Source: Comamonas testosteroni
Lineage (GTDB): Bacteria > Pseudomonadota > Gammaproteobacteria > Burkholderiales > Burkholderiaceae_C
NCBI RefSeq assembly: GCF_030505195.1
Contig: NZ_CP129672.1
Coordinates: forward strand, 2,390,501 to 2,454,500
Length of the DNA stretch: 64,000 nt
Reading direction: 5' to 3'
The notes under the pieces are model-generated. The model did no database searches. It was not told the origin of the DNA and saw nothing but the letters and a program-made list of their open reading frames with translations. The number at the start of each line of letters is the position of its first letter. Position 1 is the stretch's first letter. This document shows, piece after piece, positions 1-64,000 of the stretch. The position numbers and the translations under genes are program-made.

Positions 1-1643
1 GCATCCACCCCCACAACCAGGTCCCGGAGCTCAAGGACTACAACGTCTACACCAGCGACCCGGTGCTGCAGCGTGCCGTGACACGCGGCGGCGCACAGTG
101 GCGCGACCCCGAGCTGCAACGCCAGGGTGCGGAATATGGCGCCGAAGCCACGCTGCGCGCTGCGCAAGACGCCAACCACTTCGAGCCCGAGCTGCACACG
201 CACTCTCCCACAGGCGACCGTATCGACCAGGTGCGCTTTCACCCCGCATGGCACCAGATGATGACGATTGCACGGCGCAACGGCATCTCCAACCTGCCCT
301 TCACCGACCAGCGGCAGACGGCCTGGCCGGCCTATGGCGCATCGCTGTTCATGCACAGCCAGATCGAGTCCGGCTCGACCTGCCCGACCACCATGACCAA
401 GGCCAGCATTGCGCTGGTGCGCATCAACCCCCAGCTCAATGCGGCGCTGGGGCCGCTGCTGGAATCCACCGACTACGACGCGCGCGACATTCCCGTCGAG
501 GGCAAGCGCTCCATCACCGTGGGCATGGGCATGACGGAGCGCCAGGGCGGCAGCGATGTGCGCAGCAACACCACGCGCGCCGTGGCCCTGGACCCATCGG
601 GCAGCACCGGCTCCTGGGGCGAGGAATACCTGATCACCGGCCACAAGTGGTTCTTCTCGGCTCCCATGTGCGACGGGCATCTGGTACTGGCCAAGACCGA
701 GGAGCGCGGCCCCACCTGCTTTTTCGTGCCGCGCTGGCGGCCCGACGGCAGCAAGAACGCCATTCATATCCAGCGCCTCAAGGACAAGGTGGGCAACCGC
801 TCCAACAGCAGCAGCGAAGTGGAGTTCGACAACGCCTGGGGCGTGCTCATAGGCCAGGAAGGCCGGGGCATTTCCACCATCATCGAAATGGCCACCTACA
901 CCCGCCTGGACTGTGCGCTGTCCAGTGCAGGCTTTATGCGCCAGGCCCTGGTGCAGGCCCTGCACTACACGCGCAACCGCCATGCCTTCGGCCTGCCCCT
1001 TGTGGAGCAGCCGGTGATGACCGGCCTGCTGGCCGATATGGCATTGGAGTCCGAAGCCGCCACCTGGCTGGCCATGGATCTGGCCGCACGCTTTGGCTCC
1101 GAAGACCCTCTGGATCAGGCCTGGCGCCGCATCGTCACGCCTGCCGCCAAGTTCTGGAACTGCAAGCGTGCCGTGGGCTACACCGGCGAAGCCATGGAAG
1201 TCTTCGGCGGCAACGGCTATGTGGAGACCGGCCCCATGGGGCGCTTGTTCCGCGAAGCACCCGTCAACTCCATCTGGGAGGGGTCAGGCAACGTCATGTG
1301 CCTGGATGTGCTGCGCGCCATTGCCCGCAACCCGGACGACGCCCATCTGCTGCTGGACCATCTGCGTGAAGTCGGCTCGGAGGAAGCCGTGCTGCGTGCG
1401 CAGGTGGACAAGCTGCGCCAGGCCGTCACCCTGCCCCCGCAGGAGCTGGAGCGCGAGGCTCGCCGCTTCACCCAGCGCCTGGCCGTCACGGTGCAGGCCA
1501 CACTGATGCTGCAGCATGCGGGCAGCGACAGTGCCTCGGCCTTCATCGGCAGCCGCTTCGACCCGGACTGGGGCGCGGTGGCAGGTGTTGCCTGCGCCAG
1601 CAGCGACCCAGCCGCCCTGCTGCGCAATGCCTGGACTGGCTGA
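1..1643 (+). CDS. aidB: AidB-like acyl-CoA dehydrogenase, 5' end outside window
   Basis: Flavoprotein of the acyl-CoA dehydrogenase superfamily. The frame is open from base 3 at the window edge, so the start codon lies upstream; a GTG at 63 is internal, because the residues before it (HPHNQVPELKDYN and onward) already fit the AidB N-terminus. Recognised by the AidB hallmarks MTERQGGSD (about 531-557), HKWFFS, the KDKVGNRSNSSSEVEF stretch, and NSIWEGSGN near 1267-1293. E. coli AidB belongs to the Ada alkylation response, binds DNA and FAD, and has weak isovaleryl-CoA dehydrogenase activity. About 547 residues are visible, close to the full family length. An acyl-CoA synthetase gene follows 14 bases downstream on the same strand, suggesting co-transcription and possibly a catabolic role here. 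The AidB call is firm; its role in this strain is inferred. Confidence 0.88.
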   Translation, partial: IHPHNQVPELKDYNVYTSDPVLQRAVTRGGAQWRDPELQRQGAEYGAEATLRAAQDANHFEPELHTHSPTGDRIDQVRFHPAWHQMMTIARRNGISNLPFTDQRQTAWPAYGASLFMHSQIESGSTCPTTMTKASIALVRINPQLNAALGPLLESTDYDARDIPVEGKRSITVGMGMTERQGGSDVRSNTTRAVALDPSGSTGSWGEEYLITGHKWFFSAPMCDGHLVLAKTEERGPTCFFVPRWRPDGSKNAIHIQRLKDKVGNRSNSSSEVEFDNAWGVLIGQEGRGISTIIEMATYTRLDCALSSAGFMRQALVQALHYTRNRHAFGLPLVEQPVMTGLLADMALESEAATWLAMDLAARFGSEDPLDQAWRRIVTPAAKFWNCKRAVGYTGEAMEVFGGNGYVETGPMGRLFREAPVNSIWEGSGNVMCLDVLRAIARNPDDAHLLLDHLREVGSEEAVLRAQVDKLRQAVTLPPQELEREARRFTQRLAVTVQATLMLQHAGSDSASAFIGSRFDPDWGAVAGVACASSDPAALLRNAWTG

Positions 1644-1657
1644 GGAGGACACCAGCA

Positions 1658-3199
1658 ATGATGAATTTCATTTCCCTGCTCGACCAGCAGGCACGTACGC
1701 GCCCCGAAAAACTGGCGCTGCGCGCCGATGGTCAGGACTGGAGCTATGCCGCGCTGGCTCAGGCCGGCCGCCGCGCCGCCTCCGTGCTTTGTGAGAAAGG
1801 CGTGCGCCAGGGCGACAAGGTAGGCCTGCTGTGCTTCAACACCCCGGGCTTCGTGTTTGCGCTGCTTGGTGCCTGGCGGCTGGGCGCGGTCGTCGTGCCC
1901 ATCAACCACAAGCTGCAGGCCCCGGAAGTCAGCTACATACTGCGCCACTCGGGTGCTCGACTGTGCCTTGTGGATGGTGCGCGCGCTTCGCTGATCACCG
2001 CTATGGAGGCCGAACCACAGCCACTGGCCGACATGCAGTGGCTGAGTACCGCTTCTGCCGCCGAAGGCCTGGACTGCTTCGATGAGCTGCTGGCGCAGGC
2101 TGCGCCCTGCGGCGACGAGCATGGCCGACCTGCGCCACATGCGCTGGCCGAGATTCTCTACACCTCCGGCACCACGGGCCAGCCCAAGGGCTGCCTGCAC
2201 AGCCATGCCAATGTCTTCCATGCAGCGCTCTGCGCAGCGGCAGCCACCTCGCTGTCGCCCACGGAGCGCACGCTGATCGCCATGCCCATCTGGCACTCGT
2301 CTCCGCTGAACAACTGGTTCTTGGGCACCTTGCTCATGGGCGGTACCGCCGTGCTGATGCGTGAATATGCGCCCAGGGAGTTTCTGGAGACGCTGGCGCA
2401 GGAACGCATCAGCTTCACCTTTGGCGCACCGATTGCCTTTCTGGCTCCGCTGTCCGTGGTGCCCGATGTGGCCAGCTACGACTTCAGCGCCATGCGATTG
2501 TGGGCCTACGGCGGTGGCCCGCTGGGCGCGGACATGGCACGCAAGCTGGCTCAGGCCTATCGCAGCGACCGCTTCATGCAGGTCTATGGCATGACCGAAT
2601 CAGGCCCTCTGGGCACCGTGCTCTACCCCGAAGAGGCCGTGGCCAAGGCAGGCTCCATCGGCCGCTGCGCCATACCCGGCGTTGAACTGGAAGTGCGCCG
2701 CCAGGACGGCAGCCTCTGCGGCCCCGGCGAAGTGGGCGAGATCTGCCTGCGCTCTGCGGCCATGATGCAAGGCTATCTGGACAGCCCCGAGGCCACGGCC
2801 GCCGTGCTGGACGAGCAGGGCTGGTATCGCAGCGGCGACCTGGCACGCGTGGACGAGGACGGCTATCTCTACATCGTGGACAGACTCAAGGACATGATCG
2901 TCACCGGCGGCGAGAACGTCTACTCCAAGGAAGTGGAAGACGTGCTCTGCACCCACCACGATGTGCAGGACGTGGCCGTCATCGGCCGCCCTCATCCCGA
3001 ATGGGGCGAAACCGTGGTGGCAGTGCTGACCCTGAAGCCCGGCAAGACGCCGGACCATGACGATCTGCGCCAGTTCATGGAGACCAGGCTGGCTCGCTAC
3101 AAGATTCCGCGCATCTTCGAAGTCCGTGACACACTGCCACGCACCGCGACCGGCAAGCTGCTCAAGCACATGCTGCGCGCCAGCGCGAGCAGCCATTGA
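1658..3199 (+). CDS. AMP-dependent acyl-CoA synthetase (class I adenylate-forming enzyme)
   Basis: A 513-residue cytoplasmic enzyme that should activate a carboxylic acid with ATP and then transfer the acyl group to CoA. Visible motifs in order: phosphate-binding loop YTSGTTGQPKG (about residues 167-177), the adenine-site motif YGMTES (about 309-314), SGDLARVDEDGYLYIVDR with the hinge aspartate, GGENVYSKEVEDVL, and the C-terminal catalytic lysine in TATGKLLKH. Length is normal for long- or medium-chain acyl-CoA ligases of the FadD/caiC type. The ATG at 1658 sits 14 bases after the aidB-like stop and has GAGGA upstream. Pairing with an acyl-CoA dehydrogenase relative suggests a small fatty or branched-chain acid degradation operon. 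The substrate cannot be told from sequence. Confidence 0.87.
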   Translation: MMNFISLLDQQARTRPEKLALRADGQDWSYAALAQAGRRAASVLCEKGVRQGDKVGLLCFNTPGFVFALLGAWRLGAVVVPINHKLQAPEVSYILRHSGARLCLVDGARASLITAMEAEPQPLADMQWLSTASAAEGLDCFDELLAQAAPCGDEHGRPAPHALAEILYTSGTTGQPKGCLHSHANVFHAALCAAAATSLSPTERTLIAMPIWHSSPLNNWFLGTLLMGGTAVLMREYAPREFLETLAQERISFTFGAPIAFLAPLSVVPDVASYDFSAMRLWAYGGGPLGADMARKLAQAYRSDRFMQVYGMTESGPLGTVLYPEEAVAKAGSIGRCAIPGVELEVRRQDGSLCGPGEVGEICLRSAAMMQGYLDSPEATAAVLDEQGWYRSGDLARVDEDGYLYIVDRLKDMIVTGGENVYSKEVEDVLCTHHDVQDVAVIGRPHPEWGETVVAVLTLKPGKTPDHDDLRQFMETRLARYKIPRIFEVRDTLPRTATGKLLKHMLRASASSH

Positions 3200-3239
3200 G
3201 TGCGAAGGCACTGTCGCAAAACCGCTTCGTACAGGTTCG

Positions 3240-3269
3240 GCGCCGCATGTCCTGGGCATGCGGCGCTTT
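3240..3269 (+). terminator. Hairpin after acyl-CoA synthetase gene
   Basis: Perfect 10-bp inverted repeat, GCGCCGCATG (3240-3249) and CATGCGGCGC (3257-3266), followed by TTTG. It lies 41 bases after the synthetase stop. The T tract is short, so it may be a weak terminator or only an RNA-stabilising hairpin before the phosphatase gene. Confidence 0.5.
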
Positions 3270-3353
3270 GCGTTCGGGCCGACACTCCCGGTGCCGCGCC
3301 TGGGTAACACGGATGACATGGGCGGGTCTTTGCAATCCGCTATAAGCAGTGAT

Positions 3354-4121
3354 ATGCAACTGAACCACGACCTGCTGACGGAGCGCCCGGCGCGCCAAGT
3401 CTCCCTCTCGGGAGCCTCCAATTTCCGTGATCTGGGCGGATATCAGGGCCTGGACGGCCGCCGCCTGCAATGGGGCAAGCTGTACCGCTCCGCCCATCTG
3501 GCGCATCTGACACAGCAAGACCTGGAGCAGTTGCAAACGCTGGGCATACACCGCAGCGCGGACTTTCGCGGCGAAGGCGAAAGCGCGCATCTGTCGTATG
3601 ACTGGCCCAGGATCGAGCGCCATGCACTGGTCGTCGAGCCCACGGTAGTGCAGCGCGCCCAGTCCATGATGGAGCAGGGCCGCCACCTCAGCAGCCGCGA
3701 TACCGAAGAGCTGATGCATGACACCTACCGCAGCTTTGTGAACGTGTACGGCGATCGTTTTGCACAGTTCCTTGCGCTGCTGCAACTCAGCGATGCGCCG
3801 CTGGTCTTTCACTGCACGGCCGGCAAGGACCGCACGGGTTGGGCCGCTGCCCTGCTGCTGACGGCCCTGGGTGTGGACGAGGAGCAGATCATGGAGGACT
3901 ATCTGCTGACCAATCAATACTTCAGACGCCCCGCCCAGATGTACGGCCAGTTGTCCGAAGAGGCTCTGGATGCGCTGTGGCGCGTGCAGCCGTCCTACCT
4001 GATGGCCTCGGTCGATGTGGTGCGCGCCCAGCATGGCAGCGTGGACCGCTATCTGACCCAGGTGCTGGGTGTGGATGGTGCTGCGCGCGAGCGACTGGCC
4101 GGGCTGTATCTGGAGACCTGA
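3354..4121 (+). CDS. Tyrosine-protein phosphatase family protein
   Basis: A 255-residue protein of the bacterial tyrosine/serine phosphatase family (Y_phosphatase3 type). The active-site P-loop HCTAGKDRTG is at about residues 153-162, matching HCxxGKDRTG with nucleophile Cys154 and Arg160. The N-terminal GASNFRDLGGY motif (about residues 21-31) is the other family hallmark. The family removes phosphate from phosphotyrosine or phosphoinositides; the substrate here is unknown. I chose ATG 3354 because the conserved part starts soon after it; ATG 3318 is a possible 12-residue extension. A hairpin separates it from the upstream synthetase, so it is probably its own transcription unit. No signal peptide is evident. 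Confidence 0.83.
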   Translation: MQLNHDLLTERPARQVSLSGASNFRDLGGYQGLDGRRLQWGKLYRSAHLAHLTQQDLEQLQTLGIHRSADFRGEGESAHLSYDWPRIERHALVVEPTVVQRAQSMMEQGRHLSSRDTEELMHDTYRSFVNVYGDRFAQFLALLQLSDAPLVFHCTAGKDRTGWAAALLLTALGVDEEQIMEDYLLTNQYFRRPAQMYGQLSEEALDALWRVQPSYLMASVDVVRAQHGSVDRYLTQVLGVDGAARERLAGLYLET

Positions 4122-4252
4122 TCAAATTTGATAGCTGTCAATGCTTGTCCTGAATTGGTTTCATAACAATCTCAGGCATAACAAGCTGTTACGACAGGGG
4201 ATCTTCGGCCCGCTACCATGGGCCACAAGCCGCAATGGATGCGGACAAGGAA

Positions 4253-4408
4253 ATGCAGATGCGCAAATGGCTCACCCTGGCCGCAGCAGCCGCCACGCTG
4301 GCGCTGACGGCCTGCTCCGGCACCATGCCGGCCTCCTCCAGCTCCAGCGGCTCCGGCAGCGTGGAAATCTTTGGCACGGTGGACGCAGGCGTCAGCCGCA
4401 CCTGGTAG
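4253..4408 (+). CDS. Small lipoprotein, 51 residues
   Basis: Short gene with AAGGA a few bases before ATG 4253; an in-frame ATG at 4259 is an alternative. The product has a positively charged start (MQMRKW), a hydrophobic run (LTLAAAAATLALTA) and a lipobox LTAC, so it should be processed by signal peptidase II to a lipid-anchored peptide of about 31 residues. The mature part is Ser/Gly-rich and ends VDAGVSRTW. It has the size of entericidin-like small lipoproteins but I do not recognise a family. A strong terminator follows at once, which supports a real independent transcript. Confidence 0.6.
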   Translation: MQMRKWLTLAAAAATLALTACSGTMPASSSSSGSGSVEIFGTVDAGVSRTW

Positions 4409-4430
4409 GCCCCCGCCTCAGGCACAAAAA

Positions 4431-4467
4431 AGCCCGCCGTGCTCCCTGCACGGCGGGCTTTTGTTTT
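4431..4467. terminator. Bidirectional terminator, lipoprotein gene / maeB
   Basis: An 11-bp perfect stem, AGCCCGCCGTG (4431-4441) with CACGGCGGGCT (4449-4459), preceded by six A and followed by TTTGTTTTT. It lies between converging genes and can serve both strands. Confidence 0.85.
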
Positions 4468-4477
4468 TGCCGCGTAA

Positions 4478-6787
<2,310 letters not shown>

Positions 6788-7027
6788 CAGCGGTCTCCAG
6801 CTCGCAAAGTAAGTCATCCGCAGTAAGGACTCTCTATGGGCACACAACCCGGCCCCTGCGCTCCTGCGGACGATGAAATCGGATTTTGGATTGTAGGCCG
6901 AGTGCTATCAAAAAAAGAGGGGGGGCAGCTCGGCGTTTAAGGTCAAACAGCCATGACTGTTCAATAACAATGCAAACAAAATCATAACATTATGCCAACA
7001 ATGCATAACACATGGAGATCTTGCACT

Positions 7028-8556
7028 TCAGGGCGTGCAGGCGTCGTCGCGATAGAGCCCGGCATAAGGCACGCCATCGAGATGCAGCTTCCGGCTGTCC
7101 TGCAAATGCGGCATCGCCGCGCGCACGTCGTATCCCTGGGCTGCAATCAATATCTCGGGCGCCAAAGTCGTGCTGTGTTCCAGAGGACTTTCAGAGATCG
7201 CCACCTCCTCACTCCCTTGCAGACTCCTCATTGCCTCGTTCGCCCAATATGCCAGTGGCACTTCCAGCACTGACTGATCATTGCCCTGGCGAGGGCTGTC
7301 CACACAGGGAGGAACGCCAAGGCCATGATCAGACACGTAAAGCAGCGCGCTGGGCGCGTCGGACGCCTCATCCACCATGCGAATCCAGTCGGCCAGCAGG
7401 TCCGAGGTATAGCGAATCGAGTTGTCATATGCATCTGCGCCCTCGTAGCGGGAACGAGGGTAGCGCTGGGAGATCGCGGGATGACTGCCATAGGTATGAA
7501 GAACCACCAGCTTATGTGACGCGTCATCCGCCAGCGACTTCTCCAGCCAAGTCGTCATCACTTCGTCATGTGCTCCATTGCCCACCTTGGCATAGACATC
7601 CGCAGAGCGACGCAATATCTGCGAGTACATATCCTCGCTCTTGTCATTGAATCTGGAGTTGGAAAAGACAAAGGTCTTGTAGCCAGCATGCCGCGCCAAA
7701 TCCAGGAACGAAGGCGAGGCATTTCTCTGGCTGTCGAAAGCAGACTGCCCGGTCAAAATATAGGGCAGCGCTTTTGCGGTATTGAAGCCATGAGCCATGA
7801 CCTTGTAGGCACGCAAACCGGGAACCTGCCTCAGTGACTGATTGGTATCGTCTTCCTGGTAGCCCAATAGTGACCACCGATGGCTGGTGGCGCTCTCACC
7901 AATAATCACCACCAAGGTATTCGCTTGAGATGCACTTGGCCTGGCAGGCAGTGTCGGCTGATAGAAAACCTCTTTTTCCAGATCTCCATAACGCACTGCG
8001 GCCTTGGCCATTTGCATGGGATAGATATATGACGCAGTTTATGCACATAGTCATTGACGGTGAACTGCTGAGTCACGCCAAAGGCAAAAAAGCTGGTCCA
8101 GAGCAATCCTATGCCCAGCAGTATTCTTTTCTCCCATTTCTGAAAGGGAACTGCTCCATCCGTGCAGTTCTTAAAGAGGAAGTAGCCACATCCGAAACTT
8201 GCCACCAGCCAGCACAGCACGACAAGAATCATCTGACGATTGATCAAGCTCAGGAACTCGGCGGCCTCATGAGCCTCAGTGCGCCACAGCGTGGCAAGGG
8301 AAAACTCATCGATCATGTTTCCCAGAAACTGGGCATGAAAAATATTCGCAGCACCGATAAAAATCAGAAGTGGAATACAGATCGCCAAAGACTTTCGGGA
8401 CAGCGCCAAAGGATAGAAAAACAGCGCAGCCAACAACGTGTAGCCCACCTCTTTTCCATATGAGCGAATGAGAAACGGAGGTGAAAAAAGCAATATCCAG
8501 GCTAGTAGAGAGCCCAGTCTCATTGCAAGGGAAGAGATATTCATTTTTCGTGACAT
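7028..8556 (-). pseudogene. Phosphoethanolamine transferase (EptA/sulfatase family), frameshifted
   Basis: Two overlapping frames together encode one inner-membrane phosphoethanolamine transferase of about 510 residues. The N-terminal half (8556 down to about 8026) has several membrane segments. The C-terminal half (7028 to about 8026, another frame) has the periplasmic alkaline phosphatase fold, with GESATSHRWSLLGY, a threonine two residues after EDD as candidate nucleophile, and SDHGLG for metal binding. At 8021-8031 the reading shifts: adding one T after CGTCA would join VHKLRH to YIYPMQMAKA, the expected order. Relatives add phosphoethanolamine to lipid A and alter polymyxin resistance. 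It is either a recent inactivation, a phase-variable or programmed shift, or a base-call error. Both halves are otherwise intact, so loss would be recent. The ATG at 8544 is an alternative start. Confidence 0.78.
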
Positions 8557-8685
8557 ATTTGTGACGATTGTATGAAGCACTTCTGCTGTTAAATATCTGC
8601 CCAAGCAGCGCTCACCGTTGATTTCCAAGGACTTAACCCGCAAGGCTATGATTCGCGGCTTCTCTTCTCGACCGAAAGTCCGCCC

Positions 8686-10113
8686 ATGCTTGCCCGCCAC
8701 AACGACCCGATTGCCGCCATCGCCACCGCCCCGGGGCGTGGTGCCGTGGGCATTGTTCGGGTCTCCGGCAAAGGCATTGCTGCGCTGGTCCGGACGCTTT
8801 GCGGCAAGGCGCTGAAACCGCGCGAAGCGACTTATCTGCCCTTCAGGGACGCGCACGGCTCGCCCATTGACCATGGTCTTGCCATCTACTTTCCCGGCCC
8901 GCACAGCTACACGGGCGAGGATGTGCTGGAGCTGCAGGCCCACGGCGGCCCTGTGGTGCTGCAGCTGCTGCTGGCGCGCTGCCTGGAAGCAGCACAGAGC
9001 GCCAATGAAGATGGCAAGCCGGTGCTGACTGGGCTGCGCCTGGCCCAGCCCGGCGAGTTCACCGAGCGCGCCTTTCTCAACGACAAGATCGACCTGGCCC
9101 AGGCCGAGGCGATTGCCGACCTCATCGATGCCAGCACCGAAGCGGCCGCGCGCAGTGCCAGCCGCTCGCTGTCCGGCGCGTTTTCGCAGGAAATCCATGT
9201 GCTGCGCGATGCCCTGGTGCATCTGCGCATGCTGGTGGAAGCCACGCTGGACTTCCCAGAAGAGGAAATCGACTTTCTGCAGAAGGCCGATGCCTTTGGC
9301 CAACTCGAGCGCCTGCGCGCCCAGGTCGCTGCCGTGCTGGCACGCGCCCACCAGGGTGCGCTGCTGCGCGAAGGCATCAAGGTGGTGATTGCCGGCCAGC
9401 CAAATGCGGGCAAAAGCTCGCTGCTCAACGCGCTGGCAGGGGCCGAGCTGGCCATCGTCACCCCGATTGCCGGAACCACGCGCGACAAGGTGCAGCAGAC
9501 GATTCAGATCGAGGGCGTGCCCCTGCATGTGATCGACACCGCAGGCCTGCGTGAAAGCGATGACGAGGTGGAGCGCATCGGCATTGCACGCGCCTGGGAC
9601 GAGATTGCAGCCGCCGATGCCGTGCTCTTCCTGCACGACCTGACCCGCGCGGAACAGGCCGACTATGCGGCAGCCGATGCCGATATCGCCCACACCCTGC
9701 AGGACAGGCTGCCTGCGCAGGTGCCGGTCATCCATGTCTGGAACAAGACCGATATGGCGGCTGCCGATGTGCAGGCCCGTCACACCGCCCAGTTGAATGC
9801 CGAGCAGATCGCCCTGTCTGCCCGTACCGGTGACGGCCTGGATGCGCTGCGCAAGCGGCTGCTGGAAGTGGCGGGCTGGCAATCCGCCCCCGAAGGCCTG
9901 TACCTGGCCCGCGCCCGCCATGTGGAGGCACTGCAGGCCGTGGATGCCCATCTGGAGATGGCCGACGAGCAGTTGGCGGCGCAATCCGCCCATCTGGACC
10001 TGCTGGCCGAAGAGCTGCGCCTGGCCCAGCTGTCGCTGAACTCGATTACCGGCGAATTCAGCTCCGACGACCTGCTGGGTGTGATCTTCTCCAGCTTCTG
10101 CATCGGGAAATAA
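8686..10113 (+). CDS. mnmE: tRNA modification GTPase MnmE
   Basis: With MnmG, MnmE forms the enzyme that installs the aminomethyl-type modification at wobble uridine 34 of certain tRNAs. The 475-residue protein shows the N-terminal folate-binding domain ([21 protein letters not shown]), the G domain with the P-loop GQPNAGKSS near residue 239, a G2 region [16 protein letters not shown] (G3) and NKTD (G4), and the C-terminal CIGK whose cysteine is essential. The start is the ATG at 8686, just before [12 protein letters not shown]. The gene converges on yidC, but an island of about 9.5 kb lies between. The 3' end of mnmE is the known insertion site of SGI1-type islands, so its position next to an integrase remnant is notable. 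Its partner mnmG is at 55.3 kb. Confidence 0.97.
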
Positions 10114-10220
10114 CCTGACTTCCAGCTGGTTCCATCAAGGTCTGCAAATCGCCTTGAAACCCGCATGAACAATGGATTTCTTGCTTATCAAAGTCTGCTC
10201 AAGCAGCACTGAAAGCCGTC

Positions 10221-10243
10221 TGAATTTATGTCCAGGTTTATAT
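10221..10243 (+). repeat. Left copy of imperfect direct repeat bounding the island (possible attL)
   Basis: A 23-base stretch that begins TGAATTTATG and ends GTTTATAT matches 19711-19733 at 19 of 23 positions in the same orientation. It lies 108 bases after the mnmE stop and about 40 bases before the integrase remnant, the usual layout of an attachment site beside a P4-type integrase. Calling it an att site is inference. Confidence 0.5.
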
Positions 10244-10283
10244 CCGCGTAGCGGTTTTGGCGGAAGCCATCCGCTGCTTGGAC

Positions 10284-10481
10284 ATGCAGAGGAAGAAGAC
10301 GGCACTGACCGACACCACCCTGAAGGCAATCAAGCCCAGGGACAAGACCTACACCGTCAGCGACGACCGCGGCCTGTATCTGGAGGTATTTCCAACGGGT
10401 GGGATGGTCTGGCGTTGCCGCTACCGTCTACACGGCAAATACGAAAAGCTGACCCTGAATAACAACCCGGCCTGGCATTAG
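10284..10481 (+). pseudogene. P4-type tyrosine recombinase, N-terminal remnant
   Basis: The first 65 residues look like the N-terminal domain (DUF4102 type) of P4-like integrases: LTDTTLKAIKPRDKTYTVSD, then RGLYLEVFPTGG, then WRCRYRLHGKYEKLTL. The frame then stops at 10479-10481. A shift at about 10470 would continue as LALATGRTDA, similar to the family's next segment, after which similarity is lost. The core-binding and catalytic domains with the R-H-R-Y residues are missing, so it is non-functional. ATG 10284 was taken as start; the frame is open from 10257. It marks the left end of the accessory island. Such integrases normally sit next to their att site, and a repeat lies just upstream. 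Confidence 0.72.
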
Positions 10482-10988
10482 CAACCGGACGCACCGACGC
10501 CCTTGGTATTTACATCGAGCGAATGGTTCCGGGTGGATGGTTCAGGGACCCGATTAACTCCACCAAACTTGAACCCGTTGGAGCACCAAAACCTCACCCA
10601 GGGTGGTGCCGCTAGTGCCGTCCGGTTATCCATTGCTTCACTCGCAATTTGTACATTCATGCTCTTGGTTATAGGGATTGAGCAGGTGACGTTCGAGGAT
10701 ATTTTTGAAACAACGCTCTATGTTCCGGTTTTGCCCGCTATGACTTCCGTCTTCTATTTTGATGGCGGCGCGCATCGTGCCATGATGGACAACCCCGATC
10801 GGGAAATCGAAACGGTCAAGCGCCTTCCGACAAGCCTGCGCTCTGTCTCTGTCCGCCGTTGCGCCGAATTCACTCCACCACCTATGAACAGCCTCAACCT
10901 TGCTGCGTGCAGCGAGTTAGGGACCGCCACGTTTTAGGTGAACTACTGGTGCGACCCGCAGTGCTGCATACCGTGCCCGAGGAATCCG
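10482..10988. other. Decayed or unassigned island sequence
   Basis: About 500 bases between the integrase remnant and the next plausible gene. A frame is open from a TTG at 10503 to 10937 and would give 144 residues with one hydrophobic run (SIASLAICTFMLLVIGI), but there is no good start or ribosome binding site and no family is recognised. The composition looks patched together from different sources. I see no RNA gene. Confidence 0.35.
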
Positions 10989-11438
10989 ATGATGTTTAGC
11001 TGGAAGCATACAAAAACCTTAATCACCACCGTTGTGCTCATTGCCTTCAGTCTTTCTATTTCCTGGCTTTGGCTAAAGTCCCCTTGGAACGCCAAAGCAC
11101 CGGTTTCCGTGGCTTCCGAGTTTCTACACTTGCTCTATCAGCGTGAATATTTGCAGGCTCATGAACTGACGTTGAAGAATGGATATGTTGGCAGGACCGT
11201 CATGGAATTGGAGCGCGTTGCCGCACATCAGCTCTGCGGCGGTGCGAACAAGTTCATGTACACATGGCCCCGTCAATCCAATGGCAATCGCCTCCGTCGC
11301 TGGCTGCGAGGAACCGACCCGAACATGTCACGGGTCTGGGTCGAAATTGATGGCCCAGCCTGTCTGATGAGCGTGGAGGTACGGCCGGCAGAGGATGGCC
11401 AATGGCGTGTATTCAAGTTTCAGAGTCACGCTGGCTAG
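10989..11438 (+). CDS. Hypothetical membrane-anchored protein, 149 residues
   Basis: ATG 10989 (or the next ATG, 10992) has GAGGA 6-9 bases upstream; the frame continues upstream to a GTG at 10938 but that lacks a binding site. The product has an N-terminal membrane segment (TLITTVVLIAFSLSISWLWL), then an outward domain of about 115 residues ending CLMSVEVRPAEDGQWRVFKFQSHAG. The shape, one anchor plus a small alpha/beta domain ending in a W-x-V-x-x-F strand, resembles NTF2/DUF4878-like envelope proteins, but this is only an impression. It lies in the decayed left half of the island, and its last bases overlap the end of the ICE-like remnant on the other strand. Function unknown. Confidence 0.45.
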   Translation: MMFSWKHTKTLITTVVLIAFSLSISWLWLKSPWNAKAPVSVASEFLHLLYQREYLQAHELTLKNGYVGRTVMELERVAAHQLCGGANKFMYTWPRQSNGNRLRRWLRGTDPNMSRVWVEIDGPACLMSVEVRPAEDGQWRVFKFQSHAG

Positions 11439-11689
11439 CTTCCAACGCCCACCGAGCGCGTCATGCGCAGCACGCAGACAGTGCGCGAAGCCGACTCGTA
11501 CGCTGCTCTCTGATTGCCTGCCTTGCAGGCCAGGAACGGGCGCATTGGTTCGTAGTTGGGCAGGGCGCTGGTGCCGTCTTCACCCACACGGGCGCGGAGG
11601 AGCATCCACGCATTGCGCTCCAATGGCGTCAGCCGCTCATCGAGCAGCAAGGCGAGGGCACGCTCACGTTGTTCATCGGTATGTCGATA
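11435..11689 (-). pseudogene. Fragment resembling an ICE/pathogenicity-island HTH protein (STY4528-like)
   Basis: The frame reads TDEQRERALALLLDERLTPL, then ERNAWMLLRARV, SYE-like NYEPMRPFL and SRTVCVLRMTR. From memory this resembles the helix-turn-helix region of the STY4528 family found in integrative conjugative elements of proteobacteria (RLTPLERNAW is the most telling part). Only about 70 residues remain. Similarity starts where the IS5-type transposase similarity ends (about 11690) and dies out near 11450. It seems to be a scrap of an older conjugative island. The family name is from memory and needs a profile search. Confidence 0.45.
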
Positions 11690-12165
11690 GCGACGGTCGG
11701 TTCAGTTGAGGCGACAATGATTTGCCCGCGCCGGGCCATGCAGCCATGCTGCAGCAGTTGGCTGTCCACGGTCTGGAACAGGGCCGTGACGCCATCGACG
11801 CCCAGGCGCTGCTGGTAGTGCCAGATGGTGTTGCGGCGGGAATGGTGGCACTGCCTTCGAGCAGGCAAAAGCACTGGTAGCTCATGCGATCCAGGAGCTG
11901 GTACTCAGTCTGCTCATCGCTGAGCTTGTACAAGTGCTTCAAGACCAGGGTGCGCACCATGACCTCGGTGGGATACGGTGGGCGTCCGCCCCGGCAGGCG
12001 TCACCACTGGGGCAGCAAGGCGTCGATAGTCTGCGTGAGGTGGGCAAAGTCGATGTGCCGGGCGATGAACTGCAGCGGGTTGCCCAGGGATTCTATTTTG
12101 TGCTTGTGGGCAGCGTAGGCAAACAGATCGGGCTTGATTGCGCTGCGCGAGGGCTTGATGGGCAT
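11690..12165 (-). pseudogene. IS5-family transposase, 5' part with two frameshifts
   Basis: ATG at 12165 opens MPIKPSRSAIKPDLFAYAAHK and runs to a stop after LLPQW near 12003. The next frame continues RGGRPPYPTEVMVRTLVLKH and LSDEQTEYQLLDRMSYQ. A third frame, after one lost base near 11843, reads RRNTIWHYQQRLGVDGVTAL and LLQHGCMARRGQII. This is the conserved N-terminal half of IS5-group DDE transposases (RPPYP, LSDEQ, the R-N-T-I-W box). The catalytic core after the first Asp region is absent, as the sequence changes to ICE-like material near 11690. Dead element. Confidence 0.72.
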
Positions 12166-12713
12166 TGATGGGCTGCCGGGTCAGGATGGGATTGGGGGGT
12201 GAATGCTGGAGTATTTAGAGCTTCCCTATTGATTTGCTTTTACCTTTAGAAAATATTATTGCTTCAAGGTTAAAAATAAGAATTTTCTTATATGCCCTCA
12301 AAAAATAGGTAGGCAGGATCTCTATGGCGATTCCATTCAATTCCGATGCGGCTAACGGTCAGTGAGTACTTGGACGATTTCTACAACGGATATCCGTCCA
12401 TATGCGGATTGGGTGCTTATTCTCGATGGAGAAAAAGGCTTTTATTACACGAAGAACCGTATACCTAATATTTGAGGGTTAAAAGGAAGAGCAAGCTGAA
12501 TCGCGAACTCCATAGGAAACCTCTGCATAAAGAGAATTCACGCGTGATAGAGCAACTTTTAAAAGCCCGTTGTTCATGTCTGGCAGCGAAAATCAATGAC
12601 TTCCCGGTGATTCGAGATGCTTGAATGACTGTGTTGATGCTATGTGGCAGGGGATTTCTGATTTATGCAGAGCTTCCTTAGATGTGCAATATGAAAACTT
12701 CCGTGGCTAACGC
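12166..12713. other. AT-rich gap upstream of the bacteriocin cluster
   Basis: About 550 bases without a supported gene, clearly AT-richer than the chromosome backbone. It should contain the promoter of the downstream cluster, but I cannot choose a convincing -35/-10 pair. It includes a pair of inverted repeats at 12515-12531 and 12662-12677. No ribosome binding site is obvious in the bases before ATG 12714. Confidence 0.5.
12515..12677. repeat. 163-bp segment with inverted-repeat ends (possible MITE or IS remnant)
   Basis: The left end GGAAACCTCTGCATAAA (12515-12531) and right end TTTATGCAGAGCTTCC (12662-12677) form an inverted pair: eleven bases match without a gap, then the outer TTCC matches. 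The CTCTGCATAAA core is typical of termini of IS5-like elements. It may be a small non-autonomous element or what remains of an insertion sequence. No flanking target duplication was recognised. Confidence 0.35.
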
Positions 12714-13865
12714 ATGATCATAGATTTCCAAATATCTCACAAAAATTTCACTGAGCAGCACTACGAAAGAGAGCCTCTCTTGATTAGAGGTGGCTGTATT
12801 ACGCATGGCGTTACTTGGCGTCAAGCGAACCAGCTCTTTGAGCGATGTGATGTGCTCGCGGACTCGTTCAAGCTTGCATTCGATGGAATCGTTCCAAAGG
12901 AAAAATACGTCGAGAGTTATCTGGACGTAGGTAGGCTGCGCCACCGCCTGATTAAGCCTGTTGTGTACGAACTAATGCGTAATGGTGCAACGCTGATCGC
13001 CAACCAGATCAAAGGCGATTCGGTAGTAGATGCACTGGCTAGGCAAATCGGAGCCTTCTCCGGGCAGCAGGTAGTGTCCAGCGCATATGCAGCATTCGGC
13101 AGCCGCGATTCGTTTCGCGCTCATTGGGACACCCGAGATGTCTATGCCATTCAGCTGCTCGGACGCAAGCGCTGGCTCGTGTATCGACCCACCTTCGAGT
13201 GCCCTCTCTATACACAGCAGAGCAAGGAGTACGAGCACGCTTATCCAAAACCGGAGGAGGTCTACATGGACTTCGTGCTGGAGCCAGGCGATGTCTTCTA
13301 TCTACCCCGAGGGTGGTGGCATAACCCCTTGCCTCTGGGTGAAGCGACCTACCACCTTGCCTTTGGCACATTTCCTCCATATGCCATCGACTATTTGTCA
13401 TGGGCAGTTGAGGAGTCTCAACATTTCATTGCCGCTCGCAAGGCTCTTGGCCCCTGGGACCAGAATGAGGAAACAATTAATTCACTGGCCAGGTATTTCT
13501 CGGAGTTCATCTCCAATCCAGAAAACCACCGTCGATTTCAGGATGATTTTTATTCGGGTCTTCGTCAGGATTCATCACTGGCCATAGATATTCTGGGCAA
13601 CCCTGCAATCCAAACTCTGTCCGATGAGCAAAAGCTCCGTGTTGCGACGAACAATCTTCATGGCTTGAATGAGGAATATCTCATTGCCAATGGAGCAAGA
13701 GTTGCGCTTGATGATGTCGGGCTGCCGCTGATGCGGCGCATCGCACATTCACCGGGTACCAGTGTGTCGGAACTTTTGGAAGCACATCCTGAAATTGAGC
13801 CAGGCAGGATTCGATCACTCATCACGGAACTGTGCCGCCAAGATATCTTGGAGCCATGGTTCTAA
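12714..13865 (+). CDS. JmjC/cupin-fold 2-oxoglutarate oxygenase in bacteriocin cluster
   Basis: A 383-residue protein of the bacterial JmjC (cupin_4, RoxA/YcfD-like) family, which uses Fe(II) and 2-oxoglutarate to hydroxylate protein side chains. The iron triad is visible: HWD gives His137 and Asp139, and the distal His203 is in GWWHNPL. The strand QLLGRKRWLVYRP and EPGDVFYLPRGWWH are typical of the fold. The last 60 residues (SVSELLEAHPEI to ILEPWF) look like the winged-helix tail of the RoxA group. It is the first gene of a tight cluster that encodes a microcin-like precursor and its exporter, so the likely substrate is the precursor peptide, or a host protein made resistant. That is inference; known relatives hydroxylate ribosomal proteins. 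Its base composition is AT-richer than the flanking chromosome. Confidence 0.82.
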   Translation: MIIDFQISHKNFTEQHYEREPLLIRGGCITHGVTWRQANQLFERCDVLADSFKLAFDGIVPKEKYVESYLDVGRLRHRLIKPVVYELMRNGATLIANQIKGDSVVDALARQIGAFSGQQVVSSAYAAFGSRDSFRAHWDTRDVYAIQLLGRKRWLVYRPTFECPLYTQQSKEYEHAYPKPEEVYMDFVLEPGDVFYLPRGWWHNPLPLGEATYHLAFGTFPPYAIDYLSWAVEESQHFIAARKALGPWDQNEETINSLARYFSEFISNPENHRRFQDDFYSGLRQDSSLAIDILGNPAIQTLSDEQKLRVATNNLHGLNEEYLIANGARVALDDVGLPLMRRIAHSPGTSVSELLEAHPEIEPGRIRSLITELCRQDILEPWF

Positions 13866-13888
13866 ATTTCATCAACGAAAGGCATCAT

Positions 13889-14350
13889 ATGGGAGAAATA
13901 CCCGAAATCAAAGAGAACTTTCTGTTCAAATTATCCGGATCGGGCATGGGCATCAGTCTTGGGTTGGCATCGATTTTTGTTTTATTTAACGAGAAGCTGT
14001 CATTTTCCAAGGAATGGCTATCCAGAATAGATCTGTCGCTGGCATTTTGCGTTTTACTGTTTTTCGTGAGGTCCATAATCGAATTAAACAAATTCATGCA
14101 GACACTAAAGAAGTTTTCGGAAGATCAGTTGCAGGACTACGTTTTACAAGAACAGCCGGGAATATATCCACTCACCATGTTCAAGAAATCAGCTTCGTTG
14201 ATTTTTTTAATTATGGTGCTTTGCTTCGCAGTCTGGCTGTTGACTATCACGTCCCCCCCTCTCATCTCGGCGGTAGTGGTTTCTTTCGTTCTTATTTCGG
14301 CAGTGACCGAGATTCTTTTAGCCGGAATAATAAAGTCTATAAGGAAATAA
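13889..14350 (+). CDS. Four-helix membrane protein, candidate bacteriocin immunity protein
   Basis: A 153-residue protein from ATG 13889, with GAAAGG about 6 bases upstream; an earlier in-frame ATG at 13856 would overlap the oxygenase stop. It has four hydrophobic segments, around residues 13-32, 48-66, 103-123 and 127-147, and a charged middle loop, with no known domain recognised. It ends one base before the precursor gene starts. In microcin V-like systems the small membrane protein next to the precursor gives self-immunity, so this is the natural candidate. No sequence similarity to known immunity proteins was seen; the call rests on size, topology and position. Confidence 0.6.
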   Translation: MGEIPEIKENFLFKLSGSGMGISLGLASIFVLFNEKLSFSKEWLSRIDLSLAFCVLLFFVRSIIELNKFMQTLKKFSEDQLQDYVLQEQPGIYPLTMFKKSASLIFLIMVLCFAVWLLTITSPPLISAVVVSFVLISAVTEILLAGIIKSIRK

Positions 14351-14351
14351 A

Positions 14352-14681
14352 ATGCGCGATCTTACTATCGTAGAGCTGAAATTGGTCGGGGCCGGCCTTG
14401 ATTCTGATGATCGCGCCCTGTTGGGGTCCGGTGCTGGCGGCGTTACAGGGGCATTGGGCGGGCAAGTCGCCGGCCAGCACATCGGCGGATGGGTCGGTGG
14501 CGCTGTTGGCGCCGGCATTGGTGGGCCTATCGGCGCAGTGGGCGGTGTGATCGGGGGCCGGTGGTTGGGCGGACGCGTGGGTGCAATAACAGGCGGGGCC
14601 GTTGGGACTTGGGTGGGGAGCATGTGGGGCGGATCTGATAAATCTGGCACCAACTACCAAGATGGAAGCAGCTATCAATAA
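14352..14681 (+). CDS. Microcin V-like (class II) bacteriocin precursor
   Basis: A 109-residue secreted peptide precursor. The leader MRDLTIVELKLVGAG closely follows the microcin V leader pattern (MRxLTxxEL...VxGG), with a double-glycine-type site at G-A or A-G, so cleavage should fall after residue 14 or 15. The mature part, about 94 residues, has an acidic start (LDSDDRALL), then a long glycine-zipper stretch with many GxxxG spacings and three GGxxG blocks, and a hydrophilic tail SDKSGTNYQDGSSYQ. There are no cysteines, which excludes lanthipeptide-like or disulfide forms. Such zippers insert into membranes. AAGGA lies 6 bases before the ATG. The genes for leader peptidase/exporter, adaptor and channel follow directly. 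It matches no named microcin that I know. Confidence 0.82.
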   Translation: MRDLTIVELKLVGAGLDSDDRALLGSGAGGVTGALGGQVAGQHIGGWVGGAVGAGIGGPIGAVGGVIGGRWLGGRVGAITGGAVGTWVGSMWGGSDKSGTNYQDGSSYQ

Positions 14682-14703
14682 TCCCAATCAATAGGTGGAC
14701 TGT

Positions 14704-15975
14704 ATGGTGCTGCTGTTCAGGCGTGAGGCTCTCATTGCGAAGGAAGTGCGATGGCTTGGCCACATCGTCATGGTGCGCCCCTTGTCCTTCTCAGTCTTGA
14801 CGTTGCTTTCCATCGCCATCGCAGCCTTGATCGCAGGAGTGCTGTTTTTTGGCACTTACACCAAGCGGACGGCGGTCCACGGCCAATTGCTGCCGGCGAC
14901 AGGCCAGATCAGGGTCGTTTCGCAACAACCTGGGGTCGTGCTGGAGAAGCTTGTGCAGGAAGGGCAGTTGGTTGAAAAAGGCGCTGTTCTCTACAAAATT
15001 TCCAGCGAGCAGTATGGAGAGGATGCTGGCGCGGTCCTGGCCAGCATCAGCCAGAACCTGACGCAAAAACGGGAGTCACTGCTTGGTGAACAGGAGAAAT
15101 CCCGGCAGTTGCATGCTGCTGAGCGCCACACCTTGAGCAGAAAGATCGCAAGCCTGCGCGAAGAACTGGCTGTGCAGGCAGAGCAGCTCAAGAGCCAACA
15201 GCGCCTACTGGCGCTGGCTGACAATGCCATCCAGCGATACCAGGGGTTGCTGGATAAGGGCTATATCTCGCAAGACCAGTTCCAGCAGCGGCAATCGGAA
15301 CAATTGGGCCAAATGCAGGTGCTTCAGCGCTTGCGGCGCGAGCGCACCTCCTTGGAGCAACAGCTGGTAGAGCAAACCAACGAACTGTCAGGGCTGGACA
15401 GCCGCCAGAAGAATCAACTGGCACAAATCGACCGGCAGCTTTCAGCGCTTGCCCAAGAGCTCACCGAGAGCGAGGCGCGGCGGGTGTTCATCATCGCCGC
15501 ACCCGAGGCAGGCGTGGCAACCGCGGTGCTTGCGGAAGTCGGCCATAGCGTCGATGCCCGCTTGCCCCTGCTGCTCATCGTTCCCACGGACTCTGACCTT
15601 GAAGCCGAGCTCTACGTGCCAAGCAGGGCCATGGGCTTTGTCCAGCCTGGCGACCCCGTGAATGTTCGCTACCAAGCCTACCCTTATCAAAAATTTGGGA
15701 TCTATCGGGGCGAGTTAGTTTCCGTGTCTCGCACCAGCATTTCACCCTTCGAATTGTCCAGCCCGGCCAATGTATTCCAGGGTGCTGGCGAAGCGCGAGA
15801 GCCGTTGTATCGGTTGCGCGTCAGGCTAAATAGCCAGGCTGTCACCGCGTACGGCAAGCCGCAAGCGCTTCAGAGTGGCATGCTGCTGGAGGCAGACATT
15901 CTTCAGGAGTCTCGCCGCCTCTACGAGTGGGTGCTTGAGCCGCTGTACAGCATGGCTGGCAGGGTGACGCGGTAG
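14704..15975 (+). CDS. HlyD/CvaA-type membrane fusion protein for bacteriocin export
   Basis: A 423-residue periplasmic adaptor of a type I secretion system. One N-terminal membrane anchor (about residues 21-47, LSFSVLTLLSIAIAALIAGVL) precedes the first half of a lipoyl domain (VVSQQPGVVLEKLVQEGQLV), a long coiled coil of about 150 residues rich in Glu, Gln and Leu, then the second lipoyl half and a beta-barrel domain with PLYRLRVRL near the C-terminus. This order matches CvaA. AGGTGG stands 5 bases before ATG 14704; a GTG at 14695 in the same frame is less likely. It lies 22 bases after the precursor stop and two bases before the exporter gene. It should link the ABC exporter with the TolC-like channel. 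Confidence 0.88.
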   Translation: MVLLFRREALIAKEVRWLGHIVMVRPLSFSVLTLLSIAIAALIAGVLFFGTYTKRTAVHGQLLPATGQIRVVSQQPGVVLEKLVQEGQLVEKGAVLYKISSEQYGEDAGAVLASISQNLTQKRESLLGEQEKSRQLHAAERHTLSRKIASLREELAVQAEQLKSQQRLLALADNAIQRYQGLLDKGYISQDQFQQRQSEQLGQMQVLQRLRRERTSLEQQLVEQTNELSGLDSRQKNQLAQIDRQLSALAQELTESEARRVFIIAAPEAGVATAVLAEVGHSVDARLPLLLIVPTDSDLEAELYVPSRAMGFVQPGDPVNVRYQAYPYQKFGIYRGELVSVSRTSISPFELSSPANVFQGAGEAREPLYRLRVRLNSQAVTAYGKPQALQSGMLLEADILQESRRLYEWVLEPLYSMAGRVTR

Positions 15976-15977
15976 CC

Positions 15978-18122
15978 ATGGTTTCTTTGGATTCGCTGGC
16001 ACTGCGCTGGGGCAAGCATTTGCCGGTCATGTTGCAGACAGAGGCCGCTGAATGCGGCCTGGCCTGCCTTGCGATGGTCGCGAGCTATCACGGCTACAAG
16101 GTAGACGTGACGGAGATGCGCCAGCGCTTCAGCATTTCACTCAAGGGGATGAATCTTGCCCAGGTGGTTCAGGTCGCACACGGCCTTCGCCTGGGCACAC
16201 GCGCGGTACGCCTGGAGCTCGATGAGCTTCAGAACCTGGCAGTCCCCTGCGTGCTGCATTGGAACCTTGACCATTTTGTGACGCTGAAATCCGTCAGTGC
16301 TCGAGGCGTGGTGATACACGATCCGTCGACTGGAGCCCGCCCCGTAAGCTTCGAAGAGCTATCGCGTAGGTTCACCGGCGTGGCTCTGGAGTTGTGGCCA
16401 AACCCAGACTTCGAGAAGAAAGAAGAAAAGCCCAGGGTCAGGTTGCTTGGCTTGACGGGGAAGATCAGCGGATTGGGCCGATCCCTGCTCCAGGTGCTGG
16501 TGATGGGCGTGGCATTGCAGATCGTCGCGCTCGTCGGCCCGTTTCTGCTTCAATGGACCATAGACAATGCGATCATCAGCAACGATCGCCATCTGCTGGC
16601 CACTCTGATTCTGGGGTTCTCCGTCGTGCTGCTAATGCAGGTTCTCATCAGCACCGGCCGGGCCTGGGCGCTGATGCACATGGGCACACTGTTCAGCCTG
16701 CAATGGCGGACCAACGTGTTCAGCCATATGCTGCGCTTGCCCAGCCAGTTCTTCGAGAAGCGCCACCTGGGCGATGTGATCTCCCGCTTTGGGTCCGTCG
16801 ATCAGATCCAGCAAACGCTGACGGCCAGCTTTCTCTCGGTCATTCTGGATGGCCTTATGGCGTTATCCACCCTGGTGCTGATGCTGGCCTACAGCCCCCA
16901 GCTGGCGGCGGTCGTTCTCTGTGCCATGGTGCTCTACGGGCTGATCCGCTGGTCGTGGTACCACCCGCTGCGCAACGCCACGCAAGAGCAGATCGTTCAT
17001 GCCGCTCGCCAGCAAAGCCACTTCCTTGAATCGGTCCGCGGTGTTCAGGCATTGAAGTTGTTTCAAAAGCTGGATATGCGCAGATCCGTCTGGCTAGGCC
17101 TGTTCGTAGATCAGATCAATGCGGGCCTGAAGTCCCAGAAGCTGCAACTGTTCTACGCGCAAGCCAATGCGGTGCTGTTCGGCGCCGAGAACCTGCTGGT
17201 GGTCTGGTTGGGGGCCACCATGGTGATGGATGGGCACTTCAGCGTCGGCATGTTCATGGCCTTCTACTCCTACAAATCCCAGTTCGGCAGCCGCGTGGGA
17301 AGCCTTATCGATCGTCTCTTCGACCTGCGCATGCTGCAACTGCACAGCGAGAGATTGGCCGACATCGTGCTGCATCCACCCGAGGAAGAGTCTCACGCGC
17401 TCGTTGCCCACGAATGCAGTGGCCGGGTGGATATCGAAGTGCGGGCGGTAGCCTATCGCTATGGGGACCAGGAGCCCTGGATTCTGGACGACCTGAGCTT
17501 CAGCATCTCTGAAGGCGATTCGGTGGCAATCATCGGGCCTTCGGGCTGTGGCAAAAGCACCTTGCTCAAGGTGCTGCTGGGCATGCTACCAGTGGCGCGG
17601 GGGAGCATTCGCGTCGCAGGCCATGAGCTCAGCGGGGCCAGCCTGTCTACGCTTCGTGAGCTCTCCGGTTGCGTGATGCAGGACGATGCGCTGTTTGCCG
17701 GAAGCCTTGCCGAGAACATTTGCTTCTTCGATTGTCAATCTGATAAGCCATGGATGCAGCAGTGCGCGCGCATCGCCGGGATACATGCCGATATCGAGCG
17801 CATGCCCATGGGTTACAGCACCTTGGTTGGCGACATGGGCACGGTGCTTTCCGGTGGGCAAAAGCAGCGGATCCTGCTGGCGCGCGCGCTGTACAAGAAG
17901 CCCAGAATTCTATTCCTGGACGAGGCAACAAGCCACCTCGACGTGGAGGCCGAGCGGCAGATCAGCACTGCAATCCAAGCCCTCGATATCACCCGGATCA
18001 TGATCGCCCATCGTCCGGAAACGATTGCCTGTGCAGACCGGGTCATCGAACTCGGCCATGGCCGGGTGGTCAATGATGTTCGGGTGCGGCCATTGCGGCA
18101 GCAGCGCCCACCGGGAGTCTGA
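15978..18122 (+). CDS. Peptidase-containing ABC exporter (C39, CvaB-type)
   Basis: A 714-residue inner-membrane protein that both cleaves double-glycine leaders and exports the peptide. The N-terminal C39 domain keeps its catalytic residues: Cys26 (in TEAAECGLACLAM), His99 (in WNLDHFVTL) and Asp115 (in IHDP), with the same spacing that I recall for CvaB. A six-helix membrane domain follows, about residues 160-440. The nucleotide-binding domain carries Walker A GPSGCGKST (about 519), signature LSGGQKQR, Walker B ILFLDEA and the switch histidine in IAHR. All are intact, so the transporter should work. It lies two bases after the adaptor and two before the TolC gene. The leader of the peptide at 14352 is the obvious substrate. 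Confidence 0.93.
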   Translation: MVSLDSLALRWGKHLPVMLQTEAAECGLACLAMVASYHGYKVDVTEMRQRFSISLKGMNLAQVVQVAHGLRLGTRAVRLELDELQNLAVPCVLHWNLDHFVTLKSVSARGVVIHDPSTGARPVSFEELSRRFTGVALELWPNPDFEKKEEKPRVRLLGLTGKISGLGRSLLQVLVMGVALQIVALVGPFLLQWTIDNAIISNDRHLLATLILGFSVVLLMQVLISTGRAWALMHMGTLFSLQWRTNVFSHMLRLPSQFFEKRHLGDVISRFGSVDQIQQTLTASFLSVILDGLMALSTLVLMLAYSPQLAAVVLCAMVLYGLIRWSWYHPLRNATQEQIVHAARQQSHFLESVRGVQALKLFQKLDMRRSVWLGLFVDQINAGLKSQKLQLFYAQANAVLFGAENLLVVWLGATMVMDGHFSVGMFMAFYSYKSQFGSRVGSLIDRLFDLRMLQLHSERLADIVLHPPEEESHALVAHECSGRVDIEVRAVAYRYGDQEPWILDDLSFSISEGDSVAIIGPSGCGKSTLLKVLLGMLPVARGSIRVAGHELSGASLSTLRELSGCVMQDDALFAGSLAENICFFDCQSDKPWMQQCARIAGIHADIERMPMGYSTLVGDMGTVLSGGQKQRILLARALYKKPRILFLDEATSHLDVEAERQISTAIQALDITRIMIAHRPETIACADRVIELGHGRVVNDVRVRPLRQQRPPGV

Positions 18123-18124
18123 CT

Positions 18125-19534
18125 GTGCACAGGCTACGTCTCGCCGCTTGCTTTGCTGGTGCCGCCCTGCTCAAACCCGCATTCGCCATGCCAGCTTTCG
18201 ACGCCTTCGCCACAGAAAGCCTTGTCGCCACCCCGGCTATGGTTTCCTCGTCTGTGGAAGTGGGCTTCTGCCCTGCCGGCATGCCGCCGCAACCGCTGAC
18301 TTTGCACGAAGCCATCACCCGTATCCTGTGTCATGACCCCACCATCCGCCATGCCAGGTCCACCGCACAAATGCGGGCAGCCCAGGTGGGTCAGCGCCAG
18401 TCCACATATCTGCCCCGTCTGGATGGACGGGTGGGCCAGTCGGCAAACCACACGGCAACCCGTTTTGGAGACGACTTGGGTTCGACCAGCAACAATAGCC
18501 GGATGCGTGCGGGCAACCTCAGCTTCAGTTGGGTGCTCTTCGACTTTGGCCGTCGAGAAGCGGCGTTGGAGGCTTCACACCAAATGCTCGCAGCGGCAAA
18601 TTCCGATCAAAACGCGACCATCCAACGTGCATTTCTCGATGCCGCGCATCTCTACTTTGCCGCGCGAGCGAGCAACCAAAGGCTTGCCGCTGCCCAGCAG
18701 GTCATGGACCTAGCCAAAGACAACTACGCCGCCGCAGATGAGAAGTACAAAGCCGGCGCGGCAGCCTTGTCCGATCGCCTGCGGGCACAGACAGCCTATA
18801 CCCAGGCCAGTTTGCGCGTCTCACGTGAGAGGGGTGCTCTGTCCAGTGCTTTGGGCTCAATGGCACTGCGTATGGGGTTGCCTGCACTGACGGCCATAAA
18901 CATCGATGAACGCATCGTTGCTTTTCCCGCATTGGACTTCATGTCTGAAGTTGACGAGCTCATCCGCATTGCGCGCGGCCAACATCCAAGCCTGATTGCA
19001 GCACAGGCGCGCGCGAAGGCTGCCTTGGCTGCAACGCAAGAGGCTCGCGCGATGGCTCGGCCATCGATTGCACTAACAAGCAATCTCGGGCTCTCAAATA
19101 CCTTTGGGCATGGCCCAAACAGCCAGCGCCAGGACATGAACATCGGACTGCAACTGAGCATCCCTTTGTTCTCGGGGCTTGAGCAGACCTATCAGATCCG
19201 CGAGGCCCAAGCCCAGGCTGCAGCCCACGTGGCCGAGTTGGACACCGTGCGCCTGCGCGTTTCGGAGGATGTCTTGACGCAGTACAACAGCCTGTGTACG
19301 GAAAAAGCCAACCTGGTACACACCTCAGCGCTCGTTGAGCAGTCCAAGCAAGCCATGGATATCGTGCAAGGCCGCTATCGGTCTGGCGTGGGCAGCATGA
19401 CAGAAGTTCTAAACACCATGGAGACCTATGCCAGCGTTCAGGAGCAGCATATCGGTGCAATGGCCAATTGGCAGGTCTCGCGTGTGGCGCTGGCCGCCCA
19501 CTTGGGGCTATTAGTTTTCTGGGGCTTGGACTAA
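18125..19534 (+). CDS. TolC-family outer membrane channel for bacteriocin export
   Basis: A 469-residue outer membrane efflux protein. It starts with GTG at 18125, two bases after the exporter stop. A signal peptide (LRLAACFAGAALLKPAFA) is followed by two repeats of the outer membrane factor domain with long alanine- and glutamine-rich helices; SLRVSRERGAL and the terminal repeat QGRYRSGVGSMTEVLNTMETY are typical. The presence of a dedicated channel makes the system self-contained, unlike E. coli microcin V, which borrows the chromosomal TolC. It is the last gene of the cluster. The stop is followed by 360 bases before the converging yidC terminator region. Confidence 0.9.
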   Translation: MHRLRLAACFAGAALLKPAFAMPAFDAFATESLVATPAMVSSSVEVGFCPAGMPPQPLTLHEAITRILCHDPTIRHARSTAQMRAAQVGQRQSTYLPRLDGRVGQSANHTATRFGDDLGSTSNNSRMRAGNLSFSWVLFDFGRREAALEASHQMLAAANSDQNATIQRAFLDAAHLYFAARASNQRLAAAQQVMDLAKDNYAAADEKYKAGAAALSDRLRAQTAYTQASLRVSRERGALSSALGSMALRMGLPALTAINIDERIVAFPALDFMSEVDELIRIARGQHPSLIAAQARAKAALAATQEARAMARPSIALTSNLGLSNTFGHGPNSQRQDMNIGLQLSIPLFSGLEQTYQIREAQAQAAAHVAELDTVRLRVSEDVLTQYNSLCTEKANLVHTSALVEQSKQAMDIVQGRYRSGVGSMTEVLNTMETYASVQEQHIGAMANWQVSRVALAAHLGLLVFWGLD

Positions 19535-19710
19535 ACGCATCTTGCCTGTTCGGAGAACTCCAGTCTCCGTTCTGAGAATCTATGACATTGATTGGCTTAA
19601 ACGCGAGACCCAAACAGATAGTGGGCGGGCACGTTGGCCGCAGCGGAGCTTTAGCCGCAGGCGAGAGTGTTCAGGTATCTCCACTTCTGCCCAGTGATAA
19701 CGCTAGGGCA

Positions 19711-19733
19711 TGAATGCATGTCCAAGTTTATGT
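19711..19733 (+). repeat. Right copy of imperfect direct repeat (possible attR)
   Basis: It begins TGAATGCATGTCCA and ends GTTTATGT, and matches 10221-10243 at 19 of 23 bases, same orientation. Together the two copies enclose about 9.5 kb that contains the integrase remnant, IS remnant and bacteriocin cluster. The att-site role is inferred. Confidence 0.5.
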
Positions 19734-19843
19734 AGTGCCATTAAAGAAAAAAGCTTTAGATTCAAACGAGTAGATGACTCTATATTGCTCCTATATCGGC
19801 AAGCAAGGCAGCAGGCAGGCCCGCCGCCCTGTTCAAGCGGGCA

Positions 19844-19872
19844 TAAAAAAACGCCACCTTTTCAGGTGGCGT
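19844..19872 (-). terminator. Terminator of the yidC operon
   Basis: Stem ACGCCACC (19851-19858) with GGTGGCGT (19865-19872), loop TTTTCA, and a run of A on the plus strand at 19844-19850 that gives U in the minus transcript. It starts 24 bases after the yidC stop. Confidence 0.85.
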
Positions 19873-19895
19873 TCGTGTTGGCGCTGGCGCCGTGC

Positions 19896-21608
19896 TTACT
19901 TGCCTTCGGCAGCCTTGCCGAACTTGGGCAGGTTGAACTGAGGCGGCACGCCCATGCGCTTGTTGATGATCCACTGCTGAGCGATCGACAGAATGTTGTT
20001 CGTCAGCCAGTACAGCACCAGACCCGATGGGAAGAAGAAGAACATCACGCTGAACATCAGCGGCATGATCCACATCATCTTGGCCTGCATGGGGTCAGGA
20101 GGAGCGGGATTCAGGGCGGTCTGCAGCAGCGAGGACAGAGTCATCAGCAGCGGCAGGATGAAGAAGGGATCCGGCACCGAGAGGTCGTGAATCCAGCCAA
20201 TCCAGGGCGCGTTGCGAATTTCCACGCTGGACTGCAGCACCCAGTACAGAGCCATGAAGACAGGGATCTGAATGACGATGGGCAGACAGCCGCCCATGGG
20301 GTTGACCTTCTCCTCGCGGTAGATGCGCATCATCTCCTGCTGCATCTGCTGAGGCTTGTCCTTCAGGCGCTCGCGCATTTCCTGAATCTTGGGGTTGATG
20401 GCCTTCATCTTGGCCATCGAGGAGTAAGCCTTGGCGTTGAGCCAGTAGAAGGCAATCTTCAGCAGCACCACCAGGGCCACGATGGACCAGCCCCAGTTGC
20501 CGATGAACTTGTGCAGCTCGGACAGCAGCCAGTACAGCGGCTTGGCCAGAATCGTCAGCCAGCCATAGTCCTTGACCAGTTCCAGGCCGGGCGAGAGCTT
20601 TTCCAGCATGGGCTCGATCTGAGGACCGGAGAACAGGCGCGAGCTCACGGTCTTGGTCTGGCCGGGCTCCACCGTGCCCACGGGCGTGATCATGCCCACG
20701 GCATAGAGGTTGTCGCCCACCTTGCGCACGAAGTTGTCGCGCTGGATGCCGTCGGCCAGCAGCCAGGCGCTGGCGAAGTAATGCTGCACCATGGCCACAA
20801 AGCCATTGGGAGAGGCCTTGTCGACCTCGGCCTTGCCGCTTTCGATGTCCTTGAACTCGACCTTGTGGTACTTCTTGGCTTCGGTGTAGACAGCAGGACC
20901 GGTAAAGGTGGAATAGAAGCTGGACTCATGCTCGGGCTTGTTGCCGTCGCGCACCAGTTGCATGTACAGCTGGGGGTTCACGGCGGTCGAGCCGGTGTTG
21001 ACCACATCGTGCTGCACATCGACGGCATAGGAGCCGCGCTTGAGCGTGAAGGTCTTGACCAGCTTCACACCACCCTGGTCGGCGGACTCGAATCGCACTT
21101 GCACGCTGTCCTGACCATCCTTGAGCTCGCGCTCGCCGGGCATCACGGTCATGGGAGTCTTGTGCGTGGGGAAGTTGCCGCCGATCAGGCCGGTCTGACC
21201 GAGATACACACGCTTGGCGTTTTCCTCGAACACCTGCATGAGCTTCTTGTTATCCGTGGTGTCGGAGTACTTGAGCAGCTCGGAAGCTTTTAGCGTGCCG
21301 CCTTCGCTGTCGAAGGTCAGACGCATGACATCGCTGCCCACGATCACGTCCTGACGGGGCGTCACGGCTGCTGCGGGTCGAGCTGCGGCATTGGCAGCAC
21401 CGGGCACGTGGCCGGCAGAAGCGGCAGCGGCGGGCTGGGGCACACTGACGTCAGCAGGCTTGACATCAGCCGCAGCAGGCGCGCTGACCGTCTGCGGCGA
21501 TGGGAAGAAGGTGGGCTTTTTGCCGTTATGGATTTGCCACTTGTCCCAGAGCAAAACCATGGAAAAGCCAAATATCACCCACAGTATGGTGCGGCGAATA
21601 TCGTTCAT
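19896..21608 (-). CDS. yidC: Membrane protein insertase YidC
   Basis: Inserts and folds inner membrane proteins with or without SecYEG. The 570-residue product is of the Gram-negative type: an N-terminal membrane anchor (RRTILWVIFGFSMVLLWDKW), a large periplasmic domain (about residues 80-350), and the conserved C-terminal five-helix core containing YSSMAKMKAINPKIQ, the substrate-groove helix MGGCLPIVIQIPVFMALYW and FFPSGLVLYWLTNN. The gene overlaps the end of yidD by four bases (ATGA) and belongs to rpmH-rnpA-yidD-yidC, the standard bacterial order. The start at 21608 matches the normal MNDIRRTILW beginning. Confidence 0.97.
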   Translation of the reverse strand: MNDIRRTILWVIFGFSMVLLWDKWQIHNGKKPTFFPSPQTVSAPAAADVKPADVSVPQPAAAASAGHVPGAANAAARPAAAVTPRQDVIVGSDVMRLTFDSEGGTLKASELLKYSDTTDNKKLMQVFEENAKRVYLGQTGLIGGNFPTHKTPMTVMPGERELKDGQDSVQVRFESADQGGVKLVKTFTLKRGSYAVDVQHDVVNTGSTAVNPQLYMQLVRDGNKPEHESSFYSTFTGPAVYTEAKKYHKVEFKDIESGKAEVDKASPNGFVAMVQHYFASAWLLADGIQRDNFVRKVGDNLYAVGMITPVGTVEPGQTKTVSSRLFSGPQIEPMLEKLSPGLELVKDYGWLTILAKPLYWLLSELHKFIGNWGWSIVALVVLLKIAFYWLNAKAYSSMAKMKAINPKIQEMRERLKDKPQQMQQEMMRIYREEKVNPMGGCLPIVIQIPVFMALYWVLQSSVEIRNAPWIGWIHDLSVPDPFFILPLLMTLSSLLQTALNPAPPDPMQAKMMWIMPLMFSVMFFFFPSGLVLYWLTNNILSIAQQWIINKRMGVPPQFNLPKFGKAAEGK

Positions 21609-21904
21609 GAAGACTTCTTAGGTGAGGAAGGTTGGGTGGTCGCGGAAGAGTCCGAGGCATTGTCCAGAAAGGAAAACAGCCTGGGCTTTTGCTGTGGCAC
21701 GGGATCATGCCCTCCGTCACACCACGGATGACAACGCGCCAGCCGGCGCACCGTCAGATAAGAGCCTACCGCAGCGCCGTGTTGCTCCAGCGCTTGAAGG
21801 GAATAGGCCGAGCAGGTCGGCTCGAAGCGACAGGCCGAGCCCAGCCAGGGACTGAGCAGCAGCCTGTAGCCACGCACTATAGCCATGAGCAGTCGCTGCA
21901 TCAT
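21605..21904 (-). CDS. yidD: Membrane protein insertion efficiency factor YidD
   Basis: Small 99-residue membrane-associated protein that helps YidC-dependent insertion. The family signature is clear: YRLLLSPWLGSACRFEPTCS, YSLQALEQHG and RRLARCHPWCDGGHDPVP, with the conserved cysteines. The C-terminal tail, about 28 residues rich in Ser, is not conserved. The start is ATG 21904 or the adjacent ATG at 21901; the gene overlaps rnpA upstream and yidC downstream by four bases each, which suggests translational coupling. Confidence 0.93.
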   Translation of the reverse strand: MMQRLLMAIVRGYRLLLSPWLGSACRFEPTCSAYSLQALEQHGAAVGSYLTVRRLARCHPWCDGGHDPVPQQKPRLFSFLDNASDSSATTQPSSPKKSS

Positions 21905-22458
21905 GGCTGGTTCTCCGGCTGACTAGCTATTGAATCAGTAGCTTCTTGCGCTTTGCCATCAATGGCTTGAGGTGAAATTTTCTTCAAATCCACCTCCGCC
22001 TCAGCGGCCTGACGGGCCTGCGTCAGGCGGCGCGCCCCGGTCGCAAAAAGCTGTTGCAGTTCCTTGCGGACTGCTGCCTTGAGCTGATCAGAAGTTGCAC
22101 TGACGAATTGCTTACGGTCAAACCCCGAGCGCAGGCGCACCACATAGGAAGCGCGCAGCAGGGCGTCCTCGTAATCCGAGGACACCGCATAGATCTGGCG
22201 CTTGATGGTGTGGCGCGTGACCGAGCGGCGAGCCCAGCGCTTGGGCACCATGGCACCCAGCCAGGCCTGCTTGCGCACGGCACCGACGCCAAACAGGGCC
22301 TGCGGATCGTTCGATCCGGGCCCTGTCTTGGGGTTGGCAACCATGTCGGGAACCTCGGCCACCAGCTCCATGCGATGCAGGGCGAAGTGCGGGGTACGGG
22401 CAATCGTGCCCGCGGACATGGTGGCCTGGAATTGCGGACGCGTTTTCAGCCTTTGCAT
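21901..22458 (-). CDS. rnpA: Ribonuclease P protein component
   Basis: Protein subunit of RNase P, which matures the 5' ends of tRNAs with the catalytic RNA. The 185-residue product is longer than the usual 110-150 residues, through an insertion near residues 34-55 and a charged C-terminal tail. The core is recognisable: LGAMVPKRWARRSVTRHTIKRQIYAV then ASYVVRLRSGFDR. In the usual RNR motif (RNxxKR) the Asn is His here (RHTIKR); this may be a lineage trait. It starts 64 bases after the rpmH stop on the minus strand. Position between rpmH and yidD confirms the call. Confidence 0.92.
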   Translation of the reverse strand: MQRLKTRPQFQATMSAGTIARTPHFALHRMELVAEVPDMVANPKTGPGSNDPQALFGVGAVRKQAWLGAMVPKRWARRSVTRHTIKRQIYAVSSDYEDALLRASYVVRLRSGFDRKQFVSATSDQLKAAVRKELQQLFATGARRLTQARQAAEAEVDLKKISPQAIDGKAQEATDSIASQPENQP

Positions 22459-22522
22459 AGGAGAGCCTCCGTTCAGAGGCCTTCAGCGTAGCGAATGAGC
22501 AGACCGCTAGCCAACGCCGGCC

Positions 22523-22657
22523 TTAGACGGCCAGACGCTTGCGGCCCTTGGCGCGACGTGCGTTGATCACGGCACGGCCACCCTTGGTCTTCATGCGGAC
22601 CAGGAAACCGTGGGTACGGGCGCGGCGGATCTTGGAAGGTTGGTAAGTACGTTTCAT
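22523..22657 (-). CDS. rpmH: 50S ribosomal protein L34
   Basis: Forty-four residues, [18 protein letters not shown] then [20 protein letters not shown], ending KRLAV: the complete, highly basic and almost invariant L34 sequence. AAGGA lies 7 bases before the ATG at 22657. First gene of the rpmH-rnpA-yidD-yidC operon, diverging from dnaA. Confidence 0.98.
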
Positions 22658-23151
22658 GTTGGTTCCTTGAGAAGGTTCAGTATTTGCGTCGGCAAGGCGC
22701 CATGTTCGCGCCCGACCATTCCGGTTTTGCGCCGCACACTGTCACCGCCAAACCCGATATTTTTTCACATGCCGTGCATGTCATCGGATCAGAAGGCAAC
22801 AAACGGAACAAAGCACCCGCCACAGCTGCTAAAGCAACTGGGCGCGCGCGCACAAAAAAGGCGCCCGGCTCATATCACCCTGAACACATTCAGGGAAACC
22901 GGGGATTATCACAGCGTTGCGCCTTTGATGCAATGACCCTTGAATTTGCTAAGGACTCACGGGGTATCCCGTCAAGCACCTTCGGAGCCCAGAGATTCTT
23001 TACAAACAGCAGGCTGCCAATCTATTAGGATGTGCAGCCTATAACGCACCGGAGTCGGGGACAGCCTTCTGATATTTTGTGGATAACTTCCGTAAAAGCT
23101 ACAATACGAACCCCGCAACTGTTCCTCCTATCCACAATTAGACTTTTGACA
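22658..23151. other. rpmH-dnaA divergent intergenic region
   Basis: 494 bases without a gene, holding the divergent promoters. In many bacteria this is the origin site, but here only two DnaA boxes are visible, both close to dnaA, and there is no marked AT-rich tract with clustered boxes. I read it as promoter plus autoregulation rather than as the main origin. Confidence 0.6.
23078..23136. promoter_or_regulatory. DnaA boxes in the dnaA promoter
   Basis: A perfect box TGTGGATAA at 23078-23086 (minus-strand orientation) and an 8-of-9 box CTATCCACA at 23128-23136, 16 bases before the dnaA start. Boxes there are typical for repression of dnaA by its own product. Confidence 0.7.
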
Positions 23152-24558
23152 ATGACAGAGGAACCAACCAATGATGCAGGCCAGGCCCTGTGGCAGGTCT
23201 GCGTTGAGCAACTGGGTCAGGAGCTGCCAGAGCAGCAATTCAACACCTGGATCAAGCCGCTGACGGCACTCGTTGCAGAAGATTTTTCCAAGGTCACCGT
23301 CTATGTGGCCAACCGCTTCAAGCTGGACTGGATCCGTGCCCAGTATGCGGGCCGCATCTCGGCCATGCTGGAGTCGCTCTATGGCCAGCCCGTCACTCTT
23401 GAGTTGGCACTTGCTCAGCGCGAAAGTGTTGTTCGTACTTATGTACGACCTCCGTCATCGACACAACAGGCTGCACCGCAGACGCACAATGTCGCCGTGC
23501 CTACGGTCACCAGCGAAGAGGCCAGCGCTCCGGTTTTCCGCACCCGATTGAACCCGGCTCTCACCTTCGAGACGCTGGTCGAAGGTACGGCCAACCGCAT
23601 GGCGCGCTCGGCCGCCATGCATGTGGCAGGCTCGCCCGGCCACCTCTACAACCCGCTGTTCATCTACGGCGGTGTCGGTCTCGGTAAGACTCACCTGGTG
23701 CATGCTGTGGGTAACCAGCTGCTCAAGGACAAGCCAGACGCCAAGATTCTCTACATCCACGCCGAGCAGTTCGTCTCGGATGTGGTCAAGGCCTACCAGC
23801 GCCGCACCTTCGACGAGTTCAAGGAGCGCTACCACTCGCTCGATCTGCTGCTGATTGACGATGTGCAGTTCTTCGCCAACAAGGACCGCACGCAGGAAGA
23901 GTTCTTCAATGCCTTCGAGGCCCTGCTGGCCAAGAAGAGCCATATCGTGATGACGTCCGACACCTATCCCAAGGGTCTGGCCAATATTCACGAGCGCCTG
24001 GTCTCGCGCTTCGACTCGGGCCTGACGGTGGCCATCGAGCCGCCCGAGCTGGAAATGCGCGTGGCGATCCTGATCAACAAGGCCCGCGCCGAGAACGCCG
24101 ACATGCCCGAGGAAGTCGCCTTCTTCGTGGCCAAGAACGTGCGCTCCAACGTGCGTGAGCTCGAAGGCGCGCTGCGCAAGATCCTGGCCTATTCGCGCTT
24201 CAACCAGAAGGAAGTGTCGATTCAGCTGGCCCGCGAGGCGCTGCGCGATCTGCTCAGTATTCAGAACCGCCAGATTTCTGTGGAAAACATCCAGAAAACG
24301 GTGGCTGACTACTACAAGATCAAGGTGGCCGACATGTATAGCAAGAAGCGCCCGGCCAGCATTGCCCGGCCGCGCCAGATTGCCATGTACCTGGCCAAGG
24401 AGCTGACGCAAAAAAGCCTGCCCGAGATCGGCGAGCTGTTCGGCGGCCGCGACCACACCACGGTGCTGCACGCCGTACGCAAGATTGCGGGCGAGCGCCA
24501 GACCAACACCGAGTTGAACCAGCAGCTGCATGTGCTGGAACAAACGCTCAAGGGTTGA
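23152..24558 (+). CDS. dnaA: Chromosomal replication initiator DnaA
   Basis: Binds DnaA boxes, opens the origin and loads DnaB. The 468-residue protein has domain I ([20 protein letters not shown]), a variable linker (about residues 85-130), the AAA+ domain with Walker [11 protein letters not shown] and Walker B LLIDDVQF, and domain IV with the DNA-binding signature [15 protein letters not shown] near the C-terminus. ATG 23152 was preferred over an in-frame start at 23032 because [14 protein letters not shown] is where relatives begin; no strong ribosome binding site precedes it. The dnaN gene follows after 131 bases and gyrB after that, the classical order. recF is absent between dnaN and gyrB, as usual in this family. 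Confidence 0.97.
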
Positions 24559-24689
24559 TGAAAACTCCCCCATGAATGTCACTCACACAGGGCAAAATGG
24601 GGAATTCACGCGGTATGAGGGAGCGTTCGCATCGCCCTGCGGGCGCCGCCGCGTCAAAACATATGCGCACTTAAATCACTGAGGTTGAC

Positions 24690-25811
24690 ATGATCGTCCT
24701 GAAAGCCACACAAGACAAAGTTCTCGCGGTCCTGCAATCGGTGGCCGGCATTGTCGAGCGCCGCCACACGCTGCCCATTCTGGCCAATGTGCTGATCAAG
24801 AAGACCGGCAATGCACTGCAGCTGACAACCAGCGATCTGGAAATCCAGATCCGCACCACGGCCGAGCTGGGCGGCGACGCCGGCGACTTCACCACCACCA
24901 TCGGTGCCCGCAAGCTGATCGACATCCTGAAGACCATGCCCGGCGACCAGACCGTGAGCCTGGAGACGCAGCAGTCCAAGATGATTCTGAAAGGCGGCAA
25001 GAGCCGCTTCACGCTGCAGACCCTGCCCGCCGAAGACTTCCCGCTGGTGCAGGAGTCGGCAGCCTTCGGCCCCGCTTTCAGCGTGCCGCAGAAGGTGCTC
25101 AAGGACCTGCTGGGCCAGGTCTCCTTTGCCATGGCCGTGCAGGACATCCGCTACTACCTGAACGGCATTCTGTTCGTCGCCGAAGGCAACACCCTGAGCC
25201 TGGTGGCCACCGACGGCCACCGCCTGGCCTGGGCCAGCGCCACGCTGGATGTGGAAGTGCCCATCAAGCAGGAAGTGATTCTGCCGCGCAAGACCGTGCT
25301 GGAGCTGCAGCGCCTGCTGTCGGACGCCAGCGGCGAGAACCAGCCCGTCATCGAGATGCAGTTCGCCAACAACCAGGCCAAGTTCACCTTTGGCGGCATG
25401 GAGTTCGTGACCAAGCTGGTCGAAGGCAAGTTCCCTGACTACAACCGCGTCATCCCGCGCAACCACACCAACAGCGTGACCCTGGGCCGCGCCCCGCTGC
25501 TGGCATCGCTGCAGCGCACGGCCATCATGACCAGCGACAAGTTCAAGGGCGTGCGCCTGTCGGTCGAGCCCGGCACGCTGCGCGTGGCGTCCAACAACGC
25601 CGAGCAGGAAGAAGCCATGGACGAGCTCGACATCGACTACGGTGGCGACACCATCGAGATCGGCTTCAACGTGACCTACCTGATCGATGTGCTCACCAAC
25701 ATGAGCCAGGACATGGTCAAGATCGATCTGCAGGACGGCAACAGCTCGGCTCTGGTCACCATCCCCGAGAACGAAAGCTTCAAGTACGTCGTGATGCCCA
25801 TGCGCATCTGA
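24690..25811 (+). CDS. dnaN: DNA polymerase III sliding clamp (beta subunit)
   Basis: Ring-shaped processivity factor of replication. The 373-residue protein fits the three-domain clamp (E. coli 366). Recognised from MIVLKATQDKVLAVLQSVAGIVERRHTLPILAN, the central VATDGHRLAW and the C-terminal YVVMPMRI, which forms part of the partner-binding pocket and the usual end of the protein (MPMRL/I). GAGG lies about 7 bases before ATG 24690. Lies between dnaA and gyrB on the same strand. Confidence 0.97.
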   Translation: MIVLKATQDKVLAVLQSVAGIVERRHTLPILANVLIKKTGNALQLTTSDLEIQIRTTAELGGDAGDFTTTIGARKLIDILKTMPGDQTVSLETQQSKMILKGGKSRFTLQTLPAEDFPLVQESAAFGPAFSVPQKVLKDLLGQVSFAMAVQDIRYYLNGILFVAEGNTLSLVATDGHRLAWASATLDVEVPIKQEVILPRKTVLELQRLLSDASGENQPVIEMQFANNQAKFTFGGMEFVTKLVEGKFPDYNRVIPRNHTNSVTLGRAPLLASLQRTAIMTSDKFKGVRLSVEPGTLRVASNNAEQEEAMDELDIDYGGDTIEIGFNVTYLIDVLTNMSQDMVKIDLQDGNSSALVTIPENESFKYVVMPMRI

Positions 25812-25838
25812 GTGGACCGAACGCAGCCAGCCATTTCA

Positions 25839-25891
25839 TTGCCTGAAATAACAGGAGCAGCTACCGCTCGTCCTGTAATGATTTCAGGCAA
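25839..25891 (+). promoter_or_regulatory. Long inverted repeat in the gyrB leader
   Basis: In the 148 bases between dnaN and gyrB, TTGCCTGAAAT (25839-25849) pairs with ATTTCAGGCAA (25881-25891), and inside it ACAGGA (25851-25856) pairs with TCCTGT (25871-25876). The stem has no T tract, so it is not a normal terminator. It may be a leader structure controlling gyrB, or a protein-binding dyad. Confidence 0.55.
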
Positions 25892-25944
25892 GTATTCATT
25901 TGAAAGTTATGCAGGTCAGGCGCCAACAGCTCCTGACCTTGTAG

Positions 25945-28527
<2,583 letters not shown>

Positions 28528-28635
28528 TGTTGCTTGTAGCGAGACCCATAAGCTGAGATTCTGAGAAGCATCTATTGAGACACTTATCAAAATCCTCTTA
28601 CTGAGAGTTTTGCTATATCGACCTCTTGTGCAAAA

Positions 28636-28661
28636 AAAGGCTACCGATTGGTAGCCTTTTT
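28636..28661 (+). terminator. Terminator of gyrB
   Basis: Stem AAAGGCTACC (28636-28645) with GGTAGCCTTT (28650-28659), loop GATT, then more T. Preceded by A residues, so it may work on both strands. Confidence 0.88.
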
Positions 28662-28823
28662 CATTGCCCCTTCATTGCTGGGACGTACTTCATGTCCCGT
28701 TGATGCCGCTCGTCCTGTTGCAATTGATGACTGCTGAGCAGCTACAGACGCTTGGCTTAACGATCCAGTAGTCCGGGAACCAACATCTAGTGCCATAGCA
28801 GACTCCTGATGCTAGGTATTCCT

Positions 28824-28893
28824 ACCTGCGTTTACGCAAGGTTGACGCCATGCCATTGTTTTACTAAGATCCAATCTACACCTAACGTCAGAT
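28824..28893 (+). promoter_or_regulatory. Promoter and operator of the MerR-type regulator
   Basis: Contains ACCT-11 bases-AGGT (28824-28842), a -35/-10 pair TTGACG...TAAGAT (28842-28870), and the dyad ACCTAACGTCAGAT (28880-28893). The last, with the preceding CAATCTAC, recurs before the exporter gene, so it is probably the regulator's binding site. Assignment of the regulator to these sites is inference. Confidence 0.55.
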
Positions 28894-28902
28894 TTCAATT
28901 AA

Positions 28903-29298
28903 ATGTCTTCTAACTTGCTACAAATCGGTGAGCTTGCCCAACGTGCCGACGTCAGCCATCGCACCATCCACTACTACGAACGGATTGGCTTGCTGCGCCC
29001 GGCAGAGCGTGAAGGTGTGGGGTATCGATACTACGACGAACAAGCCGTGCAGCGCCTGGAGAAGATCGCTGCTTTGAAAAAGCTGGGCTTGACCTTGGAT
29101 GAGATCGGCCAAGTCATCGACCTGTATTTCGAGGATGCCAGCGGTATCAAAGGCAAGGAGCAGGTGCTGAAAATCTTGGAGGCACAACTGATAGCAACGC
29201 GCAGCAAACTGGGGGAACTGCACGACTTTGAGCGTGACCTGGAGAGCAATATCAAGCGAATGCAGTCGCTGATTGATGAGGCTCGCAAGCACCGCTAG
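28903..29298 (+). CDS. MerR-family transcriptional regulator
   Basis: A 131-residue dimeric activator/repressor. The N-terminal winged helix-turn-helix reads LLQIGELAQRADVSHRTIHYYERIGLL and is followed by YRYYDEQAVQRLEKIAALKKLGLTLDEIGQVI and a long C-terminal dimerisation coiled coil. No cysteine pair for metal binding is present, so it is more likely a sensor of organic compounds or stress. It lies just before genes for an MFS exporter, a RidA-like protein and a lipoprotein on the same strand, and similar dyads precede this gene and the exporter, so it probably controls both. Confidence 0.87.
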   Translation: MSSNLLQIGELAQRADVSHRTIHYYERIGLLRPAEREGVGYRYYDEQAVQRLEKIAALKKLGLTLDEIGQVIDLYFEDASGIKGKEQVLKILEAQLIATRSKLGELHDFERDLESNIKRMQSLIDEARKHR

Positions 29299-29330
29299 TG
29301 CAGGAGGGAGTTCATCGCTCCTTTTTATCT

Positions 29331-29356
29331 TCAATCTACACCTGACGTAAGGTTCA
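29331..29356 (+). promoter_or_regulatory. Second copy of the MerR-type operator, before the MFS gene
   Basis: CAATCTACACCTGACGTAAG at 29332-29351 is nearly the same as the sequence before the regulator gene (28872 onward). The dyad ACCTGACGTAAGGT (29340-29353) pairs at all but one position. It ends only 7 bases before ATG 29361. Confidence 0.6.
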
Positions 29357-29360
29357 TATT

Positions 29361-30512
29361 ATGAATATGCGAGATTTTTTACTGATGCCGATCTTGATGG
29401 CTGCGGCATTGCTTGTGGTGGGGCAGCTCTACGTGACGCTGCCTTTGGTGACCGGTCTCGCGGATCACTGGCAAGTGACGCCGGGGCTGGCCAGTTGGGC
29501 GGGTAGCTCGTTCGGCTTTGCCTATGCCTTTGGCTTCTTGCTGCTGGGCCGCCTGTCGGATCAGCATGGCCGCCGCCGCATCATGCTCGCGAGCCTATGT
29601 GCAATGGCCCTGGCGAGCGTTGCGGTGGCTGCCTCGAGCAATTTCGGCATGTTGCTGGTCGCTCGGGCGCTGCAAGGGCTGGTGGCATCGGCTTTTCCAC
29701 CCGCCGCTCTGGCACTCGTAGCGGAAGTCTTGTCTCCTGCTAGGCGCCCATGGGGCATCTCGCTATTGAGCTTCGCTTTCCTGGCGGCGGCTCCATTGGC
29801 GCAATTTCTGGCAGCACAGTCCGCAGGCTTGGGCCTGCCGACCCTCATGCTGGTCGTCGCAGTCGCAAGTGTGCTGCTGTCCATTGGGTTGGCGATGGTG
29901 CTGCCTCCCGGGGCACAAGCCCCCGAGGGCAACGCCATGCCCGCACCACTCGCCGCCCAGCATTCCAAACTAGCGGGCGTCTGGCTGACCGCGCTAACGG
30001 TGCTGTTTGCATTCGTCACCTTCCATGCCGGAGTGCAGGCCATGGCGATCGCCGAGACTGATCTTCAAACCTTGCGTCTGGCTGGATTGCCTCCTTTGCT
30101 GCTCAGCCTGGCGACCGCCAGTTTGATTCGCCGCATCGGCACCGTCGCCACCGCGCGCACCGGTTTGGTCACAGCAGCGCTAGGCCTGCTGGCTGGCGCG
30201 CTGGGACATTTCGGTGGACTGGTGGTTGCCAGTGTCTTGTTGTCGGCCGGAGTTGCTCTGGCCATCCCTGGACTGATCGGCACGCTGGCATCGCGGGCAG
30301 TACCCGCCAGCCGTGCGCGGGCCATGTCGATCTACAGCTTTGCACTGTTCGCCGGTGCCAGCCTCGCTCCGTTGGCGGCAAATGCGCTTGCTCCTTGGGG
30401 GTGGCTCGCTCTGATGCTCCCCCCTGCCGCCGCGTTGTTGTTTGCCACAGCCGTTGTAGATGGACTGCCACAGCTTTCGCGCCGTTCTTCCTCGGAGGCT
30501 AGCTTGCTATGA
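29361..30512 (+). CDS. MFS transporter, drug-efflux type
   Basis: A 383-residue inner membrane protein with about 12 hydrophobic segments. The loop between helices 2 and 3 has GRLSDQHGRRRIML, the MFS motif A, and motif C-like glycines follow later. The size and motif fit the DHA1 or sugar-efflux (SotB/AraJ-like) branch of proton-driven exporters. The substrate is unknown. It is preceded by a regulator operator and followed by a RidA-like gene with a four-base overlap, so the three downstream genes are likely one unit. It may be induced by the compound sensed by the MerR-type protein. Confidence 0.87.
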   Translation: MNMRDFLLMPILMAAALLVVGQLYVTLPLVTGLADHWQVTPGLASWAGSSFGFAYAFGFLLLGRLSDQHGRRRIMLASLCAMALASVAVAASSNFGMLLVARALQGLVASAFPPAALALVAEVLSPARRPWGISLLSFAFLAAAPLAQFLAAQSAGLGLPTLMLVVAVASVLLSIGLAMVLPPGAQAPEGNAMPAPLAAQHSKLAGVWLTALTVLFAFVTFHAGVQAMAIAETDLQTLRLAGLPPLLLSLATASLIRRIGTVATARTGLVTAALGLLAGALGHFGGLVVASVLLSAGVALAIPGLIGTLASRAVPASRARAMSIYSFALFAGASLAPLAANALAPWGWLALMLPPAAALLFATAVVDGLPQLSRRSSSEASLL

Positions 30513-31021
30513 AGTTGTTTATCTCTCATGCAGTCGTGTCGACTGCGCTGCTGTGCTCCGCCAGCGCGATGGCTTCCCCATTCACTCCGATTGAAAAGAC
30601 GCACTACATGACCACTAGCAGCACCTTGCTTCGTTCCGTCAATCCCCCTGGCGCCTTGATTCCTGGTATTTCCCAGGCAGTCATCGTCGATGGCGGCAGA
30701 ACTATGTATCTGTCGGGGCATGTTCCTCTGACCACTGAAGGCAAGGTGCCCCCGGGAATGGAGGCGCAGTTGGTACTGGCCTTCGAGAACCTGAATGCCA
30801 CCTTGATGGCTGCAGGCGCCACGGCTCGCAATCTGGCGCGCATCTCCATTTATGTGCGGGATTTCCATGCGGATCAGCTACCCGTGATTCGCCAGGTGCG
30901 CGACCGGTTCATTGATGCAAGTCTGCCGCCAGCCAGCGCCTTGATCGGAGTAGCCGAACTTTTCCATCCCGACGTGCTGGTGGAGGTCGATGCCATCGCG
31001 GTGCTACCCCCTAAAAACTGA
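30509..31021 (+). CDS. RidA/YjgF-family protein with signal peptide
   Basis: A 170-residue product with an N-terminal export signal (KLFISHAVVSTALLCSASAMA, cleavage likely after AMA) and a RidA-like domain from about residue 40. Family landmarks are YLSGHVPLT, MEAQLVLAFENLNATLMAAGATARNLARISIYVRD and VRDRF...PPASALIGVAEL, where the usual catalytic Arg-bearing segment (xxRxx in ARxxxEVxxL) is altered. Cytosolic RidA deaminates reactive enamines; a periplasmic version is uncommon and its role is unclear. It overlaps the exporter gene by four bases, so it may act on the exported compound. Confidence 0.8.
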   Translation: MKLFISHAVVSTALLCSASAMASPFTPIEKTHYMTTSSTLLRSVNPPGALIPGISQAVIVDGGRTMYLSGHVPLTTEGKVPPGMEAQLVLAFENLNATLMAAGATARNLARISIYVRDFHADQLPVIRQVRDRFIDASLPPASALIGVAELFHPDVLVEVDAIAVLPPKN

Positions 31022-31055
31022 GCTTTCATGTCCCTTTCTACTGAGGAGTCCATCC

Positions 31056-31724
31056 ATGTCTCGTTTCCTTACTGCTGTCGTGCCTGCAACGCTGTTGCTT
31101 GGCGCTTGCGCTGTGACCTTTGCACAGTCGAGCCCATCTGGTCCGGAGAAAACCACCATGAACTCATCCCAAAGAACCATCTCCCAGTTCGTGCCTGACA
31201 CTCATGCTCAAGTCCGTCAGCGAAATGTGACAGTCGATGAGGAAAAGGCCGTTCTGACGCGCTATGAACGCCGCGATGCTCGCAACTCCGGCCTAGAGGG
31301 CGAGCACTTCAGCACGGTCGTGGCCGCGGACGGCACGCTCAAGGGTTTTGCCAACATGACCCTGGATTTAGTGGGCAAGCCCCTGCCGTCGAGCGAACGC
31401 AGCGAGCAGGTCGCCCGTGACTTTCTGCGCGAGACTGCACCCGATCTGATCCCGCGCATGAAGATTAGTTGGATCAAGCCACACGACGAGCCCATCCGTA
31501 TCGTGCGCAATGGCCGTGGCGAAACAGTGACACTCACCGGCATGAAAATGAAGGCGCGTAACCAAGCTGACGGCCGCTGGTTCTGGGTCATCGTCGGAGC
31601 CGATGAAAAGCCCATGGTATTCGAGCGTGACATTGTGTGGATCACGTTCCCCGGCCATCGCAAAACTGAGAAATGGCTGCACGACGGTTGGTTAAAGGAA
31701 CAGACAGCCAGCAATCCGACCTAA
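31056..31724 (+). CDS. Exported protein, possibly lipoprotein, unknown function
   Basis: A 222-residue product from ATG 31056 with GAGGAG upstream. It starts with a signal sequence containing LLLGACA (possible lipobox, Cys near residue 17), and an alternative type I cleavage after TFA. The mature part has mixed alpha/beta character with no cysteine pattern, including VARDFLRETAPDL and WFWVIVGADEKPMVFERDIVW, which reminds me of PepSY-like domains, but I do not recognise a family. It follows the RidA-like gene by 34 bases and probably shares its transcript. Confidence 0.6.
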   Translation: MSRFLTAVVPATLLLGACAVTFAQSSPSGPEKTTMNSSQRTISQFVPDTHAQVRQRNVTVDEEKAVLTRYERRDARNSGLEGEHFSTVVAADGTLKGFANMTLDLVGKPLPSSERSEQVARDFLRETAPDLIPRMKISWIKPHDEPIRIVRNGRGETVTLTGMKMKARNQADGRWFWVIVGADEKPMVFERDIVWITFPGHRKTEKWLHDGWLKEQTASNPT

Positions 31725-31800
31725 AAAGTGCGAGCCGACCCGCATTCTGCGGGGGGCTCAGCCACAATTCTTTGCGAACGAGCTGCCTTGTGCCATGAAG

Positions 31801-31824
31801 GCCAGAAGCATGAATGCTTCTGGC
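31801..31824 (+). terminator. Hairpin between converging lipoprotein and GST genes
   Basis: GCCAGAAGCAT (31801-31811) and ATGCTTCTGGC (31814-31824) are perfect inverted repeats. Only a weak T stretch follows (TGGTTT), so termination efficiency is uncertain. Confidence 0.5.
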
Positions 31825-31866
31825 TGGTTTCTGAAGGCGTGGCGTTCGCGGCTCACAGGACCTTTT

Positions 31867-32484
31867 TTACTTCAGCCTCTGCACCGCAGCCCTGGCCTTC
31901 ACGCGCTCGAAATGGGCTGCCACGCGCGGGAACTCGGCGATGTCCACGCCGTCGCCCTTGAGCCAGCCCGCCACGGTGTAGAGATAGCCGTCGGCCACGG
32001 TGAACTGCTCGCCCATGACCCAGGTCTTGTCACCCAGGTAGTGCTGCTCGATCACGGCAAAGCATTCGCGCATGTTCTGCGGCACCTTGGCGCGCATGGC
32101 GGCCTGGGCGGCCTCGTCGTCGGCCCAGCGCGAGGCGCGCGGACGGTGGGCGTGGGCGATGTGCGCGGTCGATGCCAGATAGGCATTGAACTCCTGCATC
32201 TGCGCCAGCGCGAAGGGATCATGGAGCGGCGCCAGTCTTGCCTGCGGATGGGTCTGCGCCACATACAGCAGCAGCGCGGGAGTCTCGGTCAGCACGCCGC
32301 GTTCCGTGGCCAGCGCGGGCACCCTGCCCTTGGGATTGATGCTCAGGTATTCGGGGCTGCGCTGCTCGTTGTCGGCAAAGCTCAGCGTCTTGAGCGTGAA
32401 CTGGGCATCGGCCTCATAAAGCGCAATCAGTACGGCCTGCGCGCAGGTGCCAGCTGCGTAGTAAAGCGTGGGTTGGCTTGCCAA
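31867..32484 (-). CDS. Glutathione S-transferase family protein
   Basis: A 205-residue soluble protein with the two-domain GST layout: N-terminal thioredoxin-like domain (TLYYAAGTCAQAVLIALYEA, then INPKGRVPAL and the glutathione-binding ETPALLLYV) and a helical domain with FTVADGYLYTVAGWL. The beta-class Cys10-like position is present in AAGTCAQ. Relatives conjugate or reduce electrophiles with glutathione. It is a single gene, facing the upstream lipoprotein gene. Confidence 0.85.
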   Translation of the reverse strand: MASQPTLYYAAGTCAQAVLIALYEADAQFTLKTLSFADNEQRSPEYLSINPKGRVPALATERGVLTETPALLLYVAQTHPQARLAPLHDPFALAQMQEFNAYLASTAHIAHAHRPRASRWADDEAAQAAMRAKVPQNMRECFAVIEQHYLGDKTWVMGEQFTVADGYLYTVAGWLKGDGVDIAEFPRVAAHFERVKARAAVQRLK

Positions 32485-32640
32485 AATCGTTCTCCCGTGG
32501 ATGGTGGTATGCCCGTGCAGTTTAGGCTGCTGCGCAGCCGGCTCAATCCCATGAACCGGGTCTGCTCATAGCAATGGTGCAAGGCAGACATCGACATCTC
32601 ATGGCAGCATCGCGCTTCTGCCAGAAGTGCCCCACCCGAA

Positions 32641-33048
32641 ATGAAATCCTCCATCCGCATTGTTGACGTCGACCGCCTGGAAACCTGGAGCAAATACAAG
32701 GCCGGCATGTGTGAAAGCTGCGCGGCCAATTGCTGCACCATGCCGCTGGAGGTACGCCTGCCGGATCTGGTGCGCCTGGAGCTGGTGGACCCGTTCGAGG
32801 TCGAGAACATCGAGCCCAAGCTGATCGCCAAGCGGCTGCTGAAGATGCGCCTGATCGACCACTTCAACCCCAAGCACGAGATCTTCACCATGGCCCGCCG
32901 GGCGGGTGGAGACTGCAATTTTCTGGACAAGAACACGCGCCGTTGCACGGTCTATGAAAAGCGCCCGGAAACCTGCAGATTGCATCCCAAGAAGGGGCCC
33001 AAACCGGGCTTCTGTGCCTACGGCAACAAGGCGCTTTCGCAGATCTGA
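32641..33048 (+). CDS. YkgJ-type cysteine cluster protein
   Basis: A 135-residue protein with eight cysteines in the pattern of the YkgJ/CxxCxxCC family: CESCAANCC at about residues 24-32, then GGDCNFLDKNTRRCTVYEKRPETCRLHP and a late FCAYG. The family is thought to bind zinc or an iron-sulfur cluster; function is unknown. It converges on the sensor kinase gene with only 18 bases between them. Confidence 0.8.
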   Translation: MKSSIRIVDVDRLETWSKYKAGMCESCAANCCTMPLEVRLPDLVRLELVDPFEVENIEPKLIAKRLLKMRLIDHFNPKHEIFTMARRAGGDCNFLDKNTRRCTVYEKRPETCRLHPKKGPKPGFCAYGNKALSQI

Positions 33049-33066
33049 AAGCTTCTGGGCAGCGCT

Positions 33067-34464
33067 TCAGACATCGGCCACGGCAGGCAGCCAGATACGC
33101 GCCACCAGGCCTGGATTGGCGTTATGAAAACTGAGCTTTCCGCCATGCAGCTGGACAATGGCCAGCACGCTGGCAAGGCCCAGTCCGTAGCCTGGGCGAT
33201 CCGATTCTGCGCGATAGAAACGGGTGGTCATCTTCTCCAGACTCTGAGGATCTGCGCCCGGTCCCTGGTCCTGCACGGTGATCTCCACCCCCCATGCTCC
33301 ATCGCTGCCCTGCTCCTGCGCTGGGGCCGCACGCAGCAGCACGTCAGCGCCATGAATATCGTCAGATGATGCTCCGTATTTGATAGCATTATCGACAAGA
33401 TTGGAGACGGCGCTGGCCAGCAGGTCGCCATCGCCCAGGGCCTGCACACCTTGCTGCACATCCAGCCTGAGAATACCGCCGGCGTCTTCCACCAGCGGCT
33501 CGTAGAAGTCCACCACATCAACCAGCAAGGCCTGCAGGTCAACCGGCGCAAAGCTCTTGCGACTGGCTCCGCTTTCCACTTCGGCAATCTGCAAAAGCTT
33601 CTCGAACACCACACCGAGTTCAGCGACTTCTTCGGCCACCAGCGCCAGCGTGGCGGACTGCATTTCGGGGCTGGCCTGCTGTGCGTTGCGCAGGCGCAGC
33701 AATATGCGCGTCAGCGGCGTTCTGAGGTTGTGCGCAATGCTGTTGGAGACATGGCGTATGCCTTCCATCAACTGCTCAAGCCGGTCGAGCATGGTGTTGA
33801 TATCACGGTTGAGCAGCGTGAATTCATCACCGCGCTGATCGACCGGAATGCGCTGGCGCAAATCGCCCGCCGCAACGCGCGACATGGTGTTGCGAATGGC
33901 GGCCGCGCGCTCATCCACCACACGCCTGAAGACCATGGCACCTATCAGGGCCATGATGCAGGCCGCGACGGCCGCCAGCAAGCTGGCCTGACCGAACAGC
34001 TCCTCCATGTCGCGCTGCAACTGCATGTCGCTGCCTACGGCCAGCAGATTGCCATTGGGCATTTCGACCACGGCAACCCGGCCCACCATCAGCCGCCCGT
34101 TGCGCTTCACGGTCAGCTCGCGCACGCCCATGATGCTGAGCTTGCGCGGAGGGTAGACCTCGGCATTGCTGACAATGGTCTCGCCTTGCGGGTTCATGAG
34201 AATGAGGATTTCCGTGTCGGTATTCACACCGTCACGAATGGTCTGCAGTATCTCGCTTTCCAGCGCTCCGGGGCCGTATTTGGCCGAGTGCTCGGTCAGT
34301 CTGCGCACATGGTTTTCAGCCTGCTTGTCGAGCCTCACCCGCACCACGCCGACGGTCTGGACATAGAAGACGGCCAGCACAATCGCCATGGTCAGAACCA
34401 GGAGGCCGCCATAGCTCAGCGCCAGTCTGAAGGCCAGCGAACTCCAGGGTCTGGAGCGCAGCAT
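33067..34464 (-). CDS. Sensor histidine kinase of metal efflux system
   Basis: A 465-residue inner-membrane kinase. Two membrane segments (about residues 11-32 and 160-185) flank a periplasmic sensor domain, and a HAMP linker follows. The dimerisation box SIAHNLRTPLTRIL carries the phospho-accepting His; NLVDNAIKYG is the N box and GYGLGLASV the ATP lid. The start overlaps the response regulator stop as TGATG. Position at the end of an HME-RND operon suggests that it senses a heavy metal, like CzcS or CusS. There is no clear metal-binding motif in the sensor part to show which metal. Confidence 0.88.
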   Translation of the reverse strand: MLRSRPWSSLAFRLALSYGGLLVLTMAIVLAVFYVQTVGVVRVRLDKQAENHVRRLTEHSAKYGPGALESEILQTIRDGVNTDTEILILMNPQGETIVSNAEVYPPRKLSIMGVRELTVKRNGRLMVGRVAVVEMPNGNLLAVGSDMQLQRDMEELFGQASLLAAVAACIMALIGAMVFRRVVDERAAAIRNTMSRVAAGDLRQRIPVDQRGDEFTLLNRDINTMLDRLEQLMEGIRHVSNSIAHNLRTPLTRILLRLRNAQQASPEMQSATLALVAEEVAELGVVFEKLLQIAEVESGASRKSFAPVDLQALLVDVVDFYEPLVEDAGGILRLDVQQGVQALGDGDLLASAVSNLVDNAIKYGASSDDIHGADVLLRAAPAQEQGSDGAWGVEITVQDQGPGADPQSLEKMTTRFYRAESDRPGYGLGLASVLAIVQLHGGKLSFHNANPGLVARIWLPAVADV

Positions 34465-35168
34465 CAGACCACCTCGGGCAGGTCTTGCGGCTGGTCCGAA
34501 AGGCTGTAGCCCACACCGCGCACGGTATGGATGAGAGGCGTGGCAAAGCCTTTGTCCACCTTGCTGCGCAGGCGGCTGATGTGCACGTCGATCACATTGG
34601 TCTGCGGATCGAAGCGGTAATCCCAGACCGACTCCAGCAGCATGGTGCGCGTGACGATCTGGTGCGCGTGCTGCATGAGAAACGCCAGCAGGCGGAACTC
34701 GCGCGGCTGCAGCGAAAGCGGCTGGCCGGCGCGCTCGGCACTGCGCGAAATCAGGTTGACGCGCAGATCGGCCACCTGCATCTCGCGCGTGGGAGCCGGG
34801 ATCTGGGCGCGGCGCACCAAGGCTTCGAGCCTTGCCGACAGCTCGGAAAATGCAAAGGGCTTGGTCAGATAGTCATCGCAGCCGGCCTTGAGCCCGCGCA
34901 CTCTCTCATCCGTGGCAGACAAGGCGCTGAGCACCAGCACCGGCGTCTGCTTGCCCATGGAGCGCAGTGTCTGCAGAATCTGCAGCCCGTCAAAGCCATT
35001 GGGCAACATGCGGTCGAGGATGATGACATCCCAGTTCTCGCCAACGGCCTGTGCAATGCCTTGCACGCCGTCACCGCAGACGCTGACATGCGCGCCTTGC
35101 TGGCGCAACCCTTCAGCGATGTAACGCGCGTTGAGCGCATCGTCTTCGATGATGAGGTAGCGGTACAT
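34464..35168 (-). CDS. OmpR-type response regulator of metal efflux system
   Basis: A 234-residue regulator: receiver domain with acidic pair (YLIIEDD) and phospho-accepting Asp in VIILDRMLPNGFDG, then a winged-helix output domain (LQPREFRLLAFLMQH and IDVHISRLRSKVD). ATG 35168 was chosen over an in-frame start at 35294 since relatives begin MYRYLIIEDD. It is directly followed by the kinase gene and preceded by the outer membrane component with a 122-base gap, so it may also have its own promoter. Confidence 0.9.
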   Translation of the reverse strand: MYRYLIIEDDALNARYIAEGLRQQGAHVSVCGDGVQGIAQAVGENWDVIILDRMLPNGFDGLQILQTLRSMGKQTPVLVLSALSATDERVRGLKAGCDDYLTKPFAFSELSARLEALVRRAQIPAPTREMQVADLRVNLISRSAERAGQPLSLQPREFRLLAFLMQHAHQIVTRTMLLESVWDYRFDPQTNVIDVHISRLRSKVDKGFATPLIHTVRGVGYSLSDQPQDLPEVV

Positions 35169-35290
35169 GCTGAGTCTGTCTCTGGCCGTTGGTGGACAGA
35201 CACTATAAGCCGTTGCCTCCACCTTCGCAGCCGGAGATGCAGCGGCATCAGGAGGTGGTACAGGGGTTTGTGCCATCTCCCTCGCCTCGC

Positions 35291-36589
35291 TCAAGGCTGC
35301 ACCTGTGGCAGATCACCGCTGGCCTGACGCACTTCCCACTCGGCATCCAGCATGTCCTTGACCAGCTCCAGGTGCTCCAGCCTGTGCTCGGTAATCGAGC
35401 CCAGCGCATCGATCAGCTCCAGAATCGTGCCCTTGCCCAGTTTGTACGCGTCTTGTGCCATCTGGTGCAGCGGTGCAATCTGCGCCAGCCCTTCCTTCTC
35501 GTAGTCGCGCACGGCCGTTCGGCGCAGCGACAGCTGCTGCAGGGCACGCTGCAATTCGGACTGAGCGGCAAGCACGACCGCATCACGGCGCAGCTCGGCC
35601 TGATCGGCCTCCACCTTGGCGCGCTCGATAGGGCCCTGGCGACGGTCGAAAAGCGGAATCTCCACGCTCACGCCCACCTGGTTGAAGCTGCCATCCACGC
35701 TGTTGCGGATGCGGGCCAGACCAAAGGATGGCGTGGGCAATGCTTCACGCTGCTCCAGCTTGATTTTCTGGCGCGACCTGTCGAGCTCGGCCTGCGCGGC
35801 ACGCAGGCTCGGCAGCTGGGTCTGCGCCTGGTTCCACAGCTGCTCGTAGCTGGCTGCCTTGCGAATGTCAGTGGCCTGCAGGCTGCCTTCCACACGCACC
35901 TGCCATTGCGGCAAGGCCGCAATGCTGGCCACGCGCGATGCGGCATCCCGCAAGGCGGCCTGAGCCTTGCTGACCTGCATGCTCATCTGGGCCTGTTGCA
36001 GGTTAAGGCGGGCGCCGTCGTAGCGGCTGCGCGTGCCTGCTTCGATCTGGCCCTTGACGATGTTGCCAGCCTTCTCCAGCTCATCACGGGCAGCCAACCA
36101 CACCTGATAGCGCTGCTGTGCCACCAGCAGCTCGTTGAAGGCATGGGCTGCATCGCTCATGGTGACGGCGACTGCAACATCGGCATTGGCCGTGGCGGCC
36201 TTCTCGCCCAGCCTGGCGTTCTCGATGCGCATGCCACGCTGGCCGAAGATGGGGATGGCCTGCTCCACACCCCATTCCTTTTCTCCGCGCTTGCTGGAGT
36301 AGTGCATGGCGGGATTGGGTATGGTGGCAGCCGTTTTGCTGTCTGCCTTTGCCAGATCCAGCTGCATGCGATCAGCCGCCAGATTGGGCTGGTTCTGCAC
36401 GACGATGCGCAGATATTCCTGCAGGGTCACAGGCTGTGCAGGGGCCGCCATACGGCCTGCTGCAGCATTGCTCTGTACGGCTGCATCCATAGTTTCGGCA
36501 GCATGGCCTATGCCGCTGAAAGCAGCGCAGCACATCGCAGCGGCCATGGCCAGGGAGTGCCACTTATTCATCTTGAGCGCTTTCATCAC
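35291..36589 (-). CDS. Outer membrane factor of HME-RND efflux (CzcC-like)
   Basis: A 432-residue TolC-family protein with a signal peptide (LAMAAAMCCAAFSGIGHA). Two outer membrane factor repeats are visible with VGVSVEIPLFDRRQG and IPNPAMHYSSKRGEKEWGVEQAIPIFGQRG, which is the CzcC-like pattern. It should form the channel that takes metal ions out through the outer membrane. It overlaps the RND gene by 26 bases, so the two are translated from one message. Confidence 0.87.
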   Translation of the reverse strand: MMKALKMNKWHSLAMAAAMCCAAFSGIGHAAETMDAAVQSNAAAGRMAAPAQPVTLQEYLRIVVQNQPNLAADRMQLDLAKADSKTAATIPNPAMHYSSKRGEKEWGVEQAIPIFGQRGMRIENARLGEKAATANADVAVAVTMSDAAHAFNELLVAQQRYQVWLAARDELEKAGNIVKGQIEAGTRSRYDGARLNLQQAQMSMQVSKAQAALRDAASRVASIAALPQWQVRVEGSLQATDIRKAASYEQLWNQAQTQLPSLRAAQAELDRSRQKIKLEQREALPTPSFGLARIRNSVDGSFNQVGVSVEIPLFDRRQGPIERAKVEADQAELRRDAVVLAAQSELQRALQQLSLRRTAVRDYEKEGLAQIAPLHQMAQDAYKLGKGTILELIDALGSITEHRLEHLELVKDMLDAEWEVRQASGDLPQVQP

Positions 36590-39500
36590 GTTCTTCCTGC
36601 GTCAACATGTTCTTGGGGCCCAGCAAGGCATACAGCACGGGCAGCAGCACCAGTGCCACCAGTGGCAGCACCACCATGCCGCCGACGATGACCGAGGCAA
36701 AGGGGCGCTGGGTTTCGCTACCCACGCCGGTAGACAGAGCCATGGGCAGCAGGCCCAGCAGCGCCAGCAACGCCACCAAAATGATGGAGCGCATGCGCTC
36801 GGCTGTACCTTCGATCAGCGCCTGCATCAAGGGCATGCCCTGACGGCGCAAATCCTCGACCGCAGAGACCACCAGCAAGCCCGCCAGGGCCACCTGCCCC
36901 AGCAAGGCGATAAAGCCGATAGCCGCGCTGATGGACAGCTCGATGTGTGCCAGATGCAAAGCTGCGATGCCGCCCACCATGGCGAACGGCGCACACAGCA
37001 AGATGATGCCGGCGCTGCGGGCCTGGCCCAGCGCGCCAAACAGCAGGGCGTAGACGATGACCAGAGACAGCGGCACCACCACCTTCAGGCGTGCAGCCGC
37101 ACGCTGCTGGTTCTCCCACTCGCCGCCCCAGACGGCCTGGTAGCCCTCAGGCAGTTTCACGTTCTGCTTGAAGGTGGCCAGCGTGTCCTTCACCACCGAG
37201 CCGATGTCGCGGCCTTCCACGTTGAATTTGAGCGCCATGTAGCGCGCATTGCCTTCGCGGAAGATGGAGGAGTTGCCGACCTTCATGCTGACCGTACCGA
37301 CCGAGCCCAGAGGGACCGAGCCACCATCGGGCAGCGGTATGGCGATGTTGCGAATGCGCTCCTCGTCCATGCGGTCCACATAGGGCAGGCGCACGCGCAC
37401 CGGCACGGGGAACTCGCCCTCCCACAAAGTGGTGGCCACATTGCCGGCCAGGGCCACTTCCAGCGTCTTTTGCGCATCCTCCATGGCAATGCCCTGGCGC
37501 GCCAGCGCCTGGCGGTCGAACTGCACATGCACCTGGGGTGCCGGGGCATCGCGGTACAGATCCAGATCGACCACGCCATTGATGTCCTTCACCAGCGATT
37601 TGGTCTGCTGAAGAATGCCGCGCAGGGTGGGAATATCGGGGCCGAACAGCTTGAGCACGACCTGGCCGCGCGCGCCTGAGGTGGACTCTTCCACGCTGTC
37701 GCGAATGGGCTGTGCAAAGTTGAAGGCCACGCCGGGAATCTCGCCCAGCGTCGCACGCATTTCCTCGATCAGCGCGGGCTTGGTCAGGCCCTTGCGCCAT
37801 TCGCCATGGGGCTTGAGGCGCACCAGCACCTTGGCCAGATTGAGCGTCTCGTTGTCGGTGCCCGATTCGGGGCGTCCCTGCTCCGTGGTGACGGTAATCA
37901 CCTCTGGGAACACCTTCAGACGCAGACGCACATCGCGCAGCACTTCCTGGCCTTTTTCCAGCGAGATGGAAGCCGGCATCTGCACCAGCACATAGGCATC
38001 GCCCTCATCGAGCTCGGGCAGGAACTCGGTGCCCAGCCATTTGACCGAAACCCCGGCCACCACCAGCACGCTCACAAACACGGCAATCACGGCCGTGCGA
38101 CGCTTGGCTGCGCCCAGCACCTTGGCGATCCAGTGCTGGTAGCCGTGGTGCGCGCGGTCGAAGATCTTGGGCTCTTCCACCATCACATGCTTGGGCTTGA
38201 GCATCAGGGCGCACAGCGCAGGCACCAGACCCATGGCGAACACCAGCGCACCCAGCAGGGCAAAGCTGTAGGTCATGGCCAGCGGGCGGAAGATGCGGCC
38301 TTCGATGCTCTGCAGCGAGAACACGGGAATCAGCGCCGCAATCACGATGGCCATGGCGAACAGCGTGGGCTTAGCCACGGCAACGGCCGAATCCACAATG
38401 ATGTGGCGCATGTCATTGGCCGTCTGCGGCTTGCGCTGGCGTGCATTGCGGATGATGTTCTCGGCCAGCACCACGGCACCGTCCACCATGATGCCGAAGT
38501 CGATGGCTCCCATGGAGATCAGGTTGGCGGGCATGCCCAGCCAGTGCAGGCCGATGAAGGCCACCAGCAGCGACAGCGGAATCACGGTGGCCACGATCAG
38601 CGAGCCACGCAGGCTGCGCAGGAACAGCCACAGCACGGCCACGATCAGCGTGGCCCCGAACAGCAGGTTGTGCTGCACGGTCTTGAGCGTATGGCCCACC
38701 AGATCGGAGCGGTCATAGTTGGTGACCATGTGCATGCCTTCAGGCAGGCCGCCACTGTTGAGCTCATCGACCTTGGCATGAATGTCATCGAGCACGATGG
38801 AGGGGTTGGCGCCGCGCTTGAGCAGCACAATGCCCTGCACCACATCGTTCTGCTCGTCCATGCCCACCGAGCCCTGACGCGGCGTATGCGACTGCGCGAC
38901 ACGCGCCACGTCACCGATGGTCACAGGAGCCTTGCCACGCATGGCAACGACCACATCCTGAATCTCCTGCGGATTGCGCAACAGGCCGATACCGCGAATG
39001 ATGAAGGACTGCTCGCCGCGGCGCATCAGGCCACCGCCAACGTTGCGGTTGGACTTGGACAGCGCATCGCTCACATCGTCCAGCGACAGGCCCAGGCTGT
39101 AGAGCTTCTCGGGGTCCACTTCAACGTGGAACTCCTTGACGAAACCGCCAATGCTCACCACGTCGGCCACGCCCTGCACCTGCTTGAGCACGCGCACCAC
39201 ATGCCATTCCTGCTCGGTGCGCAGCTGCGCCAGGGTGTGCCTGTCGCTTTGCAGGCGATAGTAGAAAATCTTGCCCAGCGGGGTGTAGTCGGGCGCCATC
39301 TCAGGCGTCATGCCGCTGGGCAGATCTGCCTGCGGCAGACGCTGCGAAACCTCGGCGCGCGCGGTGAAACTTTTCGCGTCGTCGTTGAAGACCAGGTTGA
39401 TCATGGAGAGACCGAAATAGCTCTCCGAGCGCAGCGATATCAGACCCGGCGTGCCGTTGAGCTCACGCTCCAGCGGCTGGGTGATCTGGCGCTCCACTTC

Positions 39501-39677
39501 CTCAGGAGCCAGGCCAGGTGCCTGGGTGATCACGCCGACCTGGACATTGGTCACGTCAGGATAGGCTTCGATGGCTGTCTGCAGATAGGCGTAGACGCCA
39601 TAGATGGCAATCGCCAGCGTGGCGCACAGCGCCAGCAGTCGGCGATGGACGACAAATGCAATAAATGAACGCAGCAT
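36564..39677 (-). CDS. czcA: HME-family RND metal efflux pump (CzcA-like)
   Basis: A 1037-residue inner membrane proton antiporter with the duplicated RND layout and 12 membrane segments. In the fourth segment the proton-relay motif is DFGIMVDGAVVLAE, so D..., D... and E are all there. This DFG-type motif belongs to pumps for divalent cations (Zn, Co, Cd, Ni; CzcA/CnrA group), whereas CusA-type pumps for Cu(I)/Ag(I) differ. The N-terminus RRLLALCATLAIAIYGVYAY and GLAPEEVERQITQPLE are also typical of the HME family. Lies between adaptor and channel genes in one operon. Metal specificity is inferred from the motif. Confidence 0.92.
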   Translation of the reverse strand: MLRSFIAFVVHRRLLALCATLAIAIYGVYAYLQTAIEAYPDVTNVQVGVITQAPGLAPEEVERQITQPLERELNGTPGLISLRSESYFGLSMINLVFNDDAKSFTARAEVSQRLPQADLPSGMTPEMAPDYTPLGKIFYYRLQSDRHTLAQLRTEQEWHVVRVLKQVQGVADVVSIGGFVKEFHVEVDPEKLYSLGLSLDDVSDALSKSNRNVGGGLMRRGEQSFIIRGIGLLRNPQEIQDVVVAMRGKAPVTIGDVARVAQSHTPRQGSVGMDEQNDVVQGIVLLKRGANPSIVLDDIHAKVDELNSGGLPEGMHMVTNYDRSDLVGHTLKTVQHNLLFGATLIVAVLWLFLRSLRGSLIVATVIPLSLLVAFIGLHWLGMPANLISMGAIDFGIMVDGAVVLAENIIRNARQRKPQTANDMRHIIVDSAVAVAKPTLFAMAIVIAALIPVFSLQSIEGRIFRPLAMTYSFALLGALVFAMGLVPALCALMLKPKHVMVEEPKIFDRAHHGYQHWIAKVLGAAKRRTAVIAVFVSVLVVAGVSVKWLGTEFLPELDEGDAYVLVQMPASISLEKGQEVLRDVRLRLKVFPEVITVTTEQGRPESGTDNETLNLAKVLVRLKPHGEWRKGLTKPALIEEMRATLGEIPGVAFNFAQPIRDSVEESTSGARGQVVLKLFGPDIPTLRGILQQTKSLVKDINGVVDLDLYRDAPAPQVHVQFDRQALARQGIAMEDAQKTLEVALAGNVATTLWEGEFPVPVRVRLPYVDRMDEERIRNIAIPLPDGGSVPLGSVGTVSMKVGNSSIFREGNARYMALKFNVEGRDIGSVVKDTLATFKQNVKLPEGYQAVWGGEWENQQRAAARLKVVVPLSLVIVYALLFGALGQARSAGIILLCAPFAMVGGIAALHLAHIELSISAAIGFIALLGQVALAGLLVVSAVEDLRRQGMPLMQALIEGTAERMRSIILVALLALLGLLPMALSTGVGSETQRPFASVIVGGMVVLPLVALVLLPVLYALLGPKNMLTQEERDESAQDE

Positions 39678-39696
39678 GGTTCAGACTCCTGCCGGG

Positions 39697-40860
39697 CTAC
39701 AGCAGCTGACTGGCCGCGCCGTCGAGCAGCAGACCACCACGCACCACGATCTTCTCACCGACCTTGAGGCCGCTGATCACCGGCACCATGCCGCGCGATG
39801 GACGCCCCAGCGTCACTACGCGCGCCTCGAACTGGTTGTTCTCATGCTGCACATAGACCACGCTGCGGCTCTCATCCTTGATGAGCACGGCAGTGACGGG
39901 AATCAGCATCTCCTGCAGATTCGACAACTGCACGCCCACCTTGGCCTGCATGCCGGGACGCAGCACCGGGTTCTGTTCGCTCAGCTCCACCACCACGGCA
40001 GCGCGGCGCGACTCCTTGTCCAGGGTGGCCCCCAGATGACGGACCGTGCCCTTGATCGGCTTGGGCAGCTGCGGTACCTCGACCTGTACGGAACTGCCCA
40101 GACGAATGCCGGGCAGATCGGACTCGAATACCTCTGCGACCACATTCATGGCCTGGGGGTCGCCAATCATGAACAGTGCCGCTCCCGGCTCGGCAGCAGT
40201 ACCCACCACGGCCTTGCGCTCGGCCACGATGCCGGCGCGCGGTGCGCGCAGCTCGATACGATCGCCGCCACCGGAGCCCAGCAGCGCTGCCGTGCCCTGT
40301 GCACGGCCAAGCTCCTGCGAGGTTTCACGCAGCTTGGCCTGCGCGGCACGCAGGTCGACCTCCACACCCACGCCCTTGTCCACCATGGTCTGCTGGCGCT
40401 GGGCCTCCACCACAGCCACGTCGTGTGCGGTCTTGGCCGCTGCCACGTCATAGCGGGTGCGCAGTGCATCGGGGCTGACCAGCGTCGCCAGCAAATCACC
40501 GGCCTTGACCATATCGCCCACATGCGCATTGACAGCCACGACGCGCGCCGATAACGGCACTGCGACCGAAGCCACACGATCCTCGACAAACGCCACATGC
40601 GCAGGAGCCCAGGCCATCTGAACCCCTTGCGGATCGGCCACGGGCGCGATCTCCAGCATCTTCACGGATTCTGGCTTGACCTGAATAAAGCCTTTGGGCA
40701 GTTGCGCAAGCGGCTTCTTCGCTTCCTCGGTGGCCTTGGAGGCATCACAGCCACCCAACAGACCCGCCACGGCAATGGCCGCAGCCACCACCGGCAGTCT
40801 TGCCCAAGTCCAGTTTGCTAAATGTGCCGCTCCCGGCAGTCCCACAAGGCTTTTGTTCAT
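39697..40860 (-). CDS. Membrane fusion lipoprotein of HME-RND efflux (CzcB-like)
   Basis: A 387-residue periplasmic adaptor. The signal has a lipobox LGGC (VAGLLGGCDAS), so it is probably lipid-anchored. Then come lipoyl halves (VVAVNAHVGDMVKAGDLL and IELRAPRAGIVAERKAV), an alpha-helical hairpin, and the barrel with MNVVAEVFESDLPGIRLGSSVQV. It lacks His- or Met-rich metal-binding extensions of CzcB or CusB. It is the first gene of the operon, 19 bases before the pump gene. Its promoter must lie in the 40861-41000 area, possibly a target of the operon's own response regulator. Confidence 0.9.
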   Translation of the reverse strand: MNKSLVGLPGAAHLANWTWARLPVVAAAIAVAGLLGGCDASKATEEAKKPLAQLPKGFIQVKPESVKMLEIAPVADPQGVQMAWAPAHVAFVEDRVASVAVPLSARVVAVNAHVGDMVKAGDLLATLVSPDALRTRYDVAAAKTAHDVAVVEAQRQQTMVDKGVGVEVDLRAAQAKLRETSQELGRAQGTAALLGSGGGDRIELRAPRAGIVAERKAVVGTAAEPGAALFMIGDPQAMNVVAEVFESDLPGIRLGSSVQVEVPQLPKPIKGTVRHLGATLDKESRRAAVVVELSEQNPVLRPGMQAKVGVQLSNLQEMLIPVTAVLIKDESRSVVYVQHENNQFEARVVTLGRPSRGMVPVISGLKVGEKIVVRGGLLLDGAASQLL

Positions 40861-41884
40861 CGTTCACCCTTTTCCATGACTGGCAAGTGATGAGCTGGTC
40901 CGCGGCCTCACTTGCAGTGATGCCAGCATGCTAGGAACAGCCCCCAGCTGCGTGGATGACACACGCATTACGGTTTGGTAAGACCGGGCTCGGACTGGAA
41001 CGGGGCCGCAGAGCAGGCCAGGCCCCGCTGATGGCCTGACACCAGGAAATCAGCCTTCAGACAGGCTGCATTGCCCGTTTTTCAGGCAAATCACGCATAC
41101 CTTCTGCAATTTGCTCAAAAAACAGGCATTTCTCATGTACTTTTTCATACATGAGTATTAAAAGTATCTAGAAATCGTGACCGAAGCCAAGGCCATGCCT
41201 TATCTCCGAATTCCTCAGAAAACACGATCAATCCTTTGATAACCATTGGATATCTACTATCAAAAGTAGAGCATTGAAGTTATCCACGCAGTGGATAGAT
41301 TGCGCCTCTCCCTCCTCCGCATCCCGGATTTCAACAGAAATGGCCGCTCTGGCATACAAACCCCTGGCGTGACCGTCATCAGTGGAAAATTCAGAGCCTG
41401 AAGACCTTCAGCAGCAGATCCGCCAAACCTGTGGATAAATCGAGAAATTCATACCCTGCAAGAGCGATACAAACCTTGAACAAACTTACTCACAGCGCTT
41501 GAAAACTATGCAGATCCTGAAAAATGCCTGCCACAACGAAATCTAGAAAAAGTTTTTTATTCATAAAAATTTAACAACCATATCCACATGCATGCATACA
41601 TGGTTGCCCCCATGATATGTACAGGTCAATTCTCGGATAGCTCTGTGGATAAGTTTCTTGGTAACTATCATGGACAGAATCCACAACTACAATGAACAAG
41701 TCACATACAAGTGGTGGAAAAGTTTCATTGGAACTGCTCACCGGATACAACCGTAGAGCATACAAAAACCACTGTTTTGTATGCCGTATCACATAAGAAA
41801 TTCAATCTTATTTGATACATATCTCTGTACGAATACTTATAAAACGCCAAAGCACAGCGTCTTTGCGTCTCAAAAAACGCTGAA
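40861..41884. other. AT-rich non-coding region with DnaA boxes, left of dinG
   Basis: About 1 kb with no supported gene; AT-rich from about 41100 on. DnaA boxes: TGTGGATAA at 41430-41438 and 41644-41652 (perfect), TTATCCACG at 41280-41288 and ATATCCACA at 41580-41588 (8 of 9), plus weaker AGTGGATAG near 41291 and GAATCCACA near 41679. The A/T tract at 41547-41575 directly before the box at 41580 could be an unwinding element. The left part holds the promoter of the efflux operon. Candidate part of oriC together with the stretch right of dinG. Confidence 0.6.
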
Positions 41885-44056
41885 ATGCATGAAAAAAAGT
41901 GGGCTGAAGAGGCCCTGAATTCCTTTGATGCCGTGGTCGGGGCCATGCCGGGATTTCGCAGTCGTGATGGGCAGCGAAAAATGGCGGCCCAGATCGCGCA
42001 AACGCTGAGCCAGGCCCAGCTCGGAAAAATCGATGAAGACGAGCCGGAACCGCGCCGTGCCATCGCTGTCGTGCAGGCAGGAACCGGAGTCGGAAAATCG
42101 CTGGCCTACAGCATTCCGGCCATTCGCATGGCGCTGTCGCGCGGCACGCGCGTGCTGATCTCCACAGCCACGGTGGCGCTGCAGGAGCAGCTGGTGAACA
42201 AGGATTTGCCGGCCCTGGCGCAAAAGCTGGACCAGCCTTTCAAATTCGCGCTGGCCAAGGGGCGTGGCCGCTTTGTCTGCAAACTCAAGCTGGAACGTCT
42301 GGCGAGCACGGGGGAAGCACAGGACGAGATGGACGACCTGTTTGGCGATGAGCAGGGCCAGACCAAGTTCAGCCGTCCTCAGCATGAACTGCAGGCCCGC
42401 ATGCAGTTCTACAAATCCATGGCCGATGCGCTGGCCACCGAGGCCTGGAACGGCGACCGCGACTCGCTGGAGACCCCGCCGGAGGCCGAGGCCTGGAGCC
42501 CCGTGGCGGCCGAGTCCTCTTCATGCACCGGCAAGCACTGCCCGGCCTTCGGCAGCTGCGTCTATTACGAACGCCGCAAAGACCTGGTGGCGGCGCAAGT
42601 CATTGTCGCCAATCATGATTTGCTGCTTTCCTCGCTGGGCTCCAAGCTGCTGCCCGAGCTGGACAATTGCCTGCTGGTGCTCGATGAAGCCCACCACCTG
42701 CCCTCCACGGCTCTGGACCAGTTTGCCGGCGAGATGGATCTGAGCCGCCTGGGCTGGATCGACAAGCTGGCCAGCCGTGCGTTGCGCGTGAACCAGGTCG
42801 CCGAAGTCGAGGAGCTGGCCGACGTGCCCAAGCATGCGGGTCAGCTGCGCCAGCAGATGCAGGAGCTGGCGCGACTGGTCATGGAGCACTACGGAGAGAC
42901 TCTCAAATCGCAAAAAGACAGCTATGGGCCGGCCAGGGTACGGGCACCCCGCGGAATGCTGCCAGAGGCCCTTCTGGAGCCTCTGGGACAGATTGCGCAC
43001 CATGCCGACGGCTTTCTGGATGCGCTGCGTGCTGTCTCCAAGGCTCTGCGTGCCGAAATCAAGGAGCAACCCGAGGAGGCGCAGCGCCTGTCCACCGTCT
43101 ATGCGCAGGTAGGCGCCCTGGCGCCCTGGCTGGAAGCCATTTTCAACACCACGCAATTGCTGCTGCAGAACAACGAGAGCGATGGCGACGGCAAGATGGT
43201 GCCCCATGCCAAGTGGTTCACGCTGGAGATGGACGGCGAGTTCATCGTGGTCAAGGCCCATGCCAGCCCGATACAGCCCGGCGCCACCCTGCGCCAGCAC
43301 CTGTGGTCGCAGGTTCGCGGTGCGGTGCTGACATCTGCCACGCTGACCAGCTGCGGGCATTTCGACTTCTTTTTGCGTGAGGCGGGGCTGGCCAATGACG
43401 CCTCTGTCACCACGCTGGAAGTGCCAAGTCCCTTCGACTATGCGCGCCAGGGCACGCTGGTGGCCCGTGAAACGGTCTCAGACCCGCGTGAAGCCGCCCG
43501 CTTTACCGAGGAGATGGTCGAGGCCCTGCTGAACGATCTGAGCCGCATAGAGGCCGGCGCACTGGTCTTGTTCACATCCCGCGAGCAGATGCGCCAGGCC
43601 GTGGATGCGCTGTCCACCAGCATGCGCAACCAGGTGCTGGTGCAGACCGCCCTGCCCCGCCAGACACTGCTGGCACGCCACCGCGAGGCCGTGGCGATGG
43701 GTGAGCCCTCCATCATCTTCGGCATGCAGTCCTTTGGCGAAGGACTGGACCTGCCCGGAGCACTCTGCGAGTCCCTGTTCATCACCAAGCTGCCTTTTGC
43801 TCCGCCCGATGACCCCGTTGGCGAAGCCAGAGCCGAATGGCTGCGCAGCAGCGGCCGCAACCCCTTCAACGAGTTGGTGGTGCCGGCCACGGCCATTCGC
43901 CTGGCCCAGTGGGTAGGCCGCGCTATCCGGACCGAGGAAGACCAGGCCCATGTGTACTGCTATGACCGTCGCCTGACGGGCACCAGCTACGGCCAGCTGC
44001 TGATCAAGGGCCTGCCGCCGTTCACGCTGCAAAAGCGCCCTGTCCGAGGGGCCTGA
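41885..44056 (+). CDS. dinG: ATP-dependent DNA helicase DinG
   Basis: A 723-residue XPD-like 5'-3' helicase of superfamily 2 that in E. coli resolves R-loops and collisions of replication with transcription. Visible: an early SRDGQRKMAAQIA Q-motif-like region, Walker A VVQAGTGVGKSLAYSIPA, the iron-sulfur cluster cysteines (one before CPAF, then GKHCPAFGSC), DEAHHL for Walker B, and motif VI QWVGRAIRTEEDQ near the end. The start ATG 41885 has no clear ribosome binding site. Position between the two DnaA box clusters is unusual, as it places a replication-conflict helicase at the origin. Confidence 0.93.
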   Translation: MHEKKWAEEALNSFDAVVGAMPGFRSRDGQRKMAAQIAQTLSQAQLGKIDEDEPEPRRAIAVVQAGTGVGKSLAYSIPAIRMALSRGTRVLISTATVALQEQLVNKDLPALAQKLDQPFKFALAKGRGRFVCKLKLERLASTGEAQDEMDDLFGDEQGQTKFSRPQHELQARMQFYKSMADALATEAWNGDRDSLETPPEAEAWSPVAAESSSCTGKHCPAFGSCVYYERRKDLVAAQVIVANHDLLLSSLGSKLLPELDNCLLVLDEAHHLPSTALDQFAGEMDLSRLGWIDKLASRALRVNQVAEVEELADVPKHAGQLRQQMQELARLVMEHYGETLKSQKDSYGPARVRAPRGMLPEALLEPLGQIAHHADGFLDALRAVSKALRAEIKEQPEEAQRLSTVYAQVGALAPWLEAIFNTTQLLLQNNESDGDGKMVPHAKWFTLEMDGEFIVVKAHASPIQPGATLRQHLWSQVRGAVLTSATLTSCGHFDFFLREAGLANDASVTTLEVPSPFDYARQGTLVARETVSDPREAARFTEEMVEALLNDLSRIEAGALVLFTSREQMRQAVDALSTSMRNQVLVQTALPRQTLLARHREAVAMGEPSIIFGMQSFGEGLDLPGALCESLFITKLPFAPPDDPVGEARAEWLRSSGRNPFNELVVPATAIRLAQWVGRAIRTEEDQAHVYCYDRRLTGTSYGQLLIKGLPPFTLQKRPVRGA

Positions 44057-45521
44057 GTTCCTGCGCGAAGGGCGGCCTGCAGCAGCAACTCCAGGCTGTT
44101 TTGCCGCTCTCTCAGCGCGTTTGACAGCCGGTTTTAGCGCGTCCTGGACATTTACGGCCTGGCGGTTTTCAGCCAGGCCGGCACCGCCCTGCTCGCCCGA
44201 GTCGCATTTGTAATTTTTCTAACACTTGCCCGGCACTGCGAGCGGCATCTGCAGCGATTCGCCGCACTGCGCGGCGAGCCCATCCCCAAGCAATACGCGA
44301 TTCCCGATACGCCTGCGATCCGACCCTTTCTTCTTGGACGGTCTGCATGGCGAGCGGCCAGCTTTGGCGCCTGCTGCAATGCCTTTGCGCCTGCCCGGAT
44401 GCCAGCCGCATCCCGCCCAGTCTTGATTCAGACTTCAAGAAAGAGTCAAAAAATCCTTTGAAAACAATGACCTACGGATCATTGAATTTTTTTGAATGCA
44501 TGCCAAGCCATCAGCAGCCGGGATCGGCGGCATGCATGCGTGGCGAGTTTCCCCCAGCTGTTCATAACATTCTGTGGATAACAAGCGCTTCATCGTCTCT
44601 GCCACAGGAATTTATCCCCAGCTCGGATCTTTGAGGAGGCGCATCTTACGCCAATTTTTCAAGATCTGGCGCGTCAATTTTCACCAAGGGCTTTTTTTCT
44701 GAACTTCCCTCTGAAACAAAGGGATTGAAGCAGCTGAACACGCTCAGTTCCAGCTTCGCCCAGTCCCTGTCTGCGAGTTTGCCTTCAGTTGTTCTTTAGA
44801 AGTCTTATAAAAATATAGTCGTAGTAGTAAGACTTGGCATCTGCTGTTGATAACTTCAAAAAAACAAGACAAATCAAGTCTCTTGCACGATGACAAACAT
44901 GGAGACAAACCAGGGTCGCTGCTGTCCTCCATCCATGAACAACTTTGTCGATCTCTTGATTTTTGTGGAAAACCCAAGAGTTGGTATCTGGTTATCCACA
45001 GAAATTCATTTCTTTCTTATTTAGCATTAAATCGGCTAAAAACATTGCTATATATGCATAGTTAGCTATGTTTTTTATAGTGAACAACTGCTGAAAGCAT
45101 GCTTGAGCACATCAGATGTCAGAGCTGTGGTGAAGAAAGAACTTCCTGAACCTGATCTGATCAGCCGGTTTTTTTATCCAGGTGCTCTCCGATTGCTGTG
45201 TAAACTTCGACCAAAGTTGTTATTTCTAGTCTTATCTTTTTACTTAGTAGTAATAGTAAGTAGTCCACTTAATTGTTGATAAGTAATTAATTTCATTGAA
45301 AATCAACAACTTACACTTTCACAAAGTCTGTGCCCTTACATGGGCTGCCGCTGTCCTTGATTTGGGAACAACTTTCCAGAAGCCAGCCGGGCTGTGGAAA
45401 ACTGAAAATTTCCTTGGCTTTTATCACCATGTTTATTCACAGGCCGTGGAGCTGCGGCAAAGCATGAAAAAAGCCGCCCGTTGGGCGGCCTGGTCGAGCT
45501 GGATAGCACTGGCCCGGGAAT
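44057..45521. other. oriC: Putative chromosomal origin region (oriC), right of dinG
   Basis: Nearly 1.5 kb without a gene; from about 44560 it is AT-rich and packed with DnaA boxes. Perfect: TGTGGATAA 44573-44581 and TTATCCACA 44992-45000. One mismatch: TTATCCCCA 44612-44620, TGTTGATAA 44845-44853 and 45274-45282, TGTGGAAAA 44964-44972 and 45393-45401. TAG-triplet runs stand before both TGTTGATAA boxes: GTAGTAGTAAG (44821-44831) and TAGTAGTAATAGTAAGTAG (45246-45264), as in the DnaA-trio opening element. Hand-counted G and C samples suggest that the strand bias changes near here. The part from 44057 to about 44500 is GC-richer, with nothing recognised. Confidence 0.68.
45467..45489 (-). terminator. 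Terminator of pagL
   Basis: Stem GCCGCCC (45473-45479) with GGGCGGC (45483-45489), loop GTT; A residues at 45467-45472 give the U tract on the minus transcript. Confidence 0.85.
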
Positions 45522-46097
45522 TCAGAAGTGGCGTGCGTATCGCAGCTGAAGAAAGTTCTCTCCCGGATTGGGGCGCTTGATGCCTGCATTGGACTGATGC
45601 TCCAAGCGCAGGCTGATCTCGTTTTTCAGTTGCTCGCCAAACAGGTAGCCGATGCCTATATGGCTGGCAAAGTTGTAGCGGGTCGAAAATTCCTTGTGAT
45701 CGGTGATGAAGCGGTGGTTGATGGCATAGCTCGCGCCCAGGCCGGCTTGCAGGAACCAGGGAGACTGGCCTTGAGAGGGGCGCCAGCGTAATGTGGGCTG
45801 TGCTCCCAGAACCCAGGCTGAACGATTGCCGCCCTGATAGTCGGCCGACCAGCGACTGACAGAGAGATCCCAGTAACCCGTCATCCGTCCCGAGCCAAGG
45901 GCGTAGCTCCAGTTCCAGGGGAGCATGACGCCGCCCGTCCAGCTGTCGGTGTTGTGCTCCGCCGAGCCGTACTGCAGATAGATAGCTGTTGTCGATGATT
46001 GCGCAGGCTGTGCATGAAGCATGGAGCTCGCCAGGCTGATCAGCACCGGGACTACAAGATTGGTTGCCAATTGCAGTTTTTTCATGTCAATTGCCAT
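45522..46097 (-). CDS. pagL: Lipid A 3-O-deacylase PagL family
   Basis: A 191-residue outer membrane beta-barrel with a signal peptide ending HAQ. The C-terminal stretch SLRLEHQSNAGIKRPNPGEN followed by FLQLRYARHF is the family hallmark; His and Ser of HQS are the catalytic pair. The terminal Phe is the usual outer membrane sorting end. PagL removes the 3-O acyl chain of lipid A, which reduces immune recognition and alters membrane properties. Start at 46097 or at the second ATG 46085 (MKKLQLATNL), which has the more usual signal start; neither has a strong binding site. Confidence 0.85.
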   Translation of the reverse strand: MAIDMKKLQLATNLVVPVLISLASSMLHAQPAQSSTTAIYLQYGSAEHNTDSWTGGVMLPWNWSYALGSGRMTGYWDLSVSRWSADYQGGNRSAWVLGAQPTLRWRPSQGQSPWFLQAGLGASYAINHRFITDHKEFSTRYNFASHIGIGYLFGEQLKNEISLRLEHQSNAGIKRPNPGENFLQLRYARHF

Positions 46098-46243
46098 CTA
46101 AATGTGTTGAATTGGGTCGCTACATCGATGCTCGGGTAATGCCTGGATTTCGTTCCTTCTGTGGATATGAATCTAGAAGCTTGTGAATAAATGTTCTGTC
46201 GGCAAGCGCTTGCGTTGGTAGTCAGCCAATTGATATCGAAATG

Positions 46244-46274
46244 AAAAAAGCCCCCGGTCATGACGACCGGGGGC
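46244..46274 (-). terminator. Terminator of the Spy-like gene
   Basis: Stem GCCCCCGGTC (46250-46259) with GACCGGGGGC (46265-46274), five-base loop, A run at 46244-46249 (U in the minus transcript) and TTTT on the other side. Confidence 0.85.
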
Positions 46275-46302
46275 TTTTATGGAGAGGGCGACTGAGCTCG
46301 GC

Positions 46303-46857
46303 TTACTTTGCCGCAGGGGCAGGAGCTGCGGGACGCTCCTGCCCGGGTTGGCCGCCATGGTGGCCGTGATGGCGCTCACCGCGCTGGTGATGCATGTGCA
46401 GGGTGGCCGCATCGAAGGTCTTTTTCTGCTCGGCACTGAGCTGGGCGTAGAAGGCCTTGGTGGCTTCGGCACGGCGGTCCATCTCGGCCATGTGCTTGCC
46501 GCGCATTTCACGCATCTTGTCGATGCGCTCTGGCGTGGTCAGCTTGGCAAAGGCTTCGCGGTCGCGGGGGGCAGGGCGCTCACCGGGCTTCATGGCCTGG
46601 GTGTAGGTGGTCCAGGCCGCTTGCTGCGCAGGCGTCAGCTTCAGTTCGGCCTTGAGTTTTTCCATGCGCTGCTTCATATGCTCCATGCGGTCACCACGCT
46701 TGTCACCACGCTGGTGCTGGTGCGGCTCGGGCGCTTTTTGCGCTGCTGCGGGTTGCTCGGCAGGGGCGGAAGTCTGGGCAAAGCTGGGCAGGCTCAGCGA
46801 GGCGAGCAGGGCGGTTGCAACAGCGGCGCCGGTCAATGTCTGGCGAAAGCGGGTCAT
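46303..46857 (-). CDS. Periplasmic Spy/LTXXQ-like protein
   Basis: A 184-residue protein with a signal peptide (TGAAVATALLASLSLPSFA). The mature part is His-, Lys- and Arg-rich and mainly helical, with two family-like segments, LKLTPAQQAAW and AQLSAEQKKTFD, i.e. the LTxxQ motif of the CpxP/Spy group. The tail is His-rich (HHGHHGG) and may bind metal. Relatives are periplasmic chaperones or metal-stress proteins. ATG 46857 has AAGGAA upstream; the frame is open further to 47037 without support. Divergent from rdgC. Confidence 0.75.
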   Translation of the reverse strand: MTRFRQTLTGAAVATALLASLSLPSFAQTSAPAEQPAAAQKAPEPHQHQRGDKRGDRMEHMKQRMEKLKAELKLTPAQQAAWTTYTQAMKPGERPAPRDREAFAKLTTPERIDKMREMRGKHMAEMDRRAEATKAFYAQLSAEQKKTFDAATLHMHHQRGERHHGHHGGQPGQERPAAPAPAAK

Positions 46858-47119
46858 GTCTGTTTCCTTTTCGATTGAAGTGGAAGAAGTGGCCGCCTGG
46901 TCTTGCTCCTGAATGGGCATTCGGTAGCGGATGACTGAAGTGTGGACCCCCCATGTTTCTGAGACGTGAGGTTTTGCAGCCGCTCTGTAAAGATTTGATA
47001 AGTTTGAGTGGCTCCGACTGCGCAACAATGCATGCATGGGCTGCGTTGGCGGCCGATTTTTTTCCGCGAGATCCAGCTGCAGGAGCTGGCGACGATTGAA
47101 GGTTTAGCAAAGGTTTTTG

Positions 47120-48157
47120 ATGTTCAAGAACATGATTGTTTATCGCATTGCCGAGAGCTGGCAGGGCGATCTGCAGCTGCTGGAAGATGCGCTGCAAAAG
47201 ACGGTGTTTGAGGAGTGCGGCGCGACACAGGAGCGCTCCGTGGGCTGGGTGCCGCCGCGCGGCGAGCCGCATGGCCCGCTGGCGGAAAGCGTGGCCGGCC
47301 AGTGGGTGATGCGCTTCATGAGCGAGTCCAAGATGCTGCCGGCCAGCGTGCTCAACCGCAAGGTCAACGAGAAGGCCGAGCACATCGAAAAGACGGAGGG
47401 CCGCAAGCCCGGCAAGAAGGAAAAGAAGGAGCTCAAGGACGAGGCCAAGCTGGACCTGCTGCCCATGGCCTTCACCAAGCAGGGCAGCATGTGGGTGTGG
47501 ATCGATGCGCAGGCGCGCACGCTGGTGCTCGATACCAGCGCACAAGGCCGTGCCGACGAGATCGTGACGCTGCTGGTCGAAGGCCTGCCAGGCTTTGCGG
47601 TGGCGTTGCTGGACACGCAGACCAGTCCGCAGGCCGCCATGGCGCACTGGCTGATCACACAGGAGCCTCCGGCAGGTTTTTCCATCGACCGCGAGTGCGA
47701 GCTCAAGGCCGCCGATGAGTCCAAGGCCGTGGTGCGCTATGCGCGCCACCCGCTCGATATCGACGAGGTGCGCCAGCATATCGAGCATGGCAAGCTGCCG
47801 ACCAAGCTGGCCATGACCTGGGATGACCGCGTGAGCTTTGTGCTCAGCGAAGGTCTGCAGATCAAGAAGATCGCGTTGCTTGACGCAGTGATGGACGGAA
47901 ACAGCCAGGACGATGGCGGTTTCGATACCGATGTGGCGATTGCCACGGGCGAGCTGTCACGCCTGATTCCCGATCTGATCGAGGCGCTGGGCGGGGAAGG
48001 GCGCACGGGTCTGGGCGATGGCCTGCCGGCATCGCTGGCGTCGGTGCCTGCGGCAGAGACGTTGCCCGTGCGTCTGGCACAGGGACGCGGCCAGGGCACG
48101 TTCACGGGCCCGGCCACGGCGCCCGCCGATACGGCCCCGGAAGAGGCGCCGTTCTGA
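47120..48157 (+). CDS. rdgC: Recombination-associated nucleoid protein RdgC
   Basis: RdgC forms a ring around DNA and modulates RecA activity. The 345-residue product starts MFKNMIVYRI as is typical, with later VGWVPPRGE and the basic loop RKPGKKEKKELKDEAKLDLLPMAF, all hallmarks of the family. The C-terminal 50 residues are low in conservation and rich in Ala, Pro and Gly. ATG 47120 was preferred to a TTG at 47117. Its location near the putative origin is of interest but may be chance. Confidence 0.93.
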   Translation: MFKNMIVYRIAESWQGDLQLLEDALQKTVFEECGATQERSVGWVPPRGEPHGPLAESVAGQWVMRFMSESKMLPASVLNRKVNEKAEHIEKTEGRKPGKKEKKELKDEAKLDLLPMAFTKQGSMWVWIDAQARTLVLDTSAQGRADEIVTLLVEGLPGFAVALLDTQTSPQAAMAHWLITQEPPAGFSIDRECELKAADESKAVVRYARHPLDIDEVRQHIEHGKLPTKLAMTWDDRVSFVLSEGLQIKKIALLDAVMDGNSQDDGGFDTDVAIATGELSRLIPDLIEALGGEGRTGLGDGLPASLASVPAAETLPVRLAQGRGQGTFTGPATAPADTAPEEAPF

Positions 48158-48171
48158 CGCTATGAATGATG

Positions 48172-48256
48172 TAGCTGCTTGCGCATGTGAATAAAGGATT
48201 TCAGCATTAATTGATGCTGAAATCAATGGCTAGAAAGCGCAAGTAGCTATCAAAAA
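48172..48256. repeat. Nested palindromic intergenic repeat
   Basis: Outer arms TAGCTGCTTGCGC (48172-48184) and GCGCAAGTAGCTA (48237-48249) pair with one mismatch; inner arms GATTTCAGCAT (48197-48207) and ATGCTGAAATC (48214-48224) pair perfectly. The right end GCGCAAGTAGCTATCAAAAA matches 62588-62607 at 18 of 20 bases, so it belongs to a dispersed repeat family. Confidence 0.6.
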
Positions 48257-48290
48257 AAGGCCTGCCAGATGTCTCCGGCAGGCCTTTTTC
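48251..48290. terminator. Bidirectional terminator rdgC / bktB
   Basis: Stem AGGCCTGCC (48258-48266) with GGCAGGCCT (48277-48285), with A run before and T run after, between converging genes. Confidence 0.85.
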
Positions 48291-48322
48291 ATGGGCGTTT
48301 CAGGTGCTGCGCAAACGCGGCA

Positions 48323-49510
48323 TCAGACGCGCTCGAAAATCGCGGCAATACCCTGGCCGCCGCCGATGCACATGGTCACCAGCGCATAGCGGCCGCCGGT
48401 GCGCTGCAGCTCGTAGAGCGCCTTGGTGGTGATGATGGCGCCGGTGGCACCGACGGGGTGGCCCAGGGAGATGCCGGAGCCGTTGGGGTTGACCTTGGCA
48501 GGGTCCAGAGCCAGCTCCTGGATCACGGCGCAGGCCTGGGCGGCGAAGGCTTCGTTGGCTTCGATCACGTCCATCTGTTCGATCTTCAGACCGGTGCGTG
48601 CCAGCACCTTCTGCGTTGCGGGGACCGGGCCGATGCCCATGTATGCCGGCTCGACGCCGGCGTGCGCGTAGCCGACCAGGCGGGCAATGGGCTTGGCGCC
48701 GGAAGACTTCAGCGCCTGCTCGCTCATCATCAGCACGGCAGCCGCGCCATCGTTGATGCCGGAGGCGTTGCCGGCGGTGACCGTGCCGCCTTCCTTCTTG
48801 AACGCGGGCTTCATGCCGGCCAGGGTGTCCAGCGTGGTGGCGGCGCGCACGTGTTCGTCGGTGTCGAACAGCACCACGCCCTTGCGGCTGGCAATTTCCA
48901 CGGGAACGATCTGCTCCTTGAAGCGGCCGGCCTCGATGGCGGCAGCGGCGCGCTGCTGGCTGATGACGGCCAGCTCGTCCTGCATCACGCGGCTGATCTT
49001 GTAGCGCTCGGCCACGTTTTCAGCAGTGATGCCCATATGCATTTTTTGCCAGGGATCGTGCAGGATGCCCAGCATGTAGTCGATGCTCTTGGCATCGCCC
49101 ATGCGTGCGCCCCAGCGCGCGGACATGTCGAAGTAGGGGCCGCGGCTCATGGATTCGGAGCCGGCACCAATGGCCACTTCGCAGTCGCCCAGCGCAATCG
49201 ATTGCGCTGCCGAGACGATGGCCTGCAGGCCAGAGCCGCACAGGCGGTTGACGTTGTAGGCAGGGGTTTCGATGGAGCAGCCGGCGTCCACGGCCGCCAC
49301 GCGGGACAGGTAGGCGTCGCGCGTGTCGGTGGGGATGACGTTGCCCATCACCACATGGCCCACGGTGTCGGCAGCGATGCCGGCACGCGCAATGGCAGCC
49401 TTGACCACGGTGGTGGCCAGCTGGGCGTTGGGAACGTCCTTGAGGCTGCCGCCAAAAGTGCCGATGGCCGTGCGCGCGGCGCTGACAACGAAGATGTCTC
49501 TGGTGCTCAT
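48323..49510 (-). CDS. bktB: Beta-ketothiolase (acetyl-CoA acyltransferase), BktB-like
   Basis: Condenses or cleaves beta-ketoacyl-CoA; BktB of Cupriavidus also accepts propionyl-CoA and feeds polyhydroxyalkanoate synthesis. The 395-residue protein has the nucleophile Cys in NRLCGSGLQAIVSAAQ (about residue 91), the catalytic His in GHPVGATGA, and the second Cys in TMCIGGGQG. Overall it follows BktB more closely than PhaA from memory (FGGSLKDV, GVEPAYMGIGPVPAT, NPNGSGISLGHP). ATG 49510 has AGGAG upstream; an in-frame start at 49537 has no support. Single gene with a shared terminator. Confidence 0.88.
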   Translation of the reverse strand: MSTRDIFVVSAARTAIGTFGGSLKDVPNAQLATTVVKAAIARAGIAADTVGHVVMGNVIPTDTRDAYLSRVAAVDAGCSIETPAYNVNRLCGSGLQAIVSAAQSIALGDCEVAIGAGSESMSRGPYFDMSARWGARMGDAKSIDYMLGILHDPWQKMHMGITAENVAERYKISRVMQDELAVISQQRAAAAIEAGRFKEQIVPVEIASRKGVVLFDTDEHVRAATTLDTLAGMKPAFKKEGGTVTAGNASGINDGAAAVLMMSEQALKSSGAKPIARLVGYAHAGVEPAYMGIGPVPATQKVLARTGLKIEQMDVIEANEAFAAQACAVIQELALDPAKVNPNGSGISLGHPVGATGAIITTKALYELQRTGGRYALVTMCIGGGQGIAAIFERV

Positions 49511-49662
49511 GGTTTGTCTCCTGCATCGCGTCGGCAATGCTTGTGCTTGAGTGATTTAAAAAGATGGATGAGAGCAACCGCATTCATCGCACAGAGTATT
49601 CTGCAGTACTTGCTGCAGTGCAACATGTCTCATTGTTGACGCTGCCCTGCGCGGGTGGCGAT

Positions 49663-49678
49663 GGTTTCACGTGAAACC
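49663..49678. promoter_or_regulatory. parS: parS site 1
   Basis: GGTTTCACGTGAAACC, a complete 16-bp palindrome that differs from the consensus TGTTTCACGTGAAACA only in the outer two bases. It lies between bktB and cueR. Should be bound by ParB encoded at 60.1 kb. Confidence 0.85.
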
Positions 49679-49699
49679 CCCAAGCCGCCGCAATCCGCC

Positions 49700-50206
49700 T
49701 CAGGCCGCTGCCCTGCGCCGGCCTCTCGGAGTGGGAGCCCTGGGTTCGTGATGGGCCGGCGTCAGGTCGGTGTCCGCGCTGGCCAGGTCGTCGAGGATGG
49801 GGCAGTCAGGCCTGTCGTCGCCGTGGCAGCAATGCACCAGAGTCTGCAGCGTGCGCTGCATGGACTGCATGGCGGCGATGCGCTCGGTCAGTGTGGCAAT
49901 GTGCTTTTGCGCGATGGCCTTGACCTGGCTGCTGGCACGGCCCTGGTTCTGCCACAGGCCCAGCAGGGTGGCGATCTCGTCCATGGAAAAGCCCAGATCG
50001 CGCCCGCGGCGGATGAAGCGCAGCGCATGCACATCGGCTTCGGTGTACTGGCGATAGCCGCTGTCGGTACGGTGCACGGGTGGCAGCAGGCCCAGTGACT
50101 CGTAGTGACGCACCATGCGCGCAGAAACCCCGGCGCGGCGTGCGGCCTCGCCGATGACGACAGGCCAGTTCTGAGCGATTTTTTGTGTCGCTGGGTGGTT
50201 GGGCAT
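49700..50206 (-). CDS. cueR: Copper-responsive MerR-family regulator CueR
   Basis: A 168-residue Cu(I)-sensing activator. The N-terminal helix-turn-helix reads VVIGEAARRAGVSARMVRHYESLGLLPP, and the metal loop CHGDDRPDC has the two cysteines with seven residues between them that characterise CueR and its close relatives. Compared with E. coli CueR (135 residues) it has short extensions on both ends. It follows copZ on the same strand, and a MerR-type operator precedes copZ, so it probably activates copZ-cueR in response to copper. Confidence 0.85.
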   Translation of the reverse strand: MPNHPATQKIAQNWPVVIGEAARRAGVSARMVRHYESLGLLPPVHRTDSGYRQYTEADVHALRFIRRGRDLGFSMDEIATLLGLWQNQGRASSQVKAIAQKHIATLTERIAAMQSMQRTLQTLVHCCHGDDRPDCPILDDLASADTDLTPAHHEPRAPTPRGRRRAAA

Positions 50207-50282
50207 GGGTGATCCTGAAAAAACGCGCCAGCGGCCTTCTGGCGGCTTGCATGAGGTGCTGGCGCGGTGGGAGAGGCTGCGC

Positions 50283-50477
50283 TCAGGCTACCTTGTAGCC
50301 CTCTTCGGCAATGGCGGCTGCCACGGCCTCGCGGCTGGCGCCGGTTTCGACTTCCACTCGATTGGCGGCGCGATCGATCTTGATCTGCGCCTGGGCATCG
50401 ACGCCCTGGATGGCATTGGTGACGGCGCGTTCGCAGTGGCCGCAGGTCATGCCTTGAACTTCAAAAACTTGTTGCAT
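50283..50477 (-). CDS. copZ: Copper chaperone CopZ (HMA domain)
   Basis: A 64-residue ferredoxin-like heavy-metal-associated domain with the binding motif GMTCGHC near residues 9-15 and the ending EEGYKVA. It carries Cu(I) in the cytoplasm to exporters or regulator. AAGGAG precedes the ATG 50477. It is followed by cueR after 76 bases; a P-type copper ATPase, the usual partner, is not next to it in this window. Confidence 0.9.
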   Translation of the reverse strand: MQQVFEVQGMTCGHCERAVTNAIQGVDAQAQIKIDRAANRVEVETGASREAVAAAIAEEGYKVA

Positions 50478-50537
50478 GGATGGCTCCTTCAGAAGGTGAG
50501 TCGACCGGGCTGGCGGACTCCATGTCTTGAATGGTTA

Positions 50538-50558
50538 ACCCTAACATCATGGCAAGGT
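50538..50558 (-). promoter_or_regulatory. CueR-type operator before copZ
   Basis: On the minus strand ACCTTGCCATGATGTTAGGG is part of the ACC...GGT dyad typical of CueR/MerR operators, overlapping a TTGACC -35 element (50562-50557). A MerR-type long spacer would place a weak -10 near 50532-50537. It lies about 60 bases before copZ. Confidence 0.7.
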
Positions 50559-50749
50559 CAAGCCTTTGATAAGACATGAAGCCGGCAGGGTTGATAAGCC
50601 GCAAAGACTGCCGATAAGAACTTGTCATATTGCAGATCGCCATGGCTTGGGCATCGCAGTCACGGGTTTTTTTGGATGTCGGTGACAATCTGAAACAATT
50701 TGCAAGTTCTGGCCCGACAATGCCAGTCGTTCAAAGTGGAGAGAGATTC

Positions 50750-52423
50750 ATGAGTCTGTTGGAAATGATGCGGGGCTTCACCATCCGCACGCGCATGATG
50801 GGCGCCATTGGTGTGGTGATGGTGTTGCTGGGCTTGCTGGGGGGCGCCGGGATGCTGGGCATGTTCCGCATCCAGGACATGAGCCAGGAGTTTTTGAGCA
50901 ACGCCTTTGTCAAATCGGGCCATATGGCGCAACTGCGCACCGAGCTGGGTGGCATCCGTTCCAGCGAGAAGGACATGGTCATCCAGTACGAAAAGCCCGA
51001 AGAGGTGCGCAAGGCCTATCAGCAATGGGTCATGTTCATCGACAAATCCAAGGTGACATTGGGCAAGTTCGTGACCGACCCGAACGCGCAGGACGCACAG
51101 CTGACCAAGAGCATCATTGGGCACATCGACGCTTATCGAAAGCTCTTCGAGCCTGTGGCGCGCCAGCTGGAGGCCGGTGGCTATGACTCGGCCACCACCG
51201 CCAACCGCATGAGCGGCAAGGCTCTGGCCGAAGTCATGGAGGCCGACAAGCTGCTGGCGCAGCTGGACAACTTGCTGCGCCAGCAGGCCAATGCACTGGC
51301 CGCAGCCGAGCGCGACGTGGCCGACATGACACGCTGGATGTTTGTGGCGGCCGTGATCCTGGCGCTGGTGGTGGTGATTCCACTGACTTTGCTGAACATG
51401 CTGTCCATCTGCCGTCCGCTTGAAGTGGCCCGTCAGATGGCACTGACGATTGCCGGCGGCGATCTGTCGCACAAGGTCGAGGTCAGCGGCAGGGATGAGC
51501 TGACGGATCTGCAGCGTGCGCTGGACCAGATGCAGCAATCGCTGAGCACCACGGTGGCCCAGGTGCGCGATGCCAGCGGCAATATCGCCACCGCCAGCCA
51601 GGAAATTGCTACGGGCAATCAGGATCTGTCGGGCCGCACCGAACAGACGGCCAGCAATCTGCAGGAAACCGTCGCGTCGCTGGCTCAGTTGACGGCCACG
51701 GTGCAGCAGACCGCATCGTCTTCGCAGCTGGCCAACCAGCTGGCGGCCTCGGCCTCTTCGACGGCCGTGCAGGGCGGCCAGATCGTCGGCCAGGCCGTCA
51801 ACAGCATGCAGGAGATTTCGGCCTCCAGCCGCAAGATCGGCGACATCATCGGCCTGATTGATTCCATTGCTTTCCAGACCAATATCCTGGCGCTGAATGC
51901 CGCTGTGGAAGCGGCCCGTGCCGGCGAGCAGGGCCGCGGTTTTGCCGTGGTGGCGGCCGAGGTGCGCAGCCTGGCCCAGCGTTCGGCCCAGGCTGCCAGC
52001 GAGATCAAGTCGTTGATCAACACCAGCGTGCAGACCGTGGATGTGGGCGCGCGCCAGGTGGAGAGCGCAGGCAAGGCCATGCAGGAGACCGTGGACAGTG
52101 CACAGCGTGTGGGCGACATCATTGGCGAGATTACGGCGGCGTCCAGCGAGCAGTCGCTGGGCATCAGCCAGGTCAACCAGGCGGTGGGCGATATCGACCG
52201 CATGACCCAGCAGAATGCGGCACTGGTGGAAGAGTCTGCCGCCGCCGCAGAATCGCTGCGCGAGCAGGCGGCGCGACTGGCACAGCTGGTCAGCCAGTTC
52301 AAGCTGGCCGGCGGCGCGCTGCATGCCGTCCAGCGCAGCCCCAGGACTGCCGCACATCCCGGTATGGCGCCTGCCCAGGCGGCTTTGCCGGGCCACAAGC
52401 AGCAGTTGCTCGAACAGGCCTGA
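50750..52423 (+). CDS. Methyl-accepting chemotaxis protein
   Basis: A 557-residue chemoreceptor of the Tsr type. Two membrane segments (about residues 15-38 and 198-220) flank a periplasmic four-helix sensor domain; then a HAMP domain and the long signalling coiled coil with the hairpin tip [50 protein letters not shown] in the family-typical form. There is no CheB/R docking pentapeptide at the end. Start at ATG 50750 with GGAGAGAG upstream; the frame is open from 50630. Ligand unknown. A strong terminator follows. Confidence 0.92.
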
Positions 52424-52445
52424 TCCTCAGGCGGAGCACGCCCAC

Positions 52446-52482
52446 AAAAAAGCCCGGTTGCTGTCCTGCACCGGGCTTTTTT
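52446..52482 (+). terminator. Terminator of the chemoreceptor gene
   Basis: Stem AGCCCGG (52451-52457) with CCGGGCT (52471-52477), A residues before, TTTTTT after; may also serve the minus-strand gene ending at 52539. Confidence 0.8.
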
Positions 52483-52538
52483 CTTTCGTTCAACAGCTGC
52501 TGGCGCAAGCGTCGACAGGGCCTGCAGCCCGATCGCGC

Positions 52539-53657
52539 TTACTGGCTGGCGAGCGCAGGGTAGTCGGTATAGCCGTCGGCCCCGCCGCCGTAGAAGCGTT
52601 CGCTGTTCCAGGCATTGAGCGGCAGATCGTCGCGCAGACGGTGCACCAGATCGGGGTTGGAGATATAGGCCTTGCCGAAGGCCACGATATCTGCATAGCC
52701 GCTTTCCACCGCGCGCGTCGCCAGCTGGCGGTCATAGCCGTTGTTGACCATCCAGGCGCCCTTGCCGCCCGCTGAGCGATAGGCCTGCTTGAGTGCCTGG
52801 TAGTCGAAGGGACGATCCGCCAGCTCGCGCGGACCGCCGGTTGCGCCTTCGATCACGTGGATATAGGACAGGCCCAGCGGCGCGAGCTGGCGCACCAGAT
52901 ACTCGAACAGCGCCTGCGGGTTTTCGTCCACGATGTCGTTGGCCGGCGTGACCGGAGAGATGCGGATGCCGACCTTGCCGGCACCGATGGCATCGGCCAC
53001 GGCGCGCACGCATTCCAGCACCAGACGGGCCCGGTTTTCGATGCTGCCGCCGTAGTCGTCGCTGCGCTGGTTGGTGCCGGTCTTGAGGAACTGGTCGAGC
53101 AGATAGCCGTTGGCTGCATGCAGCTCCACGCCATCGAAGCCCGCCGACTGCACGGCCTCGCGCGCGGCGGTGGCAAAACTGTGAACAATGCCCGGCAGCT
53201 CCTGCTGCTCAAGTGCACGCGGCGCCGAGGTGGCGACAAACTGGCCTTGTCCCGTCTCGCGGTCGATCACAAAAGTCTTGGAGCGGGCCGTCAGCGCCGA
53301 CGGCGCGACCGGTGCCTGCAGCTCGGGCTGCAGCACGGTGTGGGAGATGCGGCCCACATGCCAGAGCTGGGTGACGATGCGTCCGCCCTTGGCATGCACG
53401 GCATCGGTGACTTTCTTCCAGGCCTGCAGCTGCTCTTGGCCGTACAGACCGGGTACGTCGGCATAGCCCTGTCCCTGGTGGCTGATGGCCGTGCCTTCGC
53501 TGATCAGCAGGCCGGCAGAGGCGCGCTGGACATAGTAGGTCTGCATCAGCGGCGTCGGTATCGCGTCGGGAGCGCGGTTGCGCGTCAGCGGTGCCATGGC
53601 AATGCGGTTGGGCAGGCGCAGGCTGCCCGCTTCAATCGGGTCGAACAATGAGGTCAT
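52539..53657 (-). CDS. Old yellow enzyme family NADH:flavin oxidoreductase (NemA-like)
   Basis: A 372-residue FMN-dependent ene-reductase that reduces activated alkenes and related electrophiles with NAD(P)H. Motifs: N-terminal LPNRIAMAPLTRNRA, the substrate-binding FDGVELHAANGYLLDQFL (His and Asn pair), DDYGGSIENRAR, and the C-terminal FGKAYISNPDLVHRL. The length agrees with NemA (365). It is followed after about 85 bases (upstream on the plus strand) by a GST gene on the same strand and by an FMN reductase, which together suggests an electrophile or quinone stress set, though they may be separate units. Confidence 0.9.
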   Translation of the reverse strand: MTSLFDPIEAGSLRLPNRIAMAPLTRNRAPDAIPTPLMQTYYVQRASAGLLISEGTAISHQGQGYADVPGLYGQEQLQAWKKVTDAVHAKGGRIVTQLWHVGRISHTVLQPELQAPVAPSALTARSKTFVIDRETGQGQFVATSAPRALEQQELPGIVHSFATAAREAVQSAGFDGVELHAANGYLLDQFLKTGTNQRSDDYGGSIENRARLVLECVRAVADAIGAGKVGIRISPVTPANDIVDENPQALFEYLVRQLAPLGLSYIHVIEGATGGPRELADRPFDYQALKQAYRSAGGKGAWMVNNGYDRQLATRAVESGYADIVAFGKAYISNPDLVHRLRDDLPLNAWNSERFYGGGADGYTDYPALASQ

Positions 53658-53742
53658 GCAGAACTCCAGATGAAAAAAGCTCGGTGGGTACCGAGCTCTT
53701 AGAACGTGTTTACGATCTCAGCGTGCATGGGTGCCAAAAAAC

Positions 53743-54351
53743 TTACTTCAGCAAGCCTTCTGCCTTCATCGCGGCCTGCACGGCGGGACGCGCCAGAATG
53801 CGCTCGCGGTAGGCCTGGATGTTCTCAAGCTCGGAGATGTCCAGGCCCACAAACTGGGCCCAGCCCGTGACCGTGAAGAAGTAGGCATCGGCCACGGTGA
53901 ACTGGTCGCCCATCAGATAGCTCTTGTTGGCGAGTTGCTCGTTGACCCAGGCCAGGCGCTTGAGCAGATTGGCGCGCACCAGGGGCTTGTAATCCTCTGG
54001 CGTTGCAGGATTGAACAAGGGGCCGAAGCCCTTGTGCACTTCGGTGCTGATGAAGTTCAGCCATTCCTGCAGGTGGTAGCGGGCCACCGTGCCGTTGGCG
54101 GGCGCCAGGTTCTTCTCGGGGGCCAGGTCAGCCAGGTATTGAACAATGGCCGGGCCTTCGTGCAAGGTGTCGCCGTTGTCCAGCACCAGAAAGGGTACAT
54201 AGCCCAGAGGATTGATGCCGTAGTAATCCGTTCCGTCCTGGAGCTTGTGGCTCTTGGTGCTGACCATCACAGTTTCATGCTGCAGTTCTGCTTCATGCAG
54301 CACGATGTGCGGAGACAGGGAGCAGGCGCCGGGGCTGTAGTAAAGCTTCAT
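53743..54351 (-). CDS. Glutathione S-transferase (beta class, GstA-like)
   Basis: A 202-residue enzyme with the beta-class pattern: MKLYYSPGACSLSPHIVLHEA with the active-site Cys in position 10, INPLGYVPFLVLDNG, EGPAIVQYLAD and FTVADAYFFTVTGWA in the C-terminal helical domain. It conjugates glutathione to electrophiles. ATG 54351 fits all relatives; the frame is open to 54372. It lies before the ene-reductase gene on the same strand. Confidence 0.92.
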   Translation of the reverse strand: MKLYYSPGACSLSPHIVLHEAELQHETVMVSTKSHKLQDGTDYYGINPLGYVPFLVLDNGDTLHEGPAIVQYLADLAPEKNLAPANGTVARYHLQEWLNFISTEVHKGFGPLFNPATPEDYKPLVRANLLKRLAWVNEQLANKSYLMGDQFTVADAYFFTVTGWAQFVGLDISELENIQAYRERILARPAVQAAMKAEGLLK

Positions 54352-54459
54352 GATGAGTGGCTCTCTATGCAATGAAAAGACAAGCGCCCATGCTAAACCG
54401 GTTGCATGTCATATGCCTATGCAGCCGACAGCAAGTAGTACGTATCCGTGGGGGATTGC

Positions 54460-55035
54460 TCAGCCCAGGCGCCCTGCAGCCCACAGTACCTGCTGCACCA
54501 GTGCCTCCATGCCTTGCTGGTTCTGGGCGCGCACCAGATGCCCCTGGGCATCGAAAGCCTCGCCCGCCTGGCTCACGGCATGGCTGCGCGGTGCCACCCA
54601 GCATTCCAGGTTCAATAGCAGCGCAGCGAGGTGAGACTGCGCTCTCAGGCCTCCAAGACCACCAGGCGAGGCACTGGCCATGCCGACGACCTTGTTGCGA
54701 AACGGCAGGACGCCATCGGACCACTGCGCATCGCCCTTGACCGGGCTGGAGGCCCAGTCGATCGCGTTCTTGAGCAGGGCAGGGTAGCTGCCGTTGTACT
54801 CGGGGCTGCAGACAATCCAGGCGGCATGGCTGTGCATGGCTTGCTTGAGGCGAATGACATCGGCTGGAGTGCCCTGCGCTTCGAGGTCGGCGTTGTAGAG
54901 GGGGATGTCGTAGTCCGACAGCTCCAGCAGGCTGGGCTCTGCGCCTTGCTGCCGGGCGATGGAGGCGGCCACCTTGGCCAGCTTGCGGTTGTACGAGTCT
55001 TGGCGGGTGCTGCCCGCAAAAATGAGGATTTGCAT
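54460..55035 (-). CDS. NADPH-dependent FMN reductase
   Basis: A 191-residue flavodoxin-like protein. The flavin phosphate loop is AGSTRQDSYNRKLA and the second family motif is SPEYNGSYPALLKNAIDW, both strongly conserved in the NADPH-dependent FMN reductase/quinone reductase (ChrR/YieF) family. ATG 55035 was chosen because MQILIFAGSTRQ is the usual start; the frame extends to 55071. Probably reduces flavins, quinones or chromate. Confidence 0.88.
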   Translation of the reverse strand: MQILIFAGSTRQDSYNRKLAKVAASIARQQGAEPSLLELSDYDIPLYNADLEAQGTPADVIRLKQAMHSHAAWIVCSPEYNGSYPALLKNAIDWASSPVKGDAQWSDGVLPFRNKVVGMASASPGGLGGLRAQSHLAALLLNLECWVAPRSHAVSQAGEAFDAQGHLVRAQNQQGMEALVQQVLWAAGRLG

Positions 55036-55122
55036 GCAGGCATTGCAGCACAGAGCGATTGCACTTTTCATGCGTAGGCAGGGTGATCAGGGCAAACAAC
55101 TAGGCCGTAGCTGTGGCTGCCA

Positions 55123-55138
55123 TGTTTCACGTGAAACC
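55123..55138. promoter_or_regulatory. parS: parS site 2
   Basis: TGTTTCACGTGAAACC, 15 of 16 consensus bases, in the intergenic region before mnmG. Confidence 0.87.
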
Positions 55139-55290
55139 CCCCTGGCAAGGCATTGTTGCGCCAATGGTGGGAAAATTGCAGGTTCCCCGCAGGGCTGGAC
55201 ATGGCGCGAAAACATGTCCGCCTGCCATGAGAGCCGAGGCATGGTTGCTTCGTGCAGGGGCAAGGGCCGGGCTTGGCCCGGAGCAGAAAT

Positions 55291-57255
55291 ATGTTGTACC
55301 CACAGGAATTTGACGTGATCGTGGTCGGTGGCGGCCACGCCGGCACCGAGGCTGCGTTGGCCGCTGCGCGCATGGGCAGCAAGACATTGCTGCTGACCCA
55401 CAATATCGAAACCCTGGGGCAGATGAGCTGCAACCCCAGCATCGGCGGCATCGGCAAGGGTCACCTGGTCAAGGAGGTCGATGCCCTGGGCGGTGCCATG
55501 GCTCTGGCGACCGACAAGGGCGGCATCCAGTTCCGCATTCTGAACAGCTCCAAGGGACCGGCCGTGCGTGCCACGCGCGCCCAGGCCGACCGCATTCTGT
55601 ACAAGGCCGCGATTCGCGAGATGCTGGAAAACCAGCCCAATCTCTGGCTTTTCCAGCAGGCCGTGGATGATCTGATGGTGGAGGGCGACCGCGTGGTCGG
55701 TGCCGTCACCCAGGTGGGTCTCAAGTTCCGCAGCCGCACCGTGGTGCTGACCGCGGGGACCTTCCTCGACGGCAAGATCCACGTGGGCCTGAACAACTAT
55801 GCCGCAGGCCGTGCGGGCGATCCTCCGGCCGTGAGCCTGTCGGCGCGCCTGAAGGAGCTCAAGCTGCCGCAGGGCCGTCTGAAGACCGGCACGCCCCCGC
55901 GCATCGACGGCCGCAGCATCGATTTCAGCCAGTGCGAGGAGCAACCCGGCGATGGCATGCCAGGCGGCGTGAACGAAGGGGAAGTGCCCGTGTTCAGCTT
56001 CATGGGCAACCGTGCCATGCATCCCCGCCAGATGCCTTGCTGGATCACGCACACGAATGCGCGCACGCACGAGATCATCCGCAGCGGCTTTGACCGCAGT
56101 CCCATGTTCACCGGCAAGATCGAGGGCGTGGGTCCGCGTTACTGCCCCAGCGTGGAGGACAAGATCAACCGCTTCGCGGACAAGGAAAGCCATCAGATCT
56201 TTCTGGAGCCCGAAGGCCTGACCACGCACGAGTTCTACCCCAACGGCATCTCCACCAGCCTGCCCTTCGACATTCAGTACGAACTGGTGCGCAGCATGAA
56301 GGGGCTGGAGAACGCCCATATCCTGCGCCCCGGCTATGCCATCGAGTACGACTACTTCGATCCGCGCTCGCTCAAGAGCAGCTTCGAGACCAAGCAGATC
56401 CAGGGTCTGTTCTTTGCGGGCCAGATCAATGGCACGACCGGCTATGAAGAGGCTGCCGCCCAGGGTCTGTTCGCGGGCCTGAACGCAGCGCTGCAGTGCC
56501 GTGGCGAAGGCCCCTGGATGCCGCGTCGCGACGAGGCCTATCTGGGCGTGCTGGTCGACGATCTGATCACCAAGGGGGTGACCGAGCCCTATCGCATGTT
56601 CACCAGCCGCGCCGAGTTCCGCCTGCAGCTGCGCGAAGACAATGCCGATATGCGCCTGACCGAAGCGGGCCGCCAGATGGGGCTGGTCGACGATGCGCGC
56701 TGGGATTCCTTCAGCCGCAAGCGCGATGCTGTTTCACGTGAAACAGAGCGCCTCAAATCCACCTGGGTGAACCCTCGTGTGGTGGCTGCGCAAGAGTCCG
56801 AGCGCGTGCTGGGCAAGGCCATGGAGCGCGAATACAACCTGTTCGACCTGCTGCGTCGCCCCGGTGTGGACTACGACAAGCTCATGGGCATGAACCAGGG
56901 CAAATACGCCAGTGCCGATGTGCAGCCCGAGGCTCTGGGTGAACTCAGCGCTTCAGTGATCGAGCAGGTGGAGATTGCCGCCAAGTACTCTGGCTATATC
57001 GACCGCCAGAAGGATGAGGTGGAGCGAGCCGCGCATTTCGAGCGCCTGCGTCTGCCGCTGGACTTCGACTATATGCAGGTGGCGGCGCTGTCCTTCGAGG
57101 TGCGCCAGAAGCTGCAAAAGCACAGGCCCGAAACCCTGGGTCAGGCCTCGCGCATTTCGGGAGTGACGCCGGCAGCCATCTCGCTGCTCATGGTGCATCT
57201 GAAAAAAGGCGGCTTCAAGGGCTTTGCCACTCAGAACGAAGAGGCTTCCGCATGA
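55291..57255 (+). CDS. mnmG: tRNA uridine 5-carboxymethylaminomethyl modification enzyme MnmG
   Basis: FAD-dependent partner of MnmE in wobble uridine modification (gidA in older naming). The 654-residue product shows the Rossmann fold [21 protein letters not shown], then [18 protein letters not shown] with its conserved cysteine, AGRAGDPPA and the C-terminal domain [15 protein letters not shown] 55291 has GGAGC before it and matches relatives; an upstream in-frame start at 55252 is not needed. It overlaps rsmG by four bases. A perfect parS lies inside the coding sequence at 56730. Confidence 0.97.
56730..56745. promoter_or_regulatory. parS: parS site 3, inside mnmG
   Basis: Perfect consensus TGTTTCACGTGAAACA, encoding part of AVSRETE in MnmG. 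Both functions are thus carried by the same bases. Confidence 0.93.
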
Positions 57256-57914
57256 GCCAGGTTTTGCGTACCCAGCTGGAGCAGGGCGTTCAGGCACTGA
57301 AGCTGGAACTGGCCCCGGCCCAGATCGATCTGCTGATGTCCTTCATGGATCTGCTGCAGAAATGGAACAAGGTCTACAACCTGACGTCGGTGCGTGATCC
57401 CCAGGAGATGCTGACGCATCACCTGCTCGACAGCCTGGCCGCCGTGCCCGCCTTGCTGCGGCATGTGAACCAACTGCCGGTGCAACAGGGCAAGCGCCTG
57501 CCGCTGCTGGACGTGGGCTCCGGCGGTGGTTTGCCCGGTGTGGTGTTTGCCATCTGCTGCCCGCAGATCGATGTGAACTGCGTGGATACCGTGGGCAAGA
57601 AGGCCGCTTTCATCCAGCAGGTGGCGGCATCCTTGCGCCTGCCCAATCTGCGCGGCATTCATGACCGGGTGGAAAACCTCAAGACCCGCTATCCGGTCAT
57701 CAGCTGCCGTGCCTTTGCATCTTTGGTGGACTTCACCACCTGGTCGCGCAAGGCTCTGGCCGAGGGCGGCATCTGGTTTGCCATGAAGGGCAAGCACCCC
57801 GATGAGGAAATTGCTGCGCTGCCTGCCGATGTGAATGTGTTTCACGTGGAACCATTGGCCGTGCCCGGCCTGGATGCCGAGCGCTGCGTGATCTGGTTGA
57901 AGCTGGCTTCTTGA
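57252..57914 (+). CDS. rsmG: 16S rRNA (guanine527-N7)-methyltransferase RsmG
   Basis: A 220-residue SAM-dependent enzyme that methylates G527 of 16S rRNA; loss gives low-level streptomycin resistance. Motif I is [17 protein letters not shown]; the family pattern [14 protein letters not shown] and the downstream SCRAFASL are clear. The start overlaps the mnmG stop (ATGA), the classical gidA-gidB pair. A parS-like site lies near its 3' end. Confidence 0.96.
57838..57853. promoter_or_regulatory. parS: parS-like site 4, inside rsmG
   Basis: TGTTTCACGTGGAACC differs from the consensus at two positions, one in the right arm. It may be a weaker ParB site. It encodes part of NVFHVEP in RsmG. Confidence 0.6.
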
Positions 57915-57932
57915 GCGGTAAGGCTTGGTCGA

Positions 57933-57968
57933 GGCACTTTGTTTCCAAGGGGAACAAAGTGCCTTTTT
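57933..57968 (+). terminator. Terminator of mnmG-rsmG
   Basis: Perfect 11-bp stem GGCACTTTGTT (57933-57943) with AACAAAGTGCC (57953-57963), followed by five T. Confidence 0.92.
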
Positions 57969-58058
57969 ACATACTGTGTCAGGCAACATCTGCGCAATGC
58001 AGATGCGCCGGTCATGGCCCTCGCATAAACTTGCTGTTTTCCATCGCGCAGGGTTTGA

Positions 58059-58670
58059 ATGTTTGGCATCTCTGATTACGGCGCTTTTGCAGCTGCCGTT
58101 ACTGTTTTCTTGCTGATCCCTGGACCAGGCAATCTGGCCTTGATTACCTCCACGGGCAAGGGCGGATGGAGAGCGGGCCTTGCATGCTGCCTGGGGGTGA
58201 TGGCTGCCGACCAGGTACTGATGTGGCTGGCCGTGGCGGGTGTGGCGGCGGTGCTGGCCGCCTACCCGGCGGCCTTCCATGCCGTGCAATGGGTGGGGGC
58301 GGCCTATCTGGCCTGGCTGGGCTACAAGCTGCTCACGACCAGGCCCGGCGATGCGCCGGCCATTGAAATCCAGCCGCGCCAGTATTTCCGCCAGGGTGCT
58401 TTGATCACCCTGATGAACCCCAAGGCCATTGTGTTCTACATGGCGTTCTTTCCCATGTTCGTGGACCCGGCCCGGCATCAGGGCGCCATCACCTTTGGCG
58501 TGATGGCTGCCACGGTGGCGGCAATTACCTTTATCTACAGCTTCATCGTGGTGACGCTGACCACGGTGCTGGCCGAGCGCTTGCGTGCCAATCCGGCCGT
58601 GGTGAAGTGGCTGGAAAAAACAGCCGGTGTGTTTCTGATCGGTTTTGGCCTCAAGCTGGCCGCCAACTAA
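58059..58670 (+). CDS. LysE/RhtB-family amino acid exporter
   Basis: A 203-residue inner membrane protein with about six hydrophobic segments. The N-terminal FLLIPGPGNLALITSTGKGGWRAGL, with the conserved PGPxxL, is the family signature; LMNPKAIVFYMAFFPMFV in the middle is also typical. Exports amino acids or derivatives such as homoserine lactone. It lies between rsmG and parA, 12 bases before parA, so the downstream parA may share its transcript. Confidence 0.88.
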   Translation: MFGISDYGAFAAAVTVFLLIPGPGNLALITSTGKGGWRAGLACCLGVMAADQVLMWLAVAGVAAVLAAYPAAFHAVQWVGAAYLAWLGYKLLTTRPGDAPAIEIQPRQYFRQGALITLMNPKAIVFYMAFFPMFVDPARHQGAITFGVMAATVAAITFIYSFIVVTLTTVLAERLRANPAVVKWLEKTAGVFLIGFGLKLAAN

Positions 58671-58682
58671 AAGAGAAGTTCA

Positions 58683-59453
58683 ATGGCCAAAATTTTCTGC
58701 GTTGCCAATCAAAAGGGTGGAGTGGGCAAGACCACGACCACGGTCAATCTTGCCGCCGGTCTGGCCAAGGTCGGCCAGCGTGTGTTGCTGATCGACCTGG
58801 ACCCCCAGGGCAATGCCACCATGGGCTCCGGCGTGGACAAGCGTGCGCTGGAGTTGACCGTCTACGACGTGCTGCTGGAAAACGCCAGCGTCAAGGAAGT
58901 GGCCCAGAAGTCCGAGCAGGTCGGCTATGACGTGCTGGGTGCCAACCGCGAGCTGTCGGGTGCCGAGATCGAGCTGGTTTCGCTGGAGCGCCGCAACGAG
59001 CGTCTCAAGACCGCTCTGCAGGCCGTGGCCGCCGACTACGACTTTGTGCTGATCGACTGCCCGCCTTCGCTGTCCATGCTGACCTTGAACGGTCTGTGCT
59101 CGGCGCATGGCGTGATCGTGCCCATGCAGTGCGAGTACTTTGCACTGGAAGGCCTGACCGATCTGGTCAACACCATCAAGCAGGTGCATGCCAATATGAA
59201 TCCCGAGCTGCAGATCATCGGTCTGCTGCGCGTGATGTTCGATCCGCGCACCACGCTGCAGCAGCAGGTCAGTGACCAGCTCAAGGAGCATTTCGGCGAC
59301 AAGGTGTTCGATACCGTGATTCCGCGCAATGTGCGCCTGGCCGAAGCCCCCAGCTACGGCCTGCCGGGCGTGGTGTTCGACGCCTCGGCCAAGGGCAGCA
59401 AGGCCTTTGTCGAGTTCGCCGAAGAGATGGTGCGCCGCATCAAGAAAATGTGA
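58683..59453 (+). CDS. parA: Chromosome partitioning ATPase ParA (Soj)
   Basis: Deviant Walker A ATPase that moves ParB-bound origins. The 256-residue protein begins MAKIFCVANQKGGVGKTTTTVNLA with the signature lysine, followed by LIDLDPQGNATMG, FVLIDCPPSLSMLT and the C-terminal nonspecific DNA binding part. There is no N-terminal HTH, which makes it a chromosomal type. A parS lies two bases after the stop. parB follows after one small gene. Confidence 0.97.
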   Translation: MAKIFCVANQKGGVGKTTTTVNLAAGLAKVGQRVLLIDLDPQGNATMGSGVDKRALELTVYDVLLENASVKEVAQKSEQVGYDVLGANRELSGAEIELVSLERRNERLKTALQAVAADYDFVLIDCPPSLSMLTLNGLCSAHGVIVPMQCEYFALEGLTDLVNTIKQVHANMNPELQIIGLLRVMFDPRTTLQQQVSDQLKEHFGDKVFDTVIPRNVRLAEAPSYGLPGVVFDASAKGSKAFVEFAEEMVRRIKKM

Positions 59454-59454
59454 G

Positions 59455-59470
59455 TGTTTCACGTGAAACA
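59455..59470. promoter_or_regulatory. parS: parS site 5, between parA and the next gene
   Basis: Perfect consensus TGTTTCACGTGAAACA directly after the parA stop codon. Confidence 0.93.
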
Positions 59471-59506
59471 GCTCCCCGTCTTCTCTCTAGCCTATCGCCA
59501 ACGGTC

Positions 59507-60055
59507 ATGACCTCTGAAGCACTGAACCCGCAGCATGTCTGGCTGCTGCCCGGCTGGCAGAACTCCGACCCCGGCCACTGGCAAAGTCTGTGGCAGGAGC
59601 GGTACGGCTACCAGCGACTGGAGCAGCACAGCTGGCAGCATCCGCTGCGTGGTGACTGGAGCATCCGCCTGCAGGAAACCGTGCTTGACGCTCCGGCTCC
59701 CGTCACCCTGGTGGCGCACAGCCTGGGCTGCGTGCTGGTGGCCTGGTGGGCGGCGCATTCTCAAGTAGCCAGGAGCAAGGTGCGCGGTGCGTTGCTGGTG
59801 GCGCCGGGCGACACCGAGCAGGAGAGTCTGCGCGGCGTCTTGCCGGGCTGGTCGCCCGTGCTGCTGCAAACGCTGCCCTTCCCGTCGATACTGGTGGGCA
59901 GCGAAAACGACCCGAACTGCTCTGTAGTACGCGCCCAGGCCATGGCTGAGGGCTGGGGCAGCCGCTTCGTGAATGCGGGTGCCGCAGGCCATATCAACAC
60001 GGCCAGCGGACTGGGACTGTGGGAAGCCGGGCATGAGCTGTTGCTCTCCCTTTAA
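59507..60055 (+). CDS. RBBP9/YdeN-type alpha/beta hydrolase
   Basis: A 182-residue small serine hydrolase. WLLPGWQNSDPGHWQSLW near the N-terminus and the nucleophile elbow AHSLGCVLVAWW (Ser in HSLG) are the family marks; a late Asp (SENDPN) and His (AAGHINTASG) complete the triad. ATG 59507 was taken as start; a frame from 59450 would run across the parS. It lies between parA and parB, an arrangement that I recall in Comamonadaceae. The substrate is unknown. Confidence 0.85.
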   Translation: MTSEALNPQHVWLLPGWQNSDPGHWQSLWQERYGYQRLEQHSWQHPLRGDWSIRLQETVLDAPAPVTLVAHSLGCVLVAWWAAHSQVARSKVRGALLVAPGDTEQESLRGVLPGWSPVLLQTLPFPSILVGSENDPNCSVVRAQAMAEGWGSRFVNAGAAGHINTASGLGLWEAGHELLLSL

Positions 60056-60070
60056 AGAAAGAATTCAGCA

Positions 60071-61000
60071 ATGGTGACTAAGAAACCCAAGGGCCTGGGA
60101 CGTGGTCTGGAAGCCCTGCTGGGCCCCAAGGTCAGTGAAGCAGAGCAGGCCGCTGCGAGCGGGTCTCAGGTCAATCTGCCGAGCACGCTGGCACTCAATG
60201 TGATGGTGGCCGGCCAGTACCAGCCGCGCACCCGCATGGACGAAGGCGCCTTGTACGAGTTGGCCGAGAGCATCAAGGCCCAGGGCATCATGCAGCCGAT
60301 CCTGGTGCGCCAGCTCTCCAGGGGCGACAACGCCGGCAAGTACGAAATCATTGCCGGCGAGCGGCGCTTCCGTGCCGCGCATATCGCGGGTCTGTCCGAG
60401 GTGCCGGTGCTGGTGCGCGAGGTGCCCGACGAGGCGGCGGCGGCCATGGCGCTGATCGAGAACATTCAGCGCGAAGATCTGAACCCGCTGGAAGAGGCGC
60501 AGGGTCTGGCCCGCCTGGTCAAGGAGTTCGGCCTGACCCACGAGCAGACCGCGCAGGCCGTGGGCCGCTCGCGCAGCGCTGCCACCAATTTGCTGCGCCT
60601 GCTGAATCTGGCCGAGCCCGTGCAGACCATGCTGATGGCCGGCGATATCGACATGGGCCATGCGCGGGCGCTGCTGACGCTGGACCGGGCCACCCAGATC
60701 ACGGCAGGCAACCAGATCGCGGCCAAGAAGATGTCGGTGCGCGAGGCCGAGTCGCTGGTCAAGAAGATCGGTGCCGAGTTCAATCTGACGCGCCAGAAGG
60801 CCAAGAAAGATGGCAAGTCGCGCGACGTGAAACGCATTGAGGAAGAGCTGTCCGACCTGCTCACGGCCGATGTCGAGGTGCGCATCAAGAAGACCGTGCG
60901 CCGCCATGGCAAGCAGCAGGAAATGGGCGAGATCGCCATCCAGTTCGGCTCGCTGGACGAGCTCAACGGCCTCATCGAAAAGCTGCGTGGTGAAGCCTGA
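60071..61000 (+). CDS. parB: Chromosome partitioning protein ParB (Spo0J)
   Basis: CTPase clamp that loads at parS and spreads. The 309-residue product has the N-terminal basic ParA-interacting segment (KKPKGLGRGLEALLG), the CTP-binding ParB domain with GERRFRAAHIAG and ENIQREDLNPLEEA, the HTH around GLTHEQTAQAVGRSRSAATNLLRLL and a C-terminal dimerisation domain. Five parS-type sites lie within 11.4 kb upstream of the gene. The start is ATG 60071. Confidence 0.97.
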   Translation: MVTKKPKGLGRGLEALLGPKVSEAEQAAASGSQVNLPSTLALNVMVAGQYQPRTRMDEGALYELAESIKAQGIMQPILVRQLSRGDNAGKYEIIAGERRFRAAHIAGLSEVPVLVREVPDEAAAAMALIENIQREDLNPLEEAQGLARLVKEFGLTHEQTAQAVGRSRSAATNLLRLLNLAEPVQTMLMAGDIDMGHARALLTLDRATQITAGNQIAAKKMSVREAESLVKKIGAEFNLTRQKAKKDGKSRDVKRIEEELSDLLTADVEVRIKKTVRRHGKQQEMGEIAIQFGSLDELNGLIEKLRGEA

Positions 61001-61529
61001 GTGCCTGACCACGCCAAGGCTGATTCTGCGGCAATGGACGCCGCAGGATTTGCCGGAGTTTGCCGCGCTCAATGCGGACACGCAAGTCATGCGCTACTTC
61101 CCAAGCGTGCTGGACAGACAGGCCAGCGATGCCCTGGCCGCCAAGGCCGAGGCGTTGATTGCCGAGCGTGGCTGGGGATTCTGGGTAGCGCAGGATAGAG
61201 CCACCGGGCATTTGGCAGGAATGATTGGCTTGCACACTCCCGCAGCAGAGCTACCGTTTTCGCCCTGCGTGGAAGTGGGCTGGCGGCTGGCGCGGCCATA
61301 CTGGGGCCAAGGGCTGGCGACAGAGGGCGCAAAAGCCGCGCTGGATTTTGCGTGGAATGAGCTGCAACTGGATGAAGTTGTGGCGTTCACGGCGGTGCCG
61401 AACAAGCCCTCACAGGCCGTAATGCAGCGCCTGGGAATGCAGCCCGATGCGCAGACATTCATGCACCCTGATCTGCCAGCCGGGCACGCGCTGGCTGAGC
61501 ACTGTCTCTACCGTATTCGCCGCAGCTGA
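60990..61529 (+). CDS. GNAT-family N-acetyltransferase (RimJ/RimL-like)
   Basis: About 179 residues. TPRLILRQWTPQDLPEFAALNADTQVMRYF at the N-terminus and GWRLARPYWGQGLATEGAKAALDFAW (acetyl-CoA binding Q/RxxGxG/A variant) define the family; NKPSQAVMQRLGM follows as in RimL relatives. The start is probably GTG 60990 (or 60987), overlapping the end of parB by about 11 bases, since no ATG fits. Substrate unknown. Confidence 0.82.
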   Translation: MKPECLTTPRLILRQWTPQDLPEFAALNADTQVMRYFPSVLDRQASDALAAKAEALIAERGWGFWVAQDRATGHLAGMIGLHTPAAELPFSPCVEVGWRLARPYWGQGLATEGAKAALDFAWNELQLDEVVAFTAVPNKPSQAVMQRLGMQPDAQTFMHPDLPAGHALAEHCLYRIRRS

Positions 61530-61534
61530 TGCTG

Positions 61535-61567
61535 CAAAAAAGGGCATCCAGATGGATGCCCTTTTTT
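61535..61567. terminator. Bidirectional terminator GNAT gene / aldolase gene
   Basis: Stem GGGCATCC (61542-61549) with GGATGCCC (61554-61561), A run before and T run after; between converging genes. Confidence 0.88.
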
Positions 61568-61584
61568 GATTCCGGGGCGGTGTT

Positions 61585-62358
61585 CTAACTGCAATAGCCG
61601 GGGTCGATTCGGTCGAGCTTGCGCAGCAGTGCGGGCCAGGCAAACTGGCCGCCCATGCCGCCGGTCTGCACCTTCATGGCATGGGCGATGCCTTGCAGGA
61701 TCTGCGGGTCGACCTCGGTGAGTTCGGTGCCACCGGACTGGGCCGCGATCTGGATCTGGCAGGCGGACTCGAAGACGTACATGGACAAAAAGGCATCGGC
61801 AATCGTGGGGCCGCAGGTCAGCAGGCCGTGGTTGCGCAGCATGAGGAAGTTGGCCTTGCCCATGTCGGCCAGCAGACGCGGCTTCTCGTCCTCGCGAAAG
61901 GCCACGCCTTCGTAGACGTGATAGGCCAGGGACCCCAGGACAAAGGTGCTTTGCTGGCTGATGGGCAGCAGGCCGTTCTTCTGGGCTGCCACGGCCACGC
62001 CGGCGCGCGTGTGGGTATGGATCACGCATTGCGCGTCGGCGCGTGCCTCATGCACGGCGCTGTGGATGACGAAGCCGGCCGGGTTCACGGGAAAGGGCGA
62101 GTCCATGAGCTTGTTGCAACCCAGGTCCACCTTGATCAGCGAGGAGGCGGTGATCTCGTCAAACATCAGCCCGTAGGGGTTGATGAGGAAGTGATGCCCG
62201 GGGCCCGGCAGCCGCGCGCTGATGTGGGTGAAGACCAGATCGCTCCAGCCGTACAGTGCCACCAGCCGGTAGCAGGCGGCCAGGTCCACGCGCAGCTGCC
62301 ATTCCTCGGGGCTGACCAGATGCTGCACGCTGGGGATGTTCAAGGGCTCTTGGCTCAC
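61585..62358 (-). CDS. Class II aldolase/adducin-family protein
   Basis: A 257-residue metal-dependent enzyme of the fuculose-phosphate aldolase fold. The zinc ligands are visible as HTHTRAG (two His) and, later, His in NHGLLTCG; the start is LRVDLAACYRLVALYGWSDLVFTHISARLPG. Family members act as aldolases, epimerases or dehydratases on sugar phosphates or related acids, and which applies here is open. It has CGGAGAG-like sequence a few bases before the ATG 62358. Monocistronic. Confidence 0.86.
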   Translation of the reverse strand: MSQEPLNIPSVQHLVSPEEWQLRVDLAACYRLVALYGWSDLVFTHISARLPGPGHHFLINPYGLMFDEITASSLIKVDLGCNKLMDSPFPVNPAGFVIHSAVHEARADAQCVIHTHTRAGVAVAAQKNGLLPISQQSTFVLGSLAYHVYEGVAFREDEKPRLLADMGKANFLMLRNHGLLTCGPTIADAFLSMYVFESACQIQIAAQSGGTELTEVDPQILQGIAHAMKVQTGGMGGQFAWPALLRKLDRIDPGYCS

Positions 62359-62511
62359 GGGCGACTCTCCTTCATCGTTGATCCGATGAATGTAGACACT
62401 CGTGCACCGGCGGTCTGTTGGCTAGGCGACAGAACCCTGCAAACGCGGGCGAGGCCGGTTCGGATCAGGCGCGGTGGCAATACCCGTGGGAGATGTTGGC
62501 CCGAGTCTGGA

Positions 62512-62543
62512 AAATAAAAAAGGAGCTTGCAGCGCAAGCTCCT
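62512..62543 (-). terminator. Terminator of the M20 peptidase gene
   Basis: Stem AGGAGCTTG (62521-62529) with CAAGCTCCT (62535-62543). On the minus strand it is followed by TTTTTATTTT, so it ends the gene transcribed from 63891. About 65 bases separate it from the stop; that interval holds the dispersed repeat at 62588. Confidence 0.82.
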
Positions 62544-62587
62544 GTTGATTTTCAGATTGTTTCTGTATTGAAACTGAAGCTGATAAA

Positions 62588-62607
62588 GCGCAAAAAGCTA
62601 TCAAAAA
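62588..62607. repeat. Second copy of the dispersed intergenic repeat end
   Basis: GCGCAAAAAGCTATCAAAAA, 18 of 20 bases the same as 48237-48256. It lies directly after a gene in both cases. Shorter GCTATCAAAAA copies occur at 6904-6914 and, in part, near 4125-4136. Confidence 0.55.
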
Positions 62608-62610
62608 CGA

Positions 62611-63891
62611 TTACTTGATCTGGCCACGCGACAGGTCCTGGATCATGCGGGCGGCCAGATACAGGCGCGGTGCGATGGTGTTGAGCTGCACATATTCGGC
62701 ATCGTTGGAATGCGCGCCATGGCCCGACAGGCCGAAGCCCTCGATCACGCCGCCCTTGGCCTTGAGGGCCGCGAAAGCCGCATCCGTGCCGCCGCCCGAG
62801 GCCTTGTCCATGACCTTCATGGGCAGCTTCAGCTCCTGCTCATAAATGCCCTGGGCATGGGCCGCCAGCTTGCGCGCCGTGGCATTGGCCTCCAGCGGCG
62901 GGCGGCGCACTTCGAACTTCAGCTCCACCTTGCTGGCGGCGAGCAGCTTGTTGCCGATCTTGTCCTGCATGGCTTTTTCCAGCGCCGTGAAGTCGGCCAC
63001 GCGCAGCGCACGGGCATCGGCCTGGGCCGTGGCTTCGGCGGCAATCACATTGCGGTTGGTGCCGGCCTTGGACACCGTCCAGTTGAGCTTGAGGCCGTCC
63101 TGGGGCTGGGACAGATCCTTCATCTGCAGCAGCTGATGCGAGAGCTCGTACAGCGCATTCACGCCGTCTTCGGGCTTGGCGCCCGCATGCGATGCCTTGC
63201 CGGTGACCTTGAGGTAGGCGGCGCCGATGCCGCTGGTGGCCAGGCGCAGGCTGCCGTCGTTGCCGCCGCCTTCAAAGCTGAACACGGCGTCCTGCTCGGC
63301 CCCCAGGCGGGTGATGGTGCTGCGGGCTCCGGGCGAGCTGATTTCCTCGTCGCCGTTGATCAGCACCGTGAGCGTGCCGTAGTCCTCGATGCCCAGCTTC
63401 TTGAGCAGGGGCACGATATGCATGATCAGGGCCACGCCCTGCTTGTCATCGGCAATGCCCAGGCCATAGGCCTTGTCGCCGTCGATGCGAAAGGGCTGCT
63501 CCTTGAGCATGCCGGGCAGATAGACGGTGTCCATGTGCGCGATCAGCATGATGCGGCTGCTGCCCTTGCCCTTGAATTCGGCATGCACCATGGGGCCGAC
63601 TTTCTCGGGCGTGTCATCGAGGCGGTAGATGTCGCTGGGCTCGATCACCTCGACCTTGCCGCCCTGCGCGCGCAGCTTGCCGGCGATGTACTCGGCAATC
63701 TTCTTCACGCCCGCCACATCCTTGCTGCCGGACTCGATATGCACCAGATCGCGCAGCGTATCCAGATAGGGCTGCTGCTCCTTTTTCGCATGCTCCAGCC
63801 ATTCGGCCTGAGGGGCAGCCTGGGCGGAGCCGAAGGCCAGCACCAGGGCCAGGGCGCGCAGCAAAGGGGCAGAGGGCGTGTTCCAACGCAT
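62611..63891 (-). CDS. Exported M20-family peptidase (glutamate carboxypeptidase type)
   Basis: A 426-residue zinc peptidase with a signal peptide (RALALVLAFGSAQA). Metal ligand regions are ordered as in carboxypeptidase G2: LIAHMDTVY with the first His and Asp, then GLGIADDKQG, the catalytic Glu pair in INGDEEIS, and the late His in SGHGAHSNDAEY. The dimerisation lid lies in the middle. Such enzymes release C-terminal glutamate from peptides or folates in the periplasm. ATG 63891 has AAGGAG upstream; the frame is open to 63960 without support. A terminator lies 70-100 bases beyond the stop. Confidence 0.88.
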   Translation of the reverse strand: MRWNTPSAPLLRALALVLAFGSAQAAPQAEWLEHAKKEQQPYLDTLRDLVHIESGSKDVAGVKKIAEYIAGKLRAQGGKVEVIEPSDIYRLDDTPEKVGPMVHAEFKGKGSSRIMLIAHMDTVYLPGMLKEQPFRIDGDKAYGLGIADDKQGVALIMHIVPLLKKLGIEDYGTLTVLINGDEEISSPGARSTITRLGAEQDAVFSFEGGGNDGSLRLATSGIGAAYLKVTGKASHAGAKPEDGVNALYELSHQLLQMKDLSQPQDGLKLNWTVSKAGTNRNVIAAEATAQADARALRVADFTALEKAMQDKIGNKLLAASKVELKFEVRRPPLEANATARKLAAHAQGIYEQELKLPMKVMDKASGGGTDAAFAALKAKGGVIEGFGLSGHGAHSNDAEYVQLNTIAPRLYLAARMIQDLSRGQIK

Positions 63892-64000
63892 AGAAATTCT
63901 CCTTGAGGGGGCGGACCGCTCCCGGATAGGGCCGCGGCAAGACAAGGCGGCGTGATGCACCGCTCAGGCAATTCAGCTTAGCAGCCGTGTTTGCGGCCTC

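Follow-up and report, generated by a model that had tools for sequence, protein, structure and literature searches.

A six-gene class II-type microcin operon of Comamonas testosteroni with a probable tailoring oxygenase of the JmjC fold, and a portable peptide tail motif paired with its enzyme clade

Class II microcins are described, in the available part of a 2026 paper, as unmodified except for disulfides or a C-terminal siderophore (PMC13174018). Among known systems those closest to the locus considered here are two microcin loci with cupin-type genes. The mcaABCD locus of A. baumannii ATCC 17978, which encodes Mcc17978, includes the cupin-like gene mcaB, for which the accessible text proposes an immunity role while leaving modifications open (PMC10333792). 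The mctA-E locus of E. coli, encoding Mcc1229, includes the cupin-domain gene mctC, the product of which is needed for activity, as supported by complementation in the available sections of that paper (PMC8853679). BipG and BpmG are JmjC enzymes that, according to the accessible parts of the respective papers, hydroxylate precursor peptides in biphenomycin biosynthesis (PMC12707348, PMC12257519). A first-pass annotation of the present locus knew of no described microcin V-type locus with a JmjC hydroxylase as first gene; taken literally, the claim that such a gene is undescribed does not stand in view of mcaB and mctC, as presented in these partial texts. No description of the oxidation of a class II microcin, or of the tail motif reported below, was found in the literature searched, mostly outside subscription journals.

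The stretch analyzed here, termed the window, comprises 64,000 nucleotides of Comamonas testosteroni. At 12714-19534 it contains six plus-strand genes that encode, in order, a JmjC oxygenase, a small membrane protein, a microcin precursor, an HlyD adaptor, a C39 exporter and a TolC-type channel (Table 1). The open reading frame (ORF) calls leave intergenic gaps of 23, 1, 22, 2 and 2 bases, and together with the Pfam searches they bear out all six genes as the first-pass annotation had named them. The exporter retains C26, H99 and D115, as also stated there, in addition to Q20, the Walker A motif GPSGCGKS and the LSGGQ motif. No Pfam family above cut-off was recovered for the small membrane protein or the precursor, and the score of the HlyD adaptor against TIGR01843 was below cut-off. 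All six genes recur in unchanged order in Delftia tsuruhatensis, with identities of 81% for the JmjC protein, 54% for the membrane protein (the most diverged of the six), 65% for the precursor, 88% for HlyD, 91% for C39 and 80% for TolC. A search of viral contigs found none, and the window precursor had no match among plasmids.

Table 1. Features of the microcin-type operon, in coordinates of the window
Feature	Coordinates	Strand	Evidence
JmjC-fold Fe(II)/2-oxoglutarate oxygenase, RoxA/NO66-like, C-terminal winged helix, 383 aa	12714..13865	+	PF08007 (JmjC_2) E 7e-27
Small membrane protein, 153 aa, candidate immunity protein	13889..14350	+	3 hydrophobic segments (crude hydropathy count)
Microcin precursor, 109 aa, glycine-rich, no Cys	14352..14681	+	ORF call; D. 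tsuruhatensis (L044) homologue 65% identical
Leader peptide MRDLTIVELKLVGA	14352..14393	+	Fits leader pattern; cleavage after residue 14 or 15 predicted from C39 domain
Tail repeat GTNY-QD-GSSY, residues 99-108, proposed JmjC substrate	14646..14675	+	Motif association with JmjC clade; modification putative
HlyD-family periplasmic adaptor	14704..15975 (ATG 14704; GTG 14695 = alternative start)	+	PF13437 (HlyD_3) E 2e-15
C39 peptidase-ABC exporter, 714 aa	15978..18122	+	Peptidase_C39 PF03412 E 8e-33, ABC_membrane PF00664 E 1e-39, ABC_tran PF00005 E 5e-31
TolC-type outer-membrane channel	18125..19534	+	OEP PF02321 E 1e-53

Two hallmarks of class II microcins are present, namely a small precursor with a double-glycine-type leader, MRDLTIVELKLVGA(G), and a C39-ABC exporter with its catalytic residues alongside an HlyD adaptor. 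The window leader ends in VGAG and that of the Delftia homologue in VGGG; hence the leader type supposed in the first-pass annotation is present, but in a 'GA' rather than a 'GG' version. Cleavage after residue 14 or 15 gives a calculated mature mass of 8813.5 or 8756.5 Da, respectively. The leader type, C39-ABC transporter, HlyD and TolC export are shared with microcin V and classes IIa and IIb, from which the operon differs in adding an oxygenase and its own outer-membrane channel. The 109-residue precursor entirely lacks the disulfide cysteines of class IIa (microcin V type), so the likeness to microcin V proposed earlier holds for the C39/HlyD export system but makes a poor model for the peptide. 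As regards class IIb, no siderophore-attachment genes occur among the six genes of the operon, the part of the genome covered by this comparison, and the window tail, DKSGTNYQDGSSYQ, lacks the C-terminal Gly/Ser repeat in a by-eye comparison with that feature as given in the available part of PMC13174018.

Structural modeling of the window JmjC with AlphaFold2 (pLDDT 92.8, pTM 0.87) recovered NO66, MINA53 and YcfD as top Foldseek matches, and H137, D139, H203 and K152 are invariant in all 25 aligned JmjC sequences. We take the first three to be the iron ligands and K152, by analogy with FIH, to be the 2-oxoglutarate-binding basic residue. The JmjC fold that typifies JmjC hydroxylases is found in the model and the accompanying HxD...H motif and basic residue in the sequence, and the protein is, with high confidence, predicted to be an intact hydroxylase of the ribosomal-oxygenase type. 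The genome scan for JmjC loci kept 80 of 283 relatives; 59 of 83 JmjC loci were assigned to the clade of the window enzyme, most of them being represented by a row in the tree and the others (too short or identical) being placed by similarity. In a tree of 85 rows built by a short search without bootstrap, from which rows below 300 aa, C39-anchored duplicates, L030_1 and L122_0 had been left out, this clade has an SH-aLRT value of 98 and spans Pseudomonas, Moraxella, Neisseria, Acinetobacter, Marinomonas, Photorhabdus and other genera. The RoxA-like sequences define their own branch (support 97), which does not include the window JmjC, and the genome encodes a separate copy, distinct from the operon JmjC, which is called RoxA-like on account of its similarity and near-universal presence.

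Both HlyD and C39 genes lie within the fetched flanks of 47 of the 59 clade loci, and this, together with the recurrence of the six-gene order in Delftia, indicates that the gene set is more than chance. One or both transport genes are absent from the fetched flanks of the other 12, four of which (L055, L063, L065, L095) have an 8 kb flank on each side. A TolC-type homologue above 60 bits is present in the flanks of two of the 59, the window and the Delftia locus, with weaker matches (44-56 bits) in L046, L048, L050 and L095. The first-pass annotation had named co-occurrence in other genomes as a check, and the JmjC gene, leader peptide and C39 exporter are indeed found together in many genera; the reading as a microcin operon that includes a tailoring oxygenase is well supported.

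As far as the available text of its paper goes, Mcc17978 shares with the window a GA-ending leader, a cupin-like gene, HlyD and a C39-type exporter, but there mcaB is proposed as the immunity gene and the tail motif goes unmentioned (PMC10333792). An A. baumannii plasmid, pMC23.1, displays the Mcc17978 gene order with a clade JmjC and a peptide ending in GNDYCEDGGNY; mcaB is predicted to encode a clade enzyme and Mcc17978 to carry the motif. The ATCC 17978 microcin locus itself was not found in the sequence collections searched. Mcc1229 likewise has a cupin-domain protein, required for activity, beside a peptide and an ABC transporter, according to the accessible sections of PMC8853679. On pHUSEC41-3, the gene set of which matches Mcc1229, the transporter as read lacks a C39 domain, the peptide lacks both a double-glycine leader and a GxxY tail, and the cupin is only ~25% identical; the window does not show the Mcc1229-type combination of a C39-less transporter with a peptide that lacks a GG leader and has a Cys-rich end. 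In the McbABCI locus of Moraxella catarrhalis pLQ510 the HlyD and C39 genes are homologous and a JmjC gene lies upstream (the word 'cupin' is absent from the text of PMC2761928), but that JmjC gene is broken up into two ORFs and the motif is missing from McbC. BipG and BpmG share JmjC hydroxylation of a ribosomal precursor peptide, but their substrate is ornithine in a small macrocyclic peptide pathway with no C39-exported microcin, in the available parts of PMC12707348 and PMC12257519.

Analysis of the clade precursors showed that peptides with dissimilar cores have a common repeat, G-[TSN]-[ND]-Y in its strict form, the window version being GTNYQDGSSYQ. The motif was defined by reading the same loci in which it was then counted: among small ORFs on the strand of the JmjC gene and within 4.5 kb of it, 65 ORFs (in 167,462 residues) contain the motif and represent 48 of the 59 clade loci. 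The opposite strand yields a single such ORF (in 283,263 residues), from one of the 59 loci, and outside the clade one of 24 loci has the motif. Sorting of 69 motif peptides with long enough cores, from those same loci, gave 20 core clusters; judged by sequence, the motif is portable. It is C-terminal in most peptides, directly follows the leader in several Moraxella peptides, and in a Herbaspirillum locus (L056) forms the end of a protein of 262 aa that has no recognised leader and is encoded next to the JmjC gene. Motif labels were assigned manually on the JmjC tree and mark 53 of the 56 clade rows; two of the three unlabelled rows, L062 and L079, do contain the strict motif.

Among leader peptides, selected by a regular expression that misses real precursors, admits some random ORFs and differed slightly from one count to another, 39 of 64 in clade loci have the strict motif and a further 12 a looser GxxY, compared with 0 strict and 2 looser of 21 at C39 loci without JmjC (Fisher 2e-7, with relatedness ignored). 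The remaining 13 of 64 lack GxxY in the parts checked. Several of these resemble chance ORFs or fragments read out of frame, although one of them, the second peptide of N. gonorrhoeae, which ends in a Cys-rich stretch, is plausibly genuine. In a separate count, the 17 peptides near a JmjC gene included 9 with the strict and 2 with the loose form, and the 26 peptides without one included 0 and 2, respectively. The C39-anchored set covered 20 of 25, 19 of 21 and 19 of 20 places listed, and some of its JmjC loci repeat those of the genome scan. Independent pairs on a FastTree exporter tree were first evaluated with all JmjC types pooled (4.1 of 7 in the same direction, 0 opposite, p 0.125, not significant); the version restricted to clade JmjC, run after that result, gave a mean of 5.6 of 6 in the same direction, 0 opposite and a median p of 0.03. 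Chance GxxY in glycine-rich ORFs was rejected as an explanation on the opposite-strand and no-JmjC controls. JmjC relatives outside the clade pair with a different tail, EDGDG: read by eye, DGD stands at the end of each of the 15 leader peptides concerned, which come from 10 of the 24 loci. The JmjC rows having DGD tails are not united in a single supported clade (2 changes).

The explanation that we favor, with a probability of about 0.7 taken as a whole, is that the six genes make, modify and export a class II-type microcin, presumably antibacterial, and that the JmjC protein is a peptide-tailoring oxygenase hydroxylating the tail motif prior to C39 cleavage and export. The enzyme would bind the precursor, a contact in which the enzyme's C-terminal winged helix and the leader may take part, and with Fe(II), O2 and 2-oxoglutarate would hydroxylate the C-terminal G-x-x-Y repeats (GTNY and GSSY in the window). 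The modified residue would be either the Asn/Asp before Tyr or the Tyr itself: of 120 tetrads, found by a pattern that presets G and Y, 96 have N or D at position 3, and hence both stay candidates and Asn/Asp as sole invariant site was rejected. When G and Y are not both required, [TSN][ND]Y is preceded by G in 51 of 52 cases and G[TSN][ND] is followed by Y in 51 of 55, counted over the final 25 residues of the leader peptides in clade loci. The leader would then be cut off by the C39 exporter, which together with HlyD and the TolC-type channel would secrete the peptide, while the small membrane protein, the candidate immunity protein, may protect the producer. This tailoring role is supported by the intact JmjC protein being distinct from the RoxA-like copy and linked to HlyD/C39 and the motif, by the portability of the motif and the different tail that goes with relatives outside the clade, and also by the action of BipG/BpmG on precursor peptides and the requirement for MctC in Mcc1229. 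The new element is a JmjC clade across many genera paired with a portable motif on dissimilar peptides, which suggests from sequence comparison that the enzyme modifies the motif. The pairing predicts a third kind of class II microcin modification and offers a signature by which such peptides can be recognised in sequence data; if true, screens expressing peptide and exporter alone would miss active products.

Alternatively, the JmjC protein might be, or also be, an immunity factor that binds incoming microcin by the conserved tail, or that acts in the producer by oxidising either the microcin or the microcin's target, with the motif as a recognition tag for immunity and not a site modified ahead of export. 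A pure tailoring role is disfavored by the protection that plasmid-borne mcaB alone conferred on an A. baumannii ATCC 17978 mutant without the microcin locus, in the available text of PMC10333792. The published but unsettled role of mcaB might be tailoring, immunity or both. Binding would give an identical tail-enzyme association. However, binding alone has no need of the invariant iron ligands and K152, and Mcc1229 depends on its cupin gene for activity and on mctDE for immunity, per the accessible part of PMC8853679. By a crude count, the motif peptide has a small membrane-type ORF within 500 bases in the window, as it does in 21 of the 56 other loci, the remaining 35 showing none by this count; the opposite strand gives 0 of 57. 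We regard immunity as the unlikely, though best surviving, alternative. Clearly less probable is that the tail is a common uptake domain for one receptor type, the JmjC protein modifying something else or being a linked passenger. In the available portion of PMC13174018 uptake is assigned to the C-terminal region of class II microcins, and the Mcc17978 receptors are known (Fiu/PiuA; PMC10333792, partial text), but the strict motif is missing from all 21 leader peptides at exporters without JmjC, is N-terminal in Moraxella and occurs on the leaderless-looking protein, and other JmjC relatives pair with another tail. Most improbable is a RoxA/YcfD duplicate acting on a ribosomal protein, with the peptide unrelated: fold, HxD...H iron site and winged helix are those of YcfD/RoxA, NO66 and MINA53 (Pfam finds the ROXA-like winged helix in 7 of 25 relatives), but the separate RoxA-like branch, the genome's retention of its own RoxA-like gene, the differing context, with microcin genes accompanying the clade, and H214, which is T in all seven RoxA-like rows, argue against it, and a plain RoxA was rejected on tree and context.

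A more far-reaching possibility, which we consider doubtful, is that these JmjC enzymes mark out a third class of class II microcins, an oxidative one, in which a genetically encoded, hydroxylated tandem G-x-[ND]-Y tail (Tyr converted to a catechol, or beta-hydroxy-Asn/Asp) would serve as an iron-binding siderophore mimic, so that the peptide could enter via receptors for catecholate siderophores, Fiu/PiuA for example, with no siderophore attached. Upstream Fur-box matches of at least 13/19 occur in 28 of 57 loci versus 19 expected from shuffles, and those of at least 14/19 in 9 of 57 versus 4.9; there being no clear enrichment, general Fur control of the clade loci was rejected, and the siderophore mimic is disfavored by the little or no enrichment across the clade. 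Ring hydroxylation is not known as a habit of JmjC enzymes, which also speaks against it. In this scenario relatives outside the clade would perform similar chemistry on their EDGDG tails.

The six genes of the operon lie where the first-pass annotation placed them, all on one strand and separated by 23, 1, 22, 2 and 2 bases, and encode a JmjC protein, a small membrane protein, a precursor with the leader MRDLTIVELKLVGA(G), an HlyD adaptor, a C39 exporter and a TolC-type channel. Pfam recovered JmjC_2, HlyD_3, Peptidase_C39 with ABC_membrane and ABC_tran, and OEP, with no family above cut-off for the membrane protein and the precursor. The exporter retains the catalytic residues Q20, C26, H99 and D115, as well as the ABC motifs. 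The operon is real and constitutes a class II-type microcin system, as had been proposed; the suggested fit to microcin V (class IIa) fails, since the precursor lacks Cys, and by its tail and operon the peptide does not fit class IIb either. The G+C content of the JmjC gene (51%) and the membrane gene (41%), against 61-62% in the wider flanks, suggests horizontal acquisition. A transposase fragment just upstream fits acquisition by mobile DNA. The source genome also has a separate RoxA-like (housekeeping ribosomal oxygenase) gene.

A structural model of the JmjC protein from a 25-sequence alignment (mean pLDDT 92.8, pTM 0.87) places three strands (307-310, 322-325, 328-331) ahead of three helices in its C-terminal part, and its neighbors by sequence and fold are NO66, MINA53 and YcfD. 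H137, D139, H203 and K152 are unchanged in all 25 sequences. The seven RoxA-like rows have T in place of H214. The ROXA-like winged helix of Pfam is found in 7/25 members, and we infer that in the window enzyme the winged helix may bind the leader.

Matches to the JmjC gene at E 1e-50 or better occur in 2 of 53 genomes of the genus as defined by the search tool, namely its own and Delftia tsuruhatensis NBRC 16741 (scanned genome G219, fetched locus L044). The same two genomes alone gave near-full-length matches in a family sample of 299, the other matches listed being at the RoxA level (<50 bits); a class sample of 369 gave one partial match (26%) and, apart from its own genome, no strong one. 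The Delftia locus carries the complete six-gene set, but the ORFs on either side of it differ from those of the window. Its JmjC, HlyD, C39 and TolC proteins are 80-91% identical to those of the window, against 65% for the precursor and 54% for the membrane protein; this greater divergence is as would be expected of a toxin-immunity pair. Plasmid records of Acinetobacter baumannii and Neisseria gonorrhoeae hold full-length JmjC homologues (38-39% identity), and Moraxella catarrhalis pLQ510 a partial one (42%). A search of viral contigs for JmjC relatives recovered none. A species-genome scan recovered 283 relatives, the best 80 of which include Pseudomonas, Thiopseudomonas, Marinobacter, Herbaspirillum, Moraxella, Psychrobacter, Acinetobacter, Neisseria, Marinomonas, Oceanospirillum, Vreelandella, Xenorhabdus, Photorhabdus, Bibersteinia, Methylomonas and others. 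Together with the window and loci L033 and L035 these make 83 JmjC loci, 59 of them assigned to the window clade. In the flanking DNA fetched, which for scanned loci reached up to 8 kb on either side, HlyD is present at 48 clade loci, C39 at 49 and both at 47; eight of the 12 without both have a side cut short, and L055, L063, L065 and L095, with 8 kb on both sides, yielded no transporter that passed the thresholds. TolC-type matches exceed 60 bits only in the window and L044 (2/59) and are weaker (44-56 bits) at L046, L048, L050 and L095.

Coordinates of features in the window and at fetched loci
Locus	Positions	Strand	Feature
Window	11673-12047	-	DUF772 transposase fragment (Pfam E 2e-13)
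Window	12714-19534	+	Six-gene operon
L034 (pLQ510)	39-1120		JmjC gene divided into two ORFs
L035 (N. gonorrhoeae)	10372-10726, 12246-12593		Precursor leader part and motif tail in different frames; second leader peptide with Cys-rich end
L042 (Pantoea ananatis plasmid)	1275-7768		Cupin-domain gene adjoining YcaO, TfuA, ThiF-type and MFS genes
L052 (Herbaspirillum)	3-377		Protein ending QQDGSNYADGTAYQ, adjoining clade JmjC; start lost at contig end
L056 (Herbaspirillum)	7193-7990		262-aa protein without recognised leader, ending FADGTDYHAH, adjoining clade JmjC
L182 (A. baumannii KAB08 plasmid)	6001-8187		JmjC gene interrupted by ISAba10 transposase gene

Leader peptides adjoining clade JmjC genes end in variants of one repeat: DKSGTNYQDGSSYQ in the window precursor, DKSGANYQDGSNYQK in L044, GTDYNNAAGTNYN in L045, GTDYADGTDY in L076, GTNYCNSSGSNYCH in L084 and GNDYCRDGGNY in L088. 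The strict form G[TSN][ND]Y, counted in small ORFs within 4.5 kb of the JmjC gene, is present on the same strand at 48/59 clade loci (65 ORFs, 167,462 residues), on the opposite strand at 1/59 (1 ORF, 283,263 residues), and at 1/24 loci outside the clade. The remaining 11 clade loci have looser forms, read by eye (GIDY, GVDY, GLDY, GSGY, GSHY, GNYY, GGHY, GLNY, GDDY). Across 57 loci, 73 peptides carry the motif, although a few are probably chance ORFs; GTNY (31), GTDY (15), GSNY (10), GNDY (8) and GNNY (8) are the commonest tetrads, the third position is N or D in 96/120, and 45 peptides carry two repeats. The 69 with a core of at least 20 residues fall into 20 clusters, the largest with 27 peptides.

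Exporter loci provided a control. Of 58 loci picked by C39 exporter rather than JmjC (20/25 listed places from the class, 19/21 from the Pseudomonas-family and 19/20 from the Moraxellaceae samples), 41 lack a JmjC gene. A single leader regex yielded 64 peptides in 48 clade loci (39 strict, 12 GxxY, 13 neither) versus 21 in 16 of the 41 JmjC-free loci (0, 2 and 19), a difference with a Fisher value of 2e-7 that ignores relatedness. On a FastTree phylogeny of 92 exporters, the first comparison, using all JmjC types, gave 37 with JmjC and strict motif, 15 with JmjC only, 1 with motif only and 39 with neither (7 phylogenetically independent pairs, 4.1 in the same direction, 0 opposite, p 0.125); the second, restricted to clade JmjC, gave 37, 5, 1 and 49 (6 pairs, on average 5.6 in the same direction, 0 opposite, median p 0.03). 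The lone motif-only locus, L139, has an ORF without leader.

Non-clade JmjC relatives, from Methylomonas, Variovorax, some Acinetobacter, Achromobacter, Janthinobacterium and Pandoraea, have leader peptides at 10/24 loci (L097, L098, L100, L102, L105, L109, L112, L117, L120, L121). By eye, all 15 of these peptides have DGD at the end (e.g. GEDGDGS, SSEDGDG, NDGDGY); regex labels were 10 DGDG, 4 GxxY and 1 none. In the JmjC tree the DGD-tail rows fall outside the GxNY clade (support 98) without forming one supported clade, and a separate branch (support 97) unites the RoxA-like rows. With DGD tails beside non-clade enzymes and GxNY tails beside the clade, tail type goes with enzyme type.

The motif is also portable. 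SG[NS][ND]YGD directly follows the leader in four M. catarrhalis paralogues (L094) as well as in L069, L089 and L093, and three Bibersteinia peptides (L086) join nearly the same tail to different cores. Two Herbaspirillum proteins (L052, L056) may represent another type of cargo on which the clade enzyme acts. As its place and cargo vary while the JmjC stays, the motif is best read as the predicted substrate of that enzyme. At L035 a second leader peptide ends Cys-rich, without the motif.

The hydroxylation proposed in the first-pass annotation thereby acquires a concrete candidate target, the tail repeat, on which the JmjC enzyme is predicted to act. Precedent exists in BipG, PbsQ and BpmG, JmjC/cupin-like enzymes that hydroxylate ornithine in precursor peptides (PMC12707348, PMC12257519). 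For class II microcins PMC13174018 gives no modification beyond disulfide or siderophore, and a term look-up found neither "cupin" nor "hydroxyl" in PMC11494933 and PMC10233263. The Mcc17978 locus comprises microcin, cupin-like, HlyD and exporter genes; there mcaB alone protects cells, with modifications left undecided by the authors (PMC10333792). This immunity result is the main evidence against a purely tailoring role, and an immunity function for the JmjC protein, instead of or besides tailoring, is a less likely but live alternative. For Mcc1229, mctA, mctB and mctC are needed for activity and mctDE gives immunity, and its authors suggest a possible role for mctC in processing or modification of the peptide (PMC8853679). 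Mcc17978 uses the receptors Fiu/PiuA and is induced by low iron (PMC10333792); a hydroxylated tail that binds iron and enters as a siderophore mimic would, speculatively, fit these receptors, but a Fur-box scan gave no clear support for this.

The mcb locus of pLQ510 is described in PMC2761928, whose text does not contain the word "cupin"; on this plasmid two ORFs share the JmjC homologue between them, and the motif is missing from McbC. The window enzyme is intact. The Pantoea plasmid locus L042 shows a distant JmjC relative in a different setting of peptide modification.
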